NCBI GenBank assembly: GCA_027487485.1
Contig: JAIYDN010000059.1
Location: 1-64,000, forward strand
Length of the DNA stretch: 64,000 nucleotides
DNA from: Planctomycetaceae bacterium
GTDB lineage: Bacteria; Planctomycetota; Planctomycetia; Pirellulales; Pirellulaceae
Direction: 5' to 3'
Made by a program: the position numbers and the translations under genes. Of this stretch, positions 1-64,000 are shown piece after piece. Each line of letters starts with the position of its first letter. Position 1 is the stretch's first letter. The notes under the pieces are model-generated. The model searched no databases and was not told the DNA's origin. It saw only the letters and a program-made list of their open reading frames with translations.

Positions 1-3000
1 AACCTCAAGCTGAAGGATGGCGTATCGCTGAACTTTGAAGAAGTGTCCGAGATCGACCTCAAGATCACAGGCACCAACGGCACCGAATCTTGGACACGCA
101 ATGTCCAGATCGAAGTGGACAACGTCAATGAAGCCAACACGGCTGTGAACGACTCGTTCAGCGTGACTGAAGACGGAACATTGAACTTGAACGCTAATCA
201 GTTGCTCGGCAACGATACCGATATTGATGGCGACAAGCTACAAATCGTCGGTGTATCGGGTGCTGAACATGGTACCGTGAAGCTGCTTGACAACGGTCAA
301 ATCGAGTTCAAAGCAGACCCGAATTACTCTGGCCCAGCCAAGTTCAGCTATACCGTAACAGATGCCGGCGGATTGACATCCACCGCCACTGTTGAAGTTA
401 ACGTAGGTGCAGTCGCTGACGCGGCTAACGTTTCGGTAGGCAATGTTGTAGGCCTAGAAGATCAAGCGATCAAGTTGGATCTAGCAGCAAGCCTGAGCGA
501 TATCGATGGCAGCGAAACGATGAAGGTAGCGATCAAGGGTGTACCAGAGGGCTTCACACTTTCGGCAGGCACACGCAACGCAGACGGTTCATGGAGCGTG
601 GCTCAGTCCGACCTTGGTAATGTCTCGATCAACGCACCTAAGGACTTTAACGGTCAAGTGAACTTGACTCTCGAAGCCACGACGACTGAGGCCAGCAATG
701 GTGAAGCCGCAGTTGTGTCGAAGGACTTCAGTGTTAACGTCAACGCAGTCGCTGACGCGGCCAACGTAACTGTTGGCAACGTTGTAGGACTCGAAGATCA
801 AGCGATCAAGTTGGATCTAGCAGCCAGCCTGAGCGATATCGACGGCAGCGAAACGATGCAGGTAGCGATCAAGGGTGTACCAGAAGGCTTCACGCTTTCG
901 GCTGGCACACGCAACGCCGATGGTTCATGGAGCGTAGCTCAGTCCGACCTTGGTAATGTCTCGATCAACGCACCGAAGGACTTCAACGGCCAAGTGAACT
1001 TGACGCTCGAAGCCACCACGACCGAAGCCAGTAATGGTGAAACCGCAGTTGTGTCGAAGGACTTCAGCGTTAACGTCAACGCAGTTGCTGACGCGGCTAA
1101 CGTTTCGGTAGGCAACGTTGTGGGACTTGAAGATCAAGCGATCAAGCTGGATCTCGCAGCCAGCCTGAGCGATATCGATGGCAGCGAAACGATGAAGGTA
1201 GCGATCAAGGGAGTACCTGAAGGCTTCACACTTTCGGCTGGCACACGCAACGCCGATGGTTCATGGAGCGTGGCTCAGTCCGACCTTGGTAATGTCTCGA
1301 TCAACGCACCGAAGGACTTCAACGGCCAAGTGAATTTGACGCTCGAAGCCACCACGACCGAAGCCAGCAATGGTGAAGCTGTGGTTGTGTCGAAGGACTT
1401 CAGCGTTAACGTCAACGCAGTTGCTGACGCGGCTAACGTTTCGGTAGGCAACGTTGTGGGACTTGAAGATCAAGCGATCAAGTTGGATCTAGCAGCCAGC
1501 CTGAGCGATATCGATGGCAGCGAAACGATGCAAGTAGCGATCAAGGGTGTACCTGAAGGCTTCACACTTTCGGCTGGCACACGCAACGCAGACGGTTCAT
1601 GGAGCGTGGCTCAGTCCGACCTTGGTAATGTCTCGATCAACGCACCTAAGGACTTCAATGGCCAAGTGAACTTGACCCTCGAAGCCACGACGACCGAAGC
1701 CAGCAATGGTGAAGCTGTGGTTGTAACGAAGGCGTTCAGTGTCGACATTGCTGATGTCAATGACAACCCATTTGATATTCAAATCGACAATACGACAATC
1801 GTCGAGAATGCTCAGCCAGGTGAAGTCATCGCCAAGCTTTCGGCAGGCGACATCGATGACAAGAACTTGAGCTTCCGAGTTGTTGGAGACAATGCCAAGT
1901 CGTTCGTCGTCGTTGGCGATGAACTACGAATCACCGATCAAGCCAGATTTAGCTATGCAGACCGACCTGTCGAGAGAGTAACCGTTGAAGTATCCGATGG
2001 CCGCGGTGGTATCGCGACTCGTGAAATCGAGATTGCTATCTCGGCGAACTCGCGAACGATCGAGGGAACCGATTCAGCCAGCAAGCTGGTAGGAACAAGT
2101 GCAAATGACACTGTTATCGGTGGTGCAGGCAACGATTCGATCGATACTGGACGCGGCGATGATAAGATCGACGCTGGTCGAGGTAACAATGTAATCGACG
2201 CAGGTGCTGGTAACGACACGATCGATGCAGGTGCTGGCGACGATACAATCATCGGCGGTGCCGGTGCCGATTCCATCGACGGTGGTCAGGGCGAGCAGGA
2301 TGTTGTCCTGTATAATGAGTCGAAAGAGGCTGTCGTCGTTGATCTCGAAGCACAGGTAGGTAAGGGTGGAGACGCAGAAGGCGATACAATTCGTAATGTC
2401 GAAGGTGTTGTTGGTTCTTCGTTCGATGATACTTTGACCGGCGACAAGAAAGATAATTTGCTAGTGGGTAATGCTGGCAACGATCAACTTGCAGGTGGAG
2501 CTGGGAACGACCTTTTGATCGGCGGAACGGGTGACGATCAGCTCGACGGTGGCGATGGAACCGACGTCGCGAAGTTCTCGGGGAATATGAGCGATTATCG
2601 ATTTGACCGCAATGCGGATGGGCAGCTTGTTGTCACCGACTTGCGAGAGGGGGCGCCCGACGGTACAGACCGCTTAGTTGATGTCGAGGTACTGGCGTTC
2701 GCGGATACAAGCGAATCGGTTGGTGCCCTGTTTAACTCGATCGCTGCAAACGAGATCCAATCGACGGGTCCAGCAGAAGAGACTCGCTTGGATAGTGCCA
2801 ACGCAACAAAGGAATCTTCAGCCGAAAATTCCGTCCGTGGTGATTCGGAAATTGGTCAAACCGTTCGGGATCTTGAGTCGCTTGCGTCGGAGCTAAATTC
2901 TAGCGAGCCAATCGGAGTGGAAGCACCAGATTATGTGAATCCGAATCAGTACATTACCTTGCCACCGGTTGAGAAGATCGACTGGAGCAATGTTAAGTTC

Positions 3001-3207
3001 AATGATTTGGTCGAACTGAACTCTGAAAATTCGAGTACTGTTTTCGAATCGAGTCGGTCTGATGCCAACGTAGCAGCAAATCGATCAGGTCTATCGGATG
3101 CTGGTGTCGATCAAGAGACTAGCGTTGCGACGCAAACTACAGAATCTTCCACCCTTTCTAAACTGTGGGCTCTTGTACGAGCGTACGGTGGGCTTCGTGC
3201 GAAGTAA
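1..3207 (+). CDS. Giant cadherin-like / RTX calcium-binding surface protein, C-terminal part (5' end outside window)
   Basis: The reading frame is open from the first base, so this is the C-terminal 1068 residues of a larger protein; the GTG at 43 is only an internal codon. In order it shows a VCBS/cadherin-like domain (nt about 130-410), four near-identical 112-residue beta domains starting VADAANV (412-1755), one cadherin-like domain (about 1756-2050), and two blocks of glycine/aspartate nonapeptides of the GGAGNDxID type (about 2065-2290 and 2400-2570). These nonapeptides bind Ca2+ in RTX proteins. About 200 low-complexity, Ser/Glu-rich residues end the protein. Such proteins are secreted adhesins or matrix proteins, usually through type I-like systems. 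A HlyD-type operon lies 1.2 kb downstream, but the link is inference. Family assignment is confident; specific role unknown. Confidence 0.9.
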   Translation, partial: NLKLKDGVSLNFEEVSEIDLKITGTNGTESWTRNVQIEVDNVNEANTAVNDSFSVTEDGTLNLNANQLLGNDTDIDGDKLQIVGVSGAEHGTVKLLDNGQIEFKADPNYSGPAKFSYTVTDAGGLTSTATVEVNVGAVADAANVSVGNVVGLEDQAIKLDLAASLSDIDGSETMKVAIKGVPEGFTLSAGTRNADGSWSVAQSDLGNVSINAPKDFNGQVNLTLEATTTEASNGEAAVVSKDFSVNVNAVADAANVTVGNVVGLEDQAIKLDLAASLSDIDGSETMQVAIKGVPEGFTLSAGTRNADGSWSVAQSDLGNVSINAPKDFNGQVNLTLEATTTEASNGETAVVSKDFSVNVNAVADAANVSVGNVVGLEDQAIKLDLAASLSDIDGSETMKVAIKGVPEGFTLSAGTRNADGSWSVAQSDLGNVSINAPKDFNGQVNLTLEATTTEASNGEAVVVSKDFSVNVNAVADAANVSVGNVVGLEDQAIKLDLAASLSDIDGSETMQVAIKGVPEGFTLSAGTRNADGSWSVAQSDLGNVSINAPKDFNGQVNLTLEATTTEASNGEAVVVTKAFSVDIADVNDNPFDIQIDNTTIVENAQPGEVIAKLSAGDIDDKNLSFRVVGDNAKSFVVVGDELRITDQARFSYADRPVERVTVEVSDGRGGIATREIEIAISANSRTIEGTDSASKLVGTSANDTVIGGAGNDSIDTGRGDDKIDAGRGNNVIDAGAGNDTIDAGAGDDTIIGGAGADSIDGGQGEQDVVLYNESKEAVVVDLEAQVGKGGDAEGDTIRNVEGVVGSSFDDTLTGDKKDNLLVGNAGNDQLAGGAGNDLLIGGTGDDQLDGGDGTDVAKFSGNMSDYRFDRNADGQLVVTDLREGAPDGTDRLVDVEVLAFADTSESVGALFNSIAANEIQSTGPAEETRLDSANATKESSAENSVRGDSEIGQTVRDLESLASELNSSEPIGVEAPDYVNPNQYITLPPVEKIDWSNVKFNDLVELNSENSSTVFESSRSDANVAANRSGLSDAGVDQETSVATQTTESSTLSKLWALVRAYGGLRAK
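412..1755 (+). repeat. Four tandem 336-bp in-frame coding repeats
   Basis: Units start at about 412, 748, 1084 and 1420, each 112 codons. Copies differ at scattered, mainly silent positions and at a few residues (for example VTVGN/VSVGN, EAAVV/ETAVV/EAVVV). The last unit diverges at its end (VTKAFSVDIAD), where it joins the cadherin-like domain. Near identity at the DNA level implies recent duplication or gene conversion. Confidence 0.95.
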
Positions 3208-3263
3208 GCTAGGGGATTTGGTACTGGATTCGATGAAACTCGGCCATCTAGTACTTTGCGGTA

Positions 3264-3292
3264 GGCTCGCTCCGATCGGGGCGAGCCTTGGT
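3264..3292 (+). terminator. Hairpin after the adhesin gene, probable terminator
   Basis: GGCTCGC (3264-3270) pairs with GCGAGCC (3281-3287), and the inner CCGATCGG is itself palindromic, so a nearly continuous stem forms. It is followed by TTGGTTG. It lies 57 bp after the adhesin stop and before the opposing Uma2 gene, so it could serve either strand. Confidence 0.55.
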
Positions 3293-3348
3293 TGATAAAC
3301 GTGATTCAACGTCGTGATCAAGGCTGGTTCGCTGCATGCGGCTGGTGC

Positions 3349-4092
3349 TCAATCATCGAGGTTTTCGCCAAGCTCACGCAGTCGCGCGGCCAAACGGTCA
3401 ACTCGTTCGCGCTCGCTGTCGGCCCGTTGTCGCTCGCTGTCGGCCCGTTCACGCTCGTTGTCTGCCCGTTCACGCTCGTTGTCTGCCCGTTCACGCTCCG
3501 AGTTCGCAAGCCTTCGTTCTTTTGCCTCTTGTTCATGGAGCTCAAGGTGGGTCAAAAAGCGGCTGCTGTCAGGTTTGTAGATGTTGATTTCATTTTCTGT
3601 CACTTCAAAACGGATGTTCAGACGTGGGCTGATCCAACCATTCATGGATTCGATGGCTTCTAAGTCACTTCCTTTGCGGAGCCAACCGTCCAAAGTGCAT
3701 CGAAAAGGATCGAGCAAGTAGTACTCCTCGACTCCATACCGACCGTAAAACTGGAATTTGTTCAATAGCTCGGCGGTTCGGTTGCTGGGCGAGAGCACTT
3801 CGAACACAACTTGAGGGGCGACATTCCCTTCCTGCCATTGAAGATACGAACCGCGATGTCCTTTAGGCCTACCTAATGCGACCATGACATCGGGAGCTTC
3901 TGCAATTCGGTTGTTGCCTTCGACAGGATACCAAAGCAAATCCCCCGCAACAAAGACAAGGGATTCCTTCAGGAAGAGAGCATCAAGATTTCCCTGAAGC
4001 GTAACGATCCATTGAAATTGAAGCGTGTTTTCCGCAATAGGTTTCCCGTCGCTTTCCGGGTAGGTCATTTGAGAAGAAATTATTTTAGCCAT
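3349..4092 (-). CDS. Uma2 family (DUF820) putative restriction-endonuclease-fold protein with charged heptad tail
   Basis: A 247-residue protein. Residues about 10-185 match the Uma2/DUF820 pattern: APDVMVALG, then VVFEVLSPSNR, a KFQFYGRYGVEEYYLLDP segment, and a closing W-x-SPRLNIRFEV. The family has a PD-(D/E)xK-like fold, but its biological substrate is not established; many paralogues occur in cyanobacteria and Planctomycetes. The last 55 residues are a highly charged repeat (ERERADN/S seven-residue units) predicted to form a helix or coiled coil, encoded by 21-bp DNA repeats. Monocistronic, converging on the adhesin gene and divergent from the PilZ gene. Confidence 0.85.
   Translation of the reverse strand: MAKIISSQMTYPESDGKPIAENTLQFQWIVTLQGNLDALFLKESLVFVAGDLLWYPVEGNNRIAEAPDVMVALGRPKGHRGSYLQWQEGNVAPQVVFEVLSPSNRTAELLNKFQFYGRYGVEEYYLLDPFRCTLDGWLRKGSDLEAIESMNGWISPRLNIRFEVTENEINIYKPDSSRFLTHLELHEQEAKERRLANSERERADNERERADNERERADSERQRADSERERVDRLAARLRELGENLDD
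3410..3493 (-). repeat. Four 21-bp tandem repeats inside the Uma2 gene
   Basis: Four 21-bp units (3410-3430, 3431-3451, 3452-3472, 3473-3493) with partial units on both sides encode the ERERAD(N/S) heptads. Units fall into two sub-types, GCTGTCGGCCC and GTTGTCTGCCC. Copy number is a multiple of the codon frame, so slippage would lengthen or shorten the helix without a frameshift. Confidence 0.9.
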
Positions 4093-4400
4093 TGGTCATA
4101 TTGCTCTTCAATGCGGACTCGAATCGTCAGATGCCAGTTATCAATACAGCTAATTGAGGGGGTGGGCCAATCGAATTTCGGCGGAGAGTTCAGAAAGCTC
4201 CGGTCGTATCGATTTTGCAGAGCTTGCTGGTTATCTGCATGGTAGGGAAATAGTTCTCAATAATGGGATCGTGAAGTGATTAGAGATGCAAAAATAAATG
4301 CACTTTTCCCTGCTTGCGATTTGCATCACTGCATCCCTGACCTAATTTTCTTCACTCACATTGGAGTATTTCCACGTACCTTTTTGGATTAGGGCAATCC
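4093..4400. other. Intergenic region between divergent Uma2 and PilZ genes
   Basis: Must hold the promoters of both divergent genes. I see no convincing gene, RNA or strong hairpin. An AGGG lies a few bases before the PilZ start codon and is a plausible ribosome-binding site. Confidence 0.5.
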
Positions 4401-4799
4401 ATGTTTACAGAAGTAGACGACGACCTATTTAAGTTGTCGGACTCGCTCGAAGCGTTCAACGAACTTGAGAAGTGTACCGACCGAGCAATTCTAGCGCAGC
4501 GGTCTAGCGAGCGTATCGAAATTCGATCCAAGCTGATGTTTCGCCCTTGCAACCCAAGCCAGCGTCATACTTTTGCTGTCGAGGCTGTCACGGCTGACAT
4601 CTCGAACGGTGGTTGTATGGTTTTGGCATCGCGGGCGATTTTGCCGGGGGACATTTACCATATCACTTTTCATGACCAATTGGAAAGCGTGGGGCCACTA
4701 CTCGCACGATGCATGCGGTGTCGAATGGTACAAGAAGACGCATTCGAGGTAGGCCTCCGATTCTTGCAAGATATTCCTCTTAAAGATCTTTTGCGCTAA
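4401..4799 (+). CDS. PilZ domain protein, probable c-di-GMP receptor
   Basis: A 132-residue cytoplasmic protein. Both PilZ ligand motifs are visible: RxxxR (RSSER, about residue 34-38) and DxSxxG (DISNGG, about residue 72-77), followed by the GDIYHITF beta strand and the usual EVGLRFL ending. This combination normally binds cyclic di-GMP. It stands first in an apparent operon, 3 bp before the GAF-HlyD adaptor gene, suggesting c-di-GMP control of the export machinery encoded next. The N-terminal 30 residues are not part of the domain. Domain call is confident; the partner is inferred from position. Confidence 0.85.
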   Translation: MFTEVDDDLFKLSDSLEAFNELEKCTDRAILAQRSSERIEIRSKLMFRPCNPSQRHTFAVEAVTADISNGGCMVLASRAILPGDIYHITFHDQLESVGPLLARCMRCRMVQEDAFEVGLRFLQDIPLKDLLR

Positions 4800-4802
4800 A
4801 CC

Positions 4803-6725
4803 ATGTCGACTTCCATTCAGACACGCCTTAATGCCACACAGGACGCTCAGCCAAAGCAGTCCTCCGCGCCAAAAGTAGATACGCCAGAATCGCTGTCCAA
4901 AAAGACCAGTGAAGCGATTTGGAAGGCGTTTACCGGTAGCGATAATCGACAGGGATTTTTCAGCCAATTCATTAAGATATTGGGTGAGCACTTCAATTCT
5001 CCCTACGCTGTTTTATCGATTGAATCCAGTGTTGGTAATCAACAATTAACTCATGCTGTTTCGGACGACGCAGCAAACGCTTGGTCGAAGCGTTGTAATG
5101 GATTACTGCTTGATACACGCTATCGAAACTTGGCTAGTGCGAGAGCAATTGCAGAAGCCGGTTCGGAACTTACTTTCGCGGTTTTAAGCTGTCCATTGGC
5201 GGTTGGTACCGAAGGAACCATCGGTTCACTTTGTGTCGTGGTAGCAAGCCAAGACAGAAGTTCTTTCACGGCTCAATTGCAAGAACTGCAAGCCATTGTC
5301 GCCAATGCAGGAACGATGGCCGTTGACGTCGGTGCTGCTCCACAAAAAACAGCATCGGCGAAAGCCGCCGATACGGCAGCAGCATCGCGTGCCGCGGGTT
5401 ACGCTTCGCTCACCGAATTTGCGTTTGCGGTTGCTAACAATCTAAAAGCAAAACTGGGTTGTGAATCGGTCAGTTTTGGAATCGTACGTAAAAATCGTGT
5501 CAAGCTACTAAGCATGTCGGGCACCAGCCAAGTGGATCCGAGCTCGCTTGGGACGCAGCAACTGCAGCAGGTCATGGAGGAATGCGTTGACGCAGCCGAC
5601 ATATGTTCCATTCAATCGGCCAAGAGTGGACCGGAGGGAATATCGACCGGACACATTTTGCACAAGCAATGGCACAGCGATTCGGCGGGCGCTTCGGTAG
5701 CATCAATCCCATTGCAAGTCGAAGAAAAGATTGTTGCGATTCTAAGCTTGCGACATACGCCAGGTCAGAGCTTTACACTAGAACAACTTGAAAAAGTTCG
5801 AGAACTAGCGACTCCCCTTATTCCTGGCGCGCTGTTGCTCGACCGAGCTGACCGCAATCTCGCAGACCACGCGAAGTCGGCTGTCATCGAGTGGATTATC
5901 AATCAGTTATCGCAAGACACCTGGACGCGGCGGATCGCTATTGGCGTGGCTTTGGCCTGCCTCTGTCTTATCCTTGTTGGCAAGCAAACGTACATGCTGA
6001 CTTTGCCGTGTACCATCGCTCCGGCTGACGAACGCGAAATCTCCGCTCCGTTTGAAGGGGTGATTGAGGCAACTCTTGTTAGGCCCGGTGATAGCGTTGA
6101 AGAAGGTCAAGTGCTTGCACGCTTGGACACACGTCAACTGAAGCTTGATTTGAACAAGGCAAGAGCTGACTACCATGCTGCCTCCATTGAGTCGATTCAG
6201 GGAGCTTCGGAAGGCGACCTTCAGAAGCTTGCAATTGGAAAAGCGAAAGCAGACGCCGCGAAGAGCCTTGCGCAGAAGATTGAACGCAATTTGGAGCTTT
6301 CCGAGGTTCGAGCTCCCTGCAAGGGCACGATACTTTCTGGCGATTTGGATAAACGGATCGGCGAGAGTGTTCCCATGGGTGAATCGCTGTTTCGATTCGC
6401 CGCGGCTGACAAATGGAAAATCGTTATCGACTCACCTGAGTTTGCTACCTCGCTGATCGATGTTGGTCAGAAGGGGACATTTGCGACCGTAGCACGACCG
6501 CTGGTTCCTTTGAATGTTGAAGTCAATCACTTGCGAACCCATGCGGAAGTACGCGATGGTAAGAATGTATTTCTGTCCGAAGCTGTCGTCGGGGGGGAAG
6601 CTCCCGATTGGTTACGCAGCGGAATGCAAGGAACGACTCGCATTGATGTGGGACGCCATCCTATCTACTGGGTATGGCTCCATCGTGTAATCGATCAAGT
6701 TCGCCTCAAGCTTTGGAAGATTTAA
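4803..6725 (+). CDS. GAF-GAF-TM-HlyD membrane fusion (periplasmic adaptor) protein
   Basis: A 640-residue protein. Residues about 40-180 and 195-350 look like two GAF-type sensor domains in the cytoplasm. A membrane segment sits at about 378-396 (IAIGVALACLCLILVG). The rest is an HlyD/biotinyl-lipoyl adaptor: ISAPFEGVIEATLVRPGDSVEEGQ, a short helical hairpin, then SEVRAPCKGTILSGDLDKRIGE. HlyD proteins normally bridge an inner-membrane transporter to an outer-membrane channel. A cytoplasmic double-GAF head is unusual for this family and suggests signal-gated export. It lies between the PilZ gene (3 bp) and the protease-adaptor gene (4 bp), so the three are surely co-transcribed. Confidence 0.8.
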   Translation: MSTSIQTRLNATQDAQPKQSSAPKVDTPESLSKKTSEAIWKAFTGSDNRQGFFSQFIKILGEHFNSPYAVLSIESSVGNQQLTHAVSDDAANAWSKRCNGLLLDTRYRNLASARAIAEAGSELTFAVLSCPLAVGTEGTIGSLCVVVASQDRSSFTAQLQELQAIVANAGTMAVDVGAAPQKTASAKAADTAAASRAAGYASLTEFAFAVANNLKAKLGCESVSFGIVRKNRVKLLSMSGTSQVDPSSLGTQQLQQVMEECVDAADICSIQSAKSGPEGISTGHILHKQWHSDSAGASVASIPLQVEEKIVAILSLRHTPGQSFTLEQLEKVRELATPLIPGALLLDRADRNLADHAKSAVIEWIINQLSQDTWTRRIAIGVALACLCLILVGKQTYMLTLPCTIAPADEREISAPFEGVIEATLVRPGDSVEEGQVLARLDTRQLKLDLNKARADYHAASIESIQGASEGDLQKLAIGKAKADAAKSLAQKIERNLELSEVRAPCKGTILSGDLDKRIGESVPMGESLFRFAAADKWKIVIDSPEFATSLIDVGQKGTFATVARPLVPLNVEVNHLRTHAEVRDGKNVFLSEAVVGGEAPDWLRSGMQGTTRIDVGRHPIYWVWLHRVIDQVRLKLWKI

Positions 6726-6729
6726 TACA

Positions 6730-8883
6730 ATGGCGGAACCTCAAGCAGCACCCAGTGATCTAGGTGCAAAACTCGGAGATGTTCGAGCAAGTGTCCGACC
6801 CAATTTGGATCTGTCTCGGCATATGTTTTCGGGCAAGCCTACGTACGTGGTGCGAGATCCCGTAACGGCACAGACGCACCGTTTCTCCGCGCAGGATTAC
6901 CAACTTTTCATTTCTATTGATCAGACTCGAACGCTCAAAGAATCGGTCGAGCAGCTGATCAAGCAGAAACGCATTACCCCGGAACAAACGGATGACTTTT
7001 ATCGATTCGTCGTTCACTTGCACCAGATGGGCCTGCTGACGCTTCCCCTTTCGGATGGAAGCACGTTGTACAACCGATACAAACAACGTATGGATGCCCA
7101 AAAGAAGGGTAAGTTCATGAAGCTTCTCTTCATGAAGGTACCACTTGCCAAGCCAGATAAGTGGCTGGGGACAACCAAACATATTGTCGCGCCGCTTTTC
7201 ACGATGACGGCGTTTTGGATTTGGCTTGCATGTGCCATCACTTGTTCCATGGTGCTTCTCGTCAACTGGCGCGAGTTCGTCAATCCGCTGGGTACCATGT
7301 TGACTCTCAGCAACGTGCCAATACTTTGGATACTTTTGGTTGGGTTAAAAACATTCCATGAACTAGGCCACGCTTACGCTTGCAAGCGCTTCGGCGGGAC
7401 CGTCCCAGAAATGGGGGCCATGATCATGATGGGAACGCCTTGCGCATACGTCGATGCTTCGTCTTCCTGGAGTTTTCCAAATCGATGGCATCGAATGACA
7501 GTTGCGTTGGCGGGAATGTACTTTGAATCCATGTTGGCGATGGTTGCTGTCGTCGTTTGGCTATGTACGGATACAGGCCAGCTGCATTCGGCCGCTCAGT
7601 ATGCGATCGTGCTATCGACTGTCGTCACGATTGGCTTCAACGCCAATCCCCTGATGCGCTACGACGGCTATTTTATCTTGTGCGATTTGGTGAACATTCC
7701 AAACTTGCATCGAGATGCGAAAGCTGCCGCAAGTGGGTTTGTTAAATGGGTTCTGTACGGCTTAACACCTAAGGCATCAACCACAAGTGGTCCGATTCAC
7801 GTTGTTATGACCGCATTTGGATTGGCATGTATGGCATATTCCACTACCGTGGCAATCGGGATAGCAACCCTGCTGACTCTTTCGGTTCCCATCGTAGGGC
7901 CTCTTATCGCATTTTTTGTCTCAGGATTACCAGTCATTCGATTGATACAAAAGTGGACTTCCTATGTCGTAAGCTCCAAGGAACTAGAAGCTGTTCGATT
8001 TCGGGCAATCAGTGTTGCGGGTGGTTTGACCACAGCGATCGTGATAGGGATCTTTGCAATCCCAATTCCTGGGCATATTCAATCGTTGGGAATTATCCAT
8101 CGGCAAGAAGAACAGTCGGTGCGAGCCTCCGTCAGCGGTTTCCTTGTCAGTGCTAAGGCAAAAAACACGGAAGCTGTTGTCGCAAATCAGATTCTCTACC
8201 GTCTCGAAAACTCAGAACTGGAAACTCAAAGAAGCGACATACAATCACTTGTCCAGCAGCTCAACATCCAACTGCAATCTCAGCTGAACGTACCTGGCAA
8301 GCAATCCGAGCAGACGCAGATACAATTAGAAAATGCAAGAAAGCAGCTCGAACATATCGAGTCGCAGATTAGGCATTTAGATTTAGCAGCCCCCAAATCC
8401 GGTGAGTTCATTCCAGCACCAGAGAGTCCAAAAACTGGAAAGTTTGTTAGGCAGGGAGAATCGCTTGGTTCTATTTGCCGCGGCCCTTGGATTGTGCATT
8501 TGATGCTGACAGCGGATCAATGGTCTAGCATAGAGTCGGTACGTGACAAACCCGTGGGTGTTACCTTGGTGGGAAATACAAGAGAGTCATTGACGGGACG
8601 AATTATCAGCGGCGATATTGCGGGAACCAAGAAAATTGAAGAAGCTGCGTTGACCCACTCCGGCGGAGGAGACATCGCTGTTTCACCCGATATGGTTGCA
8701 ACCGAAAACTTCTTTGACGTTATCGTTGAGATCGATGCCGATTCCTTGAAATCATTGACCCGCCCTATCAAAGTAGGTATGACATCCATGGTCCAACTGC
8801 AAAGCGAGTCGGAAACCATCGGTAGCCTTCTATTGCGTCGCGGAGCAAGGCTGGTCAATCAAATTCGACAGGCTGGTAGTTGA
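6730..8883 (+). CDS. PqqD-like / site-2 protease (M50) / HlyD-like fusion protein
   Basis: A 717-residue polytopic membrane protein. Residues about 30-100 resemble a PqqD-type winged-helix peptide-binding domain (VRDPVTAQTHRFSAQDYQL). The M50 zinc motif HELGH is at 210-214, and the second motif NPLMRYDG, with Asp at about 312, is intact, so it should be an active intramembrane metalloprotease. Several further membrane segments follow up to about residue 450. The C-terminal 250 residues are an HlyD-like periplasmic arm with a lipoyl half-motif and a helical hairpin rich in Gln. Proteins of this build usually sit with HlyD adaptors in Planctomycetes; the substrate is unknown. Third gene of the operon. 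Confidence 0.8.
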   Translation: MAEPQAAPSDLGAKLGDVRASVRPNLDLSRHMFSGKPTYVVRDPVTAQTHRFSAQDYQLFISIDQTRTLKESVEQLIKQKRITPEQTDDFYRFVVHLHQMGLLTLPLSDGSTLYNRYKQRMDAQKKGKFMKLLFMKVPLAKPDKWLGTTKHIVAPLFTMTAFWIWLACAITCSMVLLVNWREFVNPLGTMLTLSNVPILWILLVGLKTFHELGHAYACKRFGGTVPEMGAMIMMGTPCAYVDASSSWSFPNRWHRMTVALAGMYFESMLAMVAVVVWLCTDTGQLHSAAQYAIVLSTVVTIGFNANPLMRYDGYFILCDLVNIPNLHRDAKAAASGFVKWVLYGLTPKASTTSGPIHVVMTAFGLACMAYSTTVAIGIATLLTLSVPIVGPLIAFFVSGLPVIRLIQKWTSYVVSSKELEAVRFRAISVAGGLTTAIVIGIFAIPIPGHIQSLGIIHRQEEQSVRASVSGFLVSAKAKNTEAVVANQILYRLENSELETQRSDIQSLVQQLNIQLQSQLNVPGKQSEQTQIQLENARKQLEHIESQIRHLDLAAPKSGEFIPAPESPKTGKFVRQGESLGSICRGPWIVHLMLTADQWSSIESVRDKPVGVTLVGNTRESLTGRIISGDIAGTKKIEEAALTHSGGGDIAVSPDMVATENFFDVIVEIDADSLKSLTRPIKVGMTSMVQLQSESETIGSLLLRRGARLVNQIRQAGS

Positions 8884-8954
8884 GCCAGTTGCCACGTTGG
8901 TAAAATGGTGCGTCTCTTTATTGATGCACCAGTATTTTATCCAAAACATCCCGA

Positions 8955-9080
8955 ATGCAATCTTTCTTGCAATCAACAACCTTTGGGTTGTGCTGCGAAC
9001 CTGGCGATTTCTACATTGATCCGGCGAAACCTGTAGGTCGGGCTGTAGTGACGCACGCGCATTCGGATCACGCTCGCTGA
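8955..9080 (+). pseudogene. N-terminal remnant of ligase-associated exonuclease (MBL fold)
   Basis: A 41-codon frame, ATG at 8955 to TGA at 9078-9080, encodes GLCCEPGDFYIDPAKP followed by VVTHAHSDHAR. This is the characteristic start of the metallo-beta-lactamase-fold exonuclease of the 'ligase-associated DNA damage response' cluster (GDFYIDPxxPV...THAHxDHA). The frame stops right after the first metal motif, so no catalytic domain can be made. It lies 27 bp before the helicase of the same cluster. The rest of the exonuclease and the ATP-dependent ligase normally found between them are absent, consistent with an internal deletion. It could instead be a genuine micro-ORF, but a non-functional remnant is more likely. 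Confidence 0.75.
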
Positions 9081-9107
9081 TTGATGGACCTGCTACCACC
9101 TTAAAGC

Positions 9108-11600
9108 ATGCTCGAAGTGAACCGAAAAAAACGCACTCCCTTGCAGATCGTTTTGGACTACTTCGCGTCCAAAGGACACAAGCCTTTTCGTTTTCAGCGG
9201 GACACCTGGAAAGCGTACGCGATGGGTTGCAGCGGCTTAGTGCACTCGGCGACTGGTTCTGGAAAGACACTGGCCGTATGGCTCGGTCCCGTCCTACAAT
9301 GGCTGAAGGAAAATCCTAACCCTTGCGAGTGGAATCCCAAGTCGCCACCAGCCTTGCGAGTTCTCTGGATCACGCCGCTTCGAGCTCTCGCAGCCGACAC
9401 GGAGAACGCCCTGCGCTCTCCCCTGGAAGGTATGGGATTGCCTTGGCGTTTGGAGTCCCGGACCGGCGACTCAAGCCAAAGCCTGAAGGCGAAGCAGCTC
9501 AAGAAACTACCAACCGCTTTGATCACCACTCCGGAAAGCCTTAGCCTGTTGCTGACTCATGAATCATTGATACCGCAGCTGACAGGGCTCGAATCGGTGA
9601 TCGTGGATGAATGGCATGAGCTGCTCGGCAGCAAACGTGGCGTACAGGTTGAATTGGCTCTGGCAAGACTTCGAAAATTCAATCCCCAGCTTCGCACCTG
9701 GGGGCTGTCCGCAACCCTTGGAAATCTCGTACAGGCCCGCGATTCCTTAACCGGCCCTCACCCTGTGCAGAATGTTCAAATCATCGAGGGTGATAAGAAA
9801 AAACGCATGCGATTGGATTCGCTTATTCCTAGAAAAATGGACCGTTTTCCCTGGTCAGGACACATTGGTACCCAAATGGTACCTCAAGTTGCCTCCTTGA
9901 TTGAACAGGTTGGGAGCACTTTAGTCTTCGCCAACACACGTTCGCAAACGGAGATTTGGTATCAGCATTTGCTGAAGCACCGACCGGACTGGGCGGGACA
10001 GATCGCCGTCCATCACGGATCCTTGGATACAAGCGTTCGAGATTGGGTTGAGCAGGGATTGAAAAATGGAAAACTGCGAGCGGTTGTTTGTACGAGCAGC
10101 TTGGATCTAGGAGTCGACTTTTCAGCTGTCGATCAAGTGATCCAAGTTGGAAGTCCCAAAGGTTCTGCTCGGCTTCTGCAACGTGCAGGGCGGAGCGGCC
10201 ATCAGCCGGGAGCCGAAAGTCGACTGACTTTTGTTCCTACCAATGCGATCGAGCTTGTGGAAATGGCAGCAGCCAAAACCGCCATCCAAAACGGCAACCT
10301 AGAAGCGCGCTTGCTGCTCAATAAGCCCCTGGACGTATTGGCTCAGCATGTCGTTACTATCGCAATCGGTGGTGGTTTTCAGTCGGATGAATTACTTCAG
10401 GAAGTACGCTCCACCCTGGTATTCCAATCACTGACTCAAGAAGAGTGGCAATGGGTCCTAGATTTCGTGGTTCAAGGTGGTAGCTCATTAGGTGCTTACC
10501 CAGAATTCCATCGTGTCGAAAAGAAGGGTGACCATTATCAAGTCTCGATACGGAAGATTATCACTTTACACCGAATGAATATCGGGACCATCGTTTCCGA
10601 TGCTTCCATGAAGGTAAAGTACATGAAGGGCAACACTCTTGGAACCGTCGAAGAAAGCTTTGTATCCAAGCTCAAGCCAGGAGACCGTTTCTTGTTCGCA
10701 GGCAAGCTTGTGGAGCTGGTTCTCATTCGAGATAATACTGCTTACGTGAAGCGATCCAAAGGTGTTCCGGATGCGGTCCCTCGATGGATGGGCGGCCGCA
10801 TGCCATTGTCAAGTGAGTTGAGCCAAGCTCTTCGCTTTAAAATCCAAGAGGCTTCCGAAGGGCAGTTTTTAGGATCAGAAATGAAATCGCTGCAAAGTTT
10901 ATTCGATCTGCAAGCCAAATGGAGCGCGTTGCCACGGACGAACGAGCTGCTGATCGAGCTGATTAAGGACCGCTCGGGTTACCAAGCGTTTCTGTTCCCG
11001 TTTGACGGCCGCTTGGTGCACGAGGGACTTGCTGCATTGCTGGCTTTCCGTCTGTCGAGAATCCAAAAAACCACTTTTAGTATGGCGTGCAACGATCACG
11101 GGATTGTATTGCAATCTCCTCATGAAATACCAATCGAAAAGGGGATTGCCAATGGGTTGTTTACCACCGAGGGGCTTCAGGAAGATATCCAACAAAGTCT
11201 AAACTCAACCGAAATGGCCAAGCGACAATTTCGCCATATTGCACGCATCGCTGGTCTGATTCAATCGGGCTTGCCTGGGCAACGCAAAAGCACCAACCAT
11301 ATTCAGGCGAGCAGCAATCTGTTCTTCGATGTTTTTACCGAGTACGATCCGTCCAATCTACTTCTGGATCAATGTCGCCGCGAAGTGCTGGAGCAACAAA
11401 TGGAGGTGAATCGATTACGCGATTCCGTTGATCGAATGGAACAGTCTCGTATGTTGATCACTCGACCACCCAAAGTGACACCGCTTGCATTTCCATTGTT
11501 AGTAGACAAACTGAGGGAGCGATTGAGCAGTGAGACACTTGGCGAGCGAGTGGCTCGAATGCAATCCGAACTTGAGAAAGCCGCTACGGAAAGCAATTAA
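9108..11600 (+). CDS. Ligase-associated DEXH-box DNA helicase (Lhr-like)
   Basis: An 830-residue SF2 helicase. Walker A SATGSGKT has its Lys at 53, and the Walker B box DEWH is at about 167-170. SATLG (motif III) and QRAGRSGH (motif VI) are present, with the long C-terminal Lhr-type core. Length and composition match the DEXH helicase of the ligase-associated DNA damage response set, whose partners are an exonuclease, an ATP-dependent ligase and a phosphoesterase. The phosphoesterase follows 6 bp downstream and an exonuclease stub lies just upstream. Inferred role: nucleic-acid unwinding during DNA repair. ATG at 9108 gives a complete N-terminus including the FRFQRDTW motif before Walker A. 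Confidence 0.9.
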   Translation: MLEVNRKKRTPLQIVLDYFASKGHKPFRFQRDTWKAYAMGCSGLVHSATGSGKTLAVWLGPVLQWLKENPNPCEWNPKSPPALRVLWITPLRALAADTENALRSPLEGMGLPWRLESRTGDSSQSLKAKQLKKLPTALITTPESLSLLLTHESLIPQLTGLESVIVDEWHELLGSKRGVQVELALARLRKFNPQLRTWGLSATLGNLVQARDSLTGPHPVQNVQIIEGDKKKRMRLDSLIPRKMDRFPWSGHIGTQMVPQVASLIEQVGSTLVFANTRSQTEIWYQHLLKHRPDWAGQIAVHHGSLDTSVRDWVEQGLKNGKLRAVVCTSSLDLGVDFSAVDQVIQVGSPKGSARLLQRAGRSGHQPGAESRLTFVPTNAIELVEMAAAKTAIQNGNLEARLLLNKPLDVLAQHVVTIAIGGGFQSDELLQEVRSTLVFQSLTQEEWQWVLDFVVQGGSSLGAYPEFHRVEKKGDHYQVSIRKIITLHRMNIGTIVSDASMKVKYMKGNTLGTVEESFVSKLKPGDRFLFAGKLVELVLIRDNTAYVKRSKGVPDAVPRWMGGRMPLSSELSQALRFKIQEASEGQFLGSEMKSLQSLFDLQAKWSALPRTNELLIELIKDRSGYQAFLFPFDGRLVHEGLAALLAFRLSRIQKTTFSMACNDHGIVLQSPHEIPIEKGIANGLFTTEGLQEDIQQSLNSTEMAKRQFRHIARIAGLIQSGLPGQRKSTNHIQASSNLFFDVFTEYDPSNLLLDQCRREVLEQQMEVNRLRDSVDRMEQSRMLITRPPKVTPLAFPLLVDKLRERLSSETLGERVARMQSELEKAATESN

Positions 11601-11606
11601 GGGCAC

Positions 11607-12278
11607 ATGTCAGTATTGACCGTATCGATTGAAGGCATCGAACTGCGTATCTTGGCTCAGCGTGGCCTTTATTGGCTAGAACAAGAAACACTATTCATCG
11701 CGGACACGCATTTTGGAAAAGAAGCGACCTTTCGCAGCGCAGGAATTGCAGCACCGCGAGGCTGTACCGGAGGGACCCTAGTTACCATTTCGAACATGTT
11801 GCGAGAATGCCATGCTTCACGTTTGGTTTTGTTGGGTGACATGTTTCATGCAAGGACATCCATTTCGGAAGACATTCGAAACTCCTTGGATACCTTCTTT
11901 GGAGAACATTCAGAATTGAAGTTCTCTTTGGTATTGGGGAATCACGATCGTCACATCAAGCGACTTCCATCGCATTGGCCGATTGAGATTTTAGAGACAG
12001 GAACCATGCTCGGAAGGATTTCCATTTCGCATTTTCCTCAAGCACCTGTGCCTGGCTCTGACTTGCTTCTGTGCGGGCACATTCATCCTGCCTATCGCCT
12101 TGTTTCTCGGTCCGATTCTATCGGCAAACTACCTTGTTTTTGGCTTTCACAAAACCAACTCGTCCTACCCGCAATCGGGGAGTTTACGGGGACGGAAGTG
12201 ATCAAGCCCAAGAAGTCCGATCGAATATGGGTGATCGCGGATGGGCAAGTCGTTGAAATCAACCAACCAAATCCTTGA
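11607..12278 (+). CDS. pdeM: Ligase-associated metallophosphoesterase PdeM
   Basis: A 223-residue calcineurin-like phosphoesterase. Metal-binding motifs are visible in order: IADTHFGK (D33, H35), LLGDMFHAR, LGNHDRH and CGHIHPAY. The FRSAGI segment after the first motif and the overall length fit the PdeM-type partner of the DEXH helicase. It starts 6 bp after the helicase stop, so they are co-expressed. Its last 20 bp overlap the 3' end of the opposing sigma-factor gene. Biochemical substrate is not clear from sequence. Confidence 0.85.
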   Translation: MSVLTVSIEGIELRILAQRGLYWLEQETLFIADTHFGKEATFRSAGIAAPRGCTGGTLVTISNMLRECHASRLVLLGDMFHARTSISEDIRNSLDTFFGEHSELKFSLVLGNHDRHIKRLPSHWPIEILETGTMLGRISISHFPQAPVPGSDLLLCGHIHPAYRLVSRSDSIGKLPCFWLSQNQLVLPAIGEFTGTEVIKPKKSDRIWVIADGQVVEINQPNP

Positions 12279-12837
12279 ATCGTTTCAAGGCTCGGTAGTA
12301 TCGCTTTTTTATAGTCTCCAAACCGATGTCCAGCAATTTGGAAATTTCGGCTAACGAGTAACCATCCACATGCCTCATCTCCAAGACCTCGCGATCGATC
12401 TGGTTCAACTCACCTAGCTTCTTTAGAATCTCCGATTGCAGATCGGATTTTGCTACTTTGCTCGTGAGCGACATTGTTGAATGGGTCAGACTAGCCACAA
12501 GGAAGTTATCCAAGTGATTCTCTTCCCGGAAGGGGTTTCTTGCTTCCCGAAATTGCTTGCGATGAACCTCACACAATACTTGCAAGCTAAGATGCCGAAG
12601 CCAAATCAAGGGTGGAAGTGCTGGATTAGAAAGGTACGCAGGAAGAGCCGTTTGAGCTCGGACAAATACCTCTTGGATTACATCGGAAGCGTCAAGTCTG
12701 GAAGCAAGCTTTCGGTTGATGCGGCGTTCCAAAAAACTTCTTAAGTGAGCTCGTTCATGCTCAAACAACCGTCCAAGTTCAGACGGCCCCTGATCCAACG
12801 GAATTTCAGCAGTAGAGTGCATCATAATCCTTCTCAC
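12259..12837 (-). CDS. ECF RNA polymerase sigma factor paired with a Ser/Thr kinase
   Basis: A 192-residue sigma-70 family protein. Region 2 (FEHERAHLRSFLERRINRKL...DASDVIQEVFVRA) and region 4 (LNQIDREVLEMRHVDGYSLAEISKLLDIGLETIKKRYYRALKRF) are both present. Region 4 ends in a helix-turn-helix. Its gene starts 35 bp after the stop of the kinase gene on the same strand. Sigma/kinase neighbours of this kind are a Planctomycetes hallmark in which the kinase is thought to control the sigma factor in place of a classical anti-sigma. The 3' end overlaps pdeM by 20 bp (convergent). Confidence 0.9.
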   Translation of the reverse strand: MRRIMMHSTAEIPLDQGPSELGRLFEHERAHLRSFLERRINRKLASRLDASDVIQEVFVRAQTALPAYLSNPALPPLIWLRHLSLQVLCEVHRKQFREARNPFREENHLDNFLVASLTHSTMSLTSKVAKSDLQSEILKKLGELNQIDREVLEMRHVDGYSLAEISKLLDIGLETIKKRYYRALKRFKDLVG

Positions 12838-12872
12838 TTATCACGATGTTTGTAGGTGGAATAGGATTGCCA

Positions 12873-14636
12873 TCACTTGGACTGTTGGAGAAAATTGTCG
12901 ATGATATTTTTCAGTTCTTGATTCGACTGACTACCCTCGGTCATCGTCTTTTGGAATTCCTGGCTAAAGGATGATTCTACAAGCCTGAGCCAAGAAACCA
13001 GCGTTTGGTCCGGGATCTTTAGGCTGACAATTTGCTCAAGCCTTGGTATCTCGCCCTGAAAGAGCGATGCGAGAACTCGGTCTGCTTTTTCTTGAGGGAC
13101 GCGCTTGTTGACGATCGCTTTTGCAAACAATTCAAGCGTTGTATGTCCTCGAAGCTTTTCACCCGCGCTCAATGTCGAATTATGAAGAGGGTGGTGCAAT
13201 GCGCTCACCTTGTTCGCATTCATGATGGGCGAATTGCGGTAGTTTTTAATCAACGAATCGAGTTCACCAGGTTTGAGGCCCTCGGTAGTAACCTTTTCGA
13301 CGATGCGGTCTATTTTCGAGGTCACTTCATCGGCCGAAGCTTGGTTGTTGCTTTGGCTGACTACCGAATGCTTGATGGCTTCTCCGATCACTTCCACGAA
13401 GCCCGATTCCTCATTTTCAATCGCAGAGGCTAGCTTCTTGAGGCTGTTATTCTGCTCTTGAGGCTTGATCACTGACATCGGATTGTGATCTGGACGAGCG
13501 AGCAGTTTGGGAGCAACGATTAAGGTAGGAACAGCAAGAAAGCAAAGGATTCCGCCTGCGACCGCATAGCGAACCCTATTGCGCATAGCTGTTTTGAACT
13601 CCTGTTCGGTCATGCGTTTGCCTATGCGTCTTCTGTCGCAAGGCGTCTTACCCTCAAGAAACCGGGCAAGCACGGCAGCCATCTCTTTGGCAGATTGGAT
13701 CCTTCTTTCAGGGTGCGGCTCGCAAGCTCGATCGATGATGGAAGCTAGTTCCTTAGCGATGTTCGGATTGACTTGCGACACCAGTGGCGTTTCTACTGGA
13801 CCGGTATTGTCCGTGCTTCCGTGACTGGCAAGTTCATACAAAGTCCGGCCAAGAGAATAGACATCGCATCGCGGATCGACCACCCCTCGCAATTGCTCCG
13901 GCGCCATGAAACGCGGCGTGCCCGCAATCTGTTTACTTTGGCTTACCGTCATTCCTAGCTCATTGACTTTGGCAAGACCGAAATCAATGATCCAGCACTT
14001 GCCGCTTTTGTCGATCAGAAGATTCGACGGCTTGATGTCTCGATGGATGATTTTATTTTGGTGAATGTATTCCATAGCGGAAGCAATCTCGAGCCCCCAA
14101 GTGGCCAACAGATTCCAATCGTTGTGCAGCTCTGATAGCCAATATCGAGCGGGTACGGTTGGTCGAGGCGAGAGAATTTCGGCAAGAGTGAGTCCCTCGA
14201 CCAAGTTGGTCACGATATAAACGTAATCTTCACTGGTGCCAAAGGACTCGATCTTCACGATATGGGGATGGCTCAACCGGCTCAGGCTCTCAATTTCCCG
14301 ATCGAGTCGTCCGATGTTGGAGAATTCGCGATCCAGCCGAACAAGTTTGATAGCAACAAATCGGCCGCTGTGGTGTTTGGCCTTATAGACAACACCCGAC
14401 GCGCCGTTCCCAATCTCTTCAATTAATTGGTAGTTGGGGATTTTTGGAAGCGGGAGCGATTTTCCACCGAGATCGCCTTCCAAAGCGGCCATCATCGGTA
14501 ATTCAGTCAGGATTCGATTCGAAAACTGAGGAAACTGCTTTGCCAACGCATGAACGCTGACCCGATTGCCTCGACGCAACTCTTGAAGGTAAACCTCCGT
14601 GATGTCGGTATAACTGATATCGAGACTAGCTTGCAT
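12873..14636 (-). CDS. Membrane-anchored Ser/Thr protein kinase (PknB-like)
   Basis: A 587-residue protein. An N-terminal 65-residue helical region precedes a complete Hanks-type kinase: glycine loop IGNGASGVVY, Lys97, HRDIKPSN with catalytic Asp200, DFG at 218-220, and an APE motif in MAPEQLRG. A single membrane span lies near 357-378 (AVAGGILCFLAVPTLIVAP). The remaining 200 residues are extracytoplasmic, helical and without a recognised domain, and may act as the sensor. Co-directional with the sigma factor 35 bp downstream, which is its likely target (inference from the known Planctomycetes arrangement). Confidence 0.9.
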   Translation of the reverse strand: MQASLDISYTDITEVYLQELRRGNRVSVHALAKQFPQFSNRILTELPMMAALEGDLGGKSLPLPKIPNYQLIEEIGNGASGVVYKAKHHSGRFVAIKLVRLDREFSNIGRLDREIESLSRLSHPHIVKIESFGTSEDYVYIVTNLVEGLTLAEILSPRPTVPARYWLSELHNDWNLLATWGLEIASAMEYIHQNKIIHRDIKPSNLLIDKSGKCWIIDFGLAKVNELGMTVSQSKQIAGTPRFMAPEQLRGVVDPRCDVYSLGRTLYELASHGSTDNTGPVETPLVSQVNPNIAKELASIIDRACEPHPERRIQSAKEMAAVLARFLEGKTPCDRRRIGKRMTEQEFKTAMRNRVRYAVAGGILCFLAVPTLIVAPKLLARPDHNPMSVIKPQEQNNSLKKLASAIENEESGFVEVIGEAIKHSVVSQSNNQASADEVTSKIDRIVEKVTTEGLKPGELDSLIKNYRNSPIMNANKVSALHHPLHNSTLSAGEKLRGHTTLELFAKAIVNKRVPQEKADRVLASLFQGEIPRLEQIVSLKIPDQTLVSWLRLVESSFSQEFQKTMTEGSQSNQELKNIIDNFLQQSK

Positions 14637-14855
14637 TGGATGATCGTGGTTGAGAAGCTACTGCAATGGAGGCAAGCACGTGGGAAAACATGTAGCCGTT
14701 TTGCAAAGGTAGCTTCTGATTCGCTGGGGAATCGTTCGATCGAATTCTTTTTGCTAAGTCGGATCCCGCCGAGTCCCTGCAATGCAACTTTACCTACTAA
14801 TCGGCAAAGCTGCCGTGGTTGTTTCAATCGGTCGATTCGTCAAAATCCATTGTTT

Positions 14856-16517
14856 TCACTGACTTGACTTCATCTTTAGCTGTGCGGCAGCGGCCTGATC
14901 CACAGCACTGAAGATACGTGGGAAGCCCATCATTCCCAGGACTTTCGCGCTGGTCATGACCCCTGCTAGCAACGCTCCATTGACGCCTGGGACTCCGACG
15001 TCGCTGCCGGTCAGATACAGATTGCGCAACGACGTTTTTACCTTCCATGCGTTTTCAAACAATCGGTCAGGTTTGCAGGCTTGGCCGTAGATCATGCCAT
15101 TGGGATGCGACGTGAAGGACTCGACCGAGAGCGGTGTTGACACCTCTTGGTATTGAACAAGATCTCTCAACTTGGGATAGCTGCGACAGGCGTAGTCGAG
15201 CAAAATCTTGCCGAGCTTTTCCTTGTAAGCTTCGTACTCTTCACCGCGTTTCTTCCACCTGGAGTCTTCGAAGGGGAGCCATTTTTCCATATCGCTGAAG
15301 GTAACCAGTTGAGCGACGTGGGGCGTTTGACCGGGGTTTCGAAGACTCCCAAAGGACAGAAACATCCCTTCTAGATCTTCTAGTTCATTAAACTTTTCAT
15401 AACGATGTTTGGTGGAATCCATTTCGTCAAAAAGCCAATAGTTCGCTTCATCAAATCCATGCTTTCGCGGGTCATCCTTCAGGCCCATGTAGAGCACCAA
15501 ACAAGACGTGCCGACTTCGCAGCGTTTCATCTGAGCGCGTTCGCGAGTCACGTACTGCGAAGGTGCTAGTTTACCGAAGGTTGTGAATGCACCCGCATTG
15601 GAGATAACAACAGGCGCTCGAAATTCGACCGACTGCCCCTTGTGTTCTGCTCGTACCCCGACCGCTCGATTCCCTTCAACGAGAATGGTGGAAACAGCAT
15701 GGTTGATCAGGCAAGACCCGCCGTGAGCCTCAATGGTCTTGACGGCCCGTTCGCCGATTTGCTTGCTTCCACCCATAGGGTAGAAACCGCCATCCAAGTA
15801 ATCGCGCATGACCGTTCCGTGAAACGCAAATGCGCTCTGGTGGGGCAAGGTACCATAGGCAGGCCAGATACCAGAAAGAATTCCCTTCAACTTCGGATCT
15901 CGGAACCGCTGATCCAATACTTGCTTTGTCGTCATCGTAGCCCGACGACGTCCGAAAAATGTTAACAAGTCGGAAAATGGTCTTGGAAGTGTCTTGCCGA
16001 CAAACCACCGTGATATCCAGCCAAAGGTCGATTCGAGTTCTCGAAAGAACTTCTGGATCGCCTTGGCTTCGTCTGGAAACCGAGCGATAAGATCCGCTTC
16101 GTACTGCTTGCGATCATTGGGTACATCAAAGGTAAATTCTGGGAACACAAAACGTTCCGTGGTCGGCCCAATTTTATGCCATTCAAGACCCCCTCCTGTC
16201 ACAAAGTCCATGATCTTACGAGCCTGGGTGCCAGGTGCCATCTGACCGATGTAGTGAACACCTGGATCCCATTCGTAACCCTTCCTTCGGAACGCATGGG
16301 TGAAGCCGCCAATCTTAAAGTGCTTTTCTAGAACCAAGACTCTCTTGCCGGCGACTTGAGCAAGAATACTAGCGCATGTCAGCCCGCCCATTCCCGAACC
16401 GATGATAATAACATCGTAGGTTTTGCTATACGCTTCCTGAGTTGCGGACTTAAGGTGCCCTTGCACGGTGGAAGGATTTTCGTCCAAGAGTGTAGCAGGC
16501 GTATCGATGGAGTTCAT
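14856..16517 (-). CDS. FAD-dependent phytoene-desaturase / retinol-saturase-like oxidoreductase
   Basis: About 553 residues. An N-terminal dinucleotide-binding motif IIIGSGMGG is followed by the EKHFKIGGFTHAF segment and DPGVHYIG, typical of carotenoid isomerase and all-trans-retinol 13,14-reductase relatives. The C-terminus has the FAD motif LYLTGSDVGVPGVNGALLAG. It probably saturates, desaturates or isomerises a polyene or unsaturated lipid. Placed last in the polyketide/export gene run, 38 bp after the RND pump, so it may tailor the cluster's product. I chose the ATG at 16517; a TTG at 16538 in the same frame adds seven residues, and neither has a strong ribosome-binding site. Confidence 0.8.
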   Translation of the reverse strand: MNSIDTPATLLDENPSTVQGHLKSATQEAYSKTYDVIIIGSGMGGLTCASILAQVAGKRVLVLEKHFKIGGFTHAFRRKGYEWDPGVHYIGQMAPGTQARKIMDFVTGGGLEWHKIGPTTERFVFPEFTFDVPNDRKQYEADLIARFPDEAKAIQKFFRELESTFGWISRWFVGKTLPRPFSDLLTFFGRRRATMTTKQVLDQRFRDPKLKGILSGIWPAYGTLPHQSAFAFHGTVMRDYLDGGFYPMGGSKQIGERAVKTIEAHGGSCLINHAVSTILVEGNRAVGVRAEHKGQSVEFRAPVVISNAGAFTTFGKLAPSQYVTRERAQMKRCEVGTSCLVLYMGLKDDPRKHGFDEANYWLFDEMDSTKHRYEKFNELEDLEGMFLSFGSLRNPGQTPHVAQLVTFSDMEKWLPFEDSRWKKRGEEYEAYKEKLGKILLDYACRSYPKLRDLVQYQEVSTPLSVESFTSHPNGMIYGQACKPDRLFENAWKVKTSLRNLYLTGSDVGVPGVNGALLAGVMTSAKVLGMMGFPRIFSAVDQAAAAQLKMKSSQ

Positions 16518-16555
16518 AAGGATGGTCTTTCGTGGCAAGTTTTTTAAGTGACGAC

Positions 16556-19500
16556 TTATGCTCGATGCGGTTGCGCGATCATGGAAGGAGCCGAATGATA
16601 GGCAGGGACAAAGCGATGGACGTATTCATTGGTTTCAGGTTGCTTTGGCTTCAGGAACGGAAAACGATAAAGAGCCAAATATCCGCATGGGACCAGCAAC
16701 AGTGCTTGGACGGTTGCTCCCAATACTCCGTATGAAATGCAAATCGCAAGTGGTGGCCAAAACTCTCCTCCTGCCAGGTAAAGGGGCAGGAATCCAGCAA
16801 TCGTTGAAACGGTCGTCAGAATAACGTGCCTCGAGTTGTCAATCACAACGTCAATGATCCGAGCGACAGAACAGAGCCTTGCTCTCTCGTCTGCCTGGAT
16901 AGCTGCCAAGATGCACAAAGAATCATTAACAGCAACACCCTTCATGCCGATGATTCCGATGATGGCCATGAAACCAAGTGGTAATCCGGTAAGCCAAAGT
17001 GCAATCAGGCTGAAGCCAACCGAGGTCATTGCAATCAAGCAAACTAGAAATGCGAGCCGAAATGAGTTCGTGGAAAAGACCAAAGTTGCAACAAATGCGG
17101 TACCTAGAATAACTGCATAGGCTAACAGGTTTCCAATTGCGGTTTCTTGTTCACCGGCAGCTCCCTTGTATTTGATTTCGTATCCATCAGGTAACTGAAA
17201 TCCAGACGCTTGAAGCCTGCTTTTGAAGTCTTTCAGTACCGTTGCTGGGAGCGTACCTGCCGGAATGAAGGCATGGATTTCATTGCAGCGTTGTCCATTT
17301 TCGCGAAGGATCCCGCCCGAGAATTGCGAGAGTCGAATAGTGGATATGGCGCTAACGGGAATACCTTGATGCGCTGTTTTGGAGCTCGCTAGACGCTCCT
17401 GCAGTTTTAGAGAAAGGACTTCGTTCAAACCCTGACGATTCTGTCGCGGCAATCTTACTCGAATGGGAATCTCTTCGGTTCCCTCTTGAATGGTTCCGCC
17501 TGTTGACCCGTCCAACGTAAAATTAAGAATTTGTGCGATCGAAGCTGAATCGTAACCTGCAAGATAAGCCGCTTGATCGTCGACATCGATCATCGCTTTT
17601 GGGATGATCTCTTGCATCTCCGAGCGAGTATGAGTTATCTGAGGTGTTTGGCTCAGGACCAATCGAATGCTGTCTCCCAGTTGCCTTAATTGTTGCAAGT
17701 TATTGCCGAGAACAAGAATCTCAATGGGAGCTGCAAAAGGAGGCCCTTGTTCTAGTTGACGGACGACACAATGCGCTTGCGGAAATCGGTCAATCACTTT
17801 GGCTTGTAAGGCTTCAATAGCGCCTTGCGCTTCCAAGCTTGACCGACATTTGACCATAGCCTGGGCAAAGTTCGGAAGATTCGATTTATCTGGAATGATG
17901 TTGTAATAAAACGCAGGAGCGCTTTCGCCAAGGAACCAATGAACCTCCTCAATTCTTGGATCGTCTAAAGCTACTTGGCGTATCTCCCTGGCCAGTGCTT
18001 CGGTCTCTGACATGCTGGCATTGGCTGCCAATTCCAATTGAATTTGAAATTGGTCACGGTCGGCAGGGGGAAAAAACTGTTCTTCCAGGTAAGGTTCTAA
18101 TGCAAATCCAATCAGAGGAACAACAAGCGTGACTAAGACTCCGAACCTAGGGAATCGCAGCATTAGACCCAGCGTAAACCGAAGCATACGTTCCGGAAGT
18201 CGAAATGGATTGAGCAAGGGATTGTGCTTGGTTACGTGCCCAATCAGTAGAAAACTTGCAAACGCCGGGACGACCGTTAGGGAAAATCCAATCGAGATAA
18301 TCACGGCTAGTATTGTAGAAATCGCGATTGTCCCCACAAATTCGCCAGTCGAACCCGGCATCAACGCAATTGGTGCGAACGAGAACACGGTGGTTAATGT
18401 GGAGCCAACCAATGGAATGAAGAGAAATCGGCAGCACTCGATGATGGACTCTTGCAGATCTTTACCCGCCTTCAACTTACGCTCGATTTCATCGATAACG
18501 ACGATCGCATTGTCCATCAGCATCCCCATCGCGATAACGAGTCCCGAAATAGACATCTGATGTAGTGGGATTTCCAAAAACATCAAAACGCTTAATTCCA
18601 CAAAACAAGTCAGTGGCATCGTTGCGCTCGTAACAAGCGCGCTTCGCCAGCCTAGGAAGATTAAAGTACTAAGGAATACAGCCACGCCCCCGAGAATAAA
18701 GTTACTGAATAGATCCTCGAATCTCGCCTCCACATAAGGCATTTGGTTGAAGATGATGTCCATCTCAATGCCTTCGGGCAATTCACGACGGAACTTTTCC
18801 AGCACGTCCATTGCATCCTTGTTCCACCAGTCGATGCGAGATTCGTCTCGAACTTGTGCACCGATAACCACGCCTGGAAGATCTGCAATGATGGCCTTGG
18901 CGGGAGGTGGGTTGGGGGTGCCTCGCGAAATGGTGGCAATGTCCCCCAATTCCACAATGGCCCCATTGGCATCTTTGCGGATCGGTGTTCGACTCAGTCG
19001 AGTCATTGTTTCTAAGCTTCCCGAAACTTCGATGGCCAAATCAGCCGCAGTCCCTTGAACGCGGCCGGCTGGCAGCTTCGCATCAAAGCCCGCAATCATG
19101 GATGAAATGTCAGACGCGGATAGCCCAAGACTGTTCGCAACCGCCGGATCAAGCTCCACAACCACTTCTTCTTTCGAATCGCCAAACAGCGACGTTTTCT
19201 CAGTGCCTGGCAATTGATCCAAACGCTCTTGAAGTCGCTTTGCCAACCGACGAAGCATCGAATAGCTTGGCGGTGCAGAATCGGTCCACTTCAGTGCTAC
19301 AAGCATGGCGTTGGCCTTCGCGTCTAGTTCCTGCAAGTCAGGCTCCAGGGAAGTCGCTGGCATCTTAAGGTGTGCGGCTTCCATGCGTTCACGGACTTTC
19401 GCCCATGCGTTCGGAACATCTTGCTTGCGAACGTCATCTCGCAGTTCGATGATAACCAACGAAACGCCCGGTCGACTAAAAGAAAAGACCTCTTTGATAT

Positions 19501-19726
19501 CCGCGAGATCGCTGAGCTCTTCTTCCAGCTTGCGAGAAATAAGAGCTTCGATTCGCTCCACGGTTGCACCTGGGAATACCGTGGTGATCGCACCAAAGCG
19601 AGGTGTTAGGATTGGATCTTCGATCCTAGGTAGCGTAATCAAGGCCATGGTGCCGGACGCAATGGTCAGCACAATAGTCATCAGTAACAAGCGTGGGTTG
19701 CTAAGATACCACTGGGTAATGTTCAC
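16556..19726 (-). CDS. RND efflux pump, inner-membrane permease
   Basis: A 1056-residue AcrB/MexB-type transporter with twelve expected membrane helices. The N-terminal helix is followed by PRIEDPILTPRFGAITTVFPGA, and helix 4 carries GMLMDNAIVVIDEIER, with one of the two AcrB proton-relay Asp residues kept. Large periplasmic loops follow helices 1 and 7. The GTG start overlaps the stop of the MBL-adaptor gene by 4 bp (GTGA), so the two are translationally coupled. Likely exports the product of the neighbouring PKS pathway together with the fused adaptor and the outer-membrane lipoprotein upstream. Substrate is inferred from context only. Confidence 0.9.
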   Translation of the reverse strand: MNITQWYLSNPRLLLMTIVLTIASGTMALITLPRIEDPILTPRFGAITTVFPGATVERIEALISRKLEEELSDLADIKEVFSFSRPGVSLVIIELRDDVRKQDVPNAWAKVRERMEAAHLKMPATSLEPDLQELDAKANAMLVALKWTDSAPPSYSMLRRLAKRLQERLDQLPGTEKTSLFGDSKEEVVVELDPAVANSLGLSASDISSMIAGFDAKLPAGRVQGTAADLAIEVSGSLETMTRLSRTPIRKDANGAIVELGDIATISRGTPNPPPAKAIIADLPGVVIGAQVRDESRIDWWNKDAMDVLEKFRRELPEGIEMDIIFNQMPYVEARFEDLFSNFILGGVAVFLSTLIFLGWRSALVTSATMPLTCFVELSVLMFLEIPLHQMSISGLVIAMGMLMDNAIVVIDEIERKLKAGKDLQESIIECCRFLFIPLVGSTLTTVFSFAPIALMPGSTGEFVGTIAISTILAVIISIGFSLTVVPAFASFLLIGHVTKHNPLLNPFRLPERMLRFTLGLMLRFPRFGVLVTLVVPLIGFALEPYLEEQFFPPADRDQFQIQLELAANASMSETEALAREIRQVALDDPRIEEVHWFLGESAPAFYYNIIPDKSNLPNFAQAMVKCRSSLEAQGAIEALQAKVIDRFPQAHCVVRQLEQGPPFAAPIEILVLGNNLQQLRQLGDSIRLVLSQTPQITHTRSEMQEIIPKAMIDVDDQAAYLAGYDSASIAQILNFTLDGSTGGTIQEGTEEIPIRVRLPRQNRQGLNEVLSLKLQERLASSKTAHQGIPVSAISTIRLSQFSGGILRENGQRCNEIHAFIPAGTLPATVLKDFKSRLQASGFQLPDGYEIKYKGAAGEQETAIGNLLAYAVILGTAFVATLVFSTNSFRLAFLVCLIAMTSVGFSLIALWLTGLPLGFMAIIGIIGMKGVAVNDSLCILAAIQADERARLCSVARIIDVVIDNSRHVILTTVSTIAGFLPLYLAGGEFWPPLAICISYGVLGATVQALLLVPCGYLALYRFPFLKPKQPETNEYVHRFVPAYHSAPSMIAQPHRA

Positions 19727-22371
19727 TGCGTGGCTCCTTGGTTGTGATTCGACTCGGTCGATGCGGATAGGGACTCGGGGGAATCGATCGATGGGGTGAA
19801 GTCTGATTTCCGCTTTACCTGTTGACCTGGCGTTAATCGCCGAACACCTGTCGACACCAGCTGTGTGCCAGAGTCCAAGGTCCCTCGAACAAACGCACGT
19901 TCCGAATCGACCTGCACCACTTCGACTTCTCGGCGTCTCAAGATAAAGTTGTCACTGTCTTCCACTGGCTCCAACGCTAAAAGCGCCCAAAGCCCTTGGT
20001 CACCTTGAGTGAGTGCAGCCAACGGAACCCAAAAGCCGGCTAGATCCAATTTGCGAGACAGTTCAATTCGAGCGACTTGGCCAAAAAGGGAGCTATCCAG
20101 CTCGCTGGTTTGCAGCTCCAAAATCACGGTACTGGTTCGAGTGACCTCATCGAGCTCTGGGAGTACGGACTTGACGGCCGCTGTGTATTTTTTGTCACCA
20201 ATGGCTACCTGGACTTCGTTTTCGTTTTGGATGCTCGCGATGTACTCCAACGGTACCCCAATCCACACCTCGGGAGAGTCCTGATCGATCAATCGAAAGG
20301 CAGGAGTTCCTGGAGCAGTGACCGCGCCGGGCTCCACAAAACGATCGGACACGCTGGCTGCAAACGGGGATCGCAACACACTTTCGTCCAATTGAACTTG
20401 GAGCTGCTCTACGGTGGCCTCCAATTCGGCCAGTTGTGCTCGCTGTGCAAGTACCTGTTCCGACCGTGTCCCCTCCAGCAGTTCATCCAATGTGTTACGA
20501 ACCGATTTGAGCCCTTCTTCTTTTGCCGCTGCGTTGGTGCGTGCATTGTCGAGCTCTTGTTTGGAAACGGCACCCGCGTTGACCAAACGCTGAGCCCGAT
20601 CCAAGGACGTTCGAGCCAAATCGAGCTCTGCCTTGGCGGAGGCAACTTGCGCTCTTGCACTCTCGATCGTCTGCGCTCGTGGACCAGCGATCAATTCCGA
20701 CAATCTGGCTTCAACAGCGCGGTATTGAGCTTGAACTGCTTTGTAGTTTGCCTTCAATAGATTGGTATTCAACTTTGCAAGGATGGTATCTGCTTCAATG
20801 CGATCACCGCGTTGCACCAAGATCTCGTCGACGACACCAATACGATTGAAGCCGATTTGACTTGCCCGACGGGGTTTGACGACCCCTGTAAACTGCCTGG
20901 GGATTTCAGCTCGTGTTTGTTGGATAACCTCGATGGTCTCAACAGGAACGATGGTAGGTTGGGTTGTCGTATTTGCAGCAAAATGGGCCTCTGGAACGCT
21001 ATCCAGATGCAACATCTTTTGAGCTGCGCCACGAACCGTTTCCCAGTTCCAGTAAACCAAGCAGCCAAGGAGACATAGGACAGCAACCACGGTCAAGCGA
21101 GTCCATCGGGACCCAACCGCTTCCGTTGGTCGGTCCGATGACGATTCTGTTTCATCGGACGTGCCGGTATCCAATACCCGTTCAAAATGAATCGCATGGT
21201 TGTTGGCAAAAGGATCGGAACCAGTGCTCGAACTATTTGAATCAGCAGTAGGACGAATCCATCTGCCTTTCTTGATCGCGCCCCATTTCGTCGGCTTCGA
21301 AGTTGAAATCAGATAACGAAAGACACCATCGTCATCGGTTGTACGTTCCAAAAGACCGTGAAAATAAAGATGATTCAGCATCCCTACGATCTCGGGCAAA
21401 AGCAATCGCCTTTCTTCATTGGCTACAGCGCGACCGTAAACATGTTCTACGCATTCTATGGCTGCAATTGGCTGCGTAACGATAGACTGCAGTCGAAGCA
21501 ATGTCTTTCGGATGTTCTCGTCAATCTGTTGCAGCCTAGTCAAGACACCATAAAAAGGTCGTTGGTGCCCTGGTAAACATAGGGCTTCATTGTCGGCCAT
21601 CTGCATCAACCCACGGCAACTGCGCAACCATTCTCCGATCACGTCCACATCGCTCTCGGTGTAAGGGACTGTCAAATTGGAAGAAATGCTTGGAAGTATT
21701 TGGTCGCCAGACAAAACGCAGTCATCGCTCCATAGCGAAACATGTTCGGCGGCGTGGCCATAACTCATGGCAACACGCCAAACACGCTGACCGATCGTCA
21801 GTATCTGTCCGTCGACTAACGGAACGAAGTGATCAGGTGGCGGTGCGACCAAGGCACCGTATCGATTGGCTGCGCGTCTTCGAAAACCTTCTAGCTCGAT
21901 GCCCGTTAAGCCGGCGCGTTGCATGAATGTCACTTCCGACGGAAGCGGAAGCAATTGCTTGTTGCCAGACAGAAGCTTGCAGTTCAACCAGGTGGTGCGG
22001 GATGTCCACAGCTCGATGCCCTCGCTGGCGAATTCACCCGCAAGCCCGATATGGTCAGGATGAAAATGCGTAACGATCATTTTATTGAGCTGGAATGACT
22101 CAATATCGGGATGGCTCAAAGCGGCCTTCAATGCGTCGCGGCATTCAGCACTACGAACACCGGTATCCACCAGAGTCAAACCTTTTCCGTCCTCCAGGAG
22201 ATAAACGTTGATGGCTTGAAGCGAAGAAGCAACGGGCAATCGCACCCACCATATTCCTGGTGCCACCAAAAGTGGAACTCCGAAATCCGGATTTTGATCG
22301 CAAGCGATCTGGATTCCTGGTGACTCCTCAGTGAATCGTTCTTGAATTGCTGAATTCTTCGAGCTGATCAT
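19723..22371 (-). CDS. Fusion of metallo-beta-lactamase-fold hydrolase with RND periplasmic adaptor
   Basis: One uninterrupted 882-residue frame. Residues 30-350 are a complete MBL-fold domain with all ligands visible: HFHPDH (H102, H104, D106, H107), GHAAEH (H206), GDQ (D223) and GH (H269). A winged-helix tail of the LACTB2 sort follows to about 355. After a 65-residue polar linker comes one membrane span (about 426-442). The rest is an HlyD/AcrA-type adaptor: QFTGVVKPRRASQIGFNRIGVVDEILVQRGDRIEAD, a long helical hairpin (to about 680), then beta-barrel and C-terminal domains. Topology predicts a cytoplasmic hydrolase tied to a periplasmic pump adaptor. MBL-fold proteins include thioesterases that release polyketides, which would fit. 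Overlaps both neighbours by 4 bp. Confidence 0.85.
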   Translation of the reverse strand: MISSKNSAIQERFTEESPGIQIACDQNPDFGVPLLVAPGIWWVRLPVASSLQAINVYLLEDGKGLTLVDTGVRSAECRDALKAALSHPDIESFQLNKMIVTHFHPDHIGLAGEFASEGIELWTSRTTWLNCKLLSGNKQLLPLPSEVTFMQRAGLTGIELEGFRRRAANRYGALVAPPPDHFVPLVDGQILTIGQRVWRVAMSYGHAAEHVSLWSDDCVLSGDQILPSISSNLTVPYTESDVDVIGEWLRSCRGLMQMADNEALCLPGHQRPFYGVLTRLQQIDENIRKTLLRLQSIVTQPIAAIECVEHVYGRAVANEERRLLLPEIVGMLNHLYFHGLLERTTDDDGVFRYLISTSKPTKWGAIKKGRWIRPTADSNSSSTGSDPFANNHAIHFERVLDTGTSDETESSSDRPTEAVGSRWTRLTVVAVLCLLGCLVYWNWETVRGAAQKMLHLDSVPEAHFAANTTTQPTIVPVETIEVIQQTRAEIPRQFTGVVKPRRASQIGFNRIGVVDEILVQRGDRIEADTILAKLNTNLLKANYKAVQAQYRAVEARLSELIAGPRAQTIESARAQVASAKAELDLARTSLDRAQRLVNAGAVSKQELDNARTNAAAKEEGLKSVRNTLDELLEGTRSEQVLAQRAQLAELEATVEQLQVQLDESVLRSPFAASVSDRFVEPGAVTAPGTPAFRLIDQDSPEVWIGVPLEYIASIQNENEVQVAIGDKKYTAAVKSVLPELDEVTRTSTVILELQTSELDSSLFGQVARIELSRKLDLAGFWVPLAALTQGDQGLWALLALEPVEDSDNFILRRREVEVVQVDSERAFVRGTLDSGTQLVSTGVRRLTPGQQVKRKSDFTPSIDSPESLSASTESNHNQGATQ

Positions 22372-23384
22372 ATCAATCGGTCTTTCTGAATCGAATGCGG
22401 CTGCATGGTTGGATTGACTAGCACCTTGCCTGTCCTTCCTGATTGCTCGGACCGACGGATCGCTTCGGTGATTTGTTCGATGGGAAAAATCGAGTCAACT
22501 GCGCCGGACAGTTTCCCTTCGCATACCCAACTGGCTAGCTGTGCGACTTGCTGATTGCGATCTACGGCTGACATTTTGTTGAGAATTCTAGAGAGCCAAA
22601 AACCGACCAAGCTGACACTTCGAAAGATCAAGTGTTCGGGCGAAATGACACATGGCTCCATCGAGAGCATTCCGTAGTTGACAACCGTTCCATGCTCATT
22701 CAAACACCGAGCGAGCCTTTCGGTGGACTCCCCTCCCACACAGTCGAGAGCCAATCGCAACGGCGTTTTTCCTATTTGCTCACGAACATGCAAAGCGACA
22801 TCTTCACCGTCGAGAAAGCATGCTGTACCGCCAAGATTTTGCACTTGCGCTATTTGCGACTCGCGTTGGACTAAGTTGATGGTCTTGAGACCAATAAGGT
22901 TGGCCAGTTGAATGACATACTGTCCGACCGCTGAAAGCGGTGCGTTTTGTATCACCGAATCGCCAGGCTTCAGAGTGGCAAATTCCGTCAACAGTTTCCA
23001 GGCTGTCAATCCCGTTACTTTCAACATCGACATTTGGTTCATGTCAGCCCCCGCTGGTACCTTTACGACAAGCGTTGCGGGAACTTTGCGGTACTGGCTC
23101 CAATTGTTGTTGGCTAGCAGGATGACAGGATCGCCAACGCATAAATCTTTGACGGACTTTCCAATTTCCACGACATGCCCAGCGGCCTCCATACCGATGG
23201 TCGTTGGGGGCTGATTCAAGAATCCGTATTGCCCCAAAATCATTGCGGAATCCGCTGGATTCAGTGGGAACGCATTAATCTGTACGATCACTTCCCAAGC
23301 CGACGGATCGGTGGGGACAGCGACCTCTTCGCATTCTGCGACGAGAGACGGCGGTCCATATTTCTTGACAATGATCTGTTTCAT
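22368..23384 (-). CDS. MECR/Etr1-like enoyl-thioester reductase (MDR family), possible trans-acting ER
   Basis: A 338-residue medium-chain reductase without visible zinc ligands. Motifs resemble mitochondrial enoyl-thioester reductase: NPADSAMILGQYG, GMEAAGHVVEIG, GDSVIQNAPLSAVGQYVIQLA, GLKTINLVQ, RLALDCVGG and the GFWLS segment. It should reduce 2-enoyl thioesters with NADPH. It is encoded directly after the PKS and alpha-oxoamine synthase, and its stop overlaps the start of the MBL-adaptor gene (ATGA). The PKS's own ER region looks degenerate, so this enzyme may supply enoyl reduction in trans, as LovC does for LovB. The pairing is inference. Confidence 0.8.
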   Translation of the reverse strand: MKQIIVKKYGPPSLVAECEEVAVPTDPSAWEVIVQINAFPLNPADSAMILGQYGFLNQPPTTIGMEAAGHVVEIGKSVKDLCVGDPVILLANNNWSQYRKVPATLVVKVPAGADMNQMSMLKVTGLTAWKLLTEFATLKPGDSVIQNAPLSAVGQYVIQLANLIGLKTINLVQRESQIAQVQNLGGTACFLDGEDVALHVREQIGKTPLRLALDCVGGESTERLARCLNEHGTVVNYGMLSMEPCVISPEHLIFRSVSLVGFWLSRILNKMSAVDRNQQVAQLASWVCEGKLSGAVDSIFPIEQITEAIRRSEQSGRTGKVLVNPTMQPHSIQKDRLI

Positions 23385-23438
23385 GAGACTATCCGATACA
23401 ACAAAGAAGAGAGTTGTTTTGGTTTTTAGGTTGATAAA

Positions 23439-23509
23439 ATGCGTTCCGCAGACAGCTACCCCAATCGCGCATCATCACAAGAACGAACAAGTGCTGTCGC
23501 GGAACGCAT
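23439..23509 (-). terminator. Strong hairpin between oxoamine synthase and enoyl reductase genes
   Basis: An 11-bp perfect arm, ATGCGTTCCGC (23439-23449) against GCGGAACGCAT (23499-23509), is extended inside by CAGC/GCTG (23453-23456 / 23493-23496). Read on the minus strand the stem is followed by TTTT. It may terminate or attenuate transcription after the synthase gene and so lower expression of the downstream export genes, or act as a processing site. Confidence 0.55.
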
Positions 23510-23539
23510 GTGTCGCCTCCGAGAAGGTTGACTACGCTT

Positions 23540-24910
23540 TTAAAAAATCCCCTTGGACTTGGGGGCAACTTTTAATAGACCTGTGATGACATTTAAGGTG
23601 TGATCTATTTGCTGTTGCGTGTGATTGGTGTTGATAAAGAATCGCAATCGGCATTTGTTGCGAGGCACGATCGGATACATCATGGGATAGGTGCAAATAC
23701 CTGCTTCGAAGAGACGGACCGACATCCATAGAGCTAGCTCGGAGTCTCGCATCATAATGGGTACGACCCCTGAATCGCGGCTATTGTACGTATCCAGTCC
23801 TGCCGCCTGCGCTCGTTCAATAAAGTACGCAGCATTCTGCTGAAGTCTCAATGCACGCTCAGGCTCTGCTCGCATCACTCGAAGCGCTTCGAGCGCAGCG
23901 GCCGCATTAGCTGGCGTCGGCGAAGCACCGTAAAGTAAAACACCTGGCGCGTAGTACTTGAGCATGGCAATCAATGGCTTGGGACCTGCTACAAATCCAC
24001 CACAGGTACCAAACGATTTGCTCAGCGAACCGAACAGAATATCGATCTCGCTTCCAGAGATATCGAAGTAATCGGTGACTCCCATGCCTCTCTTGCCGAT
24101 CACCCCAAGCGAATGAGCTTCGTCCACCATCAACAGCGCTTGGTATTTCTTTTTGAGCTCGATGAAGCGGGGTATGTTGGGAATGTCTCCATCCATGCTG
24201 TACACTCCCTCGACAAGGATAAATACCCTTTCGAAGTTGGACCGGTGTGTTTTGAGCAATTGTTCTAGCGCCTCCAGGTCATTGTGAGGAAACGCGATTC
24301 GCCGGGAACCTGTGATCTTGCATCCGATCAACGCAGAATTATGGATCAATTCATCGTAAAGGATCAGATCCTGGCTCCGGCTTAGGTATCCGATGGTAAA
24401 TGCGTTCGTGCTGTAGCCACCGACAGACAGGACTGCGTCTTCCGTTCCAAGAGCATCGCATACTTCCAATTCAAATGTCCGATGAATATCGATCTCACCC
24501 GTGATCGATCGTCCAGACCCAGTGCCCACCCCAAAATCTTCAATAGCCTGAATCGAAGCCTGTTTTACTCGTGTTTCAAAGCCCAATGCTAAGTAGTTGT
24601 AGGTCGAGTAATTGATATACTCGCGACCTTGAATCATGACGGTTGCATCGGAGCCTCCCACGTGGGGCTGGAATAGATTCTGAGGGAACTTTTGCTTCTC
24701 GTAGTACCACTTCATGGTGGTGTACTCTTTGTACTCGGGAAACAATTCGAACTGGTAGCAGGCAGGGGTGACGTTGGTTGGAGCGTTACCAGAAGCACCT
24801 TCCTGAACGATCTCTGGAGTGGTTGGGGGCTTTTCGGAAGAAGCCGTGGATTGCTGGTTTTTTACAAGCAGACTACTTCTTAATCGATCGATACTAGACT
24901 TTAGGTTCAT
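23540..24910 (-). CDS. Alpha-oxoamine synthase (serine palmitoyltransferase/KAPA synthase-like, PLP)
   Basis: A 456-residue fold-type I PLP enzyme. The PLP lysine is at 298 in SLSKSFGTCGG, with Asp263 and His266 in DEAHSLG and the GTGSGRSITG loop near 129-138. The family condenses an acyl thioester with an amino acid and loses CO2, giving an alpha-amino ketone (BioF, serine palmitoyltransferase, Fum8). An extra 60-residue N-terminal stretch is present. It sits 75 bp after the PKS, which has no thioesterase, and no other biotin genes are near. I therefore favour off-loading of the polyketide chain as an amino-ketone over biotin synthesis. The amino-acid substrate cannot be read from sequence. 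Confidence 0.85.
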   Translation of the reverse strand: MNLKSSIDRLRSSLLVKNQQSTASSEKPPTTPEIVQEGASGNAPTNVTPACYQFELFPEYKEYTTMKWYYEKQKFPQNLFQPHVGGSDATVMIQGREYINYSTYNYLALGFETRVKQASIQAIEDFGVGTGSGRSITGEIDIHRTFELEVCDALGTEDAVLSVGGYSTNAFTIGYLSRSQDLILYDELIHNSALIGCKITGSRRIAFPHNDLEALEQLLKTHRSNFERVFILVEGVYSMDGDIPNIPRFIELKKKYQALLMVDEAHSLGVIGKRGMGVTDYFDISGSEIDILFGSLSKSFGTCGGFVAGPKPLIAMLKYYAPGVLLYGASPTPANAAAALEALRVMRAEPERALRLQQNAAYFIERAQAAGLDTYNSRDSGVVPIMMRDSELALWMSVRLFEAGICTYPMMYPIVPRNKCRLRFFINTNHTQQQIDHTLNVITGLLKVAPKSKGIF

Positions 24911-24985
24911 GTTGGATTCTCAGGGGATTCGCAGTACAGAAGTTGGAACAGATTGGCTTCTTGATGATTTCAAAAAGCGATGTTG

Positions 24986-27900
24986 TTAACTGACGGCCGC
25001 CGACATACCTGCCAGCCCGAGCGATGCATGGGAGCTTTTGGCAAGCGATTGGATCGTTGAATCACCAAGAATTTCTAGGACCGCAACCTTCAAACCTAGT
25101 TTGGCTTCCAACGCCATTTGAATTTCGGTGGCCATCAGGGAATCCACGCCCAACTCATTGATGGGTTTGGAACGAGGAACTTGGGTTGGGTCCGTTTTCA
25201 AGATGGCGGCCAGAACATCGGTGATTAGCACGATCAGAATTTCAAGCTGCTCGTCCAGTTCCAACGGCGACAACTCCGCAATCAATGCACTGCGGGCCTC
25301 GGTGTCTTGCCCCGATGCATCGGATGCAATCAACTTTTGATACCGTGGCGATTGACCTGCTCGAATTTCAAAGCGTCCCCAATCGGCCCAGGACTTGATG
25401 ATCGTCGCACCGAATTGAACCAAGTCACGCGACAAGCAAATCTTCAGAAGTGACAGCGCTTCCGACGATTCCATTCCACGAAGCCCCACGTAACGCAAGA
25501 ATTGCTCCAGCTTTTCATCTCTGGCTACAATGCCGACATCCGAGATAGCACCCCAATTGATACTGGTTCCTGGCAATCCCATCTGCCTACGCATGTGAGC
25601 AAGACCGTTCAGGAATCCGTTCGCGGCACTGTAGATCGATTGGCGGCTGTTGCCAACCAAATTTGCAGCGGACGAATAGAGGATGAAATGATCGAGAGGC
25701 AGCCCGCGGGTCTCTTCGTGAAGCACCCAGGCACCGGTGGCTTTATTCCTCATCACGGTGGAAAGGTCTTCCAGATTAATCTCCGTAATGGGTTGGTCGA
25801 TAATCGCAGCAGCCGAATGGATGATTCCCTTCAGCGGTGGCATGTCGTTCGCAATCATCGCCAAAACTTGTCTTACTTGAGCAGGAACGGCGGCATCGCA
25901 TGCTACTGCTTTGACCGTAGCGCCGGTTTTCTCCAGATCCGCGATGAACGCTCGTTTATCATCGGTGTCCGCACCGCGTCGCCCTGTTAGCACTACAGCG
26001 CTGACTCCGTTTTGAATGAGCCAACGAGCCGTTTGTTGCCCGAAACCACCCAGGCCGCCTGTTATCAAGTACGTGCTTCCTGGTTCGAATCGATAATCGT
26101 CGCGTTGAACGATTGGCAAATCGAGATTCTCGGTTTCCATGGATACGATCAAACTCTGAAGCGAAACATTCAGCGGTAGTTTTTGCCATGCGATGTCACT
26201 GACTGGAATCTCAAGACTGTTTGCTTCCGTTGTTTGGCCTGATCGAATCCATTCAATCCCTTGTCTCAGGTTCGACGAGAACTGTGCGGAATTCTTGGCT
26301 AACACATCAATCGATGTACGGACCATCTTGGAAGCTTTTGCTGGCAAAGGAAACGCATCGTTCCCTGAATCTGTGTCAACGATCACACCGCTAGAAGCCA
26401 AGTGCATCCATCCCCAAGTTCTGGTCCACCGGGCGGCATCCATCACCATGATGTCGAACCCTCGATTATCCGTGTTCTTCTCTTTGATCGCATCCAATGT
26501 TTCGGAACTGACCACGACACAAGGATGGTTCAATCTACCTTCGGCCGCAATTGTTTCCTCGGATGCGGCGACCAGAATCACGCGAGCTCCGCGCCGCGAC
26601 AGCTCATTGGCCAAATCAATTCCTAGCGAGGAAAGCTCAACAGCGACTAACTGTCGCGCGACATCATTCAATTCATTGGCGATAGCCACAGCACGCGTTA
26701 CATTCTTGATTTGGCTCACCAAGCGATACGCATCAAAGTCGTTGTCGATCGCGGTCACACTGAAATCGCTTCGCTTGCCAAACAAATGACTACCTGCTTC
26801 GGCTGGTCCGAAGCCACAAACTCGCATTCCAATTGCAAGATCAGTCACATCGCTTCCGACCTCGAGAATGCGTCCAACGAACTCCATGGTTGGCCTTTCG
26901 GTCAGATTGTCCGATTCGCCGTTCAGGAACTGGATGGGAATCATTCCTTTTTCAATCCGTATCCTCACGGAGTCAGACTGCATGGCCGGTAAGGTCTCGG
27001 CCAAGATTCTAGCCGTCCCCACGTCGGTATCAGTCAGATTGGGACGCATGACGATGGGATTGTAGTCGTCGCAAAACGCAACACGGGAGTTGTCTTTGGT
27101 CAAGTCGTCCGTTAACGCAAGTTCGCTGGTATACCGTTGCCCTTCTCGCAATGCAACTTCATCCTGTGCTGCGTCACAGATCAACTCTTGGATCAAAGCT
27201 TCGAATGTCACTTCGTCGATACTGGAAGGTAAATCGATCGTAGTTAGTTGCCCACCTTCTAATTCATTGAAGGCAACTCTCGCGAACCCATTGAAGGTGG
27301 TTTGAGCGGGATTGATTTCATTGTCGGTCGGCAGAATCGAGAAACCAGCCTGCGTCAGTAGATAGATTCTAGGAATGACAGGTAGTCGTGCCGCAAACAG
27401 CCCCTGCAGCATGGCTACAATTTTGCGAAGCTGTCTTTCGCCTGTTGGATCATCGGACATGAGCCAAGCGTTCAGCGAATTGGTGATGACGACTCCATCT
27501 AACTCCTCGCAATGCTCTACGACGCTTTGCCAATCTTGCTTGTTCTCGCCTGAGACGCAAAAGCGATTTCCCTCGGCGGAGTATTCATGTCCAACTTGTA
27601 CATAGGCAGCTACACGAGCTCCGAAGTTTTCAAATTGCTGGCAAATCAAATCGCTCATGCCGATTTCATCGCCGACAACCAGCCAATTCCCTAATCGTTT
27701 CGGCTCGGGAAGACGCTCCCCTTCATTCCAAACATACTTCAACAACTGTAGTTTGACGGTCTCTCCCCATTGGTCGACTCGTTCTTGATGAGGTGCCGCG
27801 TTAGCTCTTAGCCGGCGAACGTTGGCAACCATGTTCCCCTGCGCATCATAGAGAGTCAAATGGCACTCGACAAAGCGATCGTTCATTTGCTGGAGCTGAC

Positions 27901-30900
27901 CATGGCACCATAATTCGCTTGGCAACGTGGACACATACAATCGAATCTCTTCGATCGCTGTCGGTAAATACGTCGCAGACCGGGTGTCGATCATCGCCAT
28001 CAGTGTCTGGAAACATCCGTCCAACATCGCAGGATGGATTTTGTACTTTTCGGCATGAATCGTTTGATCTTCCCCCAGAGCGATACGGGCTAACGTCTGC
28101 TTGCTATCCTCGGATACCCAAAGCTCACGTACCGTCTGAAAGGCTGGTCCATACTGGAGACCGATTCGTTGCAACTGGCTATAGAACTTCGGTATATCCA
28201 ATGACTTCGAGAACAAGGACCGAAGAGAAACCAGGTGATCTTGAGAATCGCTCGTCTGCACTCCTGTTGGAAGGGCAGCGAGCTCTCCTGTCGCATGGAT
28301 TTGGCCCGGTCCCAGCTTGCCATTTTCAAGACTTCGGCAAGTTGCTCTTGAGTCTAACGAGTCATAGCTCGTTACAAAGTCGGTCGCTCGGTCTTCCTTC
28401 AAAATCAATGGAGCGGTTATCTCGTAGTTGCGAATTGCCAGCGCCGTAGCATCGGGGAATTGAATTGCAGCAAGCTCCATCATGGCTTCGACGCAGCCAG
28501 CTCCTGGCAGGATCGGTAATCCCATGACAACGTGATCGCGCAAGTACTGGACCACGCAGTGATCAAAGTCATTACGGTAAGCTATCGTTCCCGGCGCTTC
28601 TTGAGTTCCAAGGATTGGATTGACGATTGGGTTGATTCGATCCTGAGCTGCGCGAGGATTTTCCAACCAGTACAACTCTCGTTGCCATGGATAATTCGGC
28701 AGATCAACGATTTTTCCATAGGTAATTCGATCATCCCATTGGATCTCGCCACCTTGAGCATAGAAGTCTAGGAACAGGCTGTCTAGCAATGGCAGTTCCG
28801 CCGATTTGCGACGCAGCGTAAAGAAATTGCGGCATTCTTTGCCGGAGTTCTGAATGCATTCTTTGATCGAGGTCGCTAAGACTGGATGTGGCCCAACTTC
28901 AATGAAATGGGAGTACCCATCAGCCAGGATGCTGTTGATGGCCGCGACGAACTCGACCGGCTTACGAATGTTCTCCGGCCAATAGTCCGCTCCATAGGCA
29001 ATATCCATAACTCGCTGACCGGTCACGGTCGAGTACAAAGGAATCTTGGGAAGATTCGGTGCAACACCGACTAACGCAGCTCGAAGAGGTTCCATGAGCG
29101 GATCCATGGTCGGGCTATGATAAGCGACCTCGACCTCCAGCAGTCGATTAAAGATGTTCTGCTGAGTCAGCTCGGCCGACATCCGCTCGATCTCTTGTGT
29201 GTCCCCTGCGAGCGTGATGTTCGTGGCGCCATTGATGGCCGCGATCGATACTCGCCCTTCTGTTTCGACGGTCATCTTTTGAGCCGTTTCCAAGCTCACT
29301 CCCACCGCCAACATCCGACCAACACCCTTTGCCTTCGCTTGCTGCTGGCTTCGATGGTAGCAAACCTGCATGACATCCTCGAGCGTCAAAACACCTGAAG
29401 CGTAGGCAGCTGATAGCTCACCCACCGAATGCCCGACGCAGGCAGCGGGTTCTATCCCCCGTGAACGCAGTTCTGCTAGGAGACCGATCTGGATTAGCAA
29501 GTTGGCCGGCTGTGCGTACTCGGTCTTCCCAATTTGGGAATCATGCTCCCCCTTCAACATTTCGGCCAACGCCGAGAACCCCGAGATGCGTTTGAAGGCG
29601 TGATCCGCTTCGTTGACTGCAGATCGGTAAATCGGATTGCTCTTGTAGAGTTCCTGCCCCATGCCCCACCACTGAGGTCCCATCCCCGTGAAGACAAAAA
29701 CAGGTTTGGGATTACCACTTCCGAAGGGGGATAGTCCCGTTGCGACTTGACTGGTGGTGCCACCCGCCAACCAGGCCTTCAGATTGGAGAGCAATTCAGC
29801 TTCATTGCTGCCAGATACGATCGCTCGGTAGTTCAGGTGAGCGCGCCGACGTGTTAGGCTGTAGACCAAATCTCGAAGCGGCACACCCGATTCCAGCATC
29901 TCAGCATAGCGTCGGCCGAGGTCTTCGACCGCTTTAGCACTTCGGGCAGAGATTGGAAGGTAGACCATACAATCGGTATCCAGCTCCGTCCGTGTTCCGA
30001 CAGAATTGGATGGTGAAATTTCCGATCCATGCACCGAAAACGCCTCCAGAATAGCGTGAGCGTTGGAGCCGCCGTAACCAAACGAATTGACAGCTGCACG
30101 AACCGGGCCAGCATCTTGTTTCAATGGATAACATTGATCCGATAGCCGAACACCAAGTTCTTCGAAGGGGATGTTTGGATTCGGAGTTTGCAAGTTGCCC
30201 AAGGGAGATGTTTCGCCATGGTGCAACGTCAAGACAGCCTTAATTACTCCCGCGACCCCAGCGCATGCTTCCATGTGCCCGACGTTGCTCTTGATCGAAC
30301 CAATAATGACGCGATCGTCGCCGGTGCGGCCGTTGCCATAGCATTTCCCAATAGAACTAGCTTCCGTAGGATCACCGATCGCGGTTCCGGTTCCATGACA
30401 TTCAACGTACTGAACGGTTTTCGGGTCAACGTGATACTTCTCGCAGACCTGTCGAATTAATTGCAGTTGTGCTTCCCCGCTAGGCATGGAAATACCAGGC
30501 GTGTGTCCATCCTGGTTGGTACCAGCGGCAATGACGGTTGCCCAAATATCGTTTCCATCCGCGATGGCTTTGGACAAAGGCTTCAGGAGTACAACGCCCG
30601 CCCCTTCCGCTCGTCCGTATCCATCCCCTCGAGCATCGAACGACTTGCATTCTCCATCGCGTGCCAAGAATTGCCCCTTGCACATTCCCATCGGATACTC
30701 GGGCCGCGTCATGACGTTCACACCACCTACAACGGCCATTTCACAAGCAGAGGACCAAACATCTTGGCATGCGTAATTGAAAGCGACCAAGGAAGAAGAA
30801 CAGGCCGTATCGATCGAAAGACTTGGTCCACGAAAATCAAAAGCGTGCGAAACGCGATTGGACAGCATCGTCATCATCATGCCAGCAGCACTGTACTGGT

Positions 30901-31345
30901 TGATCTGAGAGCGATTGGGATGGGACATCTGTGTGATCATGTGATCCAGCATGAAGCCGCCGACATAGACACCGATAGGGTGGTTGGCGAGTTCAGGGAT
31001 TTTGAGGCCCGCGTTTTCGAAAGCTTCCCAGGTAACCTCCAACATCAAGCGTTGTTGAGGATCCATGTTCTCCGCATCGCGAGGAGAGATCCCAAAGAAG
31101 TTTGCGTCGAATTCTCGCGGGCTTTGGTCCATGTAGCCACCCCGCCGAACATAAGCTTTCCCACGAGAGGCTTCTATCTTCGAATAGTATCGATCCGCGG
31201 ACCAACGTTCGATCGGAGTTTCTCGGATGGCATTAAATCGGCTTTGTAGCTTTTGCCATAGGATCTTCAAGTTGTTCAGTCCGGTGGGAAACCGGCAGGC
31301 CATACCAACAATTGCAATCGGCTCAAATCTGTGTCGATTCGACAT
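24986..31345 (-). CDS. Type I polyketide synthase: KS-AT-DH-(psiKR)-(degenerate ER)-KR-ACP
   Basis: 2119 residues, a single module. KS 6-435 has Cys182 (DTACSSS), His317 (HGTGT) and His357 (NVGHMEA). AT 549-850 has Ser640 (GHSVGE) and a VAYHS substrate motif with His743, closer to malonyl than methylmalonyl types. DH 903-1190 has HxxxGxxxxP with His938 and Asp1109 (LDGCFQ). A structural KR lies near 1215-1370. A shortened MDR-like region is at about 1440-1690. Active KR 1752-1930 has GGLGGFG, Ser1890/1891, Tyr1904 and Asn1908. ACP about 2030-2110 carries Ser2068 (GVDSLM). No methyltransferase or thioesterase. Inferred to act iteratively, making a reduced chain passed to the oxoamine synthase. 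Confidence 0.92.
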   Translation of the reverse strand: MSNRHRFEPIAIVGMACRFPTGLNNLKILWQKLQSRFNAIRETPIERWSADRYYSKIEASRGKAYVRRGGYMDQSPREFDANFFGISPRDAENMDPQQRLMLEVTWEAFENAGLKIPELANHPIGVYVGGFMLDHMITQMSHPNRSQINQYSAAGMMMTMLSNRVSHAFDFRGPSLSIDTACSSSLVAFNYACQDVWSSACEMAVVGGVNVMTRPEYPMGMCKGQFLARDGECKSFDARGDGYGRAEGAGVVLLKPLSKAIADGNDIWATVIAAGTNQDGHTPGISMPSGEAQLQLIRQVCEKYHVDPKTVQYVECHGTGTAIGDPTEASSIGKCYGNGRTGDDRVIIGSIKSNVGHMEACAGVAGVIKAVLTLHHGETSPLGNLQTPNPNIPFEELGVRLSDQCYPLKQDAGPVRAAVNSFGYGGSNAHAILEAFSVHGSEISPSNSVGTRTELDTDCMVYLPISARSAKAVEDLGRRYAEMLESGVPLRDLVYSLTRRRAHLNYRAIVSGSNEAELLSNLKAWLAGGTTSQVATGLSPFGSGNPKPVFVFTGMGPQWWGMGQELYKSNPIYRSAVNEADHAFKRISGFSALAEMLKGEHDSQIGKTEYAQPANLLIQIGLLAELRSRGIEPAACVGHSVGELSAAYASGVLTLEDVMQVCYHRSQQQAKAKGVGRMLAVGVSLETAQKMTVETEGRVSIAAINGATNITLAGDTQEIERMSAELTQQNIFNRLLEVEVAYHSPTMDPLMEPLRAALVGVAPNLPKIPLYSTVTGQRVMDIAYGADYWPENIRKPVEFVAAINSILADGYSHFIEVGPHPVLATSIKECIQNSGKECRNFFTLRRKSAELPLLDSLFLDFYAQGGEIQWDDRITYGKIVDLPNYPWQRELYWLENPRAAQDRINPIVNPILGTQEAPGTIAYRNDFDHCVVQYLRDHVVMGLPILPGAGCVEAMMELAAIQFPDATALAIRNYEITAPLILKEDRATDFVTSYDSLDSRATCRSLENGKLGPGQIHATGELAALPTGVQTSDSQDHLVSLRSLFSKSLDIPKFYSQLQRIGLQYGPAFQTVRELWVSEDSKQTLARIALGEDQTIHAEKYKIHPAMLDGCFQTLMAMIDTRSATYLPTAIEEIRLYVSTLPSELWCHGQLQQMNDRFVECHLTLYDAQGNMVANVRRLRANAAPHQERVDQWGETVKLQLLKYVWNEGERLPEPKRLGNWLVVGDEIGMSDLICQQFENFGARVAAYVQVGHEYSAEGNRFCVSGENKQDWQSVVEHCEELDGVVITNSLNAWLMSDDPTGERQLRKIVAMLQGLFAARLPVIPRIYLLTQAGFSILPTDNEINPAQTTFNGFARVAFNELEGGQLTTIDLPSSIDEVTFEALIQELICDAAQDEVALREGQRYTSELALTDDLTKDNSRVAFCDDYNPIVMRPNLTDTDVGTARILAETLPAMQSDSVRIRIEKGMIPIQFLNGESDNLTERPTMEFVGRILEVGSDVTDLAIGMRVCGFGPAEAGSHLFGKRSDFSVTAIDNDFDAYRLVSQIKNVTRAVAIANELNDVARQLVAVELSSLGIDLANELSRRGARVILVAASEETIAAEGRLNHPCVVVSSETLDAIKEKNTDNRGFDIMVMDAARWTRTWGWMHLASSGVIVDTDSGNDAFPLPAKASKMVRTSIDVLAKNSAQFSSNLRQGIEWIRSGQTTEANSLEIPVSDIAWQKLPLNVSLQSLIVSMETENLDLPIVQRDDYRFEPGSTYLITGGLGGFGQQTARWLIQNGVSAVVLTGRRGADTDDKRAFIADLEKTGATVKAVACDAAVPAQVRQVLAMIANDMPPLKGIIHSAAAIIDQPITEINLEDLSTVMRNKATGAWVLHEETRGLPLDHFILYSSAANLVGNSRQSIYSAANGFLNGLAHMRRQMGLPGTSINWGAISDVGIVARDEKLEQFLRYVGLRGMESSEALSLLKICLSRDLVQFGATIIKSWADWGRFEIRAGQSPRYQKLIASDASGQDTEARSALIAELSPLELDEQLEILIVLITDVLAAILKTDPTQVPRSKPINELGVDSLMATEIQMALEAKLGLKVAVLEILGDSTIQSLAKSSHASLGLAGMSAAVS

Positions 31346-31525
31346 ACTATCTCTTCCTAGCTCGGGTATTCAAAGTTACCAATGCTCGAACGGTGCTTAC
31401 GGCGATGCGAAGCTCGTTCGGTGATGATGCAAAGACAGACGGCCAGAATTGCAATGCAAAGGATCACAATCGCCCAGCAACGGAACTGGCCCTCATCGAC
31501 TAATGCGACAACTCGATCTAAGACA

Positions 31526-31570
31526 GGGACAGGTTTTTTTGAGGATGCTCAAAAAATCCCATTTTGTCCC
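31526..31570. repeat. Hairpin repeat with GGGACA/TGTCCC ends
   Basis: GGGACA (31526-31531) and TGTCCC (31565-31570) enclose TTTTTTGAG-GATG-CTCAAAAAA (31535-31556), a clean hairpin. It lies upstream of the PKS gene. GGGACAGG-type palindromes are scattered in many bacterial intergenic regions near Y1 transposases; that origin here is a guess. Confidence 0.5.
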
Positions 31571-31644
31571 TCAGCAAGGATTTACCGCACAGAAACGTAG
31601 TCGGGGGCGACGGCAAAGACTACGCACCGCTAACGCGGAATAAT

Positions 31645-31828
31645 CACAACCCGAAGCGTAAGCGATGGATTGCTAAAATCGCCCCTCGCTTACCGGGCTG
31701 TTGATTTAATGGTGCGACGGACTTCCTAGTCCGTCGAATTCCCCATTGACGGACTTGGAAGTCCGTCGTACCGCCCTTACCCAATAACGACCTCATTAAA
31801 GCAACAAGCCGTTACGCTTCGGGTTGTG
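31645..31828. repeat. 184-bp palindromic element (MITE/BIME-like)
   Basis: Bounded by a perfect 17-bp inverted repeat: CACAACCCGAAGCGTAA at 31645-31661 and its complement at 31812-31828. Inside are two palindromes, CGACGGACT-TCCT-AGTCCGTCG (31715-31736) and GACGGACTT-GG-AAGTCCGTC (31748-31767). Their outer arms also pair with each other. No protein is encoded. It looks like a non-autonomous REP/BIME-type element between the PKS and the outer-membrane efflux gene. Confidence 0.7.
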
Positions 31829-31960
31829 AAAGCAGTATGTATTGTTTGCAACTCAATGTAACAAATTACGCGAGCTTGACTTAGACCCAAACCGAACTTG
31901 GTTCATGAATCGTCAGCGCTAGCGATCGACGAAAACCTCGATGGTTAGATTGCGGTTCGA

Positions 31961-33532
31961 TTATCGCTGGAGATAGCGATTATGCATTATGGGAGGGTTC
32001 GGATTCGATGCCTCGAATTGCACAGGATATTGATGATTCACCATGCATGGTTCTTGCGTGACCCCAGGGCAATAGGCCCCACTTACGTCCCAGCCACCAC
32101 CGAGAGCAACAAATAAATTCACGAGACTTTGAGCTACCTGTCCTTGATTCTCTGCAAGTGAATCTTGCACCTGAACCAATTCGGATTGCAACAGATAAAC
32201 CCGGTTAAAGTCGGTTGCACCTTCGGCAAAGGCGATTTGCGAGATATTCACGGCCGCCGCCGAATTTTGAGCCGCTTCCTGCAAATTGTGCATTCTTTCC
32301 CAATAGTTGATAAACGCGGCTTGCGCATCTTGAGCCTCTTTGTAGGCGTTCAGAATTGTGCTGTGATATGCAAGCCTCAATCGCTCGAAGGCTTCTTTCT
32401 CAGCAACCACACGATTCTTGATTCTTCCATAGTTCAGGAGATTCCAGGATGCGGCAGGCCCTGTTGCCCCCACCAAGCTCGACGGCTGAAACAACTCGTT
32501 CATATTCTGGGCTGATACGCCTACCGTGCCGACTAAGCTGAGTTGCGGATAGAAGTCCGCTTTTGCGATTCCAATTCTTGCACTCTGAGACGCCAGTTGA
32601 CGTTCGGCTATTTGGATATCTGGTCTTCGGCGCAACAGATCGTTTGGAATTCCCATCGCGATCGATGGCGGGGGTTGAGGTACGTTTCCAAAGTTTTCTG
32701 TGGTGGAAAAGGCATCTTCTGGAATATGCCCTAACAACACGCATAATTGGTGATTGGCCTGCCGCCGAAGAATTTCTAACGTTGGTACGACGGACTCGGT
32801 TTGTGAAAGATTGGCCTTCGCCTGATGGTAATCCAGTTTGACTGCGGTACCGACCCGAATTTTCTCTTCGGTCAACCGTAAAGTGGCTCGTTGGATTTCG
32901 ATATTCTTTTGAGCCAAAAGAATGCGTTGTTCGACCGTTCTTAAATCAATATAAGTTCTCGCCACTTCTCCGACCAGCAAAACTTTGGCCTGATCGAAGG
33001 CCGCCATCGAGGCATCGATGTTGGCATCTGCCGCTTCCACGATGCGACGGTACTTGCCCCAAAAGTCGAGTTCCCAGGCTGCCGAAAAATTAGATGTAAA
33101 GGAATTGAAGGAAGTGGCGGTTTGAAAAAATCCTGGTACGACCACAAAATTGGCGTCGTTTTCGCTGATTCGAACTCGGTTGAAGCCGGCATTGGCGGTT
33201 TGTTGTTGAGGAAAGAGATTGCCCGCCGCCACTTGGCGTAAAGCCCGGGCCTCAAGAATTCTCTGACCTGCTTGCTTCAAGTCCAGGTTGTTGGCTAACG
33301 CCGTTTCCATAAGCTGGTCCAGAGCTGGGTCATTGAAGACTCGCCACCAAACCTTTTCATCAACCGGTTGGCCATGGAAGCGACTGTTCGCTTGGTCGGT
33401 CCAGCCTTCCTGAAGATAATCTACGGAGGGTTTACAAAAGTCAGGCCCCACTTTGCAGCCGCTGATCGCTAGAAGCAAGCCAAGGAAGAGATTTCTGCCT
33501 CGATGTTTCGAAGGGCTTTCGTAATTTGACAT
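31961..33532 (-). CDS. NodT-type outer-membrane efflux lipoprotein (TolC family)
   Basis: About 523 residues. The signal peptide ends in a lipobox (LLAISGC), followed directly by KVGPDFCKP, the standard start of NodT-type outer-membrane factors. Two OEP repeats follow, with WWRVFNDPALDQLMETALANNLDL, RRPDIQIAERQLASQSARIGIAKADFYPQLSL and AYKEAQDAQAAF. It should be a trimeric outer-membrane channel. Same strand as the PKS cluster but 615 bp upstream, with repeats between, so it may have its own promoter. It is the natural partner of the RND pump and fused adaptor. I chose the ATG at 33532; a GTG at 33586 adds 18 residues before the signal peptide. Confidence 0.88.
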   Translation of the reverse strand: MSNYESPSKHRGRNLFLGLLLAISGCKVGPDFCKPSVDYLQEGWTDQANSRFHGQPVDEKVWWRVFNDPALDQLMETALANNLDLKQAGQRILEARALRQVAAGNLFPQQQTANAGFNRVRISENDANFVVVPGFFQTATSFNSFTSNFSAAWELDFWGKYRRIVEAADANIDASMAAFDQAKVLLVGEVARTYIDLRTVEQRILLAQKNIEIQRATLRLTEEKIRVGTAVKLDYHQAKANLSQTESVVPTLEILRRQANHQLCVLLGHIPEDAFSTTENFGNVPQPPPSIAMGIPNDLLRRRPDIQIAERQLASQSARIGIAKADFYPQLSLVGTVGVSAQNMNELFQPSSLVGATGPAASWNLLNYGRIKNRVVAEKEAFERLRLAYHSTILNAYKEAQDAQAAFINYWERMHNLQEAAQNSAAAVNISQIAFAEGATDFNRVYLLQSELVQVQDSLAENQGQVAQSLVNLFVALGGGWDVSGAYCPGVTQEPCMVNHQYPVQFEASNPNPPIMHNRYLQR

Positions 33533-33870
33533 CGCCTGTTTCTTTGTTCGATCCGACACAACCCTTGTGAACTCGTTTTCCCCCACCAGGCCTTAAATCG
33601 GCCTGGACGGTAGGGCCAGTAAAATCAGACCCAAGTCGTCCATAGAATCCGTAGAATCCTTCCGGCTTCTGTTTGGATGACGTTGGATCGCGACCAATAG
33701 ACCGGACTTTCGAACCCCTCCATCGAGCCTGTTTTCGTTGCGATCGTTAGTTTTTACCTAAATCCTACTAATTCGCTCTAATAAAATGGGACCTGGGTGG
33801 TCTTCTCTTTAGGAACCCATCAATCGGCTGGTATGAAACTGGATTGGGAGAAACGCAGCGTGAAAAAGCC
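33533..33870. other. Divergent intergenic region between efflux channel and sigma-factor genes
   Basis: Holds the start regions of two divergently transcribed genes. I see AT-rich stretches around 33750-33790 that could belong to a promoter but no convincing box pair, no RNA and no clear hairpin. Confidence 0.4.
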
Positions 33871-34425
33871 ATGGTGAAATCGATTCCAGACCTCCATTTG
33901 AACAAAGTACCGGAAACGGGGCCGCTGACGGTACGGACATTGTTCGAGAACGAGGAATCGAATTTGCTGCGATTTGCTTTTTCACTCACGGGCCGCCGAG
34001 CGGTGGCAGAAGAAATTGTGCAAGACGTTTTCTTACAGCTTCATGCGAAATGGGACGAGGTCCAAGAGCCGCGAGCTTGGCTGTTCCGTTGTGTCCGCAA
34101 TCGAGCGTTTCATCATTTGCGCAAAAGCAAGCGTGAGACTCTCGGAATCGACAACGACGGAAGCCTGGGTGCCGAAACTTGCGAGGATCCAGCCGACGAT
34201 CTTGTATCGCGCATGGAAACCGTCGCGGAACTGAAACAATTGATTAACCAACTACCGGAGAAAGATCGCCGGCTTGTGCAACTGAAATACTACGAAGATC
34301 TCAAGTACCGCGACATCAGCCAACGTACGGGGCTGACGATCAGCAACGTCGGCTTTCGACTGCATCAGGTTCTAAAGAAGCTTGCGGCAGGGCTATTGCT
34401 TGGAGGAGTAGAAAACGAATCATGA
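33871..34425 (+). CDS. ECF RNA polymerase sigma factor
   Basis: About 184 residues. Region 2: FENEESNLLRFAFSLTGRRAVAEEIVQDVFLQLHAKW and the WLFRCVRNRAFHHLRK segment. Region 4: LINQLPEKDRRLVQLKYYEDLKYRDISQRTGLTISNVGFRLHQVLKKL. The start is taken at ATG 33871; a TTG at 33844 is also in frame. Its stop overlaps the start of the next gene (ATGA), which begins with an anti-sigma-like region, so the two form a regulator/anti-regulator pair. The first gene of a three-gene unit running to 44322. Confidence 0.9.
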   Translation: MVKSIPDLHLNKVPETGPLTVRTLFENEESNLLRFAFSLTGRRAVAEEIVQDVFLQLHAKWDEVQEPRAWLFRCVRNRAFHHLRKSKRETLGIDNDGSLGAETCEDPADDLVSRMETVAELKQLINQLPEKDRRLVQLKYYEDLKYRDISQRTGLTISNVGFRLHQVLKKLAAGLLLGGVENES

Positions 34426-37229
34426 ACCAAGAACTCAACAACAACATACCCATCGATGCTGAAGTGCAAGTTCGTTTGATGAACTTGCTGATGGGCGAGG
34501 CTTCGGACTTCGAACAAGATCAATTGCAGTTGATGATGGAACAGCATGAAAATGTTGCCACCTACTATCAGCACCTGCAGCACTTGCACGGGTTATTGTG
34601 CGAGGTCGCTGTCGATGAATTTTCGGCCCAAAACGATGTTCCGGAATCAAGGGATGCATGGCGGTTATCTACCGAACGTCGCAATCAATTGCTGGCGGTC
34701 TTAGACGGCCAGGAGCATCAAGCAGCCGCCAATGTAGTTGTTCTTTCAGCGCCAACCAAAAAGGCTCAGCGGTCTCTTCTGTCCCGTTGGTCAACCGTGG
34801 GAATCCTGGCTGCTGCTGCTAGCCTGTTGGTTAGTTTCATGCTTCTTCCGATGACTCAAACCTATCGTAGCGTAGCCACGAACTTTGCAAGGAGCAAAAG
34901 TAGCCAGGATGCTTCAGCAGGTGCACCGCTAGTCATTTTCGATGGAAGGCCGATGGTTGCCGCAACCGGAAATGTCGCGAAGCAAGAAGTCGCCGAGAGT
35001 GTAGCTAGTCCAGCGTACGCTCGAGCTGAACCAGCAGACAAAGATGATTTTTTCCGTAGCATAGCTAAGCCAAGTTTGCCGTCATTGCAATCGGCAAAGC
35101 CGTCTCAAGCAGTAATGCCACCGCCATCTATGAGTGCACCTGGAAGGGCGCCAGTAGATCGTGGTTTGGCAAGCGGTGATGTGACAAGCGGTGGTGTGGA
35201 TGGCTTGGCAAGCGGTGGAATGGGTGGTGCCCAAGCGCTGCAAAGGGGGAGTGTTGAAGCAGGCAAGGCGTTGAGATACTTGGCCCCTGGCTCCGAATCC
35301 AAAAATCAAGCTTACCCCTACCAAGCCGCAATTGTGCCTGCAAAACCGGGGGCGAACGGGCGGGCGGCTGGACAAGCGAACAGTTTGAACTCTCCCGTTG
35401 AAGCGCCCAATGCAGAACGAGTCGGTTGGGAGAACGGGCTCTGGAAGCTTGAAGCGCCCAATACGAGTGGTGCTGTCGATATGCCCAAATTCAATTTGCA
35501 GGCACCTGAACCGGACTTTCGTGATCCGGCTGTTACCGTCCCCGATGACGGAACCATCCTGCTGGGCGGAGTCAAAAAGTTGCGAGAACAGACTCTCCCT
35601 GAAGATGCCGCATCATCAACATTGATGATGACCGAAACGCCAAGAATCATCATCCCGGAAGCGGTTGAACAGTCGAATATCTCACTCGAAAGGAATCTGA
35701 ATGAAGTCATCGTAGACAAGACTAAAAAAAGTCTCGACGCTCTGATGGAAGATGAATCGGTTCTAGAGCTTTCACTAGGCCAAGCAACTTCACCAACCAG
35801 CAACGCGTCCATGGAAGCATGGGATGAACGTAAGGTTCAAAGCAAGGATCGCTTTGACTCACTTCCAATGAAGAAAGAACGATCCAAGCAACCTCAAGCA
35901 GTCGACGAACAGAACGCTGCTACAGACTCCTTCTCGACTTTCTCGTTGCATGTCAGTGACGTTTCGTTCAAGCTCGCACAAACCGCTCTTAGCCAAGGTC
36001 AATGGCCTGAAGCCGCTCGGATCCGCATCGAAGAGTTCGTCAATGCACTCGACTACCGCGATCCACTACCCACCGGCAATCAACAAGTAGCATGCCGTGT
36101 TGAACAAGCGATTCATCCCTTCCTGATGCAACGTAATCTGCTTCGAGTTTCCATGCGGACCGCTGCCACAGGCCGTTCTCAGACCACTCCTCTTCGGTTA
36201 ACACTGTTGCTCGATAATTCCGGGTCGATGGAGCGTCCGGACAGAAGGCAAGCCGTGTTGAACGCATTCCAAACGCTCACGCAACAACTGAGTGCCGCTG
36301 ACCAAGTCACCTTGATCAGCTTTGCCAACACGCCGCGTTTGCTTGCTGAGAAGGTACCCGGCAACCAAGGGGAAACACTCTTAAAACTGATTGAAAACCT
36401 ACCCAGCGAAGGTGGTACGAATATCGAAGCTGCCCTGTTGTTGGCTCGCGAAAAAGCCACCGAACAGTTGCTCGCAGGTGCACAAAATCGAATCGTGCTT
36501 TTCACGGATGGCGCCGTCAACTTGGGAAATGCCAACCCGGATAGTCTTGCCAAGCTCATCGTTCCTATGCGAGACGCAGGCATCGCCTTCGACGCTGCTG
36601 GAATCAGCGCTCAAGATCTGAACGACGACGTTCTGGAAGCCCTGACTCGACAAGGCGACGGACGATACTATCTGCTCGATTCCGCAGAGTCCGTCGATGC
36701 GAGTTTCGCTTCGCAGATCGCCGGAGCGCTGCGTCCGTCGGCTCAAAACGTTAAGGTGCAAGTGGAATTTAACCCGCTGCGTGTCGGTCGCTACAAATTG
36801 CTCGGGTTCGAAAAGCATCGACTGAATCAAGAAGACTTCCGCAACGATCAAGTCGACGCGGCCGAACTGGCCGCTGCAGAAGCCGGAGTTGCTGTGTACC
36901 AATTGGAAGCCAAGCCCAACGGCAGCGGCGATGTTGGAAGTGTTTCCGTCCGGTTCCTGGACCTGGAGACGGGGCGAATGGTGGAACGCCGTTGGCCTAT
37001 CCCCTACGAACCCAACGCTCCTCGATTGGAACAAGCCACTCCATCTATGCAACTAGCTGCTTCCGCAGCTCTGTTCGCAAGCAAATTGACGGGTGGACCA
37101 CTAGCTGAAAGCGTGGACGTAAAGCAATTGCAAAAGGTCCTGTCGAATCTACCTGAACCGTTCGCGGGACAGAACCGAGTGCAACAGGTTCGATCCATGA
37201 TGGATCAAGCCAATGCAATGGGAGAATGA
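34422..37229 (+). CDS. Anti-sigma-like / TM / von Willebrand factor A (YfbK-type) protein
   Basis: 935 residues. The first 100 residues (LMNLLMGEASDFEQDQLQLMMEQHENVATYYQHLQHL) resemble cytoplasmic anti-sigma domains without zinc ligands. One membrane span follows at about 125-145 (VGILAAAASLLVSFMLLP). Next is a 350-residue low-complexity Ala/Gly/Pro/Ser region, then the YfbK-like N domain (FSTFSLHVSDVSFKLA...RIEEFVNALDYRDPLP). The VWA domain keeps the MIDAS start DNSGS near 598, and a DUF3520-like C-terminus ends the protein. The predicted layout is inside sigma-binding and outside metal-dependent adhesion or protein binding. Translationally coupled to the sigma gene. Confidence 0.82.
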   Translation: MNQELNNNIPIDAEVQVRLMNLLMGEASDFEQDQLQLMMEQHENVATYYQHLQHLHGLLCEVAVDEFSAQNDVPESRDAWRLSTERRNQLLAVLDGQEHQAAANVVVLSAPTKKAQRSLLSRWSTVGILAAAASLLVSFMLLPMTQTYRSVATNFARSKSSQDASAGAPLVIFDGRPMVAATGNVAKQEVAESVASPAYARAEPADKDDFFRSIAKPSLPSLQSAKPSQAVMPPPSMSAPGRAPVDRGLASGDVTSGGVDGLASGGMGGAQALQRGSVEAGKALRYLAPGSESKNQAYPYQAAIVPAKPGANGRAAGQANSLNSPVEAPNAERVGWENGLWKLEAPNTSGAVDMPKFNLQAPEPDFRDPAVTVPDDGTILLGGVKKLREQTLPEDAASSTLMMTETPRIIIPEAVEQSNISLERNLNEVIVDKTKKSLDALMEDESVLELSLGQATSPTSNASMEAWDERKVQSKDRFDSLPMKKERSKQPQAVDEQNAATDSFSTFSLHVSDVSFKLAQTALSQGQWPEAARIRIEEFVNALDYRDPLPTGNQQVACRVEQAIHPFLMQRNLLRVSMRTAATGRSQTTPLRLTLLLDNSGSMERPDRRQAVLNAFQTLTQQLSAADQVTLISFANTPRLLAEKVPGNQGETLLKLIENLPSEGGTNIEAALLLAREKATEQLLAGAQNRIVLFTDGAVNLGNANPDSLAKLIVPMRDAGIAFDAAGISAQDLNDDVLEALTRQGDGRYYLLDSAESVDASFASQIAGALRPSAQNVKVQVEFNPLRVGRYKLLGFEKHRLNQEDFRNDQVDAAELAAAEAGVAVYQLEAKPNGSGDVGSVSVRFLDLETGRMVERRWPIPYEPNAPRLEQATPSMQLAASAALFASKLTGGPLAESVDVKQLQKVLSNLPEPFAGQNRVQQVRSMMDQANAMGE

Positions 37230-37236
37230 AGAAGGT

Positions 37237-37303
37237 GTAAGGTATAAGGTGTAAGGTATAAGCGGAAAAGTGTAAGGCTTACACCTTACACCTTATACCT
37301 TAC
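37237..37303. repeat. 21-bp-stem inverted repeat built of GGTGTAAGGTATAA units
   Basis: Arms 37237-37257 and 37283-37303 are perfectly complementary around a 25-bp loop. The left arm belongs to a short direct repeat of AGGTGTAAGGTATA. It starts 8 bp after the VWA gene's stop and ends 42 bp before the next gene, so it may work as a partial terminator or mRNA stabiliser between them. Confidence 0.75.
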
Positions 37304-37344
37304 CTCTACTGCTTATCAAGATTTTTGATTATTGGATTGATGCT

Positions 37345-40300
37345 ATGATGAAGTGCTATGAAATGAAATTGTCTCTATTGCTTTTGGCTTGCTTATGTCT
37401 CATTGGCTATGGACAAGATCCGAATCCGAACACGTCGCTTCCTTCGGAATCGCAAGACGTTCCTACGATTATCGTAACACCTGCTCGGCCCAAGCCGCTG
37501 GCATTTCTGTATGCTGCAAACGCTAGAGCGGATGTGCGTATCAGTCTCAAGGAAATCCAACAAACAATTCAAGTCCGGATTCAAGTCGTTCAAGGGGATA
37601 ATCTGAAAGGAGAAACCATCAGCCTTGGCTTGGGCGGGGCCGGTGAAGTGATCGAAGTTCAGAGTGACGCCATCGCGTCTTGGTCCGTTCGCACCGCAAC
37701 GCCTCTACGATTTCTTGATCTGCAACTCAAACCAACGAGCGGCGAAAAGAGCGATGAAGCTAAGGCGTCCGAGATAACCGCTTCGATCCGAATTCGAAGT
37801 GAACATCAAGCACTACCTGCAAAAGTGGAACTCGCTCATCTGATGCCGGGTAAGGCACTTGGGTTCGATTCACGATTGGAGATCCACTACACAGAGGGTG
37901 TTGCTGGTAAAATTGTAGCGGCCGAGGGTTTTGCACCTCTTGCTGCAACCCCACCCCTAGAACAACTACAAACCGCAACCGGTGGGCGACTGGAGCTTTC
38001 GATCGATCGAAGCAGTGCGTTGCCCCCTGCCGTTGAGATTCTCGATACATCCCTGGTTGGCCAGCTTCATCCTGACGGCAAGTCCATGGGCTTTCAACTG
38101 CAAGGCAAGGCCAACGTAAGCGTGGCTGGCACTCGCGTTCGCGCGTTATCGGGCGCGGCGGCCATCAGTGTACTACCAACCAGTGCAGACTATCGCCTGG
38201 AATTGTTGAACTCCGAATTTGGCCCTGTTTACGAATTGGTCTTTCCAAAAACGGGAAGCTTTCCATTGAACTTGGACTTCGTAGCGGCGATCAATTCCAC
38301 GGCCGCACCATGGCAAGGCTTAAACTTTGCTGTCGCTGGGGGGGCCGTAGTTCCCATTCGCTTGATTGGCTTAGAAGCCGATATCGAATTCGCTCGGGAT
38401 CAGCAAGGAGTCGTTCCATTGTTGATCGAAAAGAATTGGCAAGGCTTCCTACCTGCTACAGGGCAGGTCAACTTGCGGTGGCAGAATGCTCGTAGTACCG
38501 CCGAAAGCAAGTCTTTCTTCACGACGAGCTCGACGATCGAAACATCGGTCGGCCCTGGCTTGCTTCGCCAAGACCACCGAATCACTTATCAATTGTTGCA
38601 AGGGCAATTGAAATCATTGACGATCCAAATGATCGGTCCAGGGGAGATATTGAGTGTCGAAGGGGACAAGCTAGTTGCATGGAAAGTGACTGGCGAGGGT
38701 AACGACCGACAACTCGATATCTCTCTCAATCAAGCCATCACAAGCAACAGCCAAATTACTGTTCACAGCCAAACACCCTTGGGATCGTTTCCTGTGCGGG
38801 TCGAAGGACTTAGTCTTAAGCCGCTTGGGGCCGTTCGGAGTTCAGGCTACCTGCGGATCTCCAATTCGGGATCTGTAAGTGTGGAGCCAACAGGGATTCG
38901 CGGCTTGAGCCAACTGGCACCCGAACAATTTCCAGGTGATGCGATTCCATCGCGGCAACTGTTTGTTTATCGCTATCCTTCCGCCGATTACGGTTTCACG
39001 GTTGCTGCCGATCGTGTGCAACCGGAAGTGAGCGTTTCACAACTCGTCCTATACCAATTGTCAGAGACCGATCGAGTCATCACCGCCGACATCGAATTGG
39101 ATGTGCGCGAGGCGGCGATTCGGGACTGGAACGTTACGCTGCCAGAGGACTACTCGGTCGTCTCGGTTGTCGGTGCCAACGTCGCAGACTATGTTGCCTC
39201 TGTCGAAGCAAACAACGGCGGTCGCAACTTGAAGATACTCTTCAATCAAGATGTTTTGGGAAGGCAGCTGGTTGGGGTGCGATTGGAGAAGAACGAGGTG
39301 GCTTCGACCGGCCCGTGGATCCTGTCACCCATTCTTTATCCCGAAGCCAAGGCAGTGCGCGGCGATATAGGCGTGGTGGTGGCACCTGGCTTCCGCGCAA
39401 CCGTTGGGACCAGCGAACTACTGGTAGAAAAACCGTTGTCCTACTTTCCGCGACCTGTTCCCAATCTTCAGCAGGCGTTTCGCATCCGCGAACCCGGTTG
39501 GAAAGCGACACTGCAAATCGAGCAATTAGAACGCAGCATTCAATCCGATGTGTTCCATTTGGTATCGCTAAGTCAAGGCGTTGTGTATGGCAGTGCCTTG
39601 ATCAACTATACGGTCACCGGTGCTCCGGTTGCTGAATTACAACTCAAGGTTCCAGCCTCTTTGGCGAACGTCACCGTCGATGGGCAGGATCTGCGCACTT
39701 GGCGGCGCGATGGGGAGACGCTAATCGTATCGCTGCAGCAGCCAATCTTAGGGGCGTATACCTTGCTGGTTACGTTTGAAGAAAAGCCGAACGTCGCCGA
39801 TGGATCATTCCAAGCGGGGTTAATTACGCCGCTTGGTGTGCAAGGTGATCGCGGCTATATCGAAGTGGTCAGCCCCGTTCAAGTCGAAATGGAATCGCTG
39901 TTGGTTTCGAGCGAGCTGCTAGTGCTTGACCCTTTGGAACTGCCAGCCGAGTTTCGATTACTAAGCACTGCACCGGTGTTGGGGACTTGGCAGTACACGC
40001 AACGCCCCTTTGATTTGCGATTGAAGGTCAATTGGTTCGACCCTGGGACAACCGCGTCGCAGATCGTCGAATTCTCCGAGGCCAATAGTCGTGTTTCACA
40101 AGATGGCGAATTGGTCACCGATCTGTTGTACTACGTGAAATCACGGGGCCAAAGAACACTACGATTGCAATTGCCAAGCGAGCCTGTTCGATTGTGGGCG
40201 GTGTCGGTCGATGGACGCCCTGTGACGGCTCGGCAAACAGGCGACGAGACATTGATCCCGCTTCCGGGTGGCGCCGATCCGAACGTGCCGATTGAAGTCA

Positions 40301-43300
40301 GCTTGCGGCTTGGTAAACCGGCCAATGACAAAGACCAAGTCTCATTAACATTGCCCAAAGTGTTTGCACCTGTCCTGAAAACCCAATGGAACTTGCAAGC
40401 CGCCGAAAATCACGTGTTGATTCCAACCGGGGGTTCCGTGGAGCCCACGACACCTGTGGCATGGCCCAACGGATTTGATTGGCTTGCAGGGCGAGGTCTG
40501 ATTCCGTTCATCACGCTGGTGGCGTTAACCGTCATGATGGTCATGGTAAAACTGACCTCGATTCGATTGTTAGCGTTGTCGCTTGGAATCTTCGTGTCTG
40601 CTGCCGCGGCTTGGGATGCATTCCAGCAGATCGCGCCTGTCGCACCGCTTCAGCTTAGCCTTCCCATATTGGCTTCAGGCGAGAGCATCGGGTTGGAGGT
40701 AGATAACATCGCGGCGTGGCGAGCCTACCTGTCACTACCGGGAGCGGCATTGGGGCTTGTCGGCTTCTTGCTCCTACTGCTTGCATGGCGAATTCGCGGG
40801 GTTCGTTTGCGTGGGTTCTTCTTTTGGTTAGCCATTGGGTCGATCTGCGGCGGTGTTTTGCTGCAATACCAAGGAGCCACTTGGTTCTTTGGTTTGCTTT
40901 CGCTTTCGATGCTTATGTTTCAATTGCTACCCACCGTAATCGAGTGGAGCAAGGCAATACGATTCCCCACGGGAGCCACACCCAACCCTACCAACGAACA
41001 AGATTCTTCTGTGGCTAGCAACCAAGGTTCCGTGGTTACGAGCACGGTCATCGCTTTTCTAGTTTGCTGCTTCGTGATGGGGGCATCAAATCGTCTACTG
41101 GCTGCTGAGGAACTTGGAGGCATTCCTTCCGCAAGTTCACTTGTGCAAAAGTGGAATGTTTCGAATCGCGACAAGCGACTCACTGCTTCCGCTGACATCA
41201 CGTTTTCAGGTCTTCCTGGCGATCGATTTGTGCTCCTTCGAGCTCCGGCTGTTTTGACTCAATTCAATGGGCCTGGATTGCGATTGAGCAAAGTCGAACT
41301 GCCCAACGAAGCGGCCAAGTACATCGTTACGATCCCGGCCCTGGAAGAGGATGCATCGGGCCTAGCACCCGATGGTGTTCGCGTCCCTAAGTCTTTCACG
41401 GCCACTTTTCAATTTCAGTTGGAGGCCATTTCAGCCTTGGAGGGTATTCCGATTTTGACTGGCAGCGCCACACTTCAGCAGATCGAACTGATCCACGATG
41501 AAGTGTCATGGGAGGTCGAATGCAAATCGGCGGCTCGAATCGAATCGGAAAAAGTGGATGGTTCGAACGGGTCGACAGCCAAGGTGAATATCCTGCTTGG
41601 TCCTGGCCCAGCAACCATTCTGATGCGACCTCAGTCTAGGGATCTCGCAATGGAAGCGACTCAGTTCTTTGTGGAGGGGATGGGCCTGTACACTCCGGGG
41701 CCAGGTGTGATCGACGGCAAGCATCGTTTTAAGATTCGAACATCGCAAGGTCGAGTCCGTCAATTGGGGATCATCGTGCCTTCAGGCTTAACCGTCAGTT
41801 CGGTCGAGGGGCCAGTAAGTACGTGGCAATTTGATGCCGACCAAAGTCGTTTGCAGCTATCGATCGATTCAGCGGCCCCGCCTGAGTTCACGGTGACCGT
41901 TGAAACGCAGCGTAGTATTGATACCCTTCCCACGAGCGTTCAGTTGTCGCCACTTCGAGTCGAAAAGGCAGATGGCGAAGTTGGATTGATCGCGCTCGCT
42001 TTTGGTACGGAAGCCCAGCCAGAGGATGTGCAGGCTGAATCCTTTTCCATGGTTAACCTGGGGGACTTTGATGCGAGCATGATCACTAATGCGCAAACAA
42101 CGCTGCATCGCGTTTATCGTTATGGAGCCGAGTCCGGTAGCTTGTCGGTGCAAGTTGCTCCGGTTGCGCCCGAGGTGCGAGTCGGCAGCAAGCAAGTGTT
42201 GTCGCTGGGTGATGAACGCGTGGTCCTAAGCGTCAATTTTGTCGCGGAGATCACTCGGACTGGCTTGTTCCAACTCAGTTTCCCACTGCCAACAGGACTG
42301 GAAGTGGAATCGCTGACGGGTGAATCGCTGCACCATTGGTCTGAGCTAACGGACCAAGGGAAGCGACAGATCGTTTTGCACTTGAAGGGAAAAACGATGG
42401 GCAATCAGTCGTTCGCTTTGACATTGGCGGGATCCGTGCCCAACGAGACCACCGAGTGGGCGATCCCACGTTTTAACCTAAACGAATCAACGCGTCAGTC
42501 GGGCGAACTGGTGGTGCAGCCAATCACAGGCATTCGGCTTCGAACCATGGCTCGTCAAAATGTATCGGAAGCAGACCCACGATCGTTAGGCGCTCAAGGG
42601 CAGGGGGCACTTGCCTTCCGATTGTTACAACGCGACTGGAGCCTTCAATTGGGTATCGAAAAACTGGACCCATGGGTCACCGGCCAAGTTCTGCACGATG
42701 TTACCTTGCGCGAGGGGCAAACGCGATCCACCTTGTTCGCCGATTTCAATGTTCAGAATGCCGCCATCCGAACTCTGTCCATCAAGTTACCTGCCATGGG
42801 CGAGGATGAGCTCAAGACCGTGCGAGCGAACGGCGAAACCGTCAGCGACTTCATCCGCTCGGCACAGGACGATCGCCTTTGGGAGTTGCGATTCAAACGA
42901 CGAGTCATCGGGCCCGTGCAATTTCAAATTGAATACGAGCGACGAGGCGAACGCGCTGGCGATACCGAGTCGCTTCAGCAGATCGAGTTTTCCGAAGCAA
43001 GACAAGTGGGATACTACTACTCCGTACGAGCGGGCGGTCGTTTGGAGATTGAACCTGGTACCTTGACTCAAGGTTGGCAACGAAGCGACTGGAGCACCGT
43101 CCCGCAACCGCTGCGCGAGGCAGGCAATCGCAGTGCGCCCGCACTGGCTCTTCGAGCGATGGCTCCATCCACGCCCTTGAGCTTGCGTGTCATTCGCCAT
43201 TCCTTGGCGGATGCATTGAAGCTGCGCGTTTCGTCAGGAACATTGACAACCGTATTGTCACCAACTGGCGACCAGCTTACGGCCGTCGAGGTAACGATGG

Positions 43301-44322
43301 AGGTGATTCAGCGCAGCAGCTTAAGCGTCCAGTTACCTGCGGGCAGCGAGTTGTTCAGTATTTTTGTGAATGGCGAAAGTGTCCGTTCCATTCGACAAAA
43401 AGACAGCAACGACACGTGGCAGTTTTACATCTTGCCTGGCATTGATGACAGAACCGCGCAAGTCCGATTTGTCTACTCATTGACCGGAGACGGATTGAAG
43501 AAGCTTCAACTGGTTAGCCCTCAGCTGAATGTTCCGCTGGAAAAAATTCAGTGGAATGTGATTGCTCCCAGTGGCTTTCACTTGATCGATAACGAAGGCA
43601 ATTTGGAGCTCGTTGGTCAAGCAACTCGAGCGACTTACGATCGCAAGTCGTATCTGTCGAACGTTCAGGGCAAGCGTCAGGACCAAGCTCAGCAGGCTTC
43701 TAAGTTACTGGAGCAAGCCAATCAATTGCTGCAAACCGGGGAGCAGTCGAAGGCTCAATGGGCATTCAACAATGTGGCGAATCGGTATGCACTGGATGCT
43801 GCTTCGAACGAAGATGCTCGAGTCCAGCTGGAGAACTTGCAAACCCAACAAGCGATTCTTGGCTTGAACACTCGTCGGCAACGGTTGTTCTTGGACAACA
43901 ATCGCGGTGGGGACACGATGGCAGACAACGAACAACTGCGACAAGCAGCATCCATCAATCCTATTCTGCAGCAAGAGCAGCTTAATTACCGTCCTCAGGA
44001 GATGAGCCAGTTGTTGGCAGGTAACAGCAAAGCAGATAATGCCAACTTGCAGCAAATTGCGGGTCGTTTGGTTCAACACCAACGCACGACCGAACCGGCT
44101 CCTCAAGCGATCATCATCAGCTTACCTGAGGAAGGGAACATTTACAGCTTTCGACGCAGTGTGCAGGTGGCGGAGAACGCACCGCTGGAGCTGGAGCTGG
44201 AGTTCAACTCGCAATACAAGCTACGTGGTTGGCAATGGGCGATGTTGATTGGTTTGGTTGTGGTGATGTCGGCTTGTTTGGTTTGGAGCAAGCAAGGCCT
44301 TGGACCAGAAAAACGAGGATGA
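37345..44322 (+). CDS. 2325-residue membrane-anchored exported protein of unknown function
   Basis: I do not recognise a named family. The N-terminus is a signal peptide (SLLLLACLCLIGYG); the ATG at 37363 is a likely alternative start. Residues 30-1055 are beta-rich with repeated RISL/VQVRI-type strands. Around 1058-1200 several membrane spans cluster (LIPFITLVALTVMMVMV, ALGLVGFLLLLLAW, FFFWLAIGSICGGVLL, WFFGLLSLSMLMF), with one more near 1240 (TVIAFLVCCFVMGA). A second beta-rich half of similar style follows, then a Gln-rich helical stretch at about 2110-2240 and a final span before a short basic tail (GLVVVMSACLVW). Third in the sigma/VWA unit, so possibly a surface scaffold or sensor controlled with them. 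Confidence 0.7.
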   Translation: MMKCYEMKLSLLLLACLCLIGYGQDPNPNTSLPSESQDVPTIIVTPARPKPLAFLYAANARADVRISLKEIQQTIQVRIQVVQGDNLKGETISLGLGGAGEVIEVQSDAIASWSVRTATPLRFLDLQLKPTSGEKSDEAKASEITASIRIRSEHQALPAKVELAHLMPGKALGFDSRLEIHYTEGVAGKIVAAEGFAPLAATPPLEQLQTATGGRLELSIDRSSALPPAVEILDTSLVGQLHPDGKSMGFQLQGKANVSVAGTRVRALSGAAAISVLPTSADYRLELLNSEFGPVYELVFPKTGSFPLNLDFVAAINSTAAPWQGLNFAVAGGAVVPIRLIGLEADIEFARDQQGVVPLLIEKNWQGFLPATGQVNLRWQNARSTAESKSFFTTSSTIETSVGPGLLRQDHRITYQLLQGQLKSLTIQMIGPGEILSVEGDKLVAWKVTGEGNDRQLDISLNQAITSNSQITVHSQTPLGSFPVRVEGLSLKPLGAVRSSGYLRISNSGSVSVEPTGIRGLSQLAPEQFPGDAIPSRQLFVYRYPSADYGFTVAADRVQPEVSVSQLVLYQLSETDRVITADIELDVREAAIRDWNVTLPEDYSVVSVVGANVADYVASVEANNGGRNLKILFNQDVLGRQLVGVRLEKNEVASTGPWILSPILYPEAKAVRGDIGVVVAPGFRATVGTSELLVEKPLSYFPRPVPNLQQAFRIREPGWKATLQIEQLERSIQSDVFHLVSLSQGVVYGSALINYTVTGAPVAELQLKVPASLANVTVDGQDLRTWRRDGETLIVSLQQPILGAYTLLVTFEEKPNVADGSFQAGLITPLGVQGDRGYIEVVSPVQVEMESLLVSSELLVLDPLELPAEFRLLSTAPVLGTWQYTQRPFDLRLKVNWFDPGTTASQIVEFSEANSRVSQDGELVTDLLYYVKSRGQRTLRLQLPSEPVRLWAVSVDGRPVTARQTGDETLIPLPGGADPNVPIEVSLRLGKPANDKDQVSLTLPKVFAPVLKTQWNLQAAENHVLIPTGGSVEPTTPVAWPNGFDWLAGRGLIPFITLVALTVMMVMVKLTSIRLLALSLGIFVSAAAAWDAFQQIAPVAPLQLSLPILASGESIGLEVDNIAAWRAYLSLPGAALGLVGFLLLLLAWRIRGVRLRGFFFWLAIGSICGGVLLQYQGATWFFGLLSLSMLMFQLLPTVIEWSKAIRFPTGATPNPTNEQDSSVASNQGSVVTSTVIAFLVCCFVMGASNRLLAAEELGGIPSASSLVQKWNVSNRDKRLTASADITFSGLPGDRFVLLRAPAVLTQFNGPGLRLSKVELPNEAAKYIVTIPALEEDASGLAPDGVRVPKSFTATFQFQLEAISALEGIPILTGSATLQQIELIHDEVSWEVECKSAARIESEKVDGSNGSTAKVNILLGPGPATILMRPQSRDLAMEATQFFVEGMGLYTPGPGVIDGKHRFKIRTSQGRVRQLGIIVPSGLTVSSVEGPVSTWQFDADQSRLQLSIDSAAPPEFTVTVETQRSIDTLPTSVQLSPLRVEKADGEVGLIALAFGTEAQPEDVQAESFSMVNLGDFDASMITNAQTTLHRVYRYGAESGSLSVQVAPVAPEVRVGSKQVLSLGDERVVLSVNFVAEITRTGLFQLSFPLPTGLEVESLTGESLHHWSELTDQGKRQIVLHLKGKTMGNQSFALTLAGSVPNETTEWAIPRFNLNESTRQSGELVVQPITGIRLRTMARQNVSEADPRSLGAQGQGALAFRLLQRDWSLQLGIEKLDPWVTGQVLHDVTLREGQTRSTLFADFNVQNAAIRTLSIKLPAMGEDELKTVRANGETVSDFIRSAQDDRLWELRFKRRVIGPVQFQIEYERRGERAGDTESLQQIEFSEARQVGYYYSVRAGGRLEIEPGTLTQGWQRSDWSTVPQPLREAGNRSAPALALRAMAPSTPLSLRVIRHSLADALKLRVSSGTLTTVLSPTGDQLTAVEVTMEVIQRSSLSVQLPAGSELFSIFVNGESVRSIRQKDSNDTWQFYILPGIDDRTAQVRFVYSLTGDGLKKLQLVSPQLNVPLEKIQWNVIAPSGFHLIDNEGNLELVGQATRATYDRKSYLSNVQGKRQDQAQQASKLLEQANQLLQTGEQSKAQWAFNNVANRYALDAASNEDARVQLENLQTQQAILGLNTRRQRLFLDNNRGGDTMADNEQLRQAASINPILQQEQLNYRPQEMSQLLAGNSKADNANLQQIAGRLVQHQRTTEPAPQAIIISLPEEGNIYSFRRSVQVAENAPLELELEFNSQYKLRGWQWAMLIGLVVVMSACLVWSKQGLGPEKRG

Positions 44323-44348
44323 TCCCCAACCATTTTGATAACCAATCT

Positions 44349-44374
44349 TAGCCGTCGGGCGCTAGCCCCGGTTT
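44349..44374. repeat. Single REP arm, family A
   Basis: TAGCCGTCGGGCGCTAGCCC and six further bases repeat the left arm of the element at 44457-44534. It lies 27 bp after the giant gene's stop. The inner GGGCGCTAGCCC is palindromic. Confidence 0.8.
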
Positions 44375-44456
44375 CCGGAAACGCATCGCGTTCCCCCCGC
44401 CCCGCATAGCAATCACCCATCGACTTATTGTTTTCGAAATCAGAATCGTGTTTAAT

Positions 44457-44534
44457 GAGCCGTCGGGCGCTAGCCCCGGTTGCCCATGAACGCTTCGCGT
44501 TTAAAACAAACCGGGGCTAGCGCCCGCCGGCTAA
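44457..44534. repeat. REP/BIME element, family A, left of the Y1 transposase gene
   Basis: Inverted arms GGGCGCTAGCCCCGGTT and AACCGGGGCTAGCGCCC enclose a GAACGCTTCGCGTT core. A near-identical 77-bp copy in the same orientation is found at 45084-45160, so the two bracket the transposase gene. Confidence 0.9.
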
Positions 44535-44584
44535 AACACAAACCGGGCCAAGAGCCCGATGGAACAATTTATGGAGCAAACTCC

Positions 44585-45073
44585 ATGGACAACGATGATG
44601 AACCCGTTGGCTATTTCATCACATGGACCGTTTACGGGACATTCTTGCAAGGCGATACGCGTTGGTGGCGCAAACGAAATGAAGGGGTACTTCCACCACA
44701 GCCACTTCTTGAAAGATGGCATCGCGATCGGCTCAATCACTCTATCGTCTTGTTGAGCCACCAGCATCGTCATTCTGCAAAGCTCGAAATCGAGAAACAT
44801 TGCACCCTTCGAGGCTGGAAACTATGGTTTGCCAACCCTCGTACGAATCACGTTCATGTTGTCGTGACCGCGTCAGGATGCGTTGGAGATAAGGTTCGTG
44901 ATCAACTGAAAGCAAACTGTACGCGTGGAATCCGAGAGACCGACAAAGCTTTTCGAGATCGACCCATTTGGAGCACAAAAGGAGAGGTCCAGTTTCTCGA
45001 AACTGAAGAGGATTTAGAGCTTGCGATTAGGTACGCAAGTGAGGCACAAGATCGTATGGGCGTTGAGTCGTAA
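44585..45073 (+). CDS. REP-associated tyrosine transposase (Y1/HUH, IS200-like), first type
   Basis: 162 residues from the ATG at 44585; upstream in-frame codons run through the REP element and are unlikely to be used. Motifs: YFITWTVYGTFLQGD at the N-terminus, WHRDRLNHSI, the HUH metal site in TNHVHVVVTA, KVRDQLKANCTRGIRE, and a C-terminal Tyr in LAIRYASEAQDR as candidate nucleophile. Short single-domain Y1 transposases like this are domesticated in many bacteria and act on flanking REP palindromes. Here REP family A lies on both sides, 50 bp upstream and 11 bp downstream, and no IS ends are visible. Confidence 0.85.
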   Translation: MDNDDEPVGYFITWTVYGTFLQGDTRWWRKRNEGVLPPQPLLERWHRDRLNHSIVLLSHQHRHSAKLEIEKHCTLRGWKLWFANPRTNHVHVVVTASGCVGDKVRDQLKANCTRGIRETDKAFRDRPIWSTKGEVQFLETEEDLELAIRYASEAQDRMGVES

Positions 45074-45083
45074 CGCGTTCAAT

Positions 45084-45160
45084 TAGCCGGCGGGCGCTAG
45101 CCCCGGTTGACCATGAACGCTTCGCGTTTAAAAAAACCGGGGCTAGCGCCCGCCGGCTAA
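45084..45160. repeat. REP/BIME element, family A, right of the Y1 transposase gene
   Basis: Same arms and GAACGCTTCGCGTT core as 44457-44534, differing at a few bases (AGCCGGC for AGCCGTC, one shorter A-run). It begins 11 bp after the transposase stop. Confidence 0.9.
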
Positions 45161-45207
45161 ATGTAGGCGGGACTCGTGCCCGCTCCTTTGGATCCAGTTC
45201 ATAACTC

Positions 45208-46077
45208 CTATTCCGTCAAAGCATCGCGAAGAAACTTGAGAAGAGACATCGTGTTGGGGTCACCAGGAAGCCCCAGATTGTCATTGATTTGATCGTGATT
45301 AGTGTCTTTGCCTGCAACCAAAGTTGCACGGACTCCGGCTTCGTTCAAAACAGATCCCAGACGTTGAGCTTGAGCATTCGTATCTGCATGGTCTCTTACA
45401 AATAGCAGCATGAACGGGGGAATGCCAATCCCACGCTTCACATGAGTAACAGCCGAAAAATCGATATGCTTCTTCGGGTCGTTTCCAAACTTCTGACGAT
45501 GACCATATTCCGTTGGCAACGGTTGCTTGTGAACCATACATCGGATTTCCGCAACAGTGATCATGGCAGGAATATCGTAGGTGTCGCCGTCAACTGGCAC
45601 ACAACCCTTTAAGATGTCAAAGCCCAACCCTTCTGCTTTCAGATATCGTTCGTCAGTACAAACGAGTGCTGCGAGTTGGGCTCCCGCAGAATGCCCCATG
45701 ACAAAAATACGCTTGGGATCGCCTCCGTACTCTGCAATATGATCGTGTACCCATCGAATCGATTTCGCAATGTCCGCAACGATCGCCTCCATTGCAACGC
45801 TAGGGTATAGTCGATAGTTCGTAGTCACAAATACATAGTTATTGTCCGTAAAAAACTGTGGCTTGTGTTTCACCATCGTTTTATCCCCTCCTTGCCAACC
45901 GCCACCATGTATCCAGAAAACCACAGGAGCATTGGTTGCATTTTTGGGTGAGTGAATATCAAGCACCTGACGCTCGTGAGCTAGATCTGAATAGGGGATG
46001 TCACGGACAACGTTTTGCGCCATGGCAGTGCAGGAAGTGGAAATGGAAATTGCCATCAACATCAGAAAGGTTTTCAT
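45208..46077 (-). CDS. Secreted alpha/beta-hydrolase (carboxylesterase-like)
   Basis: 289 residues. A signal peptide ([13 protein letters not shown]) precedes the hydrolase fold. The oxyanion motif HGGGW (about 56-60), nucleophile motif GHSAGA (about 129-134), and likely catalytic His near the C-terminus (DTNHDQIN) mark a hormone-sensitive-lipase/BD-FAE-type esterase. Such enzymes in Planctomycetes often deacetylate plant or algal polysaccharides; the actual substrate is not visible. Monocistronic, with its promoter in the repeat-rich region 46078-46608. Confidence 0.85.
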
Positions 46078-46269
46078 TGCAATGGGTCTTTACGAGAGAG
46101 TTGAAGGTGCTTGCGTTTTCGAAAGAAGAAAATCGTACCATAAAGCCAACGGATACGTTCTTGATGCTTGTTTTGGCTCTAAACACCTTCGCTTACAACC
46201 ACGGTGCGTTCCAGCAATGGAACCGGTGCGAGTTCGATGCCGAATGCTGTCTGCTGACTATTTGTTATG

Positions 46270-46359
46270 AATGTCGAACATCAAATAAGGAGTGTCGAAT
46301 AACCAAGTGGCACGCAAATTCCTTCGGATTTCGACATTCCTTATTCGATATTCGATATT
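46270..46359. repeat. Imperfect 30-bp inverted repeat
   Basis: Arms 46270-46299 and 46330-46359, both containing a TAAGGAxTGTCGAA core, pair imperfectly around a 30-bp loop. It lies between divergent esterase and cytochrome genes. No coding sequence is visible in 46078-46608. Confidence 0.7.
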
Positions 46360-46393
46360 GAAATTGAGCCCTCAACGACGAAGAAGACGTCAT

Positions 46394-46442
46394 TGGGCTA
46401 GCGCCCACCGGCTAACGAACTGAGGCTAGCGTCTGACGGCGA
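46394..46442. repeat. Decayed REP copy, family A
   Basis: GGGCTAGCGCCCACCGGCTA, then GAGGCTAGCGTCTGACGGC: two diverged arms of the family A repeat found around the transposase 1.3 kb to the left. Confidence 0.7.
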
Positions 46443-46608
46443 AACATAAGCCGGAAGCGAGCTTGAAAAACGAACAGATCTTGTAGCTTTTAACGCTAAC
46501 TCGCTGGATGGATTCCGGTAAACTATAATAGTTGGGCAGGTCGTTACGTCAGAACGAACGGTCTCCCACTCATCCCCACCGATTTGATCCCTCCCAAAAT
46601 CTTGACCC

Positions 46609-49113
46609 ATGATGCTTTCTCGAACTCCGCTTCTTCAAAATGCTAAGTTAGCTAGCCTCTGCTTTTGGGCCAGGCTTCCTTTCCCAGTGTGCTTGGTTTG
46701 CAAGTGCCTTTTGGTCGCAGCGATAACGCTCGCGCAATATGTCGAAGCGGTCGCTCAAGTCGATTTCGCACATGATGTTTTTCCCATTTTGAAATCGCAG
46801 TGCAGCAAGTGCCATGGCGGTGATGAACGCGAAGGTGGCTTTTCTTTAAATTCGCGTGAAACGCTTATGGCTGGTTCCGACAGTGGGCCTGCGGGCATGG
46901 TTGGCAACGCCGAAGCCAGCATGCTCTACGATGTTATTACAACCTCCGATCCTAGCAGACGCATGCCACCCGAAGGCGAACCGCTGTCGGAAACTCAGAT
47001 CAAAAAAATCGCACAGTGGATCAATCAAGGTGCAACATGGGACGACGGCCTGACGTTAGCAAAAGACACCTACGAACCATCTCTTTTGCCACGCCACCCC
47101 GAGCTTCCTGCAGCTACGCCCGGCAAAGAACATCCGATTGATCGACTGTTGCAACACCAAGACCCTCAGGGCTTTAGTAGCGTTTCCTTTTTGGAAGATA
47201 ATGCTCAGTTCGCACGACGAGCATTCTTAGATCTGCATGGGCTGCTACCTACGGAAGAACGATTAGCTACTTTCTTAAAAGATAGTCGACCCGATAAAAG
47301 ATTGCGTTTGATTGAGTCACTTTTAAACGACAAGCGAGAATATGCTGAGCATTGGCTGACATTTTGGAACGATCTTCTACGAAACGATTACGGCGGCACA
47401 GGCTTTATCACGGGAGGGCGGAAACAAATCAGCCAATGGCTATACCAAGCGCTCATCGATAACAAACCGTACGATCAAATGGCTCGAGAACTGATTGCAC
47501 CCTCGCCCGAATCCGCTGGTTTCTCCGAAGGAATTCAATGGCGTGGAACGGTCAGTGCTGGGCAAACGGTCGAGATCCAATTCGCTCAATCCGTTGGGCA
47601 ATCGTTCTTGGGTATCAATCTGAAATGCGCGTCGTGTCACGACAGCTTTATCGACCGCTGGAAACTGGATGATGCCTATGGACTAGCTTCGATCTTTTCC
47701 AAGAGGCCTCTCGATGTGCATCGATGCGACAAGCCAACCGGCAAAGTCGCGAAAGCCGCTTGGTTGTTTCCCGAACTCGGGACCGTCAACCCAGACTTGG
47801 AACAACCCGAACGACTTCGACAATTAGCTGGCTTGATGACTCATCCGCAAAATGGCCGCTTTGCCCGTACGATTGTGAATCGTCTTTGGCACCGAATGAT
47901 GGGACGAGGGATCGTCGAGCCCGTGGACGCGATGCAAAGCCGACCTTGGAACGAAGACCTTCTCGATTGGTTAGCTGCCGACTTTGCCGAGCATGGCTAC
48001 GACCTTAAGCATACCCTCCAATTGATTGCCACATCGCGTGCGTACCAGTCGCAAACAGAGGTGGTTCAAGATTCTCAAAAGGATGCCGAGTATCGTTACC
48101 GAGGCCCACGCAGCAAACGCATGACTGCCGAACAGTTTATTGACTGCGTTTGGCAGCTTTGCAACGCAGCCCCAACCGAATTTGATGCACCGGTAACACG
48201 AGGCGGAACATCCACGGATCCCTCGGCAAAACCGATCGAGCCACAAAGTCTTTGGATTTGGAGCCATGCCAATGCGGAACATGCGCCCGCAAAAGAGCAA
48301 GCCACCTTCAAGCGAGATTTGCAGCTGACTCATGTGCCCGAACGAGCCGTCGTGGTGGCAACTTGCGACAACTCCATCGAGTTGTTTATCAACCAAAAGA
48401 AAGTGTTCGCCAGCGACAACTGGAATTCCATTCAGGCGGTGCCGATCGCTCGCTATCTTCAAGTCGGCAAGAACGAGTTTGTGCTGGCTTGCAAGAACGG
48501 AGGGGAGGGCCCAAATCCTGCGGGCGTATTCCTAGAAGCTCGCTGGATCGACAATCAAGGTGTCGAACAATCGTTCGGCACCAACGCAGATTGGCAATGG
48601 ACACAAACCTTGCCAGCCAAAAATGGCAAACTGCAAGCGGACGAAGCGAATTGGAAGCCTGCTGTTGTCGCCAACAATCCGAACATATGGATGAATAGCA
48701 TTGGGGCGGAACTTCGATCGAAACTTGAATTGGCTTTGCGATCGCAAGGCTGGATGGTGCGGGCAGCATTGCGTAAAAGCGATGCTTTGCAACGAACGCT
48801 TGGACGCCCCAATCGAGATCAGATTGTGACCAGCAGGCCAGTCTCTTGGAGTACGCTGGAAGCTTTAGAGCTATGCAATGCGCCCGTTCTCAATCAATAC
48901 CTAGCGAAGGGTGCAGAGTACTTTACAGAAACTGGCTCCAACTCGACCGAGATTATCGACCAAGTATTTATACGTGCCTTGGCCCGAAGTCCTTCTGACA
49001 TGGAAAAATCATTCGCCTTGGAAGTGCTTGGCGATGGTGTTCCATCTGCGGATCGAGTTCAAGATTTTCTTTGGACCATCGTGATGCTTCCCGAATTTCA
49101 AATCGTTCGTTAA
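46609..49113 (+). CDS. Planctomycete cytochrome c / DUF1549 / DUF1553 protein
   Basis: 834 residues, exported. After the signal peptide comes a PSCyt1-type cytochrome c domain with heme site CSKCH (about 64-68) and the distal RRMPPEGEPLS segment. DUF1549 follows (ARRAFLDLHGLLPTEERL...WLTFWNDLLRNDY), then DUF1553 (FARTIVNRLWHRMMGRGIVEPVD...). A beta-sandwich insertion of about 150 residues (about 545-690: VVVATCDNSIELFINQKKVF) resembles carbohydrate-binding modules. Such proteins are very numerous in Planctomycetes, paired with DUF1501 proteins; roles in degrading complex glycans are proposed but not proven. The stop overlaps the next start by one base (TAATG). Confidence 0.9.
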   Translation: MMLSRTPLLQNAKLASLCFWARLPFPVCLVCKCLLVAAITLAQYVEAVAQVDFAHDVFPILKSQCSKCHGGDEREGGFSLNSRETLMAGSDSGPAGMVGNAEASMLYDVITTSDPSRRMPPEGEPLSETQIKKIAQWINQGATWDDGLTLAKDTYEPSLLPRHPELPAATPGKEHPIDRLLQHQDPQGFSSVSFLEDNAQFARRAFLDLHGLLPTEERLATFLKDSRPDKRLRLIESLLNDKREYAEHWLTFWNDLLRNDYGGTGFITGGRKQISQWLYQALIDNKPYDQMARELIAPSPESAGFSEGIQWRGTVSAGQTVEIQFAQSVGQSFLGINLKCASCHDSFIDRWKLDDAYGLASIFSKRPLDVHRCDKPTGKVAKAAWLFPELGTVNPDLEQPERLRQLAGLMTHPQNGRFARTIVNRLWHRMMGRGIVEPVDAMQSRPWNEDLLDWLAADFAEHGYDLKHTLQLIATSRAYQSQTEVVQDSQKDAEYRYRGPRSKRMTAEQFIDCVWQLCNAAPTEFDAPVTRGGTSTDPSAKPIEPQSLWIWSHANAEHAPAKEQATFKRDLQLTHVPERAVVVATCDNSIELFINQKKVFASDNWNSIQAVPIARYLQVGKNEFVLACKNGGEGPNPAGVFLEARWIDNQGVEQSFGTNADWQWTQTLPAKNGKLQADEANWKPAVVANNPNIWMNSIGAELRSKLELALRSQGWMVRAALRKSDALQRTLGRPNRDQIVTSRPVSWSTLEALELCNAPVLNQYLAKGAEYFTETGSNSTEIIDQVFIRALARSPSDMEKSFALEVLGDGVPSADRVQDFLWTIVMLPEFQIVR

Positions 49114-50612
49114 TGAGTGCAAGTAGAATGACCAAGTCTTCCCTTCCCGATTTCCTTGAAGATCCGAAGATGCCCTCTCGTGAAGTGAGGCGTAAGTTTT
49201 TGCAGTCGCTTTCCGCAGCGACTGCCGCCGCGCTGATGATGAAAGAGCCTCAATGGGCGCGCTCGCAGGGGCAAGGAGCATCCGGGCTGGATCAACCCAA
49301 GCCAACCGCCGACTCTTGCATCTTACTTTGGATGGGAGGCGGTATGGCGGCTCCCGACACGTTCGATCCTAAGCGTTACGTTCCATTCGAAGTGGGAACT
49401 CCCGTCAAGAAGATCGAAAGCACCTTCCCTTCGATTGATACCGTGGTGGATCCGATCAAGTTTACTGCTGGGCTGGAGAATATGGCTCGGGTTATGGATC
49501 GCGGAACCTTGATTCGATCGCACGTTCTGCCCGATCTTGGAAGCATCCTGCATTCACGCCATCAATACCATTGGCATACGGGGTATGTGCCACCGCAAAC
49601 GGTGGCTTGCCCGCACATGGGGGCCTGGATGGCAAAAGTCTTGGGGCCATTGAATCCAGTCATTCCACCCTTTATCACCATCGGCCAACGTCTGGAAGGG
49701 GTTGGTGAGTCGGAAGAGCTGAAAGCCTTCACCACTGCCGGTTTCTTTGGAAGTGAGTTTGGGCCCATGGTTCTGCCGTATCCGGCCGAGGCAGCTCAAG
49801 CGGTTCGTCCCCCCAAGGGCATGGAGGGAGGTCGCTTTCAAAATCGCTATGCGTTGTACAAAAAGTTGATCGATCAGCATCCTCAACGGGATTCCATGAG
49901 CGATTTTCAGCAGCAGTCGTTGCTGCAATCGATGGAGAACGCTCATCGGCTGATGAATTCACCGGATCGAGCCGCATTCGATATCACGCAAGAGCCCAAG
50001 GAGAGCTACGATCGCTACAACGTAGGGCAGTTTGGCCAAGGGTGCTTGTTAGCCAAGCGATTGGTCGAATCCGGTGCACGATTTGTCGAGGTCACGACGG
50101 AATATGTTCCGTTCCTGAATTGGGATACGCATGCGAATGGACATGAGACCTTGGTTCGAATGAAGAAGGAGATCGATCAGCCGATTGCGCAGCTGATTCT
50201 GGATCTGGAGAAAAGCAAATTGTTGGACCGAACGCTTGTGGTTTTGGCAAGTGAATTTAGCCGCGACATGATTATGGAAGGCAAACCGGGTTCAGCGGCT
50301 GCGGACCAAACCACGGAACCTGTCGAAGAACTGAAAGAGATGAAGCACTATGGGCAGCATCGGCACTTCACGGGTGCGTCATGTGTATTGATGTTTGGCG
50401 GAGGGATACAGCGTGGGCGATTGTATGGAGCTTCTGCGGTGGAGCGTCCTTTTGTTGCGATTGAAGACCCCATCTCCGTGATGGATTTGCACGCAACCAT
50501 CTACCGTGCGATGGGCATCAGTCCAAAAACAACGTTTGAGATTGAAGGTCGCCCCTTTTATCCGACCGAAGACGGCAACGGAATCCCAGCCTCAAGTTTA
50601 TTCCGAGCGTAG
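49113..50612 (+). CDS. DUF1501 (sulfatase-like fold) Tat-exported protein
   Basis: About 499 residues from the ATG at 49113, chosen because TAATG couples it to the preceding stop. The twin-arginine signal is REVRRKFLQSLSAATAAALM. The body shows the DUF1501 pattern: SCILLWMGGGMAAPDTFDPK, MDRGTLIRSHV, RLVESGARFVEVTTEYVPFLNWDTH and LLDRTLVVLASEFSRD. The fold is related to alkaline phosphatase/sulfatase, but no standard sulfatase Cys/Ser signature is obvious. It forms a pair with the upstream cytochrome protein, as is usual in Planctomycetes. Confidence 0.9.
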   Translation: MSASRMTKSSLPDFLEDPKMPSREVRRKFLQSLSAATAAALMMKEPQWARSQGQGASGLDQPKPTADSCILLWMGGGMAAPDTFDPKRYVPFEVGTPVKKIESTFPSIDTVVDPIKFTAGLENMARVMDRGTLIRSHVLPDLGSILHSRHQYHWHTGYVPPQTVACPHMGAWMAKVLGPLNPVIPPFITIGQRLEGVGESEELKAFTTAGFFGSEFGPMVLPYPAEAAQAVRPPKGMEGGRFQNRYALYKKLIDQHPQRDSMSDFQQQSLLQSMENAHRLMNSPDRAAFDITQEPKESYDRYNVGQFGQGCLLAKRLVESGARFVEVTTEYVPFLNWDTHANGHETLVRMKKEIDQPIAQLILDLEKSKLLDRTLVVLASEFSRDMIMEGKPGSAAADQTTEPVEELKEMKHYGQHRHFTGASCVLMFGGGIQRGRLYGASAVERPFVAIEDPISVMDLHATIYRAMGISPKTTFEIEGRPFYPTEDGNGIPASSLFRA

Positions 50613-50631
50613 TAGGCCGTAACAAGCGCTA

Positions 50632-50754
50632 GTAGGCCGTAACAAGCGCTAGCGCAGTTACGGCATGGCACGCCAAAGATAGTTGACTAGTCCGTACAGC
50701 CATGGTGTGCAACGGGGGGATGCCGTAACTGCGCTAGCGCTTGTTACGGCCTAC
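50632..50754. repeat. REP element, family B, left of second Y1 transposase
   Basis: Perfect 35-bp inverted arms at 50632-50666 and 50720-50754 (outer part GTAGGCCGTAACAAGCGCT; palindromic AGCGCTAGCGC-like core) with a 53-bp loop. The first 19 bp of the arm also occur directly repeated at 50612-50630, and a further GTTACGGCCTAC ends inside the transposase stop codon. Confidence 0.92.
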
Positions 50755-50766
50755 AAGAGTTACGGC

Positions 50767-51321
50767 CTACTCGCCCCAGTCGCGGGTGGTGGGATAGGTT
50801 GAGGGTGCGGTTCCACCCCAATCGATGGGATAATGACCGGCTGCGACGTAGCGATGAAATGAAGACCAAGGCCAATCTCTCACACGGGACACCAGTCCAT
50901 GCTTTCTCGGGTTCCAGTGAACGTAGTCGACACATCCCTCGAGATCTTGTTCATCCATAATGGTGTGCTCCCAAAAACGCGGTTGCCAGATGCCCCGCTC
51001 TCCACGCTTCCGCTGCGCGTCTGTAACCTCGGCTTCCGGTAAGCCGTGATCGAGCCAATTCTTTGAAAACTCTTCTTTGATGCGTTTCATTCTTATTGAG
51101 TAATTGCTGTCGCCACTAGGCAATGCAAGAACCACATGCCAATGATCCGGCAATAAGACCGTCGCCACCAGTGAGAAAGGTCTGGTTGTTCGAATCTCTT
51201 CGATAGATCTTCGAAGTAACAACCGCCCCATGTCGGTTGTTAGAATAGGTCGCCGGTTATAAGTCACGACGGTGAGAAAATAGGTTCCCCCAGGAACAAA
51301 CCAACGTCGGTAGTCGGACAT
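50767..51321 (-). CDS. REP-associated tyrosine transposase (RAYT, Y1/HUH), second type
   Basis: 184 residues. Canonical RAYT motifs: RRWFVPGGTYFLTVVTYNRRPIL at the N-terminus, HUH site in LPDHWHVVLALP, FWEHTIMDEQDLEGCVDYVHWNPRKHGLV with the nucleophile Tyr in DYVHWNP, and WPWSSFHRYV. Only distantly similar to the other transposase in the window. Flanked by family B REP elements at 50632-50754 and 51414-51540. RAYTs are single-copy domesticated relatives of IS200/IS605 transposases that nick REP hairpins. No insertion-sequence ends are seen. Confidence 0.9.
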   Translation of the reverse strand: MSDYRRWFVPGGTYFLTVVTYNRRPILTTDMGRLLLRRSIEEIRTTRPFSLVATVLLPDHWHVVLALPSGDSNYSIRMKRIKEEFSKNWLDHGLPEAEVTDAQRKRGERGIWQPRFWEHTIMDEQDLEGCVDYVHWNPRKHGLVSRVRDWPWSSFHRYVAAGHYPIDWGGTAPSTYPTTRDWGE

Positions 51322-51413
51322 GACCTACCCCGTGCCAAGATGTGTATCATCAATGAATAAATAGATAGATCCGAGATTTTATCAGTGCATGTAGGCAGTA
51401 ACAAGTCGCCCCC

Positions 51414-51540
51414 GTAGGCCGTAACAAGTCGCTTTGGACGCAGTTACGGCGTGAGGTGTGAGAAATATTTGGCCAGTCTGTGCAGCCATAAAGCGTTGCG
51501 GGGGGATGCCGTAACTGCGCTACCGCTTGTTACGGCTTAC
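51414..51540. repeat. REP element, family B, right of second Y1 transposase
   Basis: Diverged copy of 50632-50754 in the same orientation: GTAGGCCGTAACAAG at the left end, GGATGCCGTAACTGCGCTAC in the right arm, and a loop sharing CAGTC-GT-CAGCCAT-like bases. Additional single arms lie at 51391-51405 and around 51545-51553. Confidence 0.85.
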
Positions 51541-51706
51541 AAGAGGTTACGGCCCACATCAAACATATCCTCTGCAATCGCTTTTCTTATGTGTTTCCCG
51601 GCTTGAGTCACCGAATCGCGAGTGTAGAATGAAAGACTCGCCTTGTAATCCCGCCTTCGGTGTAATCCCACACCTCCGATCCTCGTTGATCCTACAGGAA
51701 TTCAGC

Positions 51707-54700
51707 ATGGAACTGTCACGTTTTCGCGTTCTGTCGCTTCCAGCTTTGCTTGCAGGAATTGCTTGCGTAGCGCTGTGCCGATCGTCATCCGGCGAAGTGC
51801 CCGAAACGCTGCAATTCAACACGCATGTTCGGCCGATTCTGTCCGACAAATGCTTCGCGTGCCACGGCTTTGATGCTAAGAATCGACAAGCCGACTTGCG
51901 ACTCGATACCTTCGAAGGTGCAACCTCCGACCAAAATGGTCATGCCTCCATCGTGCCGCACCAACCTGAAAAGAGCGAACTGTGGCGTCGAATTACGTCT
52001 ACCGAACCGGCCGAAGTGATGCCACCGGCCGACAGCCACAAGTCCCTTTCTGATGACGAAAAAGAAGTCTTGCGACGTTGGATTGAGCAAGGTGCCAAAT
52101 ACCAAAAGCATTGGGCATTTGAAACGCCCATCCCGATAACTCCCCCAGTTGCAGAGGCCGCATCCAAGAACGTCATCGACCAATTCATCGCACAACGTCT
52201 CCAAGATTCTGGGTTCAAGCTATCTCCGGAAGCCGATCGCGAAACTCTGCTGCGTCGAGTTGCATTTGCATTGACGGGTTTGCCTCCTACCCTCGAGGAG
52301 CGTGCGGCTTACTTGAACGATACACAAAGCGATGCTTACGAACAAATGGTGGAGCGCTACCTGAATAGCCAACGCTTCGGTGAGGAGATGGCACGGCACT
52401 GGCTGGATGTGGCTCGCTATGGCGACACTCATGGTATGCATTTGGATAACGAACGGCAAACTTGGGCCTATCGCGATTGGGTGATTAACGCCTTCAATCG
52501 CAATTTGCCTTTCGATCAATTTACCATTGATCAGCTCGCCGGCGACCTATTGCCCGAACCATCCAGGGATCAACTGATCGCCACGGGATTCAACCGTTGC
52601 AATGTAACCACCAGCGAAGGTGGATCCATCAACGACGAATTGCTGTACCGCTACGCCGTGGACCGCACGAGCACTACGTTTCAAGCATGGCTTGGATTGA
52701 CGGGGGGATGTGCTGTTTGCCACGATCACAAATTCGATCCCATCAGCGCCAACGAATTCTATTCGTTCTATGCCTTCTTTAATTCCGCAGCGGATCCAGG
52801 TTTTGACGGCAACGCTCTTTTAACACAACCCGTTTTGAAACTGGATTCGGAAGAAGACAAAAAGCAACTAGCACAACTGGATGCTCAGATCGCAGAAAAA
52901 CAATCCGCCATCGATACCCTCGCCAAGCAATTGACCTATGTCGATCCAGCGGATGCGGCATCGGGATCGTCCGCATCGGCGGTCGAGATTGTATGGATGG
53001 ATGACGAATTCCCGAGCAATGGAAAGCTTCAAGCTTCACCGGGTGATGCGACCATGTTTGTCACCCAAGATGCAAGCAACCCTGACGCAAGTGTTCCCGT
53101 CTTGAGTGGTACCAAGTCACTGAAACGAACCGATCCCGGATTGGCTCAGGATGTTTGGGACCAAGCCACAACCGGGCTGATTTTGCCAGCGGATGGAAAA
53201 CTGTTTGCGCACGTTTGGCTGGACCCGGCGAACTTACCCAAGTCGATCATGTTGCAGTACTTTAAAAACGGCTGGATGCATCGGGCCATTTGGGGTGATT
53301 ACGAGGCTATCGCTTGGGGCACTGCGAATACCACCGAGCGTGTGCACATGGGTGATCTGCCCGCCAGTGGCCAATGGGTTCGCTTAGAAGTACCTTTGGA
53401 GAAAGTTGGCTTAGCGACCGGGGACTCCGTAACCGGCTTCGCACTGACTCAGTTTGGCGGCACAGTATTCTGGGATAAGGTCGGAGTCGCAGGAACCAGT
53501 GATCCAGCTCGCGATCCATCGCTTTCTTTCTTGGCATGGTGGAAGCAAGCAACAGGCAAGGACACCGCTGGCCTACCTGGGGATCTGAATCAAATCGCTA
53601 AGGACGGCCCCGAAAAAGAAGTCGCGGCGGACATCAAAGATCGACTGCGATTGCATTACCTTCAAAATGTTTGTAACAGCACTAAACCAACCTTTGCTCC
53701 GTTAATGGCAGAACGGGCAGCGTTGCAAGGGCAACGCAAGCAACTAGATGATGCGATCCCAAGCACGTTTGTCTTTCGTGATATGGCTTCGCCACGAGAA
53801 AGCTTTGTCATGCTTCGTGGAAACTATGACAAGCCTGGTGACAAAGTAGAGCCCTCCGTTCCTGCAGTTTTCCCAGCATTGAAAAAAGCCAATCCAGAAG
53901 GTCGTGCCACTAGGCTCGATCTGGCGAAATGGTTAGTGGCTCCAGAGAACCCGTTGACGGCCCGAGTTACCGTGAATCGCTTCTGGCAGCAGTTCTTTGG
54001 GGTCGGTATCGTCAAGACCAGTTATGATTTTGGCTCGCAAGGTGAAATGCCCAGCCATCCCGCTTTGCTGGATTGGTTAGCTCAGCATTTTCAGCAATCG
54101 AATTGGAACGTGAAAGAACTGGTTCGGTTGATGGTTTGCTCGAAGACCTTCAAACAAAGCCCACGCCTTTCGGAAGAACTGTGGCGGGTCGATCCGGAGA
54201 ATCGCATGCTAGCTCGCGGGCCAAGATTTCGGCTGGATGCAGAACAGCTTCGGGACAACGCTTTGTTCGTTAGTGGGCTGATGCAATTGGAAATGGGGGG
54301 TAAAGGTGTTCGCCCTTATCAGCCAGACAACATTTGGGAACCGGTTGGTTTTGCAGGCTCCAATACGCAAAACTACAAACGCGATTCCGGTTCCGCTCTT
54401 TACCGCCGCAGCATTTATACGTTTTATAAGCGAACCGCACCGCCACCGTTTATGATCAATTTCGATGCACCGAATCGCGAGCAAACCTGTTCGATGCGAG
54501 AGAAAAGCAACACGCCTTTGCAAGCCTTGCAGCTGATGAACGATGTACAGCACGTAGAGGCTGCCCGAGCCTTAGCCGAACGAATGCTTCTTCAAGGGGG
54601 TCTTACGCTAAGTCAGAAGATCGATTTTGCCTACCAAGTCGTTTTGGCTCGCAGCCCAAGACTTTCGGAATTGCACATCGTGGAACGTCAGTGGAATCTG

Positions 54701-54859
54701 CATCAGGCACGCTACCAGCAAGATCTGGAAGCGGCGAAGAAGCTGATCGCAAGCGGAGAAAGCAAGCCAAACGAAAAGCTTGACCCAAGCGAATTAGCAA
54801 CCGCGACCATGGTCGCCAACATGATACTTAATCTCGATGAAACAGTGACAAGGAATTAA
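51707..54859 (+). CDS. Planctomycete cytochrome c / DUF1549 / DUF1553 (PSD1) protein
   Basis: About 1050 residues from ATG 51707, chosen because AGGA lies 8 bp upstream and a signal peptide follows ([16 protein letters not shown]); the frame is open 180 bp further 5'. The heme motif is CFACH, with [13 protein letters not shown] as distal ligand segment. DUF1549 ([43 protein letters not shown]) and DUF1553 ([43 protein letters not shown]) are complete. Between them is a roughly 170-residue jelly-roll-like insertion (about 430-600: [18 protein letters not shown]). Overlaps the DUF1501 gene by one base (TAATG). Role as for the other pair: glycan catabolism proposed, unproven. Confidence 0.9.
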
Positions 54860-56358
54860 TGATGGATCCACTACACGAACACTTGGTGCGTCAGACCCGT
54901 CGTCATTTCTTTGGTCAGCAAGGGTTGCGGCTAGGCAGCTTGTCGCTGGCCGCCATGGCGGCTAATCCTTTAGCTCGTTTTGCCGGCGCCGCAGAAGGCG
55001 AATCTAATCCAGCCACGCTTCAACGGGTGCATCCCCCTTTGCCAGGCTTGCCTCACTTTGCCCCCAAAGCGAAGGCGATCATCTACGTGCATTTCAACGG
55101 CGGACCGCCTCAGCACGACACATGGGATTACAAGCCCACGTTGGCCGATTACTTCGACAAGGATCTACCTGAATCTATTCGGAACAACCAACGTTTATCG
55201 ACCATGACCAGTGGTCAAACTCGATTTCCCGTAGCACCTACCAAGTTCAAGTTTGAGCAAAAGGGGCAATCGGGAATGTGGATCAATTCCGAACTGATGC
55301 CACACACGGCGAAGATCGTGGACGAGATCACTTTGATCCGATCGGTACACACCAACGCCATCAACCACGACCCCGCCTGCACGTTTGTGATGACGGGTTC
55401 CGAAGTACCAGGTAAAGCAAGCATCGGGTCCTGGCTGGCTTACGGCTTGGGAAGCGAGAGCAACGATCTCCCAGCGTTCGTTGTTTTTACGCCTCGATTT
55501 CCTTCGGACAGCAATGGCCAAGCGCTTTACAATCGAATGTGGGGCAGCGGCTATTTGCCGACACGATTCAATGGGGTTGCGTTACGTGGATCAGGGGATC
55601 CCGTTTTGTACTTGCCGAATCCTGATGGGGTTTCGCGTGAAGACCGACGAGTCATGTTGGATGCCTTGAATGACCTGAACACCGAAGGGCTGGACCGTTA
55701 TCGCGATCCCGAGACGGAGACACGTATCGCACAGTACGAAATGGCTTTCCGGATGCAACGCAGCGTTCCGGAATTGGTGGATATCAGTCAGGAGACTGCG
55801 TCAACGCTTGAATTGTATGGTCCGGATGCTAAGGTTCCTGGTTCGTTTGCGCACAGTGCGTTGCTGGCGAGGCGATTGGTGGAGCGCGGAGTTCGCACGG
55901 TTCAAATTTTGCATCGTGGCTGGGACACTCATGGTGGCTTGCCACGTCAATTGGGCAATCAATGCAAGGACACCGACCAAGGCACTGCGGCTCTTGTATT
56001 GGATCTGAAACAACGCGGTATGTTGGAAGATACCTTGGTGGTTTGCGGGGGCGAATTTGGACGAACCGTTTATTCGCAAGGCAACCTGACCAAAGACGAT
56101 TATGGTCGCGATCATCACCCTCGCAACTTCTGCATGTGGCTAGCGGGTGGAGGAGTGAAGAAAGGGTATGTGCATGGCGAGACCGACGAATTCAGCTACA
56201 ACGTGGTCAAAGATCCAGTGAGTGTGAATGATCTGAATGCCACCATCCTTCACTGCATGGGGATCGATCACAATCGTCTGTCATTCAAGTTCCAGGGGCT
56301 CGACCAGAAATTGACCGGGGTCGAAAGTCCCAAGATTGTTCCTGAACTGTTAGCCTAG
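54859..56358 (+). CDS. DUF1501 Tat-exported protein, second copy
   Basis: 499 residues. Twin-arginine start [25 protein letters not shown]1501 motifs: [67 protein letters not shown] and [15 protein letters not shown]. It belongs to a different subgroup from the 49113-50612 protein (HFNGGPPQ versus WMGGGMAA). Coupled to the PSD1 gene by TAATG. ATG at 54862 is an equally good start. Confidence 0.92.
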
Positions 56359-56364
56359 AACCAT

Positions 56365-56441
56365 CTGTCGAAAAATGGGGGGCGAAAAATTTTCAGAACC
56401 TTGCTTCCGCCAACTATCTTTCGCCCCCCATTTTTCGACAG
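56365..56441. repeat. Perfect 23-bp inverted repeat, bidirectional terminator candidate
   Basis: Arms 56365-56387 and 56419-56441 (CTGTCGAAAAATGGGGGGCG and complement) are perfect around a 31-bp loop. It starts 6 bp after the DUF1501 stop and lies between convergent genes. The stem's size and lack of a long T-run suggest a dispersed repeat that may also stop transcription. Confidence 0.8.
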
Positions 56442-56597
56442 TATTCGTTCCGCTTCATTCTGATGTGAAGAACCCTTAGGACGAACACTCCTCATTCCCG
56501 TGGCCCCTTCCCCTCGGAGTACCGCAGAGCGGTGCACAAACGGTGGATGGCACCGCTTGAACAAACGAAATCACCTTGATGAGCAATTCGCGGCACT

Positions 56598-57986
56598 TTA
56601 CTTGCGGATGGATCCTAAGGTCAGCCAGCCTGCTGTGTCGGCATCTTGGGCGGCGTTAGCGAATCTCAATGTTTTTCCTTTGGGTAATGGATTAACTACG
56701 CGTAATGCTAGTTTTGCCGCTTGATCAGGAAGTTCCTCAATCAGCAGCGTTGTTTTCATCATCTCGGGGGTGGTCGAAGGGGCGATGGTCGTTAGTTTCC
56801 AATCTACAGGGTATATCTTTAGTAGGTTGCCGGTCGAAGAAAGGACGGCCAGTTCCATGGACCAATCGTAGTAGAACGGAGCGACTCCTTTATTGAGCAT
56901 CTGCAGTTCCACTTCAATGTGCTGTGCGTCCGTCTGATCAATGCGAGCGGATTGAACGTAGAAATCGTAGCCCATTCGCTGCACGGCTTCCGTAGCGCGT
57001 TGAACCCGGTCTGCGGATTGCTTCTTATTGAACATCCCAGAGTCCATCAACCAAGAGGCGTGCGTTTGCTGCACGCACTTCGCGAAATCCTGAGCCTGCT
57101 TGTGCGTCGGTTTCGCATCGAAGATCTGGCCCCAAACTTCTGGACGAATCTCGCCGCCGATCGGATGTTTTTTCCATTTATTGAGTGCCTTGTCTCCAGC
57201 CTTCGCAAGCAGATTCATATAGAACCAAGAATCGTCTGGATTTCCGGTATCCAAAGTCCCCCACGCAAATGAGTCGTCGTGATAGCCGAACGGAAGGTCA
57301 TCATTGGCCACGTAATTCGGGTTGCTCTTGCCTGCTGGGTATCGCAACAAAACGGGGGTCTTAGTGAAAGCTTGCGAGTACGCCTTAAGAACGCGCAGTT
57401 GAGTTGCCTTGGAAGCAAACAGTTCGGCTCGTGGCCAACTGTGCCATTCGCCCCAGGACCCCAGCAAACCTGCGGTAAGAAATCCTAGCCGTTGATCTCC
57501 ATCGTACCGCAGCCCGAACTCTTGGATAAATCGCTCAAGGGCAGTTACCAGTCTTTCATCTTCATAATCCGGCGTGATGTTTTTGGAAGCTGGCTTCTCC
57601 TTGGTATTCGTCCAGGAGGTAACCTTCAAACCATCATCCATTAAGAATTGTGGCACCCCTGAAGTCTGATTGGGGTATTCGATCCATATTCGAAAGACCG
57701 CTTGGCAACCGCGCGAAGCGATCAGGTCGAGCTTAGACTCTAATGGCTTCCAATCAAACGTATCACGTCCCACCATCAAATCGCTAAGCTTCAGGTAGTT
57801 GAATTCAAGGCTGTGTGGGAAGCGATCGACGTTGGCATCCGCGTAGGGGACCAACCCTTTGAGCGGATTGTCCGCAGGAGATGCCGCAGGTGCCAGCTGA
57901 AATGTCTCGGCCCTTGCTTCGGTCAGAAGACAGGTGATAACACCCAACAGACCAATCCACGTGAACTTCATCATGACTTGATTCAC
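56598..57986 (-). CDS. DUF4832 domain secreted protein (glycoside-hydrolase-like barrel)
   Basis: 462 residues with signal peptide (IGLLGVITCLLTEARA). NPLKGLVPYADANV at the mature N-terminus, FRIWIEYPN, and GFLTAGLLGSWGEWHSW are typical of the DUF4832/DUF4874 family, whose N-terminal part looks like a TIM-barrel glycosidase. The C-terminal 120 residues (HIEVELQMLNKGVAPFYYDW) form a beta domain. Enzymatic activity is not established. Neighbouring genes are exported as well, but spacing (115 bp to the next) gives only weak support for an operon. Confidence 0.75.
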   Translation of the reverse strand: MNQVMMKFTWIGLLGVITCLLTEARAETFQLAPAASPADNPLKGLVPYADANVDRFPHSLEFNYLKLSDLMVGRDTFDWKPLESKLDLIASRGCQAVFRIWIEYPNQTSGVPQFLMDDGLKVTSWTNTKEKPASKNITPDYEDERLVTALERFIQEFGLRYDGDQRLGFLTAGLLGSWGEWHSWPRAELFASKATQLRVLKAYSQAFTKTPVLLRYPAGKSNPNYVANDDLPFGYHDDSFAWGTLDTGNPDDSWFYMNLLAKAGDKALNKWKKHPIGGEIRPEVWGQIFDAKPTHKQAQDFAKCVQQTHASWLMDSGMFNKKQSADRVQRATEAVQRMGYDFYVQSARIDQTDAQHIEVELQMLNKGVAPFYYDWSMELAVLSSTGNLLKIYPVDWKLTTIAPSTTPEMMKTTLLIEELPDQAAKLALRVVNPLPKGKTLRFANAAQDADTAGWLTLGSIRK

Positions 57987-58100
57987 ACTAAGCCTCGAAC
58001 GATTTCAAACTGAAAAAAGATGGTAACTCGCACCAATGTACTCGGAAATTCCAAGTTTGGTACTTCGCTTATCTCCAGCGATGCAGAACCGGTTGTTGCG

Positions 58101-59144
58101 TTATTCCGAAAAGGCTTTCGAGGAACAGCGTAGGTCATCGACGAATAGCAGGCAGGGTTGGTTGGGATTACTGTGAGCCGAGATGCCTACTTCAAGACTA
58201 TTATAAATGGCGGATCGAAACGGAAGGGTCATCCCCGTTTGGTCCAACACCTTGTGGCCATCCTGCCAAATCTCCATTCGTCCGTCCGTAGTCGACAGGG
58301 CAAAATGCACTTGGACATGCACCCATTTGCTTCTTGGAAATGTGACACGTGTCTCGGCAGGTTGTCGGTAGGTTGGCTTGTCGAGCGCCTTCAGTTCAAT
58401 CCCTAGTGTCTCATCGTCGAAAATGCGCAATCGAATTCCTGGGTGCTCTGCAACGAACTCGCATTCTAGATCGATCAACGTCAACGGCAAACCTTGCTCT
58501 GCCCAGTAGAAAGCTTCGAACCAAAAATCATCACCATTTCTAAAATAGACCAACGGACTGGAAAGACTTGCCTTACATGTGATCATGCTATCGGGTCTCT
58601 TCGGCGCCATGCACCTTAGCGACGTGCTGCCTGAATGCGATTTTTCACTTGTAGGCTCCACGCTGCAGTCGCGGAAAGTTGCCTTCCCAGCCAGCATCTC
58701 GTTGCGATGCGCGACATATTCGGAAACCGTTGGGGCTTCGGGTGACTGTAGAGTGAACACGCCCCAGCGTTGCCGTTGTTCGCTGACAAGTTCTAAAAGT
58801 CCAGGAACTCCGAGATTCAAGTCTTCGAAGGATTCAGACAGTTCGCGTTGCACTTCGAATCGCTTTTGCGTATCGGGGGAAACTCGGTAGGTTTTTCCAT
58901 CCTCGCTCACGTACGAACGCTTGACTTCCTCGGGATCAAAAACTCGCATCACCAGCTCCCATGTTTCGCCAGCCTGAGTTTCGCGGTATGCATTTCCATC
59001 GTCAACCACGTAAAGCGTACCGCCATTGGTCTTATACGTCAGCTCCACGCGTTCCGGTTCAAACGGTGGGACCAAGGTTGCTCGGTTACAACCGAAACTA
59101 AGAATTGCGATCAGAACGACTAAACAGTGCATCGCCGATTTCAT
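58101..59144 (-). CDS. Lipoprotein with C-terminal LamG/jelly-roll-like domain
   Basis: About 347 residues from the ATG at 59144, picked because it gives a standard lipoprotein signal (VLIAILSFGC); upstream in-frame ATG/GTG starts to 59237 exist. The mature N-terminal 120 residues are unrecognised. The rest (about 170-340) has a concanavalin-like jelly-roll pattern similar to polysaccharide-lyase or heparinase-I-like folds: FWFEAFYWAEQGLPLTLIDLECEF, KWVHVQVHFALSTTDGRMEIWQDGHKVLDQ. No catalytic residues can be assigned. Confidence 0.65.
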   Translation of the reverse strand: MKSAMHCLVVLIAILSFGCNRATLVPPFEPERVELTYKTNGGTLYVVDDGNAYRETQAGETWELVMRVFDPEEVKRSYVSEDGKTYRVSPDTQKRFEVQRELSESFEDLNLGVPGLLELVSEQRQRWGVFTLQSPEAPTVSEYVAHRNEMLAGKATFRDCSVEPTSEKSHSGSTSLRCMAPKRPDSMITCKASLSSPLVYFRNGDDFWFEAFYWAEQGLPLTLIDLECEFVAEHPGIRLRIFDDETLGIELKALDKPTYRQPAETRVTFPRSKWVHVQVHFALSTTDGRMEIWQDGHKVLDQTGMTLPFRSAIYNSLEVGISAHSNPNQPCLLFVDDLRCSSKAFSE

Positions 59145-59440
59145 TGCCGTTTTGCTTTCGAGAAGGATTTCAAGAGACATTCGCATTCGACAGAACTCGC
59201 TTTTGAGATGTTTTAGAACATAGTCTTCCGTTCGCATTTATAGGCCCTTTCGCGAATACTTCCACACACTACACTACGCTAGCAGATTGTTTGAGGCTGC
59301 ATTCAATCGTTTATGGATTGAATGCTGCTATTCCAATGATCCTGCAACCGCGTGTGATTCGATTGGCTTGACCAATAGACGAGGTGCTCGCCGATCCAAA
59401 TTTGTGTTATCGTCTAGAAGCATTTATCTTGGAGGCAACT

Positions 59441-59773
59441 GTGGCAAAGAAAAGTGTCGGAAACGTCAAACGTCAGATCCATGAGTCCGGTGAGAAAGCG
59501 CTTGAGGTCGCCCAGGCAAAAAATGCCGGCAGTGATTTTAAGTGGCACTTTGGCAAGGTAAATAGTCTAGGATCTTACGCAATTGCTGGTGGTCGTGGAG
59601 TCACGATCAATTGGGAAGGTGGAGGAATCACATCCCAACAAGGCAACATCACCGATGATCAATGGGAGCTTTTTAAGCTTGCCTTTGCAACGACCGGCAG
59701 AGTCGCAATCCTTAGCGATCTTCCTGGCGAAGAAGCGTACTACGATTATCGCTTCTTAGAGGCGGTTCGGTAA
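59441..59773 (+). CDS. Small hypothetical protein
   Basis: 110 residues. The GTG at 59441 is preceded by a perfect GGAGG five bases upstream (59431-59435), which decides the start. Basic N-terminus (AKKSVGNVKRQIHESGEKALEVAQ), then beta-rich (KWHFGKVNSLGSYAIAGGRGVTINWEGGGITSQQG) and an acidic tail. No family recognised. A terminator follows at 59815-59845. Confidence 0.65.
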   Translation: MAKKSVGNVKRQIHESGEKALEVAQAKNAGSDFKWHFGKVNSLGSYAIAGGRGVTINWEGGGITSQQGNITDDQWELFKLAFATTGRVAILSDLPGEEAYYDYRFLEAVR

Positions 59774-59814
59774 CGTTACAAAGTGTACTTACTCTTGTCG
59801 TAAATCTTCCCATC

Positions 59815-59845
59815 ATCACTCCACGTCAAAAAAACGTGGGGTGAT
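59815..59845 (+). terminator. Terminator of the 110-residue protein gene
   Basis: ATCACTCCACGT (59815-59826) pairs with ACGTGGGGTGAT (59834-59845) around CAAAAAA, with one G-T pair, 42 bp after the stop; an ATTTC follows. Confidence 0.65.
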
Positions 59846-59860
59846 ATTTCAGGCAAGTAT

Positions 59861-59930
59861 GCCAGTCCAACCTTGCCAGTCCAACCTTGCCGGCCCAAAC
59901 TTGCCGGCCCAAACTTGCCAAACCAATCTT
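59861..59930. repeat. Five 14-bp tandem repeats
   Basis: GCCAGTCCAACCTT twice, GCCGGCCCAAACTT twice, then GCCAAACCAATCTT. Pairs of identical units suggest stepwise duplication. Located between the small hypothetical gene's terminator and the 3' end of the opposing gene. Confidence 0.85.
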
Positions 59931-59937
59931 GGCAGTA

Positions 59938-60441
59938 CTAATTCTTGCGAATGCTGAGCAGGACCTTCAATATCAGCGAATGTGGTAACGTCGCTGCTTT
60001 GCTTTTCGTTTTGATGAATTCACACAGAGCCAAGGCTTCTCTGGGGTGGCAAAGTACCGTGTGAATGGATTGTCCTTCGCACATGTTTTTCAAGCAGTCA
60101 GCAACCAGCCGGCGAAATTCAGCGATTCCCAAAGAACAACCGCCATCAGCCAATAGCTTCGAGAGTCTTACCTTGGATGGTCCACCGATTAGCTTCTTCG
60201 GGCATTCCTTCCGTCTTCGAATGGACATCAGGGTTCCGAGAACAAGGGCATCGTGCAGATTTGCGTCGGGATTGCTCTCGCGAATCATCTCGCAAAATCG
60301 GGTTGCAACTGCGGGAGTGCTCAGTACCGAATCAATGGTTGACGTGGGGAAGTTGGCTCGCAACGTTTCGAGCAAAAGACCTTTGAAGTCTTCGGTCGAA
60401 CCTACGAAACCACAGGCCATTAGGTTCTCGGATAACTTCAT
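59938..60441 (-). CDS. Hypothetical helical protein with internal duplication
   Basis: 167 residues, no recognised family. Two halves align: FKGLLLETLRANFPTSTIDSVLSTP...ATRFCEMIRES...LVLGTLMSIRR and FRRLVADCLKNMCEGQSIHTVLCHP...ALALCEFIKTK...LILKVLLSIRK. Each half is about 75 residues and predicted all-helical. Appears cytoplasmic. Monocistronic. Confidence 0.6.
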   Translation of the reverse strand: MKLSENLMACGFVGSTEDFKGLLLETLRANFPTSTIDSVLSTPAVATRFCEMIRESNPDANLHDALVLGTLMSIRRRKECPKKLIGGPSKVRLSKLLADGGCSLGIAEFRRLVADCLKNMCEGQSIHTVLCHPREALALCEFIKTKSKAATLPHSLILKVLLSIRKN

Positions 60442-60764
60442 GCTTGCTTGACCTCATCAATGAAAATTGGCTTTTCGCAATTCTGACGCTCGCCATAGCC
60501 TAGAGGAATGGGGTGCGAAATCAACGCCAAAGTGAAAGTCTGGCGTTGTTATTTCAGGCTGCTGTCGTGCTTCAAGACATTCAAAGCAAGTGCAGATCGG
60601 TTCGAACAAGCACTCGAGCAATTAAGTGGTCGCCGCTGTCACGAGAAAGTAGATCAACGGACTCGTTTGTCGTTTGAGGTATGTGATTTGCATAGGACCT
60701 TCTGGTTGAACCCGTTGTCCAGAGTCAGATTTCAAGACACCTATACGTACGTCTATTCATCCAG
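60442..60764. other. Intergenic region before the YihY/BrkB gene
   Basis: Divergent promoters of the duplicated hypothetical and the BrkB gene should lie here. An 86-codon frame (60508-60768) overlaps the BrkB start by ATGA but has no recognisable domain or ribosome-binding site, so I do not call it a gene. Confidence 0.4.
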
Positions 60765-61700
60765 ATGATGCAGGCTGCACTGCAAAACAACACCTTGATC
60801 GATAACAGCCCAGCTTCATCCGCTCCAAGGTTACCCAACCTTTATCATTTGAACTGGGCCCGCTATCAGCGGTCTTTCTTTAATGCGATAACGGGCTGGC
60901 TGTCGCACAACGCGCCTCGCCTATCCGCTGCACTCGCGTTTTACACTCTACTTTCCATATCGCCGTTATTGATCATTGCAACGGCCATTTTGCGAGCCGT
61001 CTACTGGAATAGCAATGCGACGGAGAAGCTAAACGAACAATTGCAAACGGTTCTGGGCGATTCCGGTGCGGAAGTCGTAAAAGCAATACTTGCCAATCCG
61101 GGCCACCCGGCAACGGACACCGCCGCTTCCATGATTGGGAATGGGACTTTGCTGCTGGGCGCTTCAGGGGTCTTGAGCGAGCTACAAAGCGCCATGAATC
61201 TTATTTGGAACGTTCGATCGCCAGTGACCGCTGGTTTGTGGGCGAGCGTTCGGCAAAGGATCAAATCCTTCGGAATGGTGCTCGTCGTCGGGGCCATGCT
61301 CATGGCTACCTTGATTCTGTCGACGGTTGTTTCGTCCCTGGGTGGAGAAGTGTTAAGCCATGTTCCAAGCTTCGCAGCGCCCATTCACATTGCCAATCGA
61401 TGCTTAAGCTTTTTGTTGACCGCAACATTGTTTGGGCTGGTCTTCAAGTTCTTTCCGAACACGAAAATTGGGTGGAGAGATGTTTTCTTCGGTGCGATTG
61501 TGACAAGCTTGCTGTTTAATGCCGGAAACATTTTGATCGGCATCTATCTGCGAAACGCTGGTTTCGCCTCCCCTTTCGGTGCTGCAGGCTCATTGGTCGT
61601 TTTTGTAGTTTGGATTTACTACTCAGCCTTGATCTTCTTTTTCGGTGCGGAACTGACTCAGGCGACGGCGGCCCAACACGAGCATCCGAAATCTCTTTGA
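60765..61700 (+). CDS. YihY/virulence factor BrkB family membrane protein
   Basis: 311 residues. The family signature APRLSAALAFYTLLSISPLLIIA follows a short cytoplasmic N-terminus. About six membrane helices, the LLGASGVLSELQSAMNLIWNV segment, FKFFPNTKIGWRDVFFGAIVTSLLFNAG, and the SPFGAAGSLVVFVVWIYYSALIFFFGAELTQ ending are all present. Function of the family is unsettled (once called RNase BN; a transporter-like role is suspected). ATG at 60768 is an alternative start. Confidence 0.92.
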   Translation: MMQAALQNNTLIDNSPASSAPRLPNLYHLNWARYQRSFFNAITGWLSHNAPRLSAALAFYTLLSISPLLIIATAILRAVYWNSNATEKLNEQLQTVLGDSGAEVVKAILANPGHPATDTAASMIGNGTLLLGASGVLSELQSAMNLIWNVRSPVTAGLWASVRQRIKSFGMVLVVGAMLMATLILSTVVSSLGGEVLSHVPSFAAPIHIANRCLSFLLTATLFGLVFKFFPNTKIGWRDVFFGAIVTSLLFNAGNILIGIYLRNAGFASPFGAAGSLVVFVVWIYYSALIFFFGAELTQATAAQHEHPKSL

Positions 61701-61820
61701 TTGTAACACGCACCCCACCAACGCTTCGCGAGTCACTCGCTCCGCATGCTTGGCATCGTATTTGCGTCCACCGAAACTCAAGTACTTTATTCTTACTGGT
61801 TTCAGATGGATTGTGGCACG

Positions 61821-62180
61821 ATGGATAACTCAGGCTCGATCATCAAGGCGACGGTTTTAGATGTCATGAAAACCGCAGGAAACCGAATCGCTCGAGTGAC
61901 AGAGCTTGCCGTGAACTTCGTCTTAAAGCGAGTTGGTATTTTATCAGCGCCGGAGGACGAACCACGCGGAATCAACATTGAGAAACGTTCGTTGGTGATC
62001 GCCGCATGTGGCCGTCGAGTGGGCTACGTGAAGGAACTTGTCAACGACACCATGCTGGTTGATTCACCACTGGGCTACACCCTAACCATCCCGATTGTCT
62101 GGGTCGATCGCCTTGATTGTCACGTCCGATTGGACAGAAACTATGCCGAGATCGTTGGAACGCTCGAGCAAGCACCATAA
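61821..62180 (+). CDS. Hypothetical protein with PRC-barrel/DUF2171-like C-terminus
   Basis: About 119 residues; starts at 61806 or 61746 are also in frame and no ribosome-binding site decides. The N-terminal half is helical. The C-terminal half (CGRRVGYVKELVNDTMLVDSPLGYTLTIPIVWVDRLDCHVRLDR) resembles the short barrel of DUF2171/PRC proteins, which end in IPLDWVDRVD-VHL. Situated between two membrane-protein genes on the same strand. Function unknown. Confidence 0.55.
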   Translation: MDNSGSIIKATVLDVMKTAGNRIARVTELAVNFVLKRVGILSAPEDEPRGINIEKRSLVIAACGRRVGYVKELVNDTMLVDSPLGYTLTIPIVWVDRLDCHVRLDRNYAEIVGTLEQAP

Positions 62181-62327
62181 AAATCGCCCGGGCTTTAAAT
62201 CACATCGGCAAGCTGATGCAAATCTGCAACCTGCGGTCTACTTCCACGAACGTCATTCATTGCGACAAAGTCAACCTCGTCCATTTCGCATCCATTCAGG
62301 GACCTTCCGAGCTCAAGAGAAATCACT

Positions 62328-63575
62328 ATGTTTGACACTGTTGTGCCCAATTCAAATGTGCCCAATTCAAAGCGTCTCTCGGTTCCATCCTACCTTCTGC
62401 TAGCGGTTGGATTACTGGCTTTCGTTCAAACGTTCAGCTTGCTCTCTTCGGTCTATCTATCGTTCTTGCTCACGCTTTTGATTTCGTTAGCGTTGAACCC
62501 GCTCGTCAACAAGCTGAGAAAGTTCTTGGGAGGTCGAAAAGGAGCAACCGCTTCGGTTGTTTTCGCCATCCTGGCACTATTCACCCTTTCAGGTTGGGCC
62601 TTTTACAGCCCCTTAAAAGACTCGGTGGCAAACCTATCCGATGTCCTTCCTATGTACTGGGAGCGACTGCAAAAGCCGCTGATCAAAATGGAGCAGCATG
62701 CAAAACGCTCCGAGGTTCGATGGCAAGCCGAAGTAACCTCCGAAATCACAAATACGGCGGAGCCTGACATCAACGAAGGTCACGACCTGCCGCCGGAAGC
62801 TGCGCCCTTGAACCCTGCCGAAGACACTAGCTCCCTCCGCTCCAACTTGGCCGAGATGCTAAAAGGTGTCGTTGGGAACTTAACTCGAGTCGCATTCAAC
62901 GGAGCGCAGATCTTGGTCGTATTGGTGACCGTCTTTTTCAGCGTGATTTTCATGCTGATGAACCCGAGACCGATCATCAGCGCCATATTTTCGCTGGTAC
63001 CAGCAAATCATCATGACAAAGCGACAGCCATCCTGACGCGAATTTGCAAGTTTGCACCCTCATGGGTGGGTTCAACTCTTGCAGGGATGCTAACTATCGG
63101 CTTGCTTGTGTTCATTCTGATGTGGCCACTGCTTGGATTTATGGATGCGTTGGTGCTGGGACTGATAGCTGGACTTCTGGAATCCATTCCCTTCCTGGGG
63201 CCAACGTTCAGTACTGTGCCGGCCATTCTGCTTGCGATTGGCAAGGGAGGGATGACACCGCTTTGGGTGCTTGGCGCTTACATTGGCGTGCAGGCAGTAG
63301 AAAACAACTTCATCTTGCCAATCATTATGTCCAGAGGGATGAAGATCCACGCGGTAGCCGTGATCTTTTCCATGCTGCTATGCGTCACGGCTTTTGGTGT
63401 GCTGGGCGTGCTGATCGCCGCCCCTTTGGTTGCCGTGATGAGCATTGTTCACGAAGAGCTGTACCGCAAAAAATTCTTACCGGCAGTCACGGACTCCAAA
63501 TTAGATCTGCTCGCGCAGCGTGTTTTGCATGAACATAGTTTTCCGCAAGATGCTGCCGAAATGCGAAACCAGTAA
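62328..63575 (+). CDS. AI-2E transporter (PerM/TqsA) family protein
   Basis: 415 residues. Paired N-terminal membrane helices (LLLAVGLLAFVQTFSLLSSVYLSFLLTLLISLALNPLVNKL) are followed by a large soluble loop with an insert of about 60 acidic residues. The C-terminal helices carry GLIAGLLESIPFLGPTFSTVPAILLA, YIGVQAVENNFILPIIMSRGMKIH and VLGVLIAAPLVAVMSIVHEELY. These are diagnostic of the family, whose members export quorum-sensing AI-2 or act as ion antiporters; substrate not predictable. AAGAGA precedes the ATG by about ten bases. Confidence 0.9.
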   Translation: MFDTVVPNSNVPNSKRLSVPSYLLLAVGLLAFVQTFSLLSSVYLSFLLTLLISLALNPLVNKLRKFLGGRKGATASVVFAILALFTLSGWAFYSPLKDSVANLSDVLPMYWERLQKPLIKMEQHAKRSEVRWQAEVTSEITNTAEPDINEGHDLPPEAAPLNPAEDTSSLRSNLAEMLKGVVGNLTRVAFNGAQILVVLVTVFFSVIFMLMNPRPIISAIFSLVPANHHDKATAILTRICKFAPSWVGSTLAGMLTIGLLVFILMWPLLGFMDALVLGLIAGLLESIPFLGPTFSTVPAILLAIGKGGMTPLWVLGAYIGVQAVENNFILPIIMSRGMKIHAVAVIFSMLLCVTAFGVLGVLIAAPLVAVMSIVHEELYRKKFLPAVTDSKLDLLAQRVLHEHSFPQDAAEMRNQ

Positions 63576-63672
63576 CTTTGGGACCTGTTCTGATTCTTCT
63601 AGTGAATGCAAGCTTGTTGGGATGAATCCGCTTGCATTCACTTTCATCGCGTCAAGTTTCTAAACGAACTCA

Positions 63673-64000
63673 TTACCAGTATATGCCAAGATTTGGGCCG
63701 ATCTGGACTCCTGAGCGTGGACGATTCCCGTACCAGTTGTTATTGCCGCCGTAGTAATAGGGTTGGCGGTTGTTGCGATAATAAAAATTGTTTCCGCCAT
63801 ATTGGTTTTGGTATCCATAGCCGTAGTACGGGGCATAGCGTTGTCCATACTGGTTGCGGTAGTTGTTGTTTCGATAGGAGTTGTATCCTCGATTGAAATT
63901 CTGTGGGCGGTAGCCACGTTGGGGAGCATCCACGTTTATCTGCGAAACGTATCTGGTTTCGCCAATGGCTTGCGACAACGAGACTCCATCTTGCTTAGCG
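63673..64000 (-). CDS. Asn/Tyr/Arg-rich protein, 3' part (5' end outside window)
   Basis: The frame runs to the window edge, so the start is missing. Visible start AKQDGVSLSQAIGETRYVSQINVD, then about 80 residues dominated by N, Y, R, Q and G (NNNYRNQYGQRYAPYYGYGY), ending GPNLGIYW. The first part faintly resembles the linker of PepSY-like domains, but this is too short to claim. Low-complexity tails like this occur in exported Planctomycetes proteins. Confidence 0.6.
   Translation of the reverse strand, partial: AKQDGVSLSQAIGETRYVSQINVDAPQRGYRPQNFNRGYNSYRNNNYRNQYGQRYAPYYGYGYQNQYGGNNFYYRNNRQPYYYGGNNNWYGNRPRSGVQIGPNLGIYW

Follow-up and report, generated by a model that had tools for sequence, protein, structure and literature searches.

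A metallo-beta-lactamase-fold hydrolase fused to an RND pump adaptor within a polyketide and oxoamine synthase gene cluster of Pirellulaceae

Introduction

Tripartite RND pumps load their substrates from the periplasmic side and assemble with a 6:3:3 stoichiometry. The fusion of a cytosolic processing enzyme to an exporter is known from the PCAT peptidase-ABC exporters, which resemble the predicted arrangement described here in that respect but differ in having a cysteine peptidase, an ABC transporter, and a peptide cargo. For a possible direct hand-over of lipid-like polyketides from a synthase to an RND exporter, the precedent consists of separate proteins: as described in excerpts of PMC1238737, the mycobacterial polyketide-lipid enzyme PpsE physically contacts the RND exporter MmpL7, the contact being between a synthase and a permease domain on separate proteins, and no enzyme is fused to an adaptor. 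On the biosynthetic side, excerpts of PMC12134224 describe sphingolipid production by PfSgaAB, in which an iterative type I polyketide synthase (PKS) adjoins an alpha-oxoamine synthase (AOS) resembling serine palmitoyltransferase (SPT), and the AOS, PfSgaB, frees the chain through condensation with an amino acid.

Here, we show that a metallo-beta-lactamase (MBL)-fold hydrolase specific to a gene cluster, its metal ligands intact, is genuinely fused to the periplasmic adaptor encoded beside the cluster's RND permease, and that this fusion is conserved. It was found in the window, the whole 64,000-nt stretch of Pirellulaceae DNA that we analysed (genome G000; Table 1).

Results

Table 1. Features of the fusion gene and its cluster in the window. 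Residue numbers refer to the fusion protein.
Feature	Coordinates	Strand	Basis
Fusion gene, MBL hydrolase-linker-membrane span-RND periplasmic adaptor, 882 aa	19723..22371	minus	Frame; domains; three homologous fusions
MBL-fold domain, residues 1-356	21304..22371	minus	Pfam PF00753; PDB 5u8o/6ao1/5i0p alignment; seven ligands
Linker (residues 354-421) and membrane-span segment (422-444; hydropathy peak 423-441)	21040..21312	minus	G098 identity; hydropathy
RND periplasmic adaptor domain and C-terminal tail, residues 477-882	19726..20943	minus	TIGR01730; MexJ 20yy
RND permease, 1056 aa	16556..19726	minus	ACR_tran, 444 bits (cut-off 28)
Stand-alone enoyl-thioester reductase, MECR-like (P0003), probable trans enoyl reductase (ER)	22368..23384	minus	Best PDB matches, mitochondrial enoyl reductases 7ayc/7ayb/2vcy/1zsy
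AOS (P0004), SPT-like	23540..24910	minus	Best PDB matches, SPT 3a2b/8guh
Type I PKS (P0005), probably iterative, KS-AT-DH-(no recognisable ER)-KR-ACP, 2119 aa	24986..31345	minus	Pfam
Outer-membrane efflux channel	31961..33586	minus	TIGR01845, 310 bits (cut-off 210)
FAD oxidoreductase, carotenoid isomerase/desaturase type	14856..16538	minus	Family searches; no NCBIfam cut-off reached among best 25 of 51
Ser/Thr kinase-like protein (named by inspection)	12873..14636	minus	Translation
Sigma-70-like regulator (named by inspection)	12259..12837	minus	Translation

The fusion is encoded by one frame that opens with ATG and contains no internal stops, whereas the plus-strand frame over the same stretch is riddled with them. 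When the bases of the 19.6-kb region were shuffled 50 times, the longest stop-free run was 278 aa, which rules out a chance open frame. The gene shares 4 bp with the enoyl-reductase gene upstream and another 4 bp with the RND permease gene downstream. A first-pass annotation of this DNA had described a single 882-residue frame, naming no strand, as well as an overlapping permease gene, seven metal ligands, a membrane span followed by an AcrA/HlyD-type adaptor, and PKS, oxoamine synthase, and enoyl reductase genes upstream; each of these agrees with what we observe, the upstream genes through Pfam and NCBIfam.

The N-terminal half belongs to the MBL superfamily. Pfam Lactamase_B (PF00753) matches residues 53-235 with 49.7 bits (cut-off 22.7), and the HxHxDH motif and the further H, D, and H ligands are all in place (H102, H104, D106, H107, H206, D223, H269). 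In one split homologue (G139), the position of D106 is occupied by Glu. The MBL-fold hydrolases 5u8o, 6ao1, and 5i0p align over residues ~25-355 (E values of 8e-45 to 3e-41), which is nearly the whole MBL half, although they are stand-alone proteins with generic names only (Zn-dependent hydrolase, beta-lactamase domain protein). No NCBIfam cut-off, whether for a thioesterase, a lactonase, or a beta-lactamase, is reached by the MBL half, and likewise none is reached by five of its relatives. A class B beta-lactamase can be rejected on the NCBIfam scores (33.3 vs 100 for bla_class_B_core and 29.5 vs 200 for subclass B1). The structure 4ad9, LACTB2 by molecule name, gives a weak single-sequence match over residues 48-115 (6e-7) and a profile match over residues 179-352 (4.8e-20). 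The gene context of three proteobacterial MBL relatives, viewed as frame lengths and N-termini, indicates no clear substrate.

Between the two halves lie a linker of ~65 residues and the strongest hydrophobic peak of the protein (1.75); weaker peaks occur within the MBL half at residues 30-48 (1.43) and 323-341 (1.21). By simple hydropathy, the N-terminus is hydrophilic and carries no signal. Because there is no such signal and the single span comes after the MBL domain, this domain should be cytoplasmic, and a secreted MBL is rejected by hydropathy alone. The first-pass annotation had placed the enzyme exactly at the pump mouth, which appears wrong in detail, since the MBL domain is predicted to face the cytoplasm and RND pumps load from the opposite side.

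The C-terminal half is an adaptor of the AcrA/MexJ type, with 150.4 bits for the NCBIfam RND_mfp model TIGR01730 (cut-off 94.9) and 39.6 bits for Pfam HlyD_3 over residues 665-756 (cut-off 22.2), while HlyD_D23 falls marginally below its cut-off (29.2 vs 30). As with such adaptors, its gene adjoins that of an RND permease, and the same gene run includes an outer-membrane channel, but it differs from them in having ~420 extra N-terminal residues, the enzyme and linker, ahead of the span. In a plasmid search with the whole fusion protein, none of the 141 matching records covers 80% of the query. No MBL-adaptor fusion is named in the titles and abstract openings listed from the open-licence literature, which is weak evidence of absence.

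The surrounding cluster resembles the PfSgaAB type in that a monomodular PKS lies adjacent to an SPT-like AOS. When compared to a Pseudomonas plasmid pair that looks sga-like (not PfSgaA or PfSgaB themselves), P0005 is 34% identical over 1188 N-terminal columns and 36% over 351 C-terminal columns, and P0004 is 41% identical over 392. The AOS reaches neither the NCBIfam equivalog for serine palmitoyltransferase (284.2 vs 640 bits) nor the BioF model (306.5 vs 426). One difference is in the enoyl reductase: the Pseudomonas PKS carries it in cis (ADH_zinc_N, 81 bits), whereas none of the seven PKSs examined from the 10 planctomycete clusters has an ER domain above cut-off, and a MECR-like gene sits beside the window's PKS. 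Faint, sub-threshold ADH_N matches occur in the PKSs of the window (19.6 bits, in the expected ER region) and of G177. The planctomycete clusters further add the MBL, the RND pump, and a CrtISO-like FAD enzyme; in two proteobacterial regions, for which the gene table is incomplete, no RND, adaptor, or MBL gene is listed. A homologue of the FAD enzyme is present in 8/10 clusters; G177 holds only its beginning before the contig ends, and the contigs of G098 and G139 end short of its place. Homologues of the kinase-like protein and sigma-70-like regulator adjoin the G198 and G138 clusters, and none were seen on the G871 contig. As a side observation, the cluster suggests PKS-derived amino-lipid chemistry with a separate enoyl reductase in Pirellulaceae.

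Among 241 family genomes searched, four carry the fusion (G000, G098, G198, and G871), the other three being 45-75% identical to the window's, and six more have the MBL as a separate gene inside the same cluster. In G198 and G871, the core cluster (PKS, AOS, ER, fusion, RND, FAD enzyme, and channel) surrounds the fusion. In G098, one contig carries ER, fusion, and RND, and a second contig ends in the start of the PKS (88% identical); a cluster-type AOS was not found in this genome, presumably because of an assembly gap. The claimed hydrolase-adaptor fusion within a PKS cluster is genuine and present in four genomes of the family. The first-pass annotation had named a sequencing or assembly join, or homologues consistently split into unrelated genes, as grounds for dismissing the fusion. 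Although split versions do occur, the four fused genomes are different ones (one matches Neorhodopirellula pilleata Pla100) and hold the frame across a drifting linker, so that an artefact joining two genes is vanishingly improbable and, for practical purposes, refuted. As for split homologues, the MBL is indeed unfused in 6/10 clusters, but always lies within the same cluster.

Both halves are conserved, while the linker drifts yet stays in frame. Between G000 and G098, identity is 87% in the MBL core and 82% in the adaptor, compared with 48% in the span and 32% in the linker (one gap column). The corresponding dN values are 0.09 for the MBL and 0.11 for the adaptor; with dS at 2.6 for the adaptor and undefined for the MBL, synonymous divergence is too high for a dN/dS ratio to be relied on.

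In the MBL, adaptor, AOS, and RND trees, all fused sequences lie to the same side of a branch with strong support, and this also holds for the PKS tree, which excludes G871. These trees are unrooted unless outgroups are named, and two of the four fused RND sequences are partial. The RND tree pairs G138 with the fused sequences (100/99), whereas in the adaptor tree, the non-cluster adaptors of G051, G133, and G096 are nearer the fused ones (82/82) than are the adaptors of G138 and G139. The adaptor tree thus fails to match a G138-like ancestor in any simple way. Our wider samples are partial (396 genomes of the order and two phylum samples of 392 each); in the order sample and one phylum sample, both halves occur together only in the window's genome, and the other three fused genomes are not among the matches. 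A contig scan with two MBL motifs, which is not a census, covers the best 80 of 171 relatives, and no split planctomycete clusters appear among the matches listed.

The MBL is a pathway enzyme first, attached to the pump later, because its gene directly follows that of the enoyl reductase in 10/10 clusters and is not beside the adaptor gene in 4/10 (G072, G103, G006, and G177). This distribution and the six unfused clusters also mean that the pathway can dispense with tethering. The G138 cluster is ordered as in the window, except that the MBL and adaptor genes are separate and overlap by 16 bp, and in G139 the pair is 16 bp apart (longest-frame starts), so fusion would need little change. Translationally coupled neighbours may simply have lost the intervening stop as a neutral convenience, with co-expression and membrane attachment becoming fixed, no channelling, and the MBL unchanged. 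The prevalence of unfused MBLs and the unconserved linker fit this account, but the fused state is kept in four genomes down to ~45% identity and the linker evolves far faster than either domain, and we consider neutral fusion possible but doubtful.

Discussion

The explanation that we favour as a whole, tentatively and at slightly under an even chance, is that a pathway MBL has been placed on the pump adaptor, so that biosynthesis is tethered where export takes place. Assisted by the MECR-like trans enoyl reductase, the PKS would build an acyl-ACP that is long and reduced. The chain would be freed as an amino-ketone by the SPT-like synthase and modified by the FAD enzyme, the product probably being a sphingoid-like amino lipid. 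With the MBL in the cytoplasm and the span crossing the inner membrane, the adaptor would join the RND trimer and the outer-membrane channel, and up to six MBL copies could ring each pump given the 6:3:3 stoichiometry. The MBL itself would most likely hydrolyse a pathway thioester or ester, in the role of a type II (editing) thioesterase or of a deacylase acting late, and this substrate step is the weakest link in the scheme. Its attachment to the pump would hold the biosynthetic enzymes at the point of export.

The first-pass annotation was right about a genuine fusion in a PKS cluster, but its proposal that the MBL releases or trims the product at the pump needs correction with respect to release as well as placement. 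By analogy with PfSgaB (excerpts of PMC12134224), the adjacent AOS would condense the chain with an amino acid, and therefore the oxoamine synthase, not the MBL, is probably the releasing enzyme, and a thioesterase is dispensable in principle.

The same reasoning lends something to an alternative in which the MBL leaves PKS-bound thioesters alone and instead detoxifies or matures the finished product (an ester, lactone, or phosphoester) before export, as self-protection. Its sequence relatives include the paraoxonase 8zxg and the lactonase ancestor 5hif, and an exporter fusion suits a last step. However, no NCBIfam lactonase cut-off is reached and the predicted MBL side is opposite the periplasmic loading side, and we regard this alternative as quite unlikely.

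Returning to tethering by a pathway MBL, a stronger form of it is that up to six cytoplasmic MBLs ring the pump base, dock the PKS and AOS, and couple completion of the sphingoid-like lipid to export. This form is unlikely in our view, but if true, it would represent covalent coupling of a synthase to its exporter via an RND adaptor. Unlike the separate proteins of the mycobacterial precedent, a pathway enzyme is here covalently joined to the adaptor, and as G138 keeps both genes apart in the same order, fused and split versions offer a natural comparison of environmental planctomycetes with and without the fusion for studying tethering.

Finally, we note candidate internal starts in the window's fusion gene from which a free adaptor might be made. 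From residue 341 to where the span ends, they comprise GTG at 428 and TTG at 341, 400, 426, and 438, and visual inspection shows no obvious ribosome site for these. Past the span follow ATG 453 and TTG 454.

Architecture of the fusion and reality of the join

The 882-residue frame that the first-pass annotation described as a metallo-beta-lactamase-fold (MBL) enzyme joined through a membrane span to an RND adaptor is indeed found, and both halves score above family cut-offs: the N-terminal half as an MBL-fold hydrolase (Pfam Lactamase_B, 49.7 bits vs. 22.7) and the C-terminal half as an RND adaptor (NCBIfam TIGR01730, 150.4 bits vs. 94.9). By sequence, MBL residues ~25–355 align with the solved MBL-fold hydrolases 5u8o, 6ao1 and 5i0p, and the adaptor half aligns with MexJ. 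The hydropathy maximum (1.75, residues 423–441) lies between the two halves, with two lesser hydrophobic peaks within the MBL half. All seven metal ligands claimed for the MBL are present where that annotation placed them, as is the 4-bp overlap with the RND permease gene, which recurs with the neighbor on the other side.

Fused profile searches of 241 family genomes (E 1e-70 or better) recovered fusions in four: the window's own genome (G000), G098, G198 and G871, the last having been left out of profile building. Identity to the window's fusion is 75% in G098, 45–46% in G198 and 45% over 847 columns in G871. Between G000 and G098, the MBL core is 87% identical and the adaptor 82%, while the span (48%), the linker (32%), the region just past the span (34%) and the C-terminal tail (28%) are less so, and the alignment has a single gap column from residue 30 onward. 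The corresponding dN values are 0.09 (MBL) and 0.11 (adaptor), with a dS of 2.6 for the adaptor and undefined for the MBL. Because two constrained domains stay in frame across a drifting linker, the join looks like a translated fusion.

Each half is ordinary by itself. Among the matches to the fusion, no single Pfam or NCBIfam family model covers both halves, and no MBL-adaptor fusion was found among the titles and abstract openings listed from the open-licence literature. In peptide export, PCATs have an enzyme fused to an exporter; their likeness to the MBL-adaptor fusion is this join, the PCAT cargo being a peptide. The nearest functional precedent found is the PKS-RND contact of MmpL7-PpsE (PMC1238737).

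Coordinates of the window features discussed
Feature	Position	Strand	Basis
MBL-adaptor fusion gene, 882 codons ATG to stop	22371..19723	minus	frame reading
640-aa protein: weak GAF matches, span near residue 378, HlyD-type adaptor	4803-6725	+	
717-aa M50-peptidase-like membrane protein, after the GAF-HlyD adaptor gene	6730-8883	+	
Sigma-70-type factor, before the 2325-aa frame	33844-34425		
VWA/YfbK-type protein, before the 2325-aa frame	34422-37229		
2325-aa frame	37345-44322	+	

Split relatives and gene order

As a feature of the homologues, the fusion holds only in part: beside the four fused genomes, six of the 241 (G177, G138, G139, G072, G103 and G006; E 1e-70 or better) carry the MBL as a separate gene. 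G138 has the window's order on one strand (outer-membrane channel, PKS, alpha-oxoamine synthase (AOS), enoyl reductase (ER), MBL, adaptor, RND, FAD enzyme, kinase, sigma gene), with MBL and adaptor encoded in two frames that share 16 bp; G139 has a 16-bp spacer between them, and its contig ends thereafter. Three clusters (G072, G103, G006) have adaptor and RND at the opposite end and the MBL between the ER and the FAD enzyme; the ER-MBL-FAD enzyme order recurs in G177, where the contig end cuts the FAD enzyme. The MBL immediately follows the ER in all 10 clusters, counting G871 and G098 (whose contig starts inside the ER gene). The separate MBL of G139 (L042 12490–13626) has Glu at the D106 metal-ligand position (HFHPEH).

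Phylogeny and distribution

A well-supported branch sets the four fused rows apart in both the MBL tree (100/99, Proteobacteria outgroups) and the adaptor tree (100/100). The same holds for fused-cluster rows in the RND tree (4 rows, 100/100; G098 and G871 partial), the AOS tree (3 rows, 100/99; G098 not included) and the tree of the first part of the PKS (3 rows, 100/100; G871 left out). The simplest history is a single fusion event in a G138-type cluster. This history fits the RND tree, where G138 groups with the fused rows (100/99), but not the adaptor tree: nearest to the fused rows are non-cluster adaptors of G051, G133 and G096 (82/82), and the G138/G139 pair lies apart with unresolved placement. 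G072-type pumps are elsewhere in both trees. The trees suggest, with no more than moderate support, that pumps were recruited more than once, the MBL staying.

At order level (396 genomes), 38 match the fused profile at 1e-70, both halves being matched by the window's own genome only; of 392 phylum genomes, 16 match at 1e-80, one being the window's own and the other 15 matching in just the adaptor part. Scanning an 84,980-species collection with two MBL motifs gave 171 relatives, and among the 80 kept, two are fused (L052, L096) and 78, Proteobacteria by their titles, match the MBL half only. Eight of 199 family genomes carry AOS relatives above 600 bits, and a phylum-wide sample of 392 genomes has none besides the window's own, the next matches being 42–46% identical. 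Many sampled family genomes also have long frames, most of ~1130–1220 aa, with an AOS 41–44% identical to that of the window (P0004), e.g., G000:C94:137993-139207; this second kind may belong to another amino-lipid pathway.

Cluster chemistry

The window PKS contains KS, AT, DH, KR and ACP domains (Pfam), with only ADH_N at 19.6 bits, below the 23.5-bit cut-off, in the ER region. The scan took in 7 of the 10 clusters (G072, G103 and G098 were left out), and the six further PKSs (G198, G006, G871, G138, G177, G139) have no ER match above the cut-off, G177 showing an ADH_N trace of 21.8 bits. Unlike these, a Pseudomonas plasmid PKS adjoining an AOS has a full ER. PKS and AOS genes on plasmids L196 (Pseudomonas) and L197 (Paraburkholderia) lie beside LTA-synthase-family and capsule-type genes. 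The stand-alone reductase is likely the trans ER, since mitochondrial enoyl-[ACP] reductases are its closest matches in sequence.

The solved protein nearest to the AOS is serine palmitoyltransferase; the AOS falls below every NCBIfam equivalog cut-off, so its amino acid need not be serine. PfSgaAB of P. fluorescens MYb115 yields sphinganines, its AOS joining acyl thioesters to serine (PMC12134224), and by analogy the planctomycete product is probably of this class.

Topology and proposed role

With its first ~28 residues hydrophilic, one span and a necessarily periplasmic adaptor, the fusion would place its MBL domain in the cytoplasm; all four separate MBLs examined (P0012–P0015) likewise start hydrophilic. 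Since RND pumps take up substrate from the periplasmic side, a cytoplasmic MBL at the pump base could not act at the substrate entrance, which speaks against the earlier proposal of action at the pump mouth. Nor do we favor the MBL as the chain-releasing enzyme, because the AOS would release the finished chain; an editing thioesterase or late deacylase is favored instead, the data fitting more than one substrate. The fusion could hold this pathway enzyme, perhaps the PKS/AOS complex as well, at the export site. The six clusters without a fusion are the strongest counter-evidence to such a fusion-based mechanism.

Other features of the window

The 2325-aa frame has no Pfam match at E 0.001. In the 640-aa protein, one GAF match is slightly above the cut-off and one below; given this GAF-span-HlyD arrangement, the MBL fusion may not be the lineage's only adaptor to carry an N-terminal domain.
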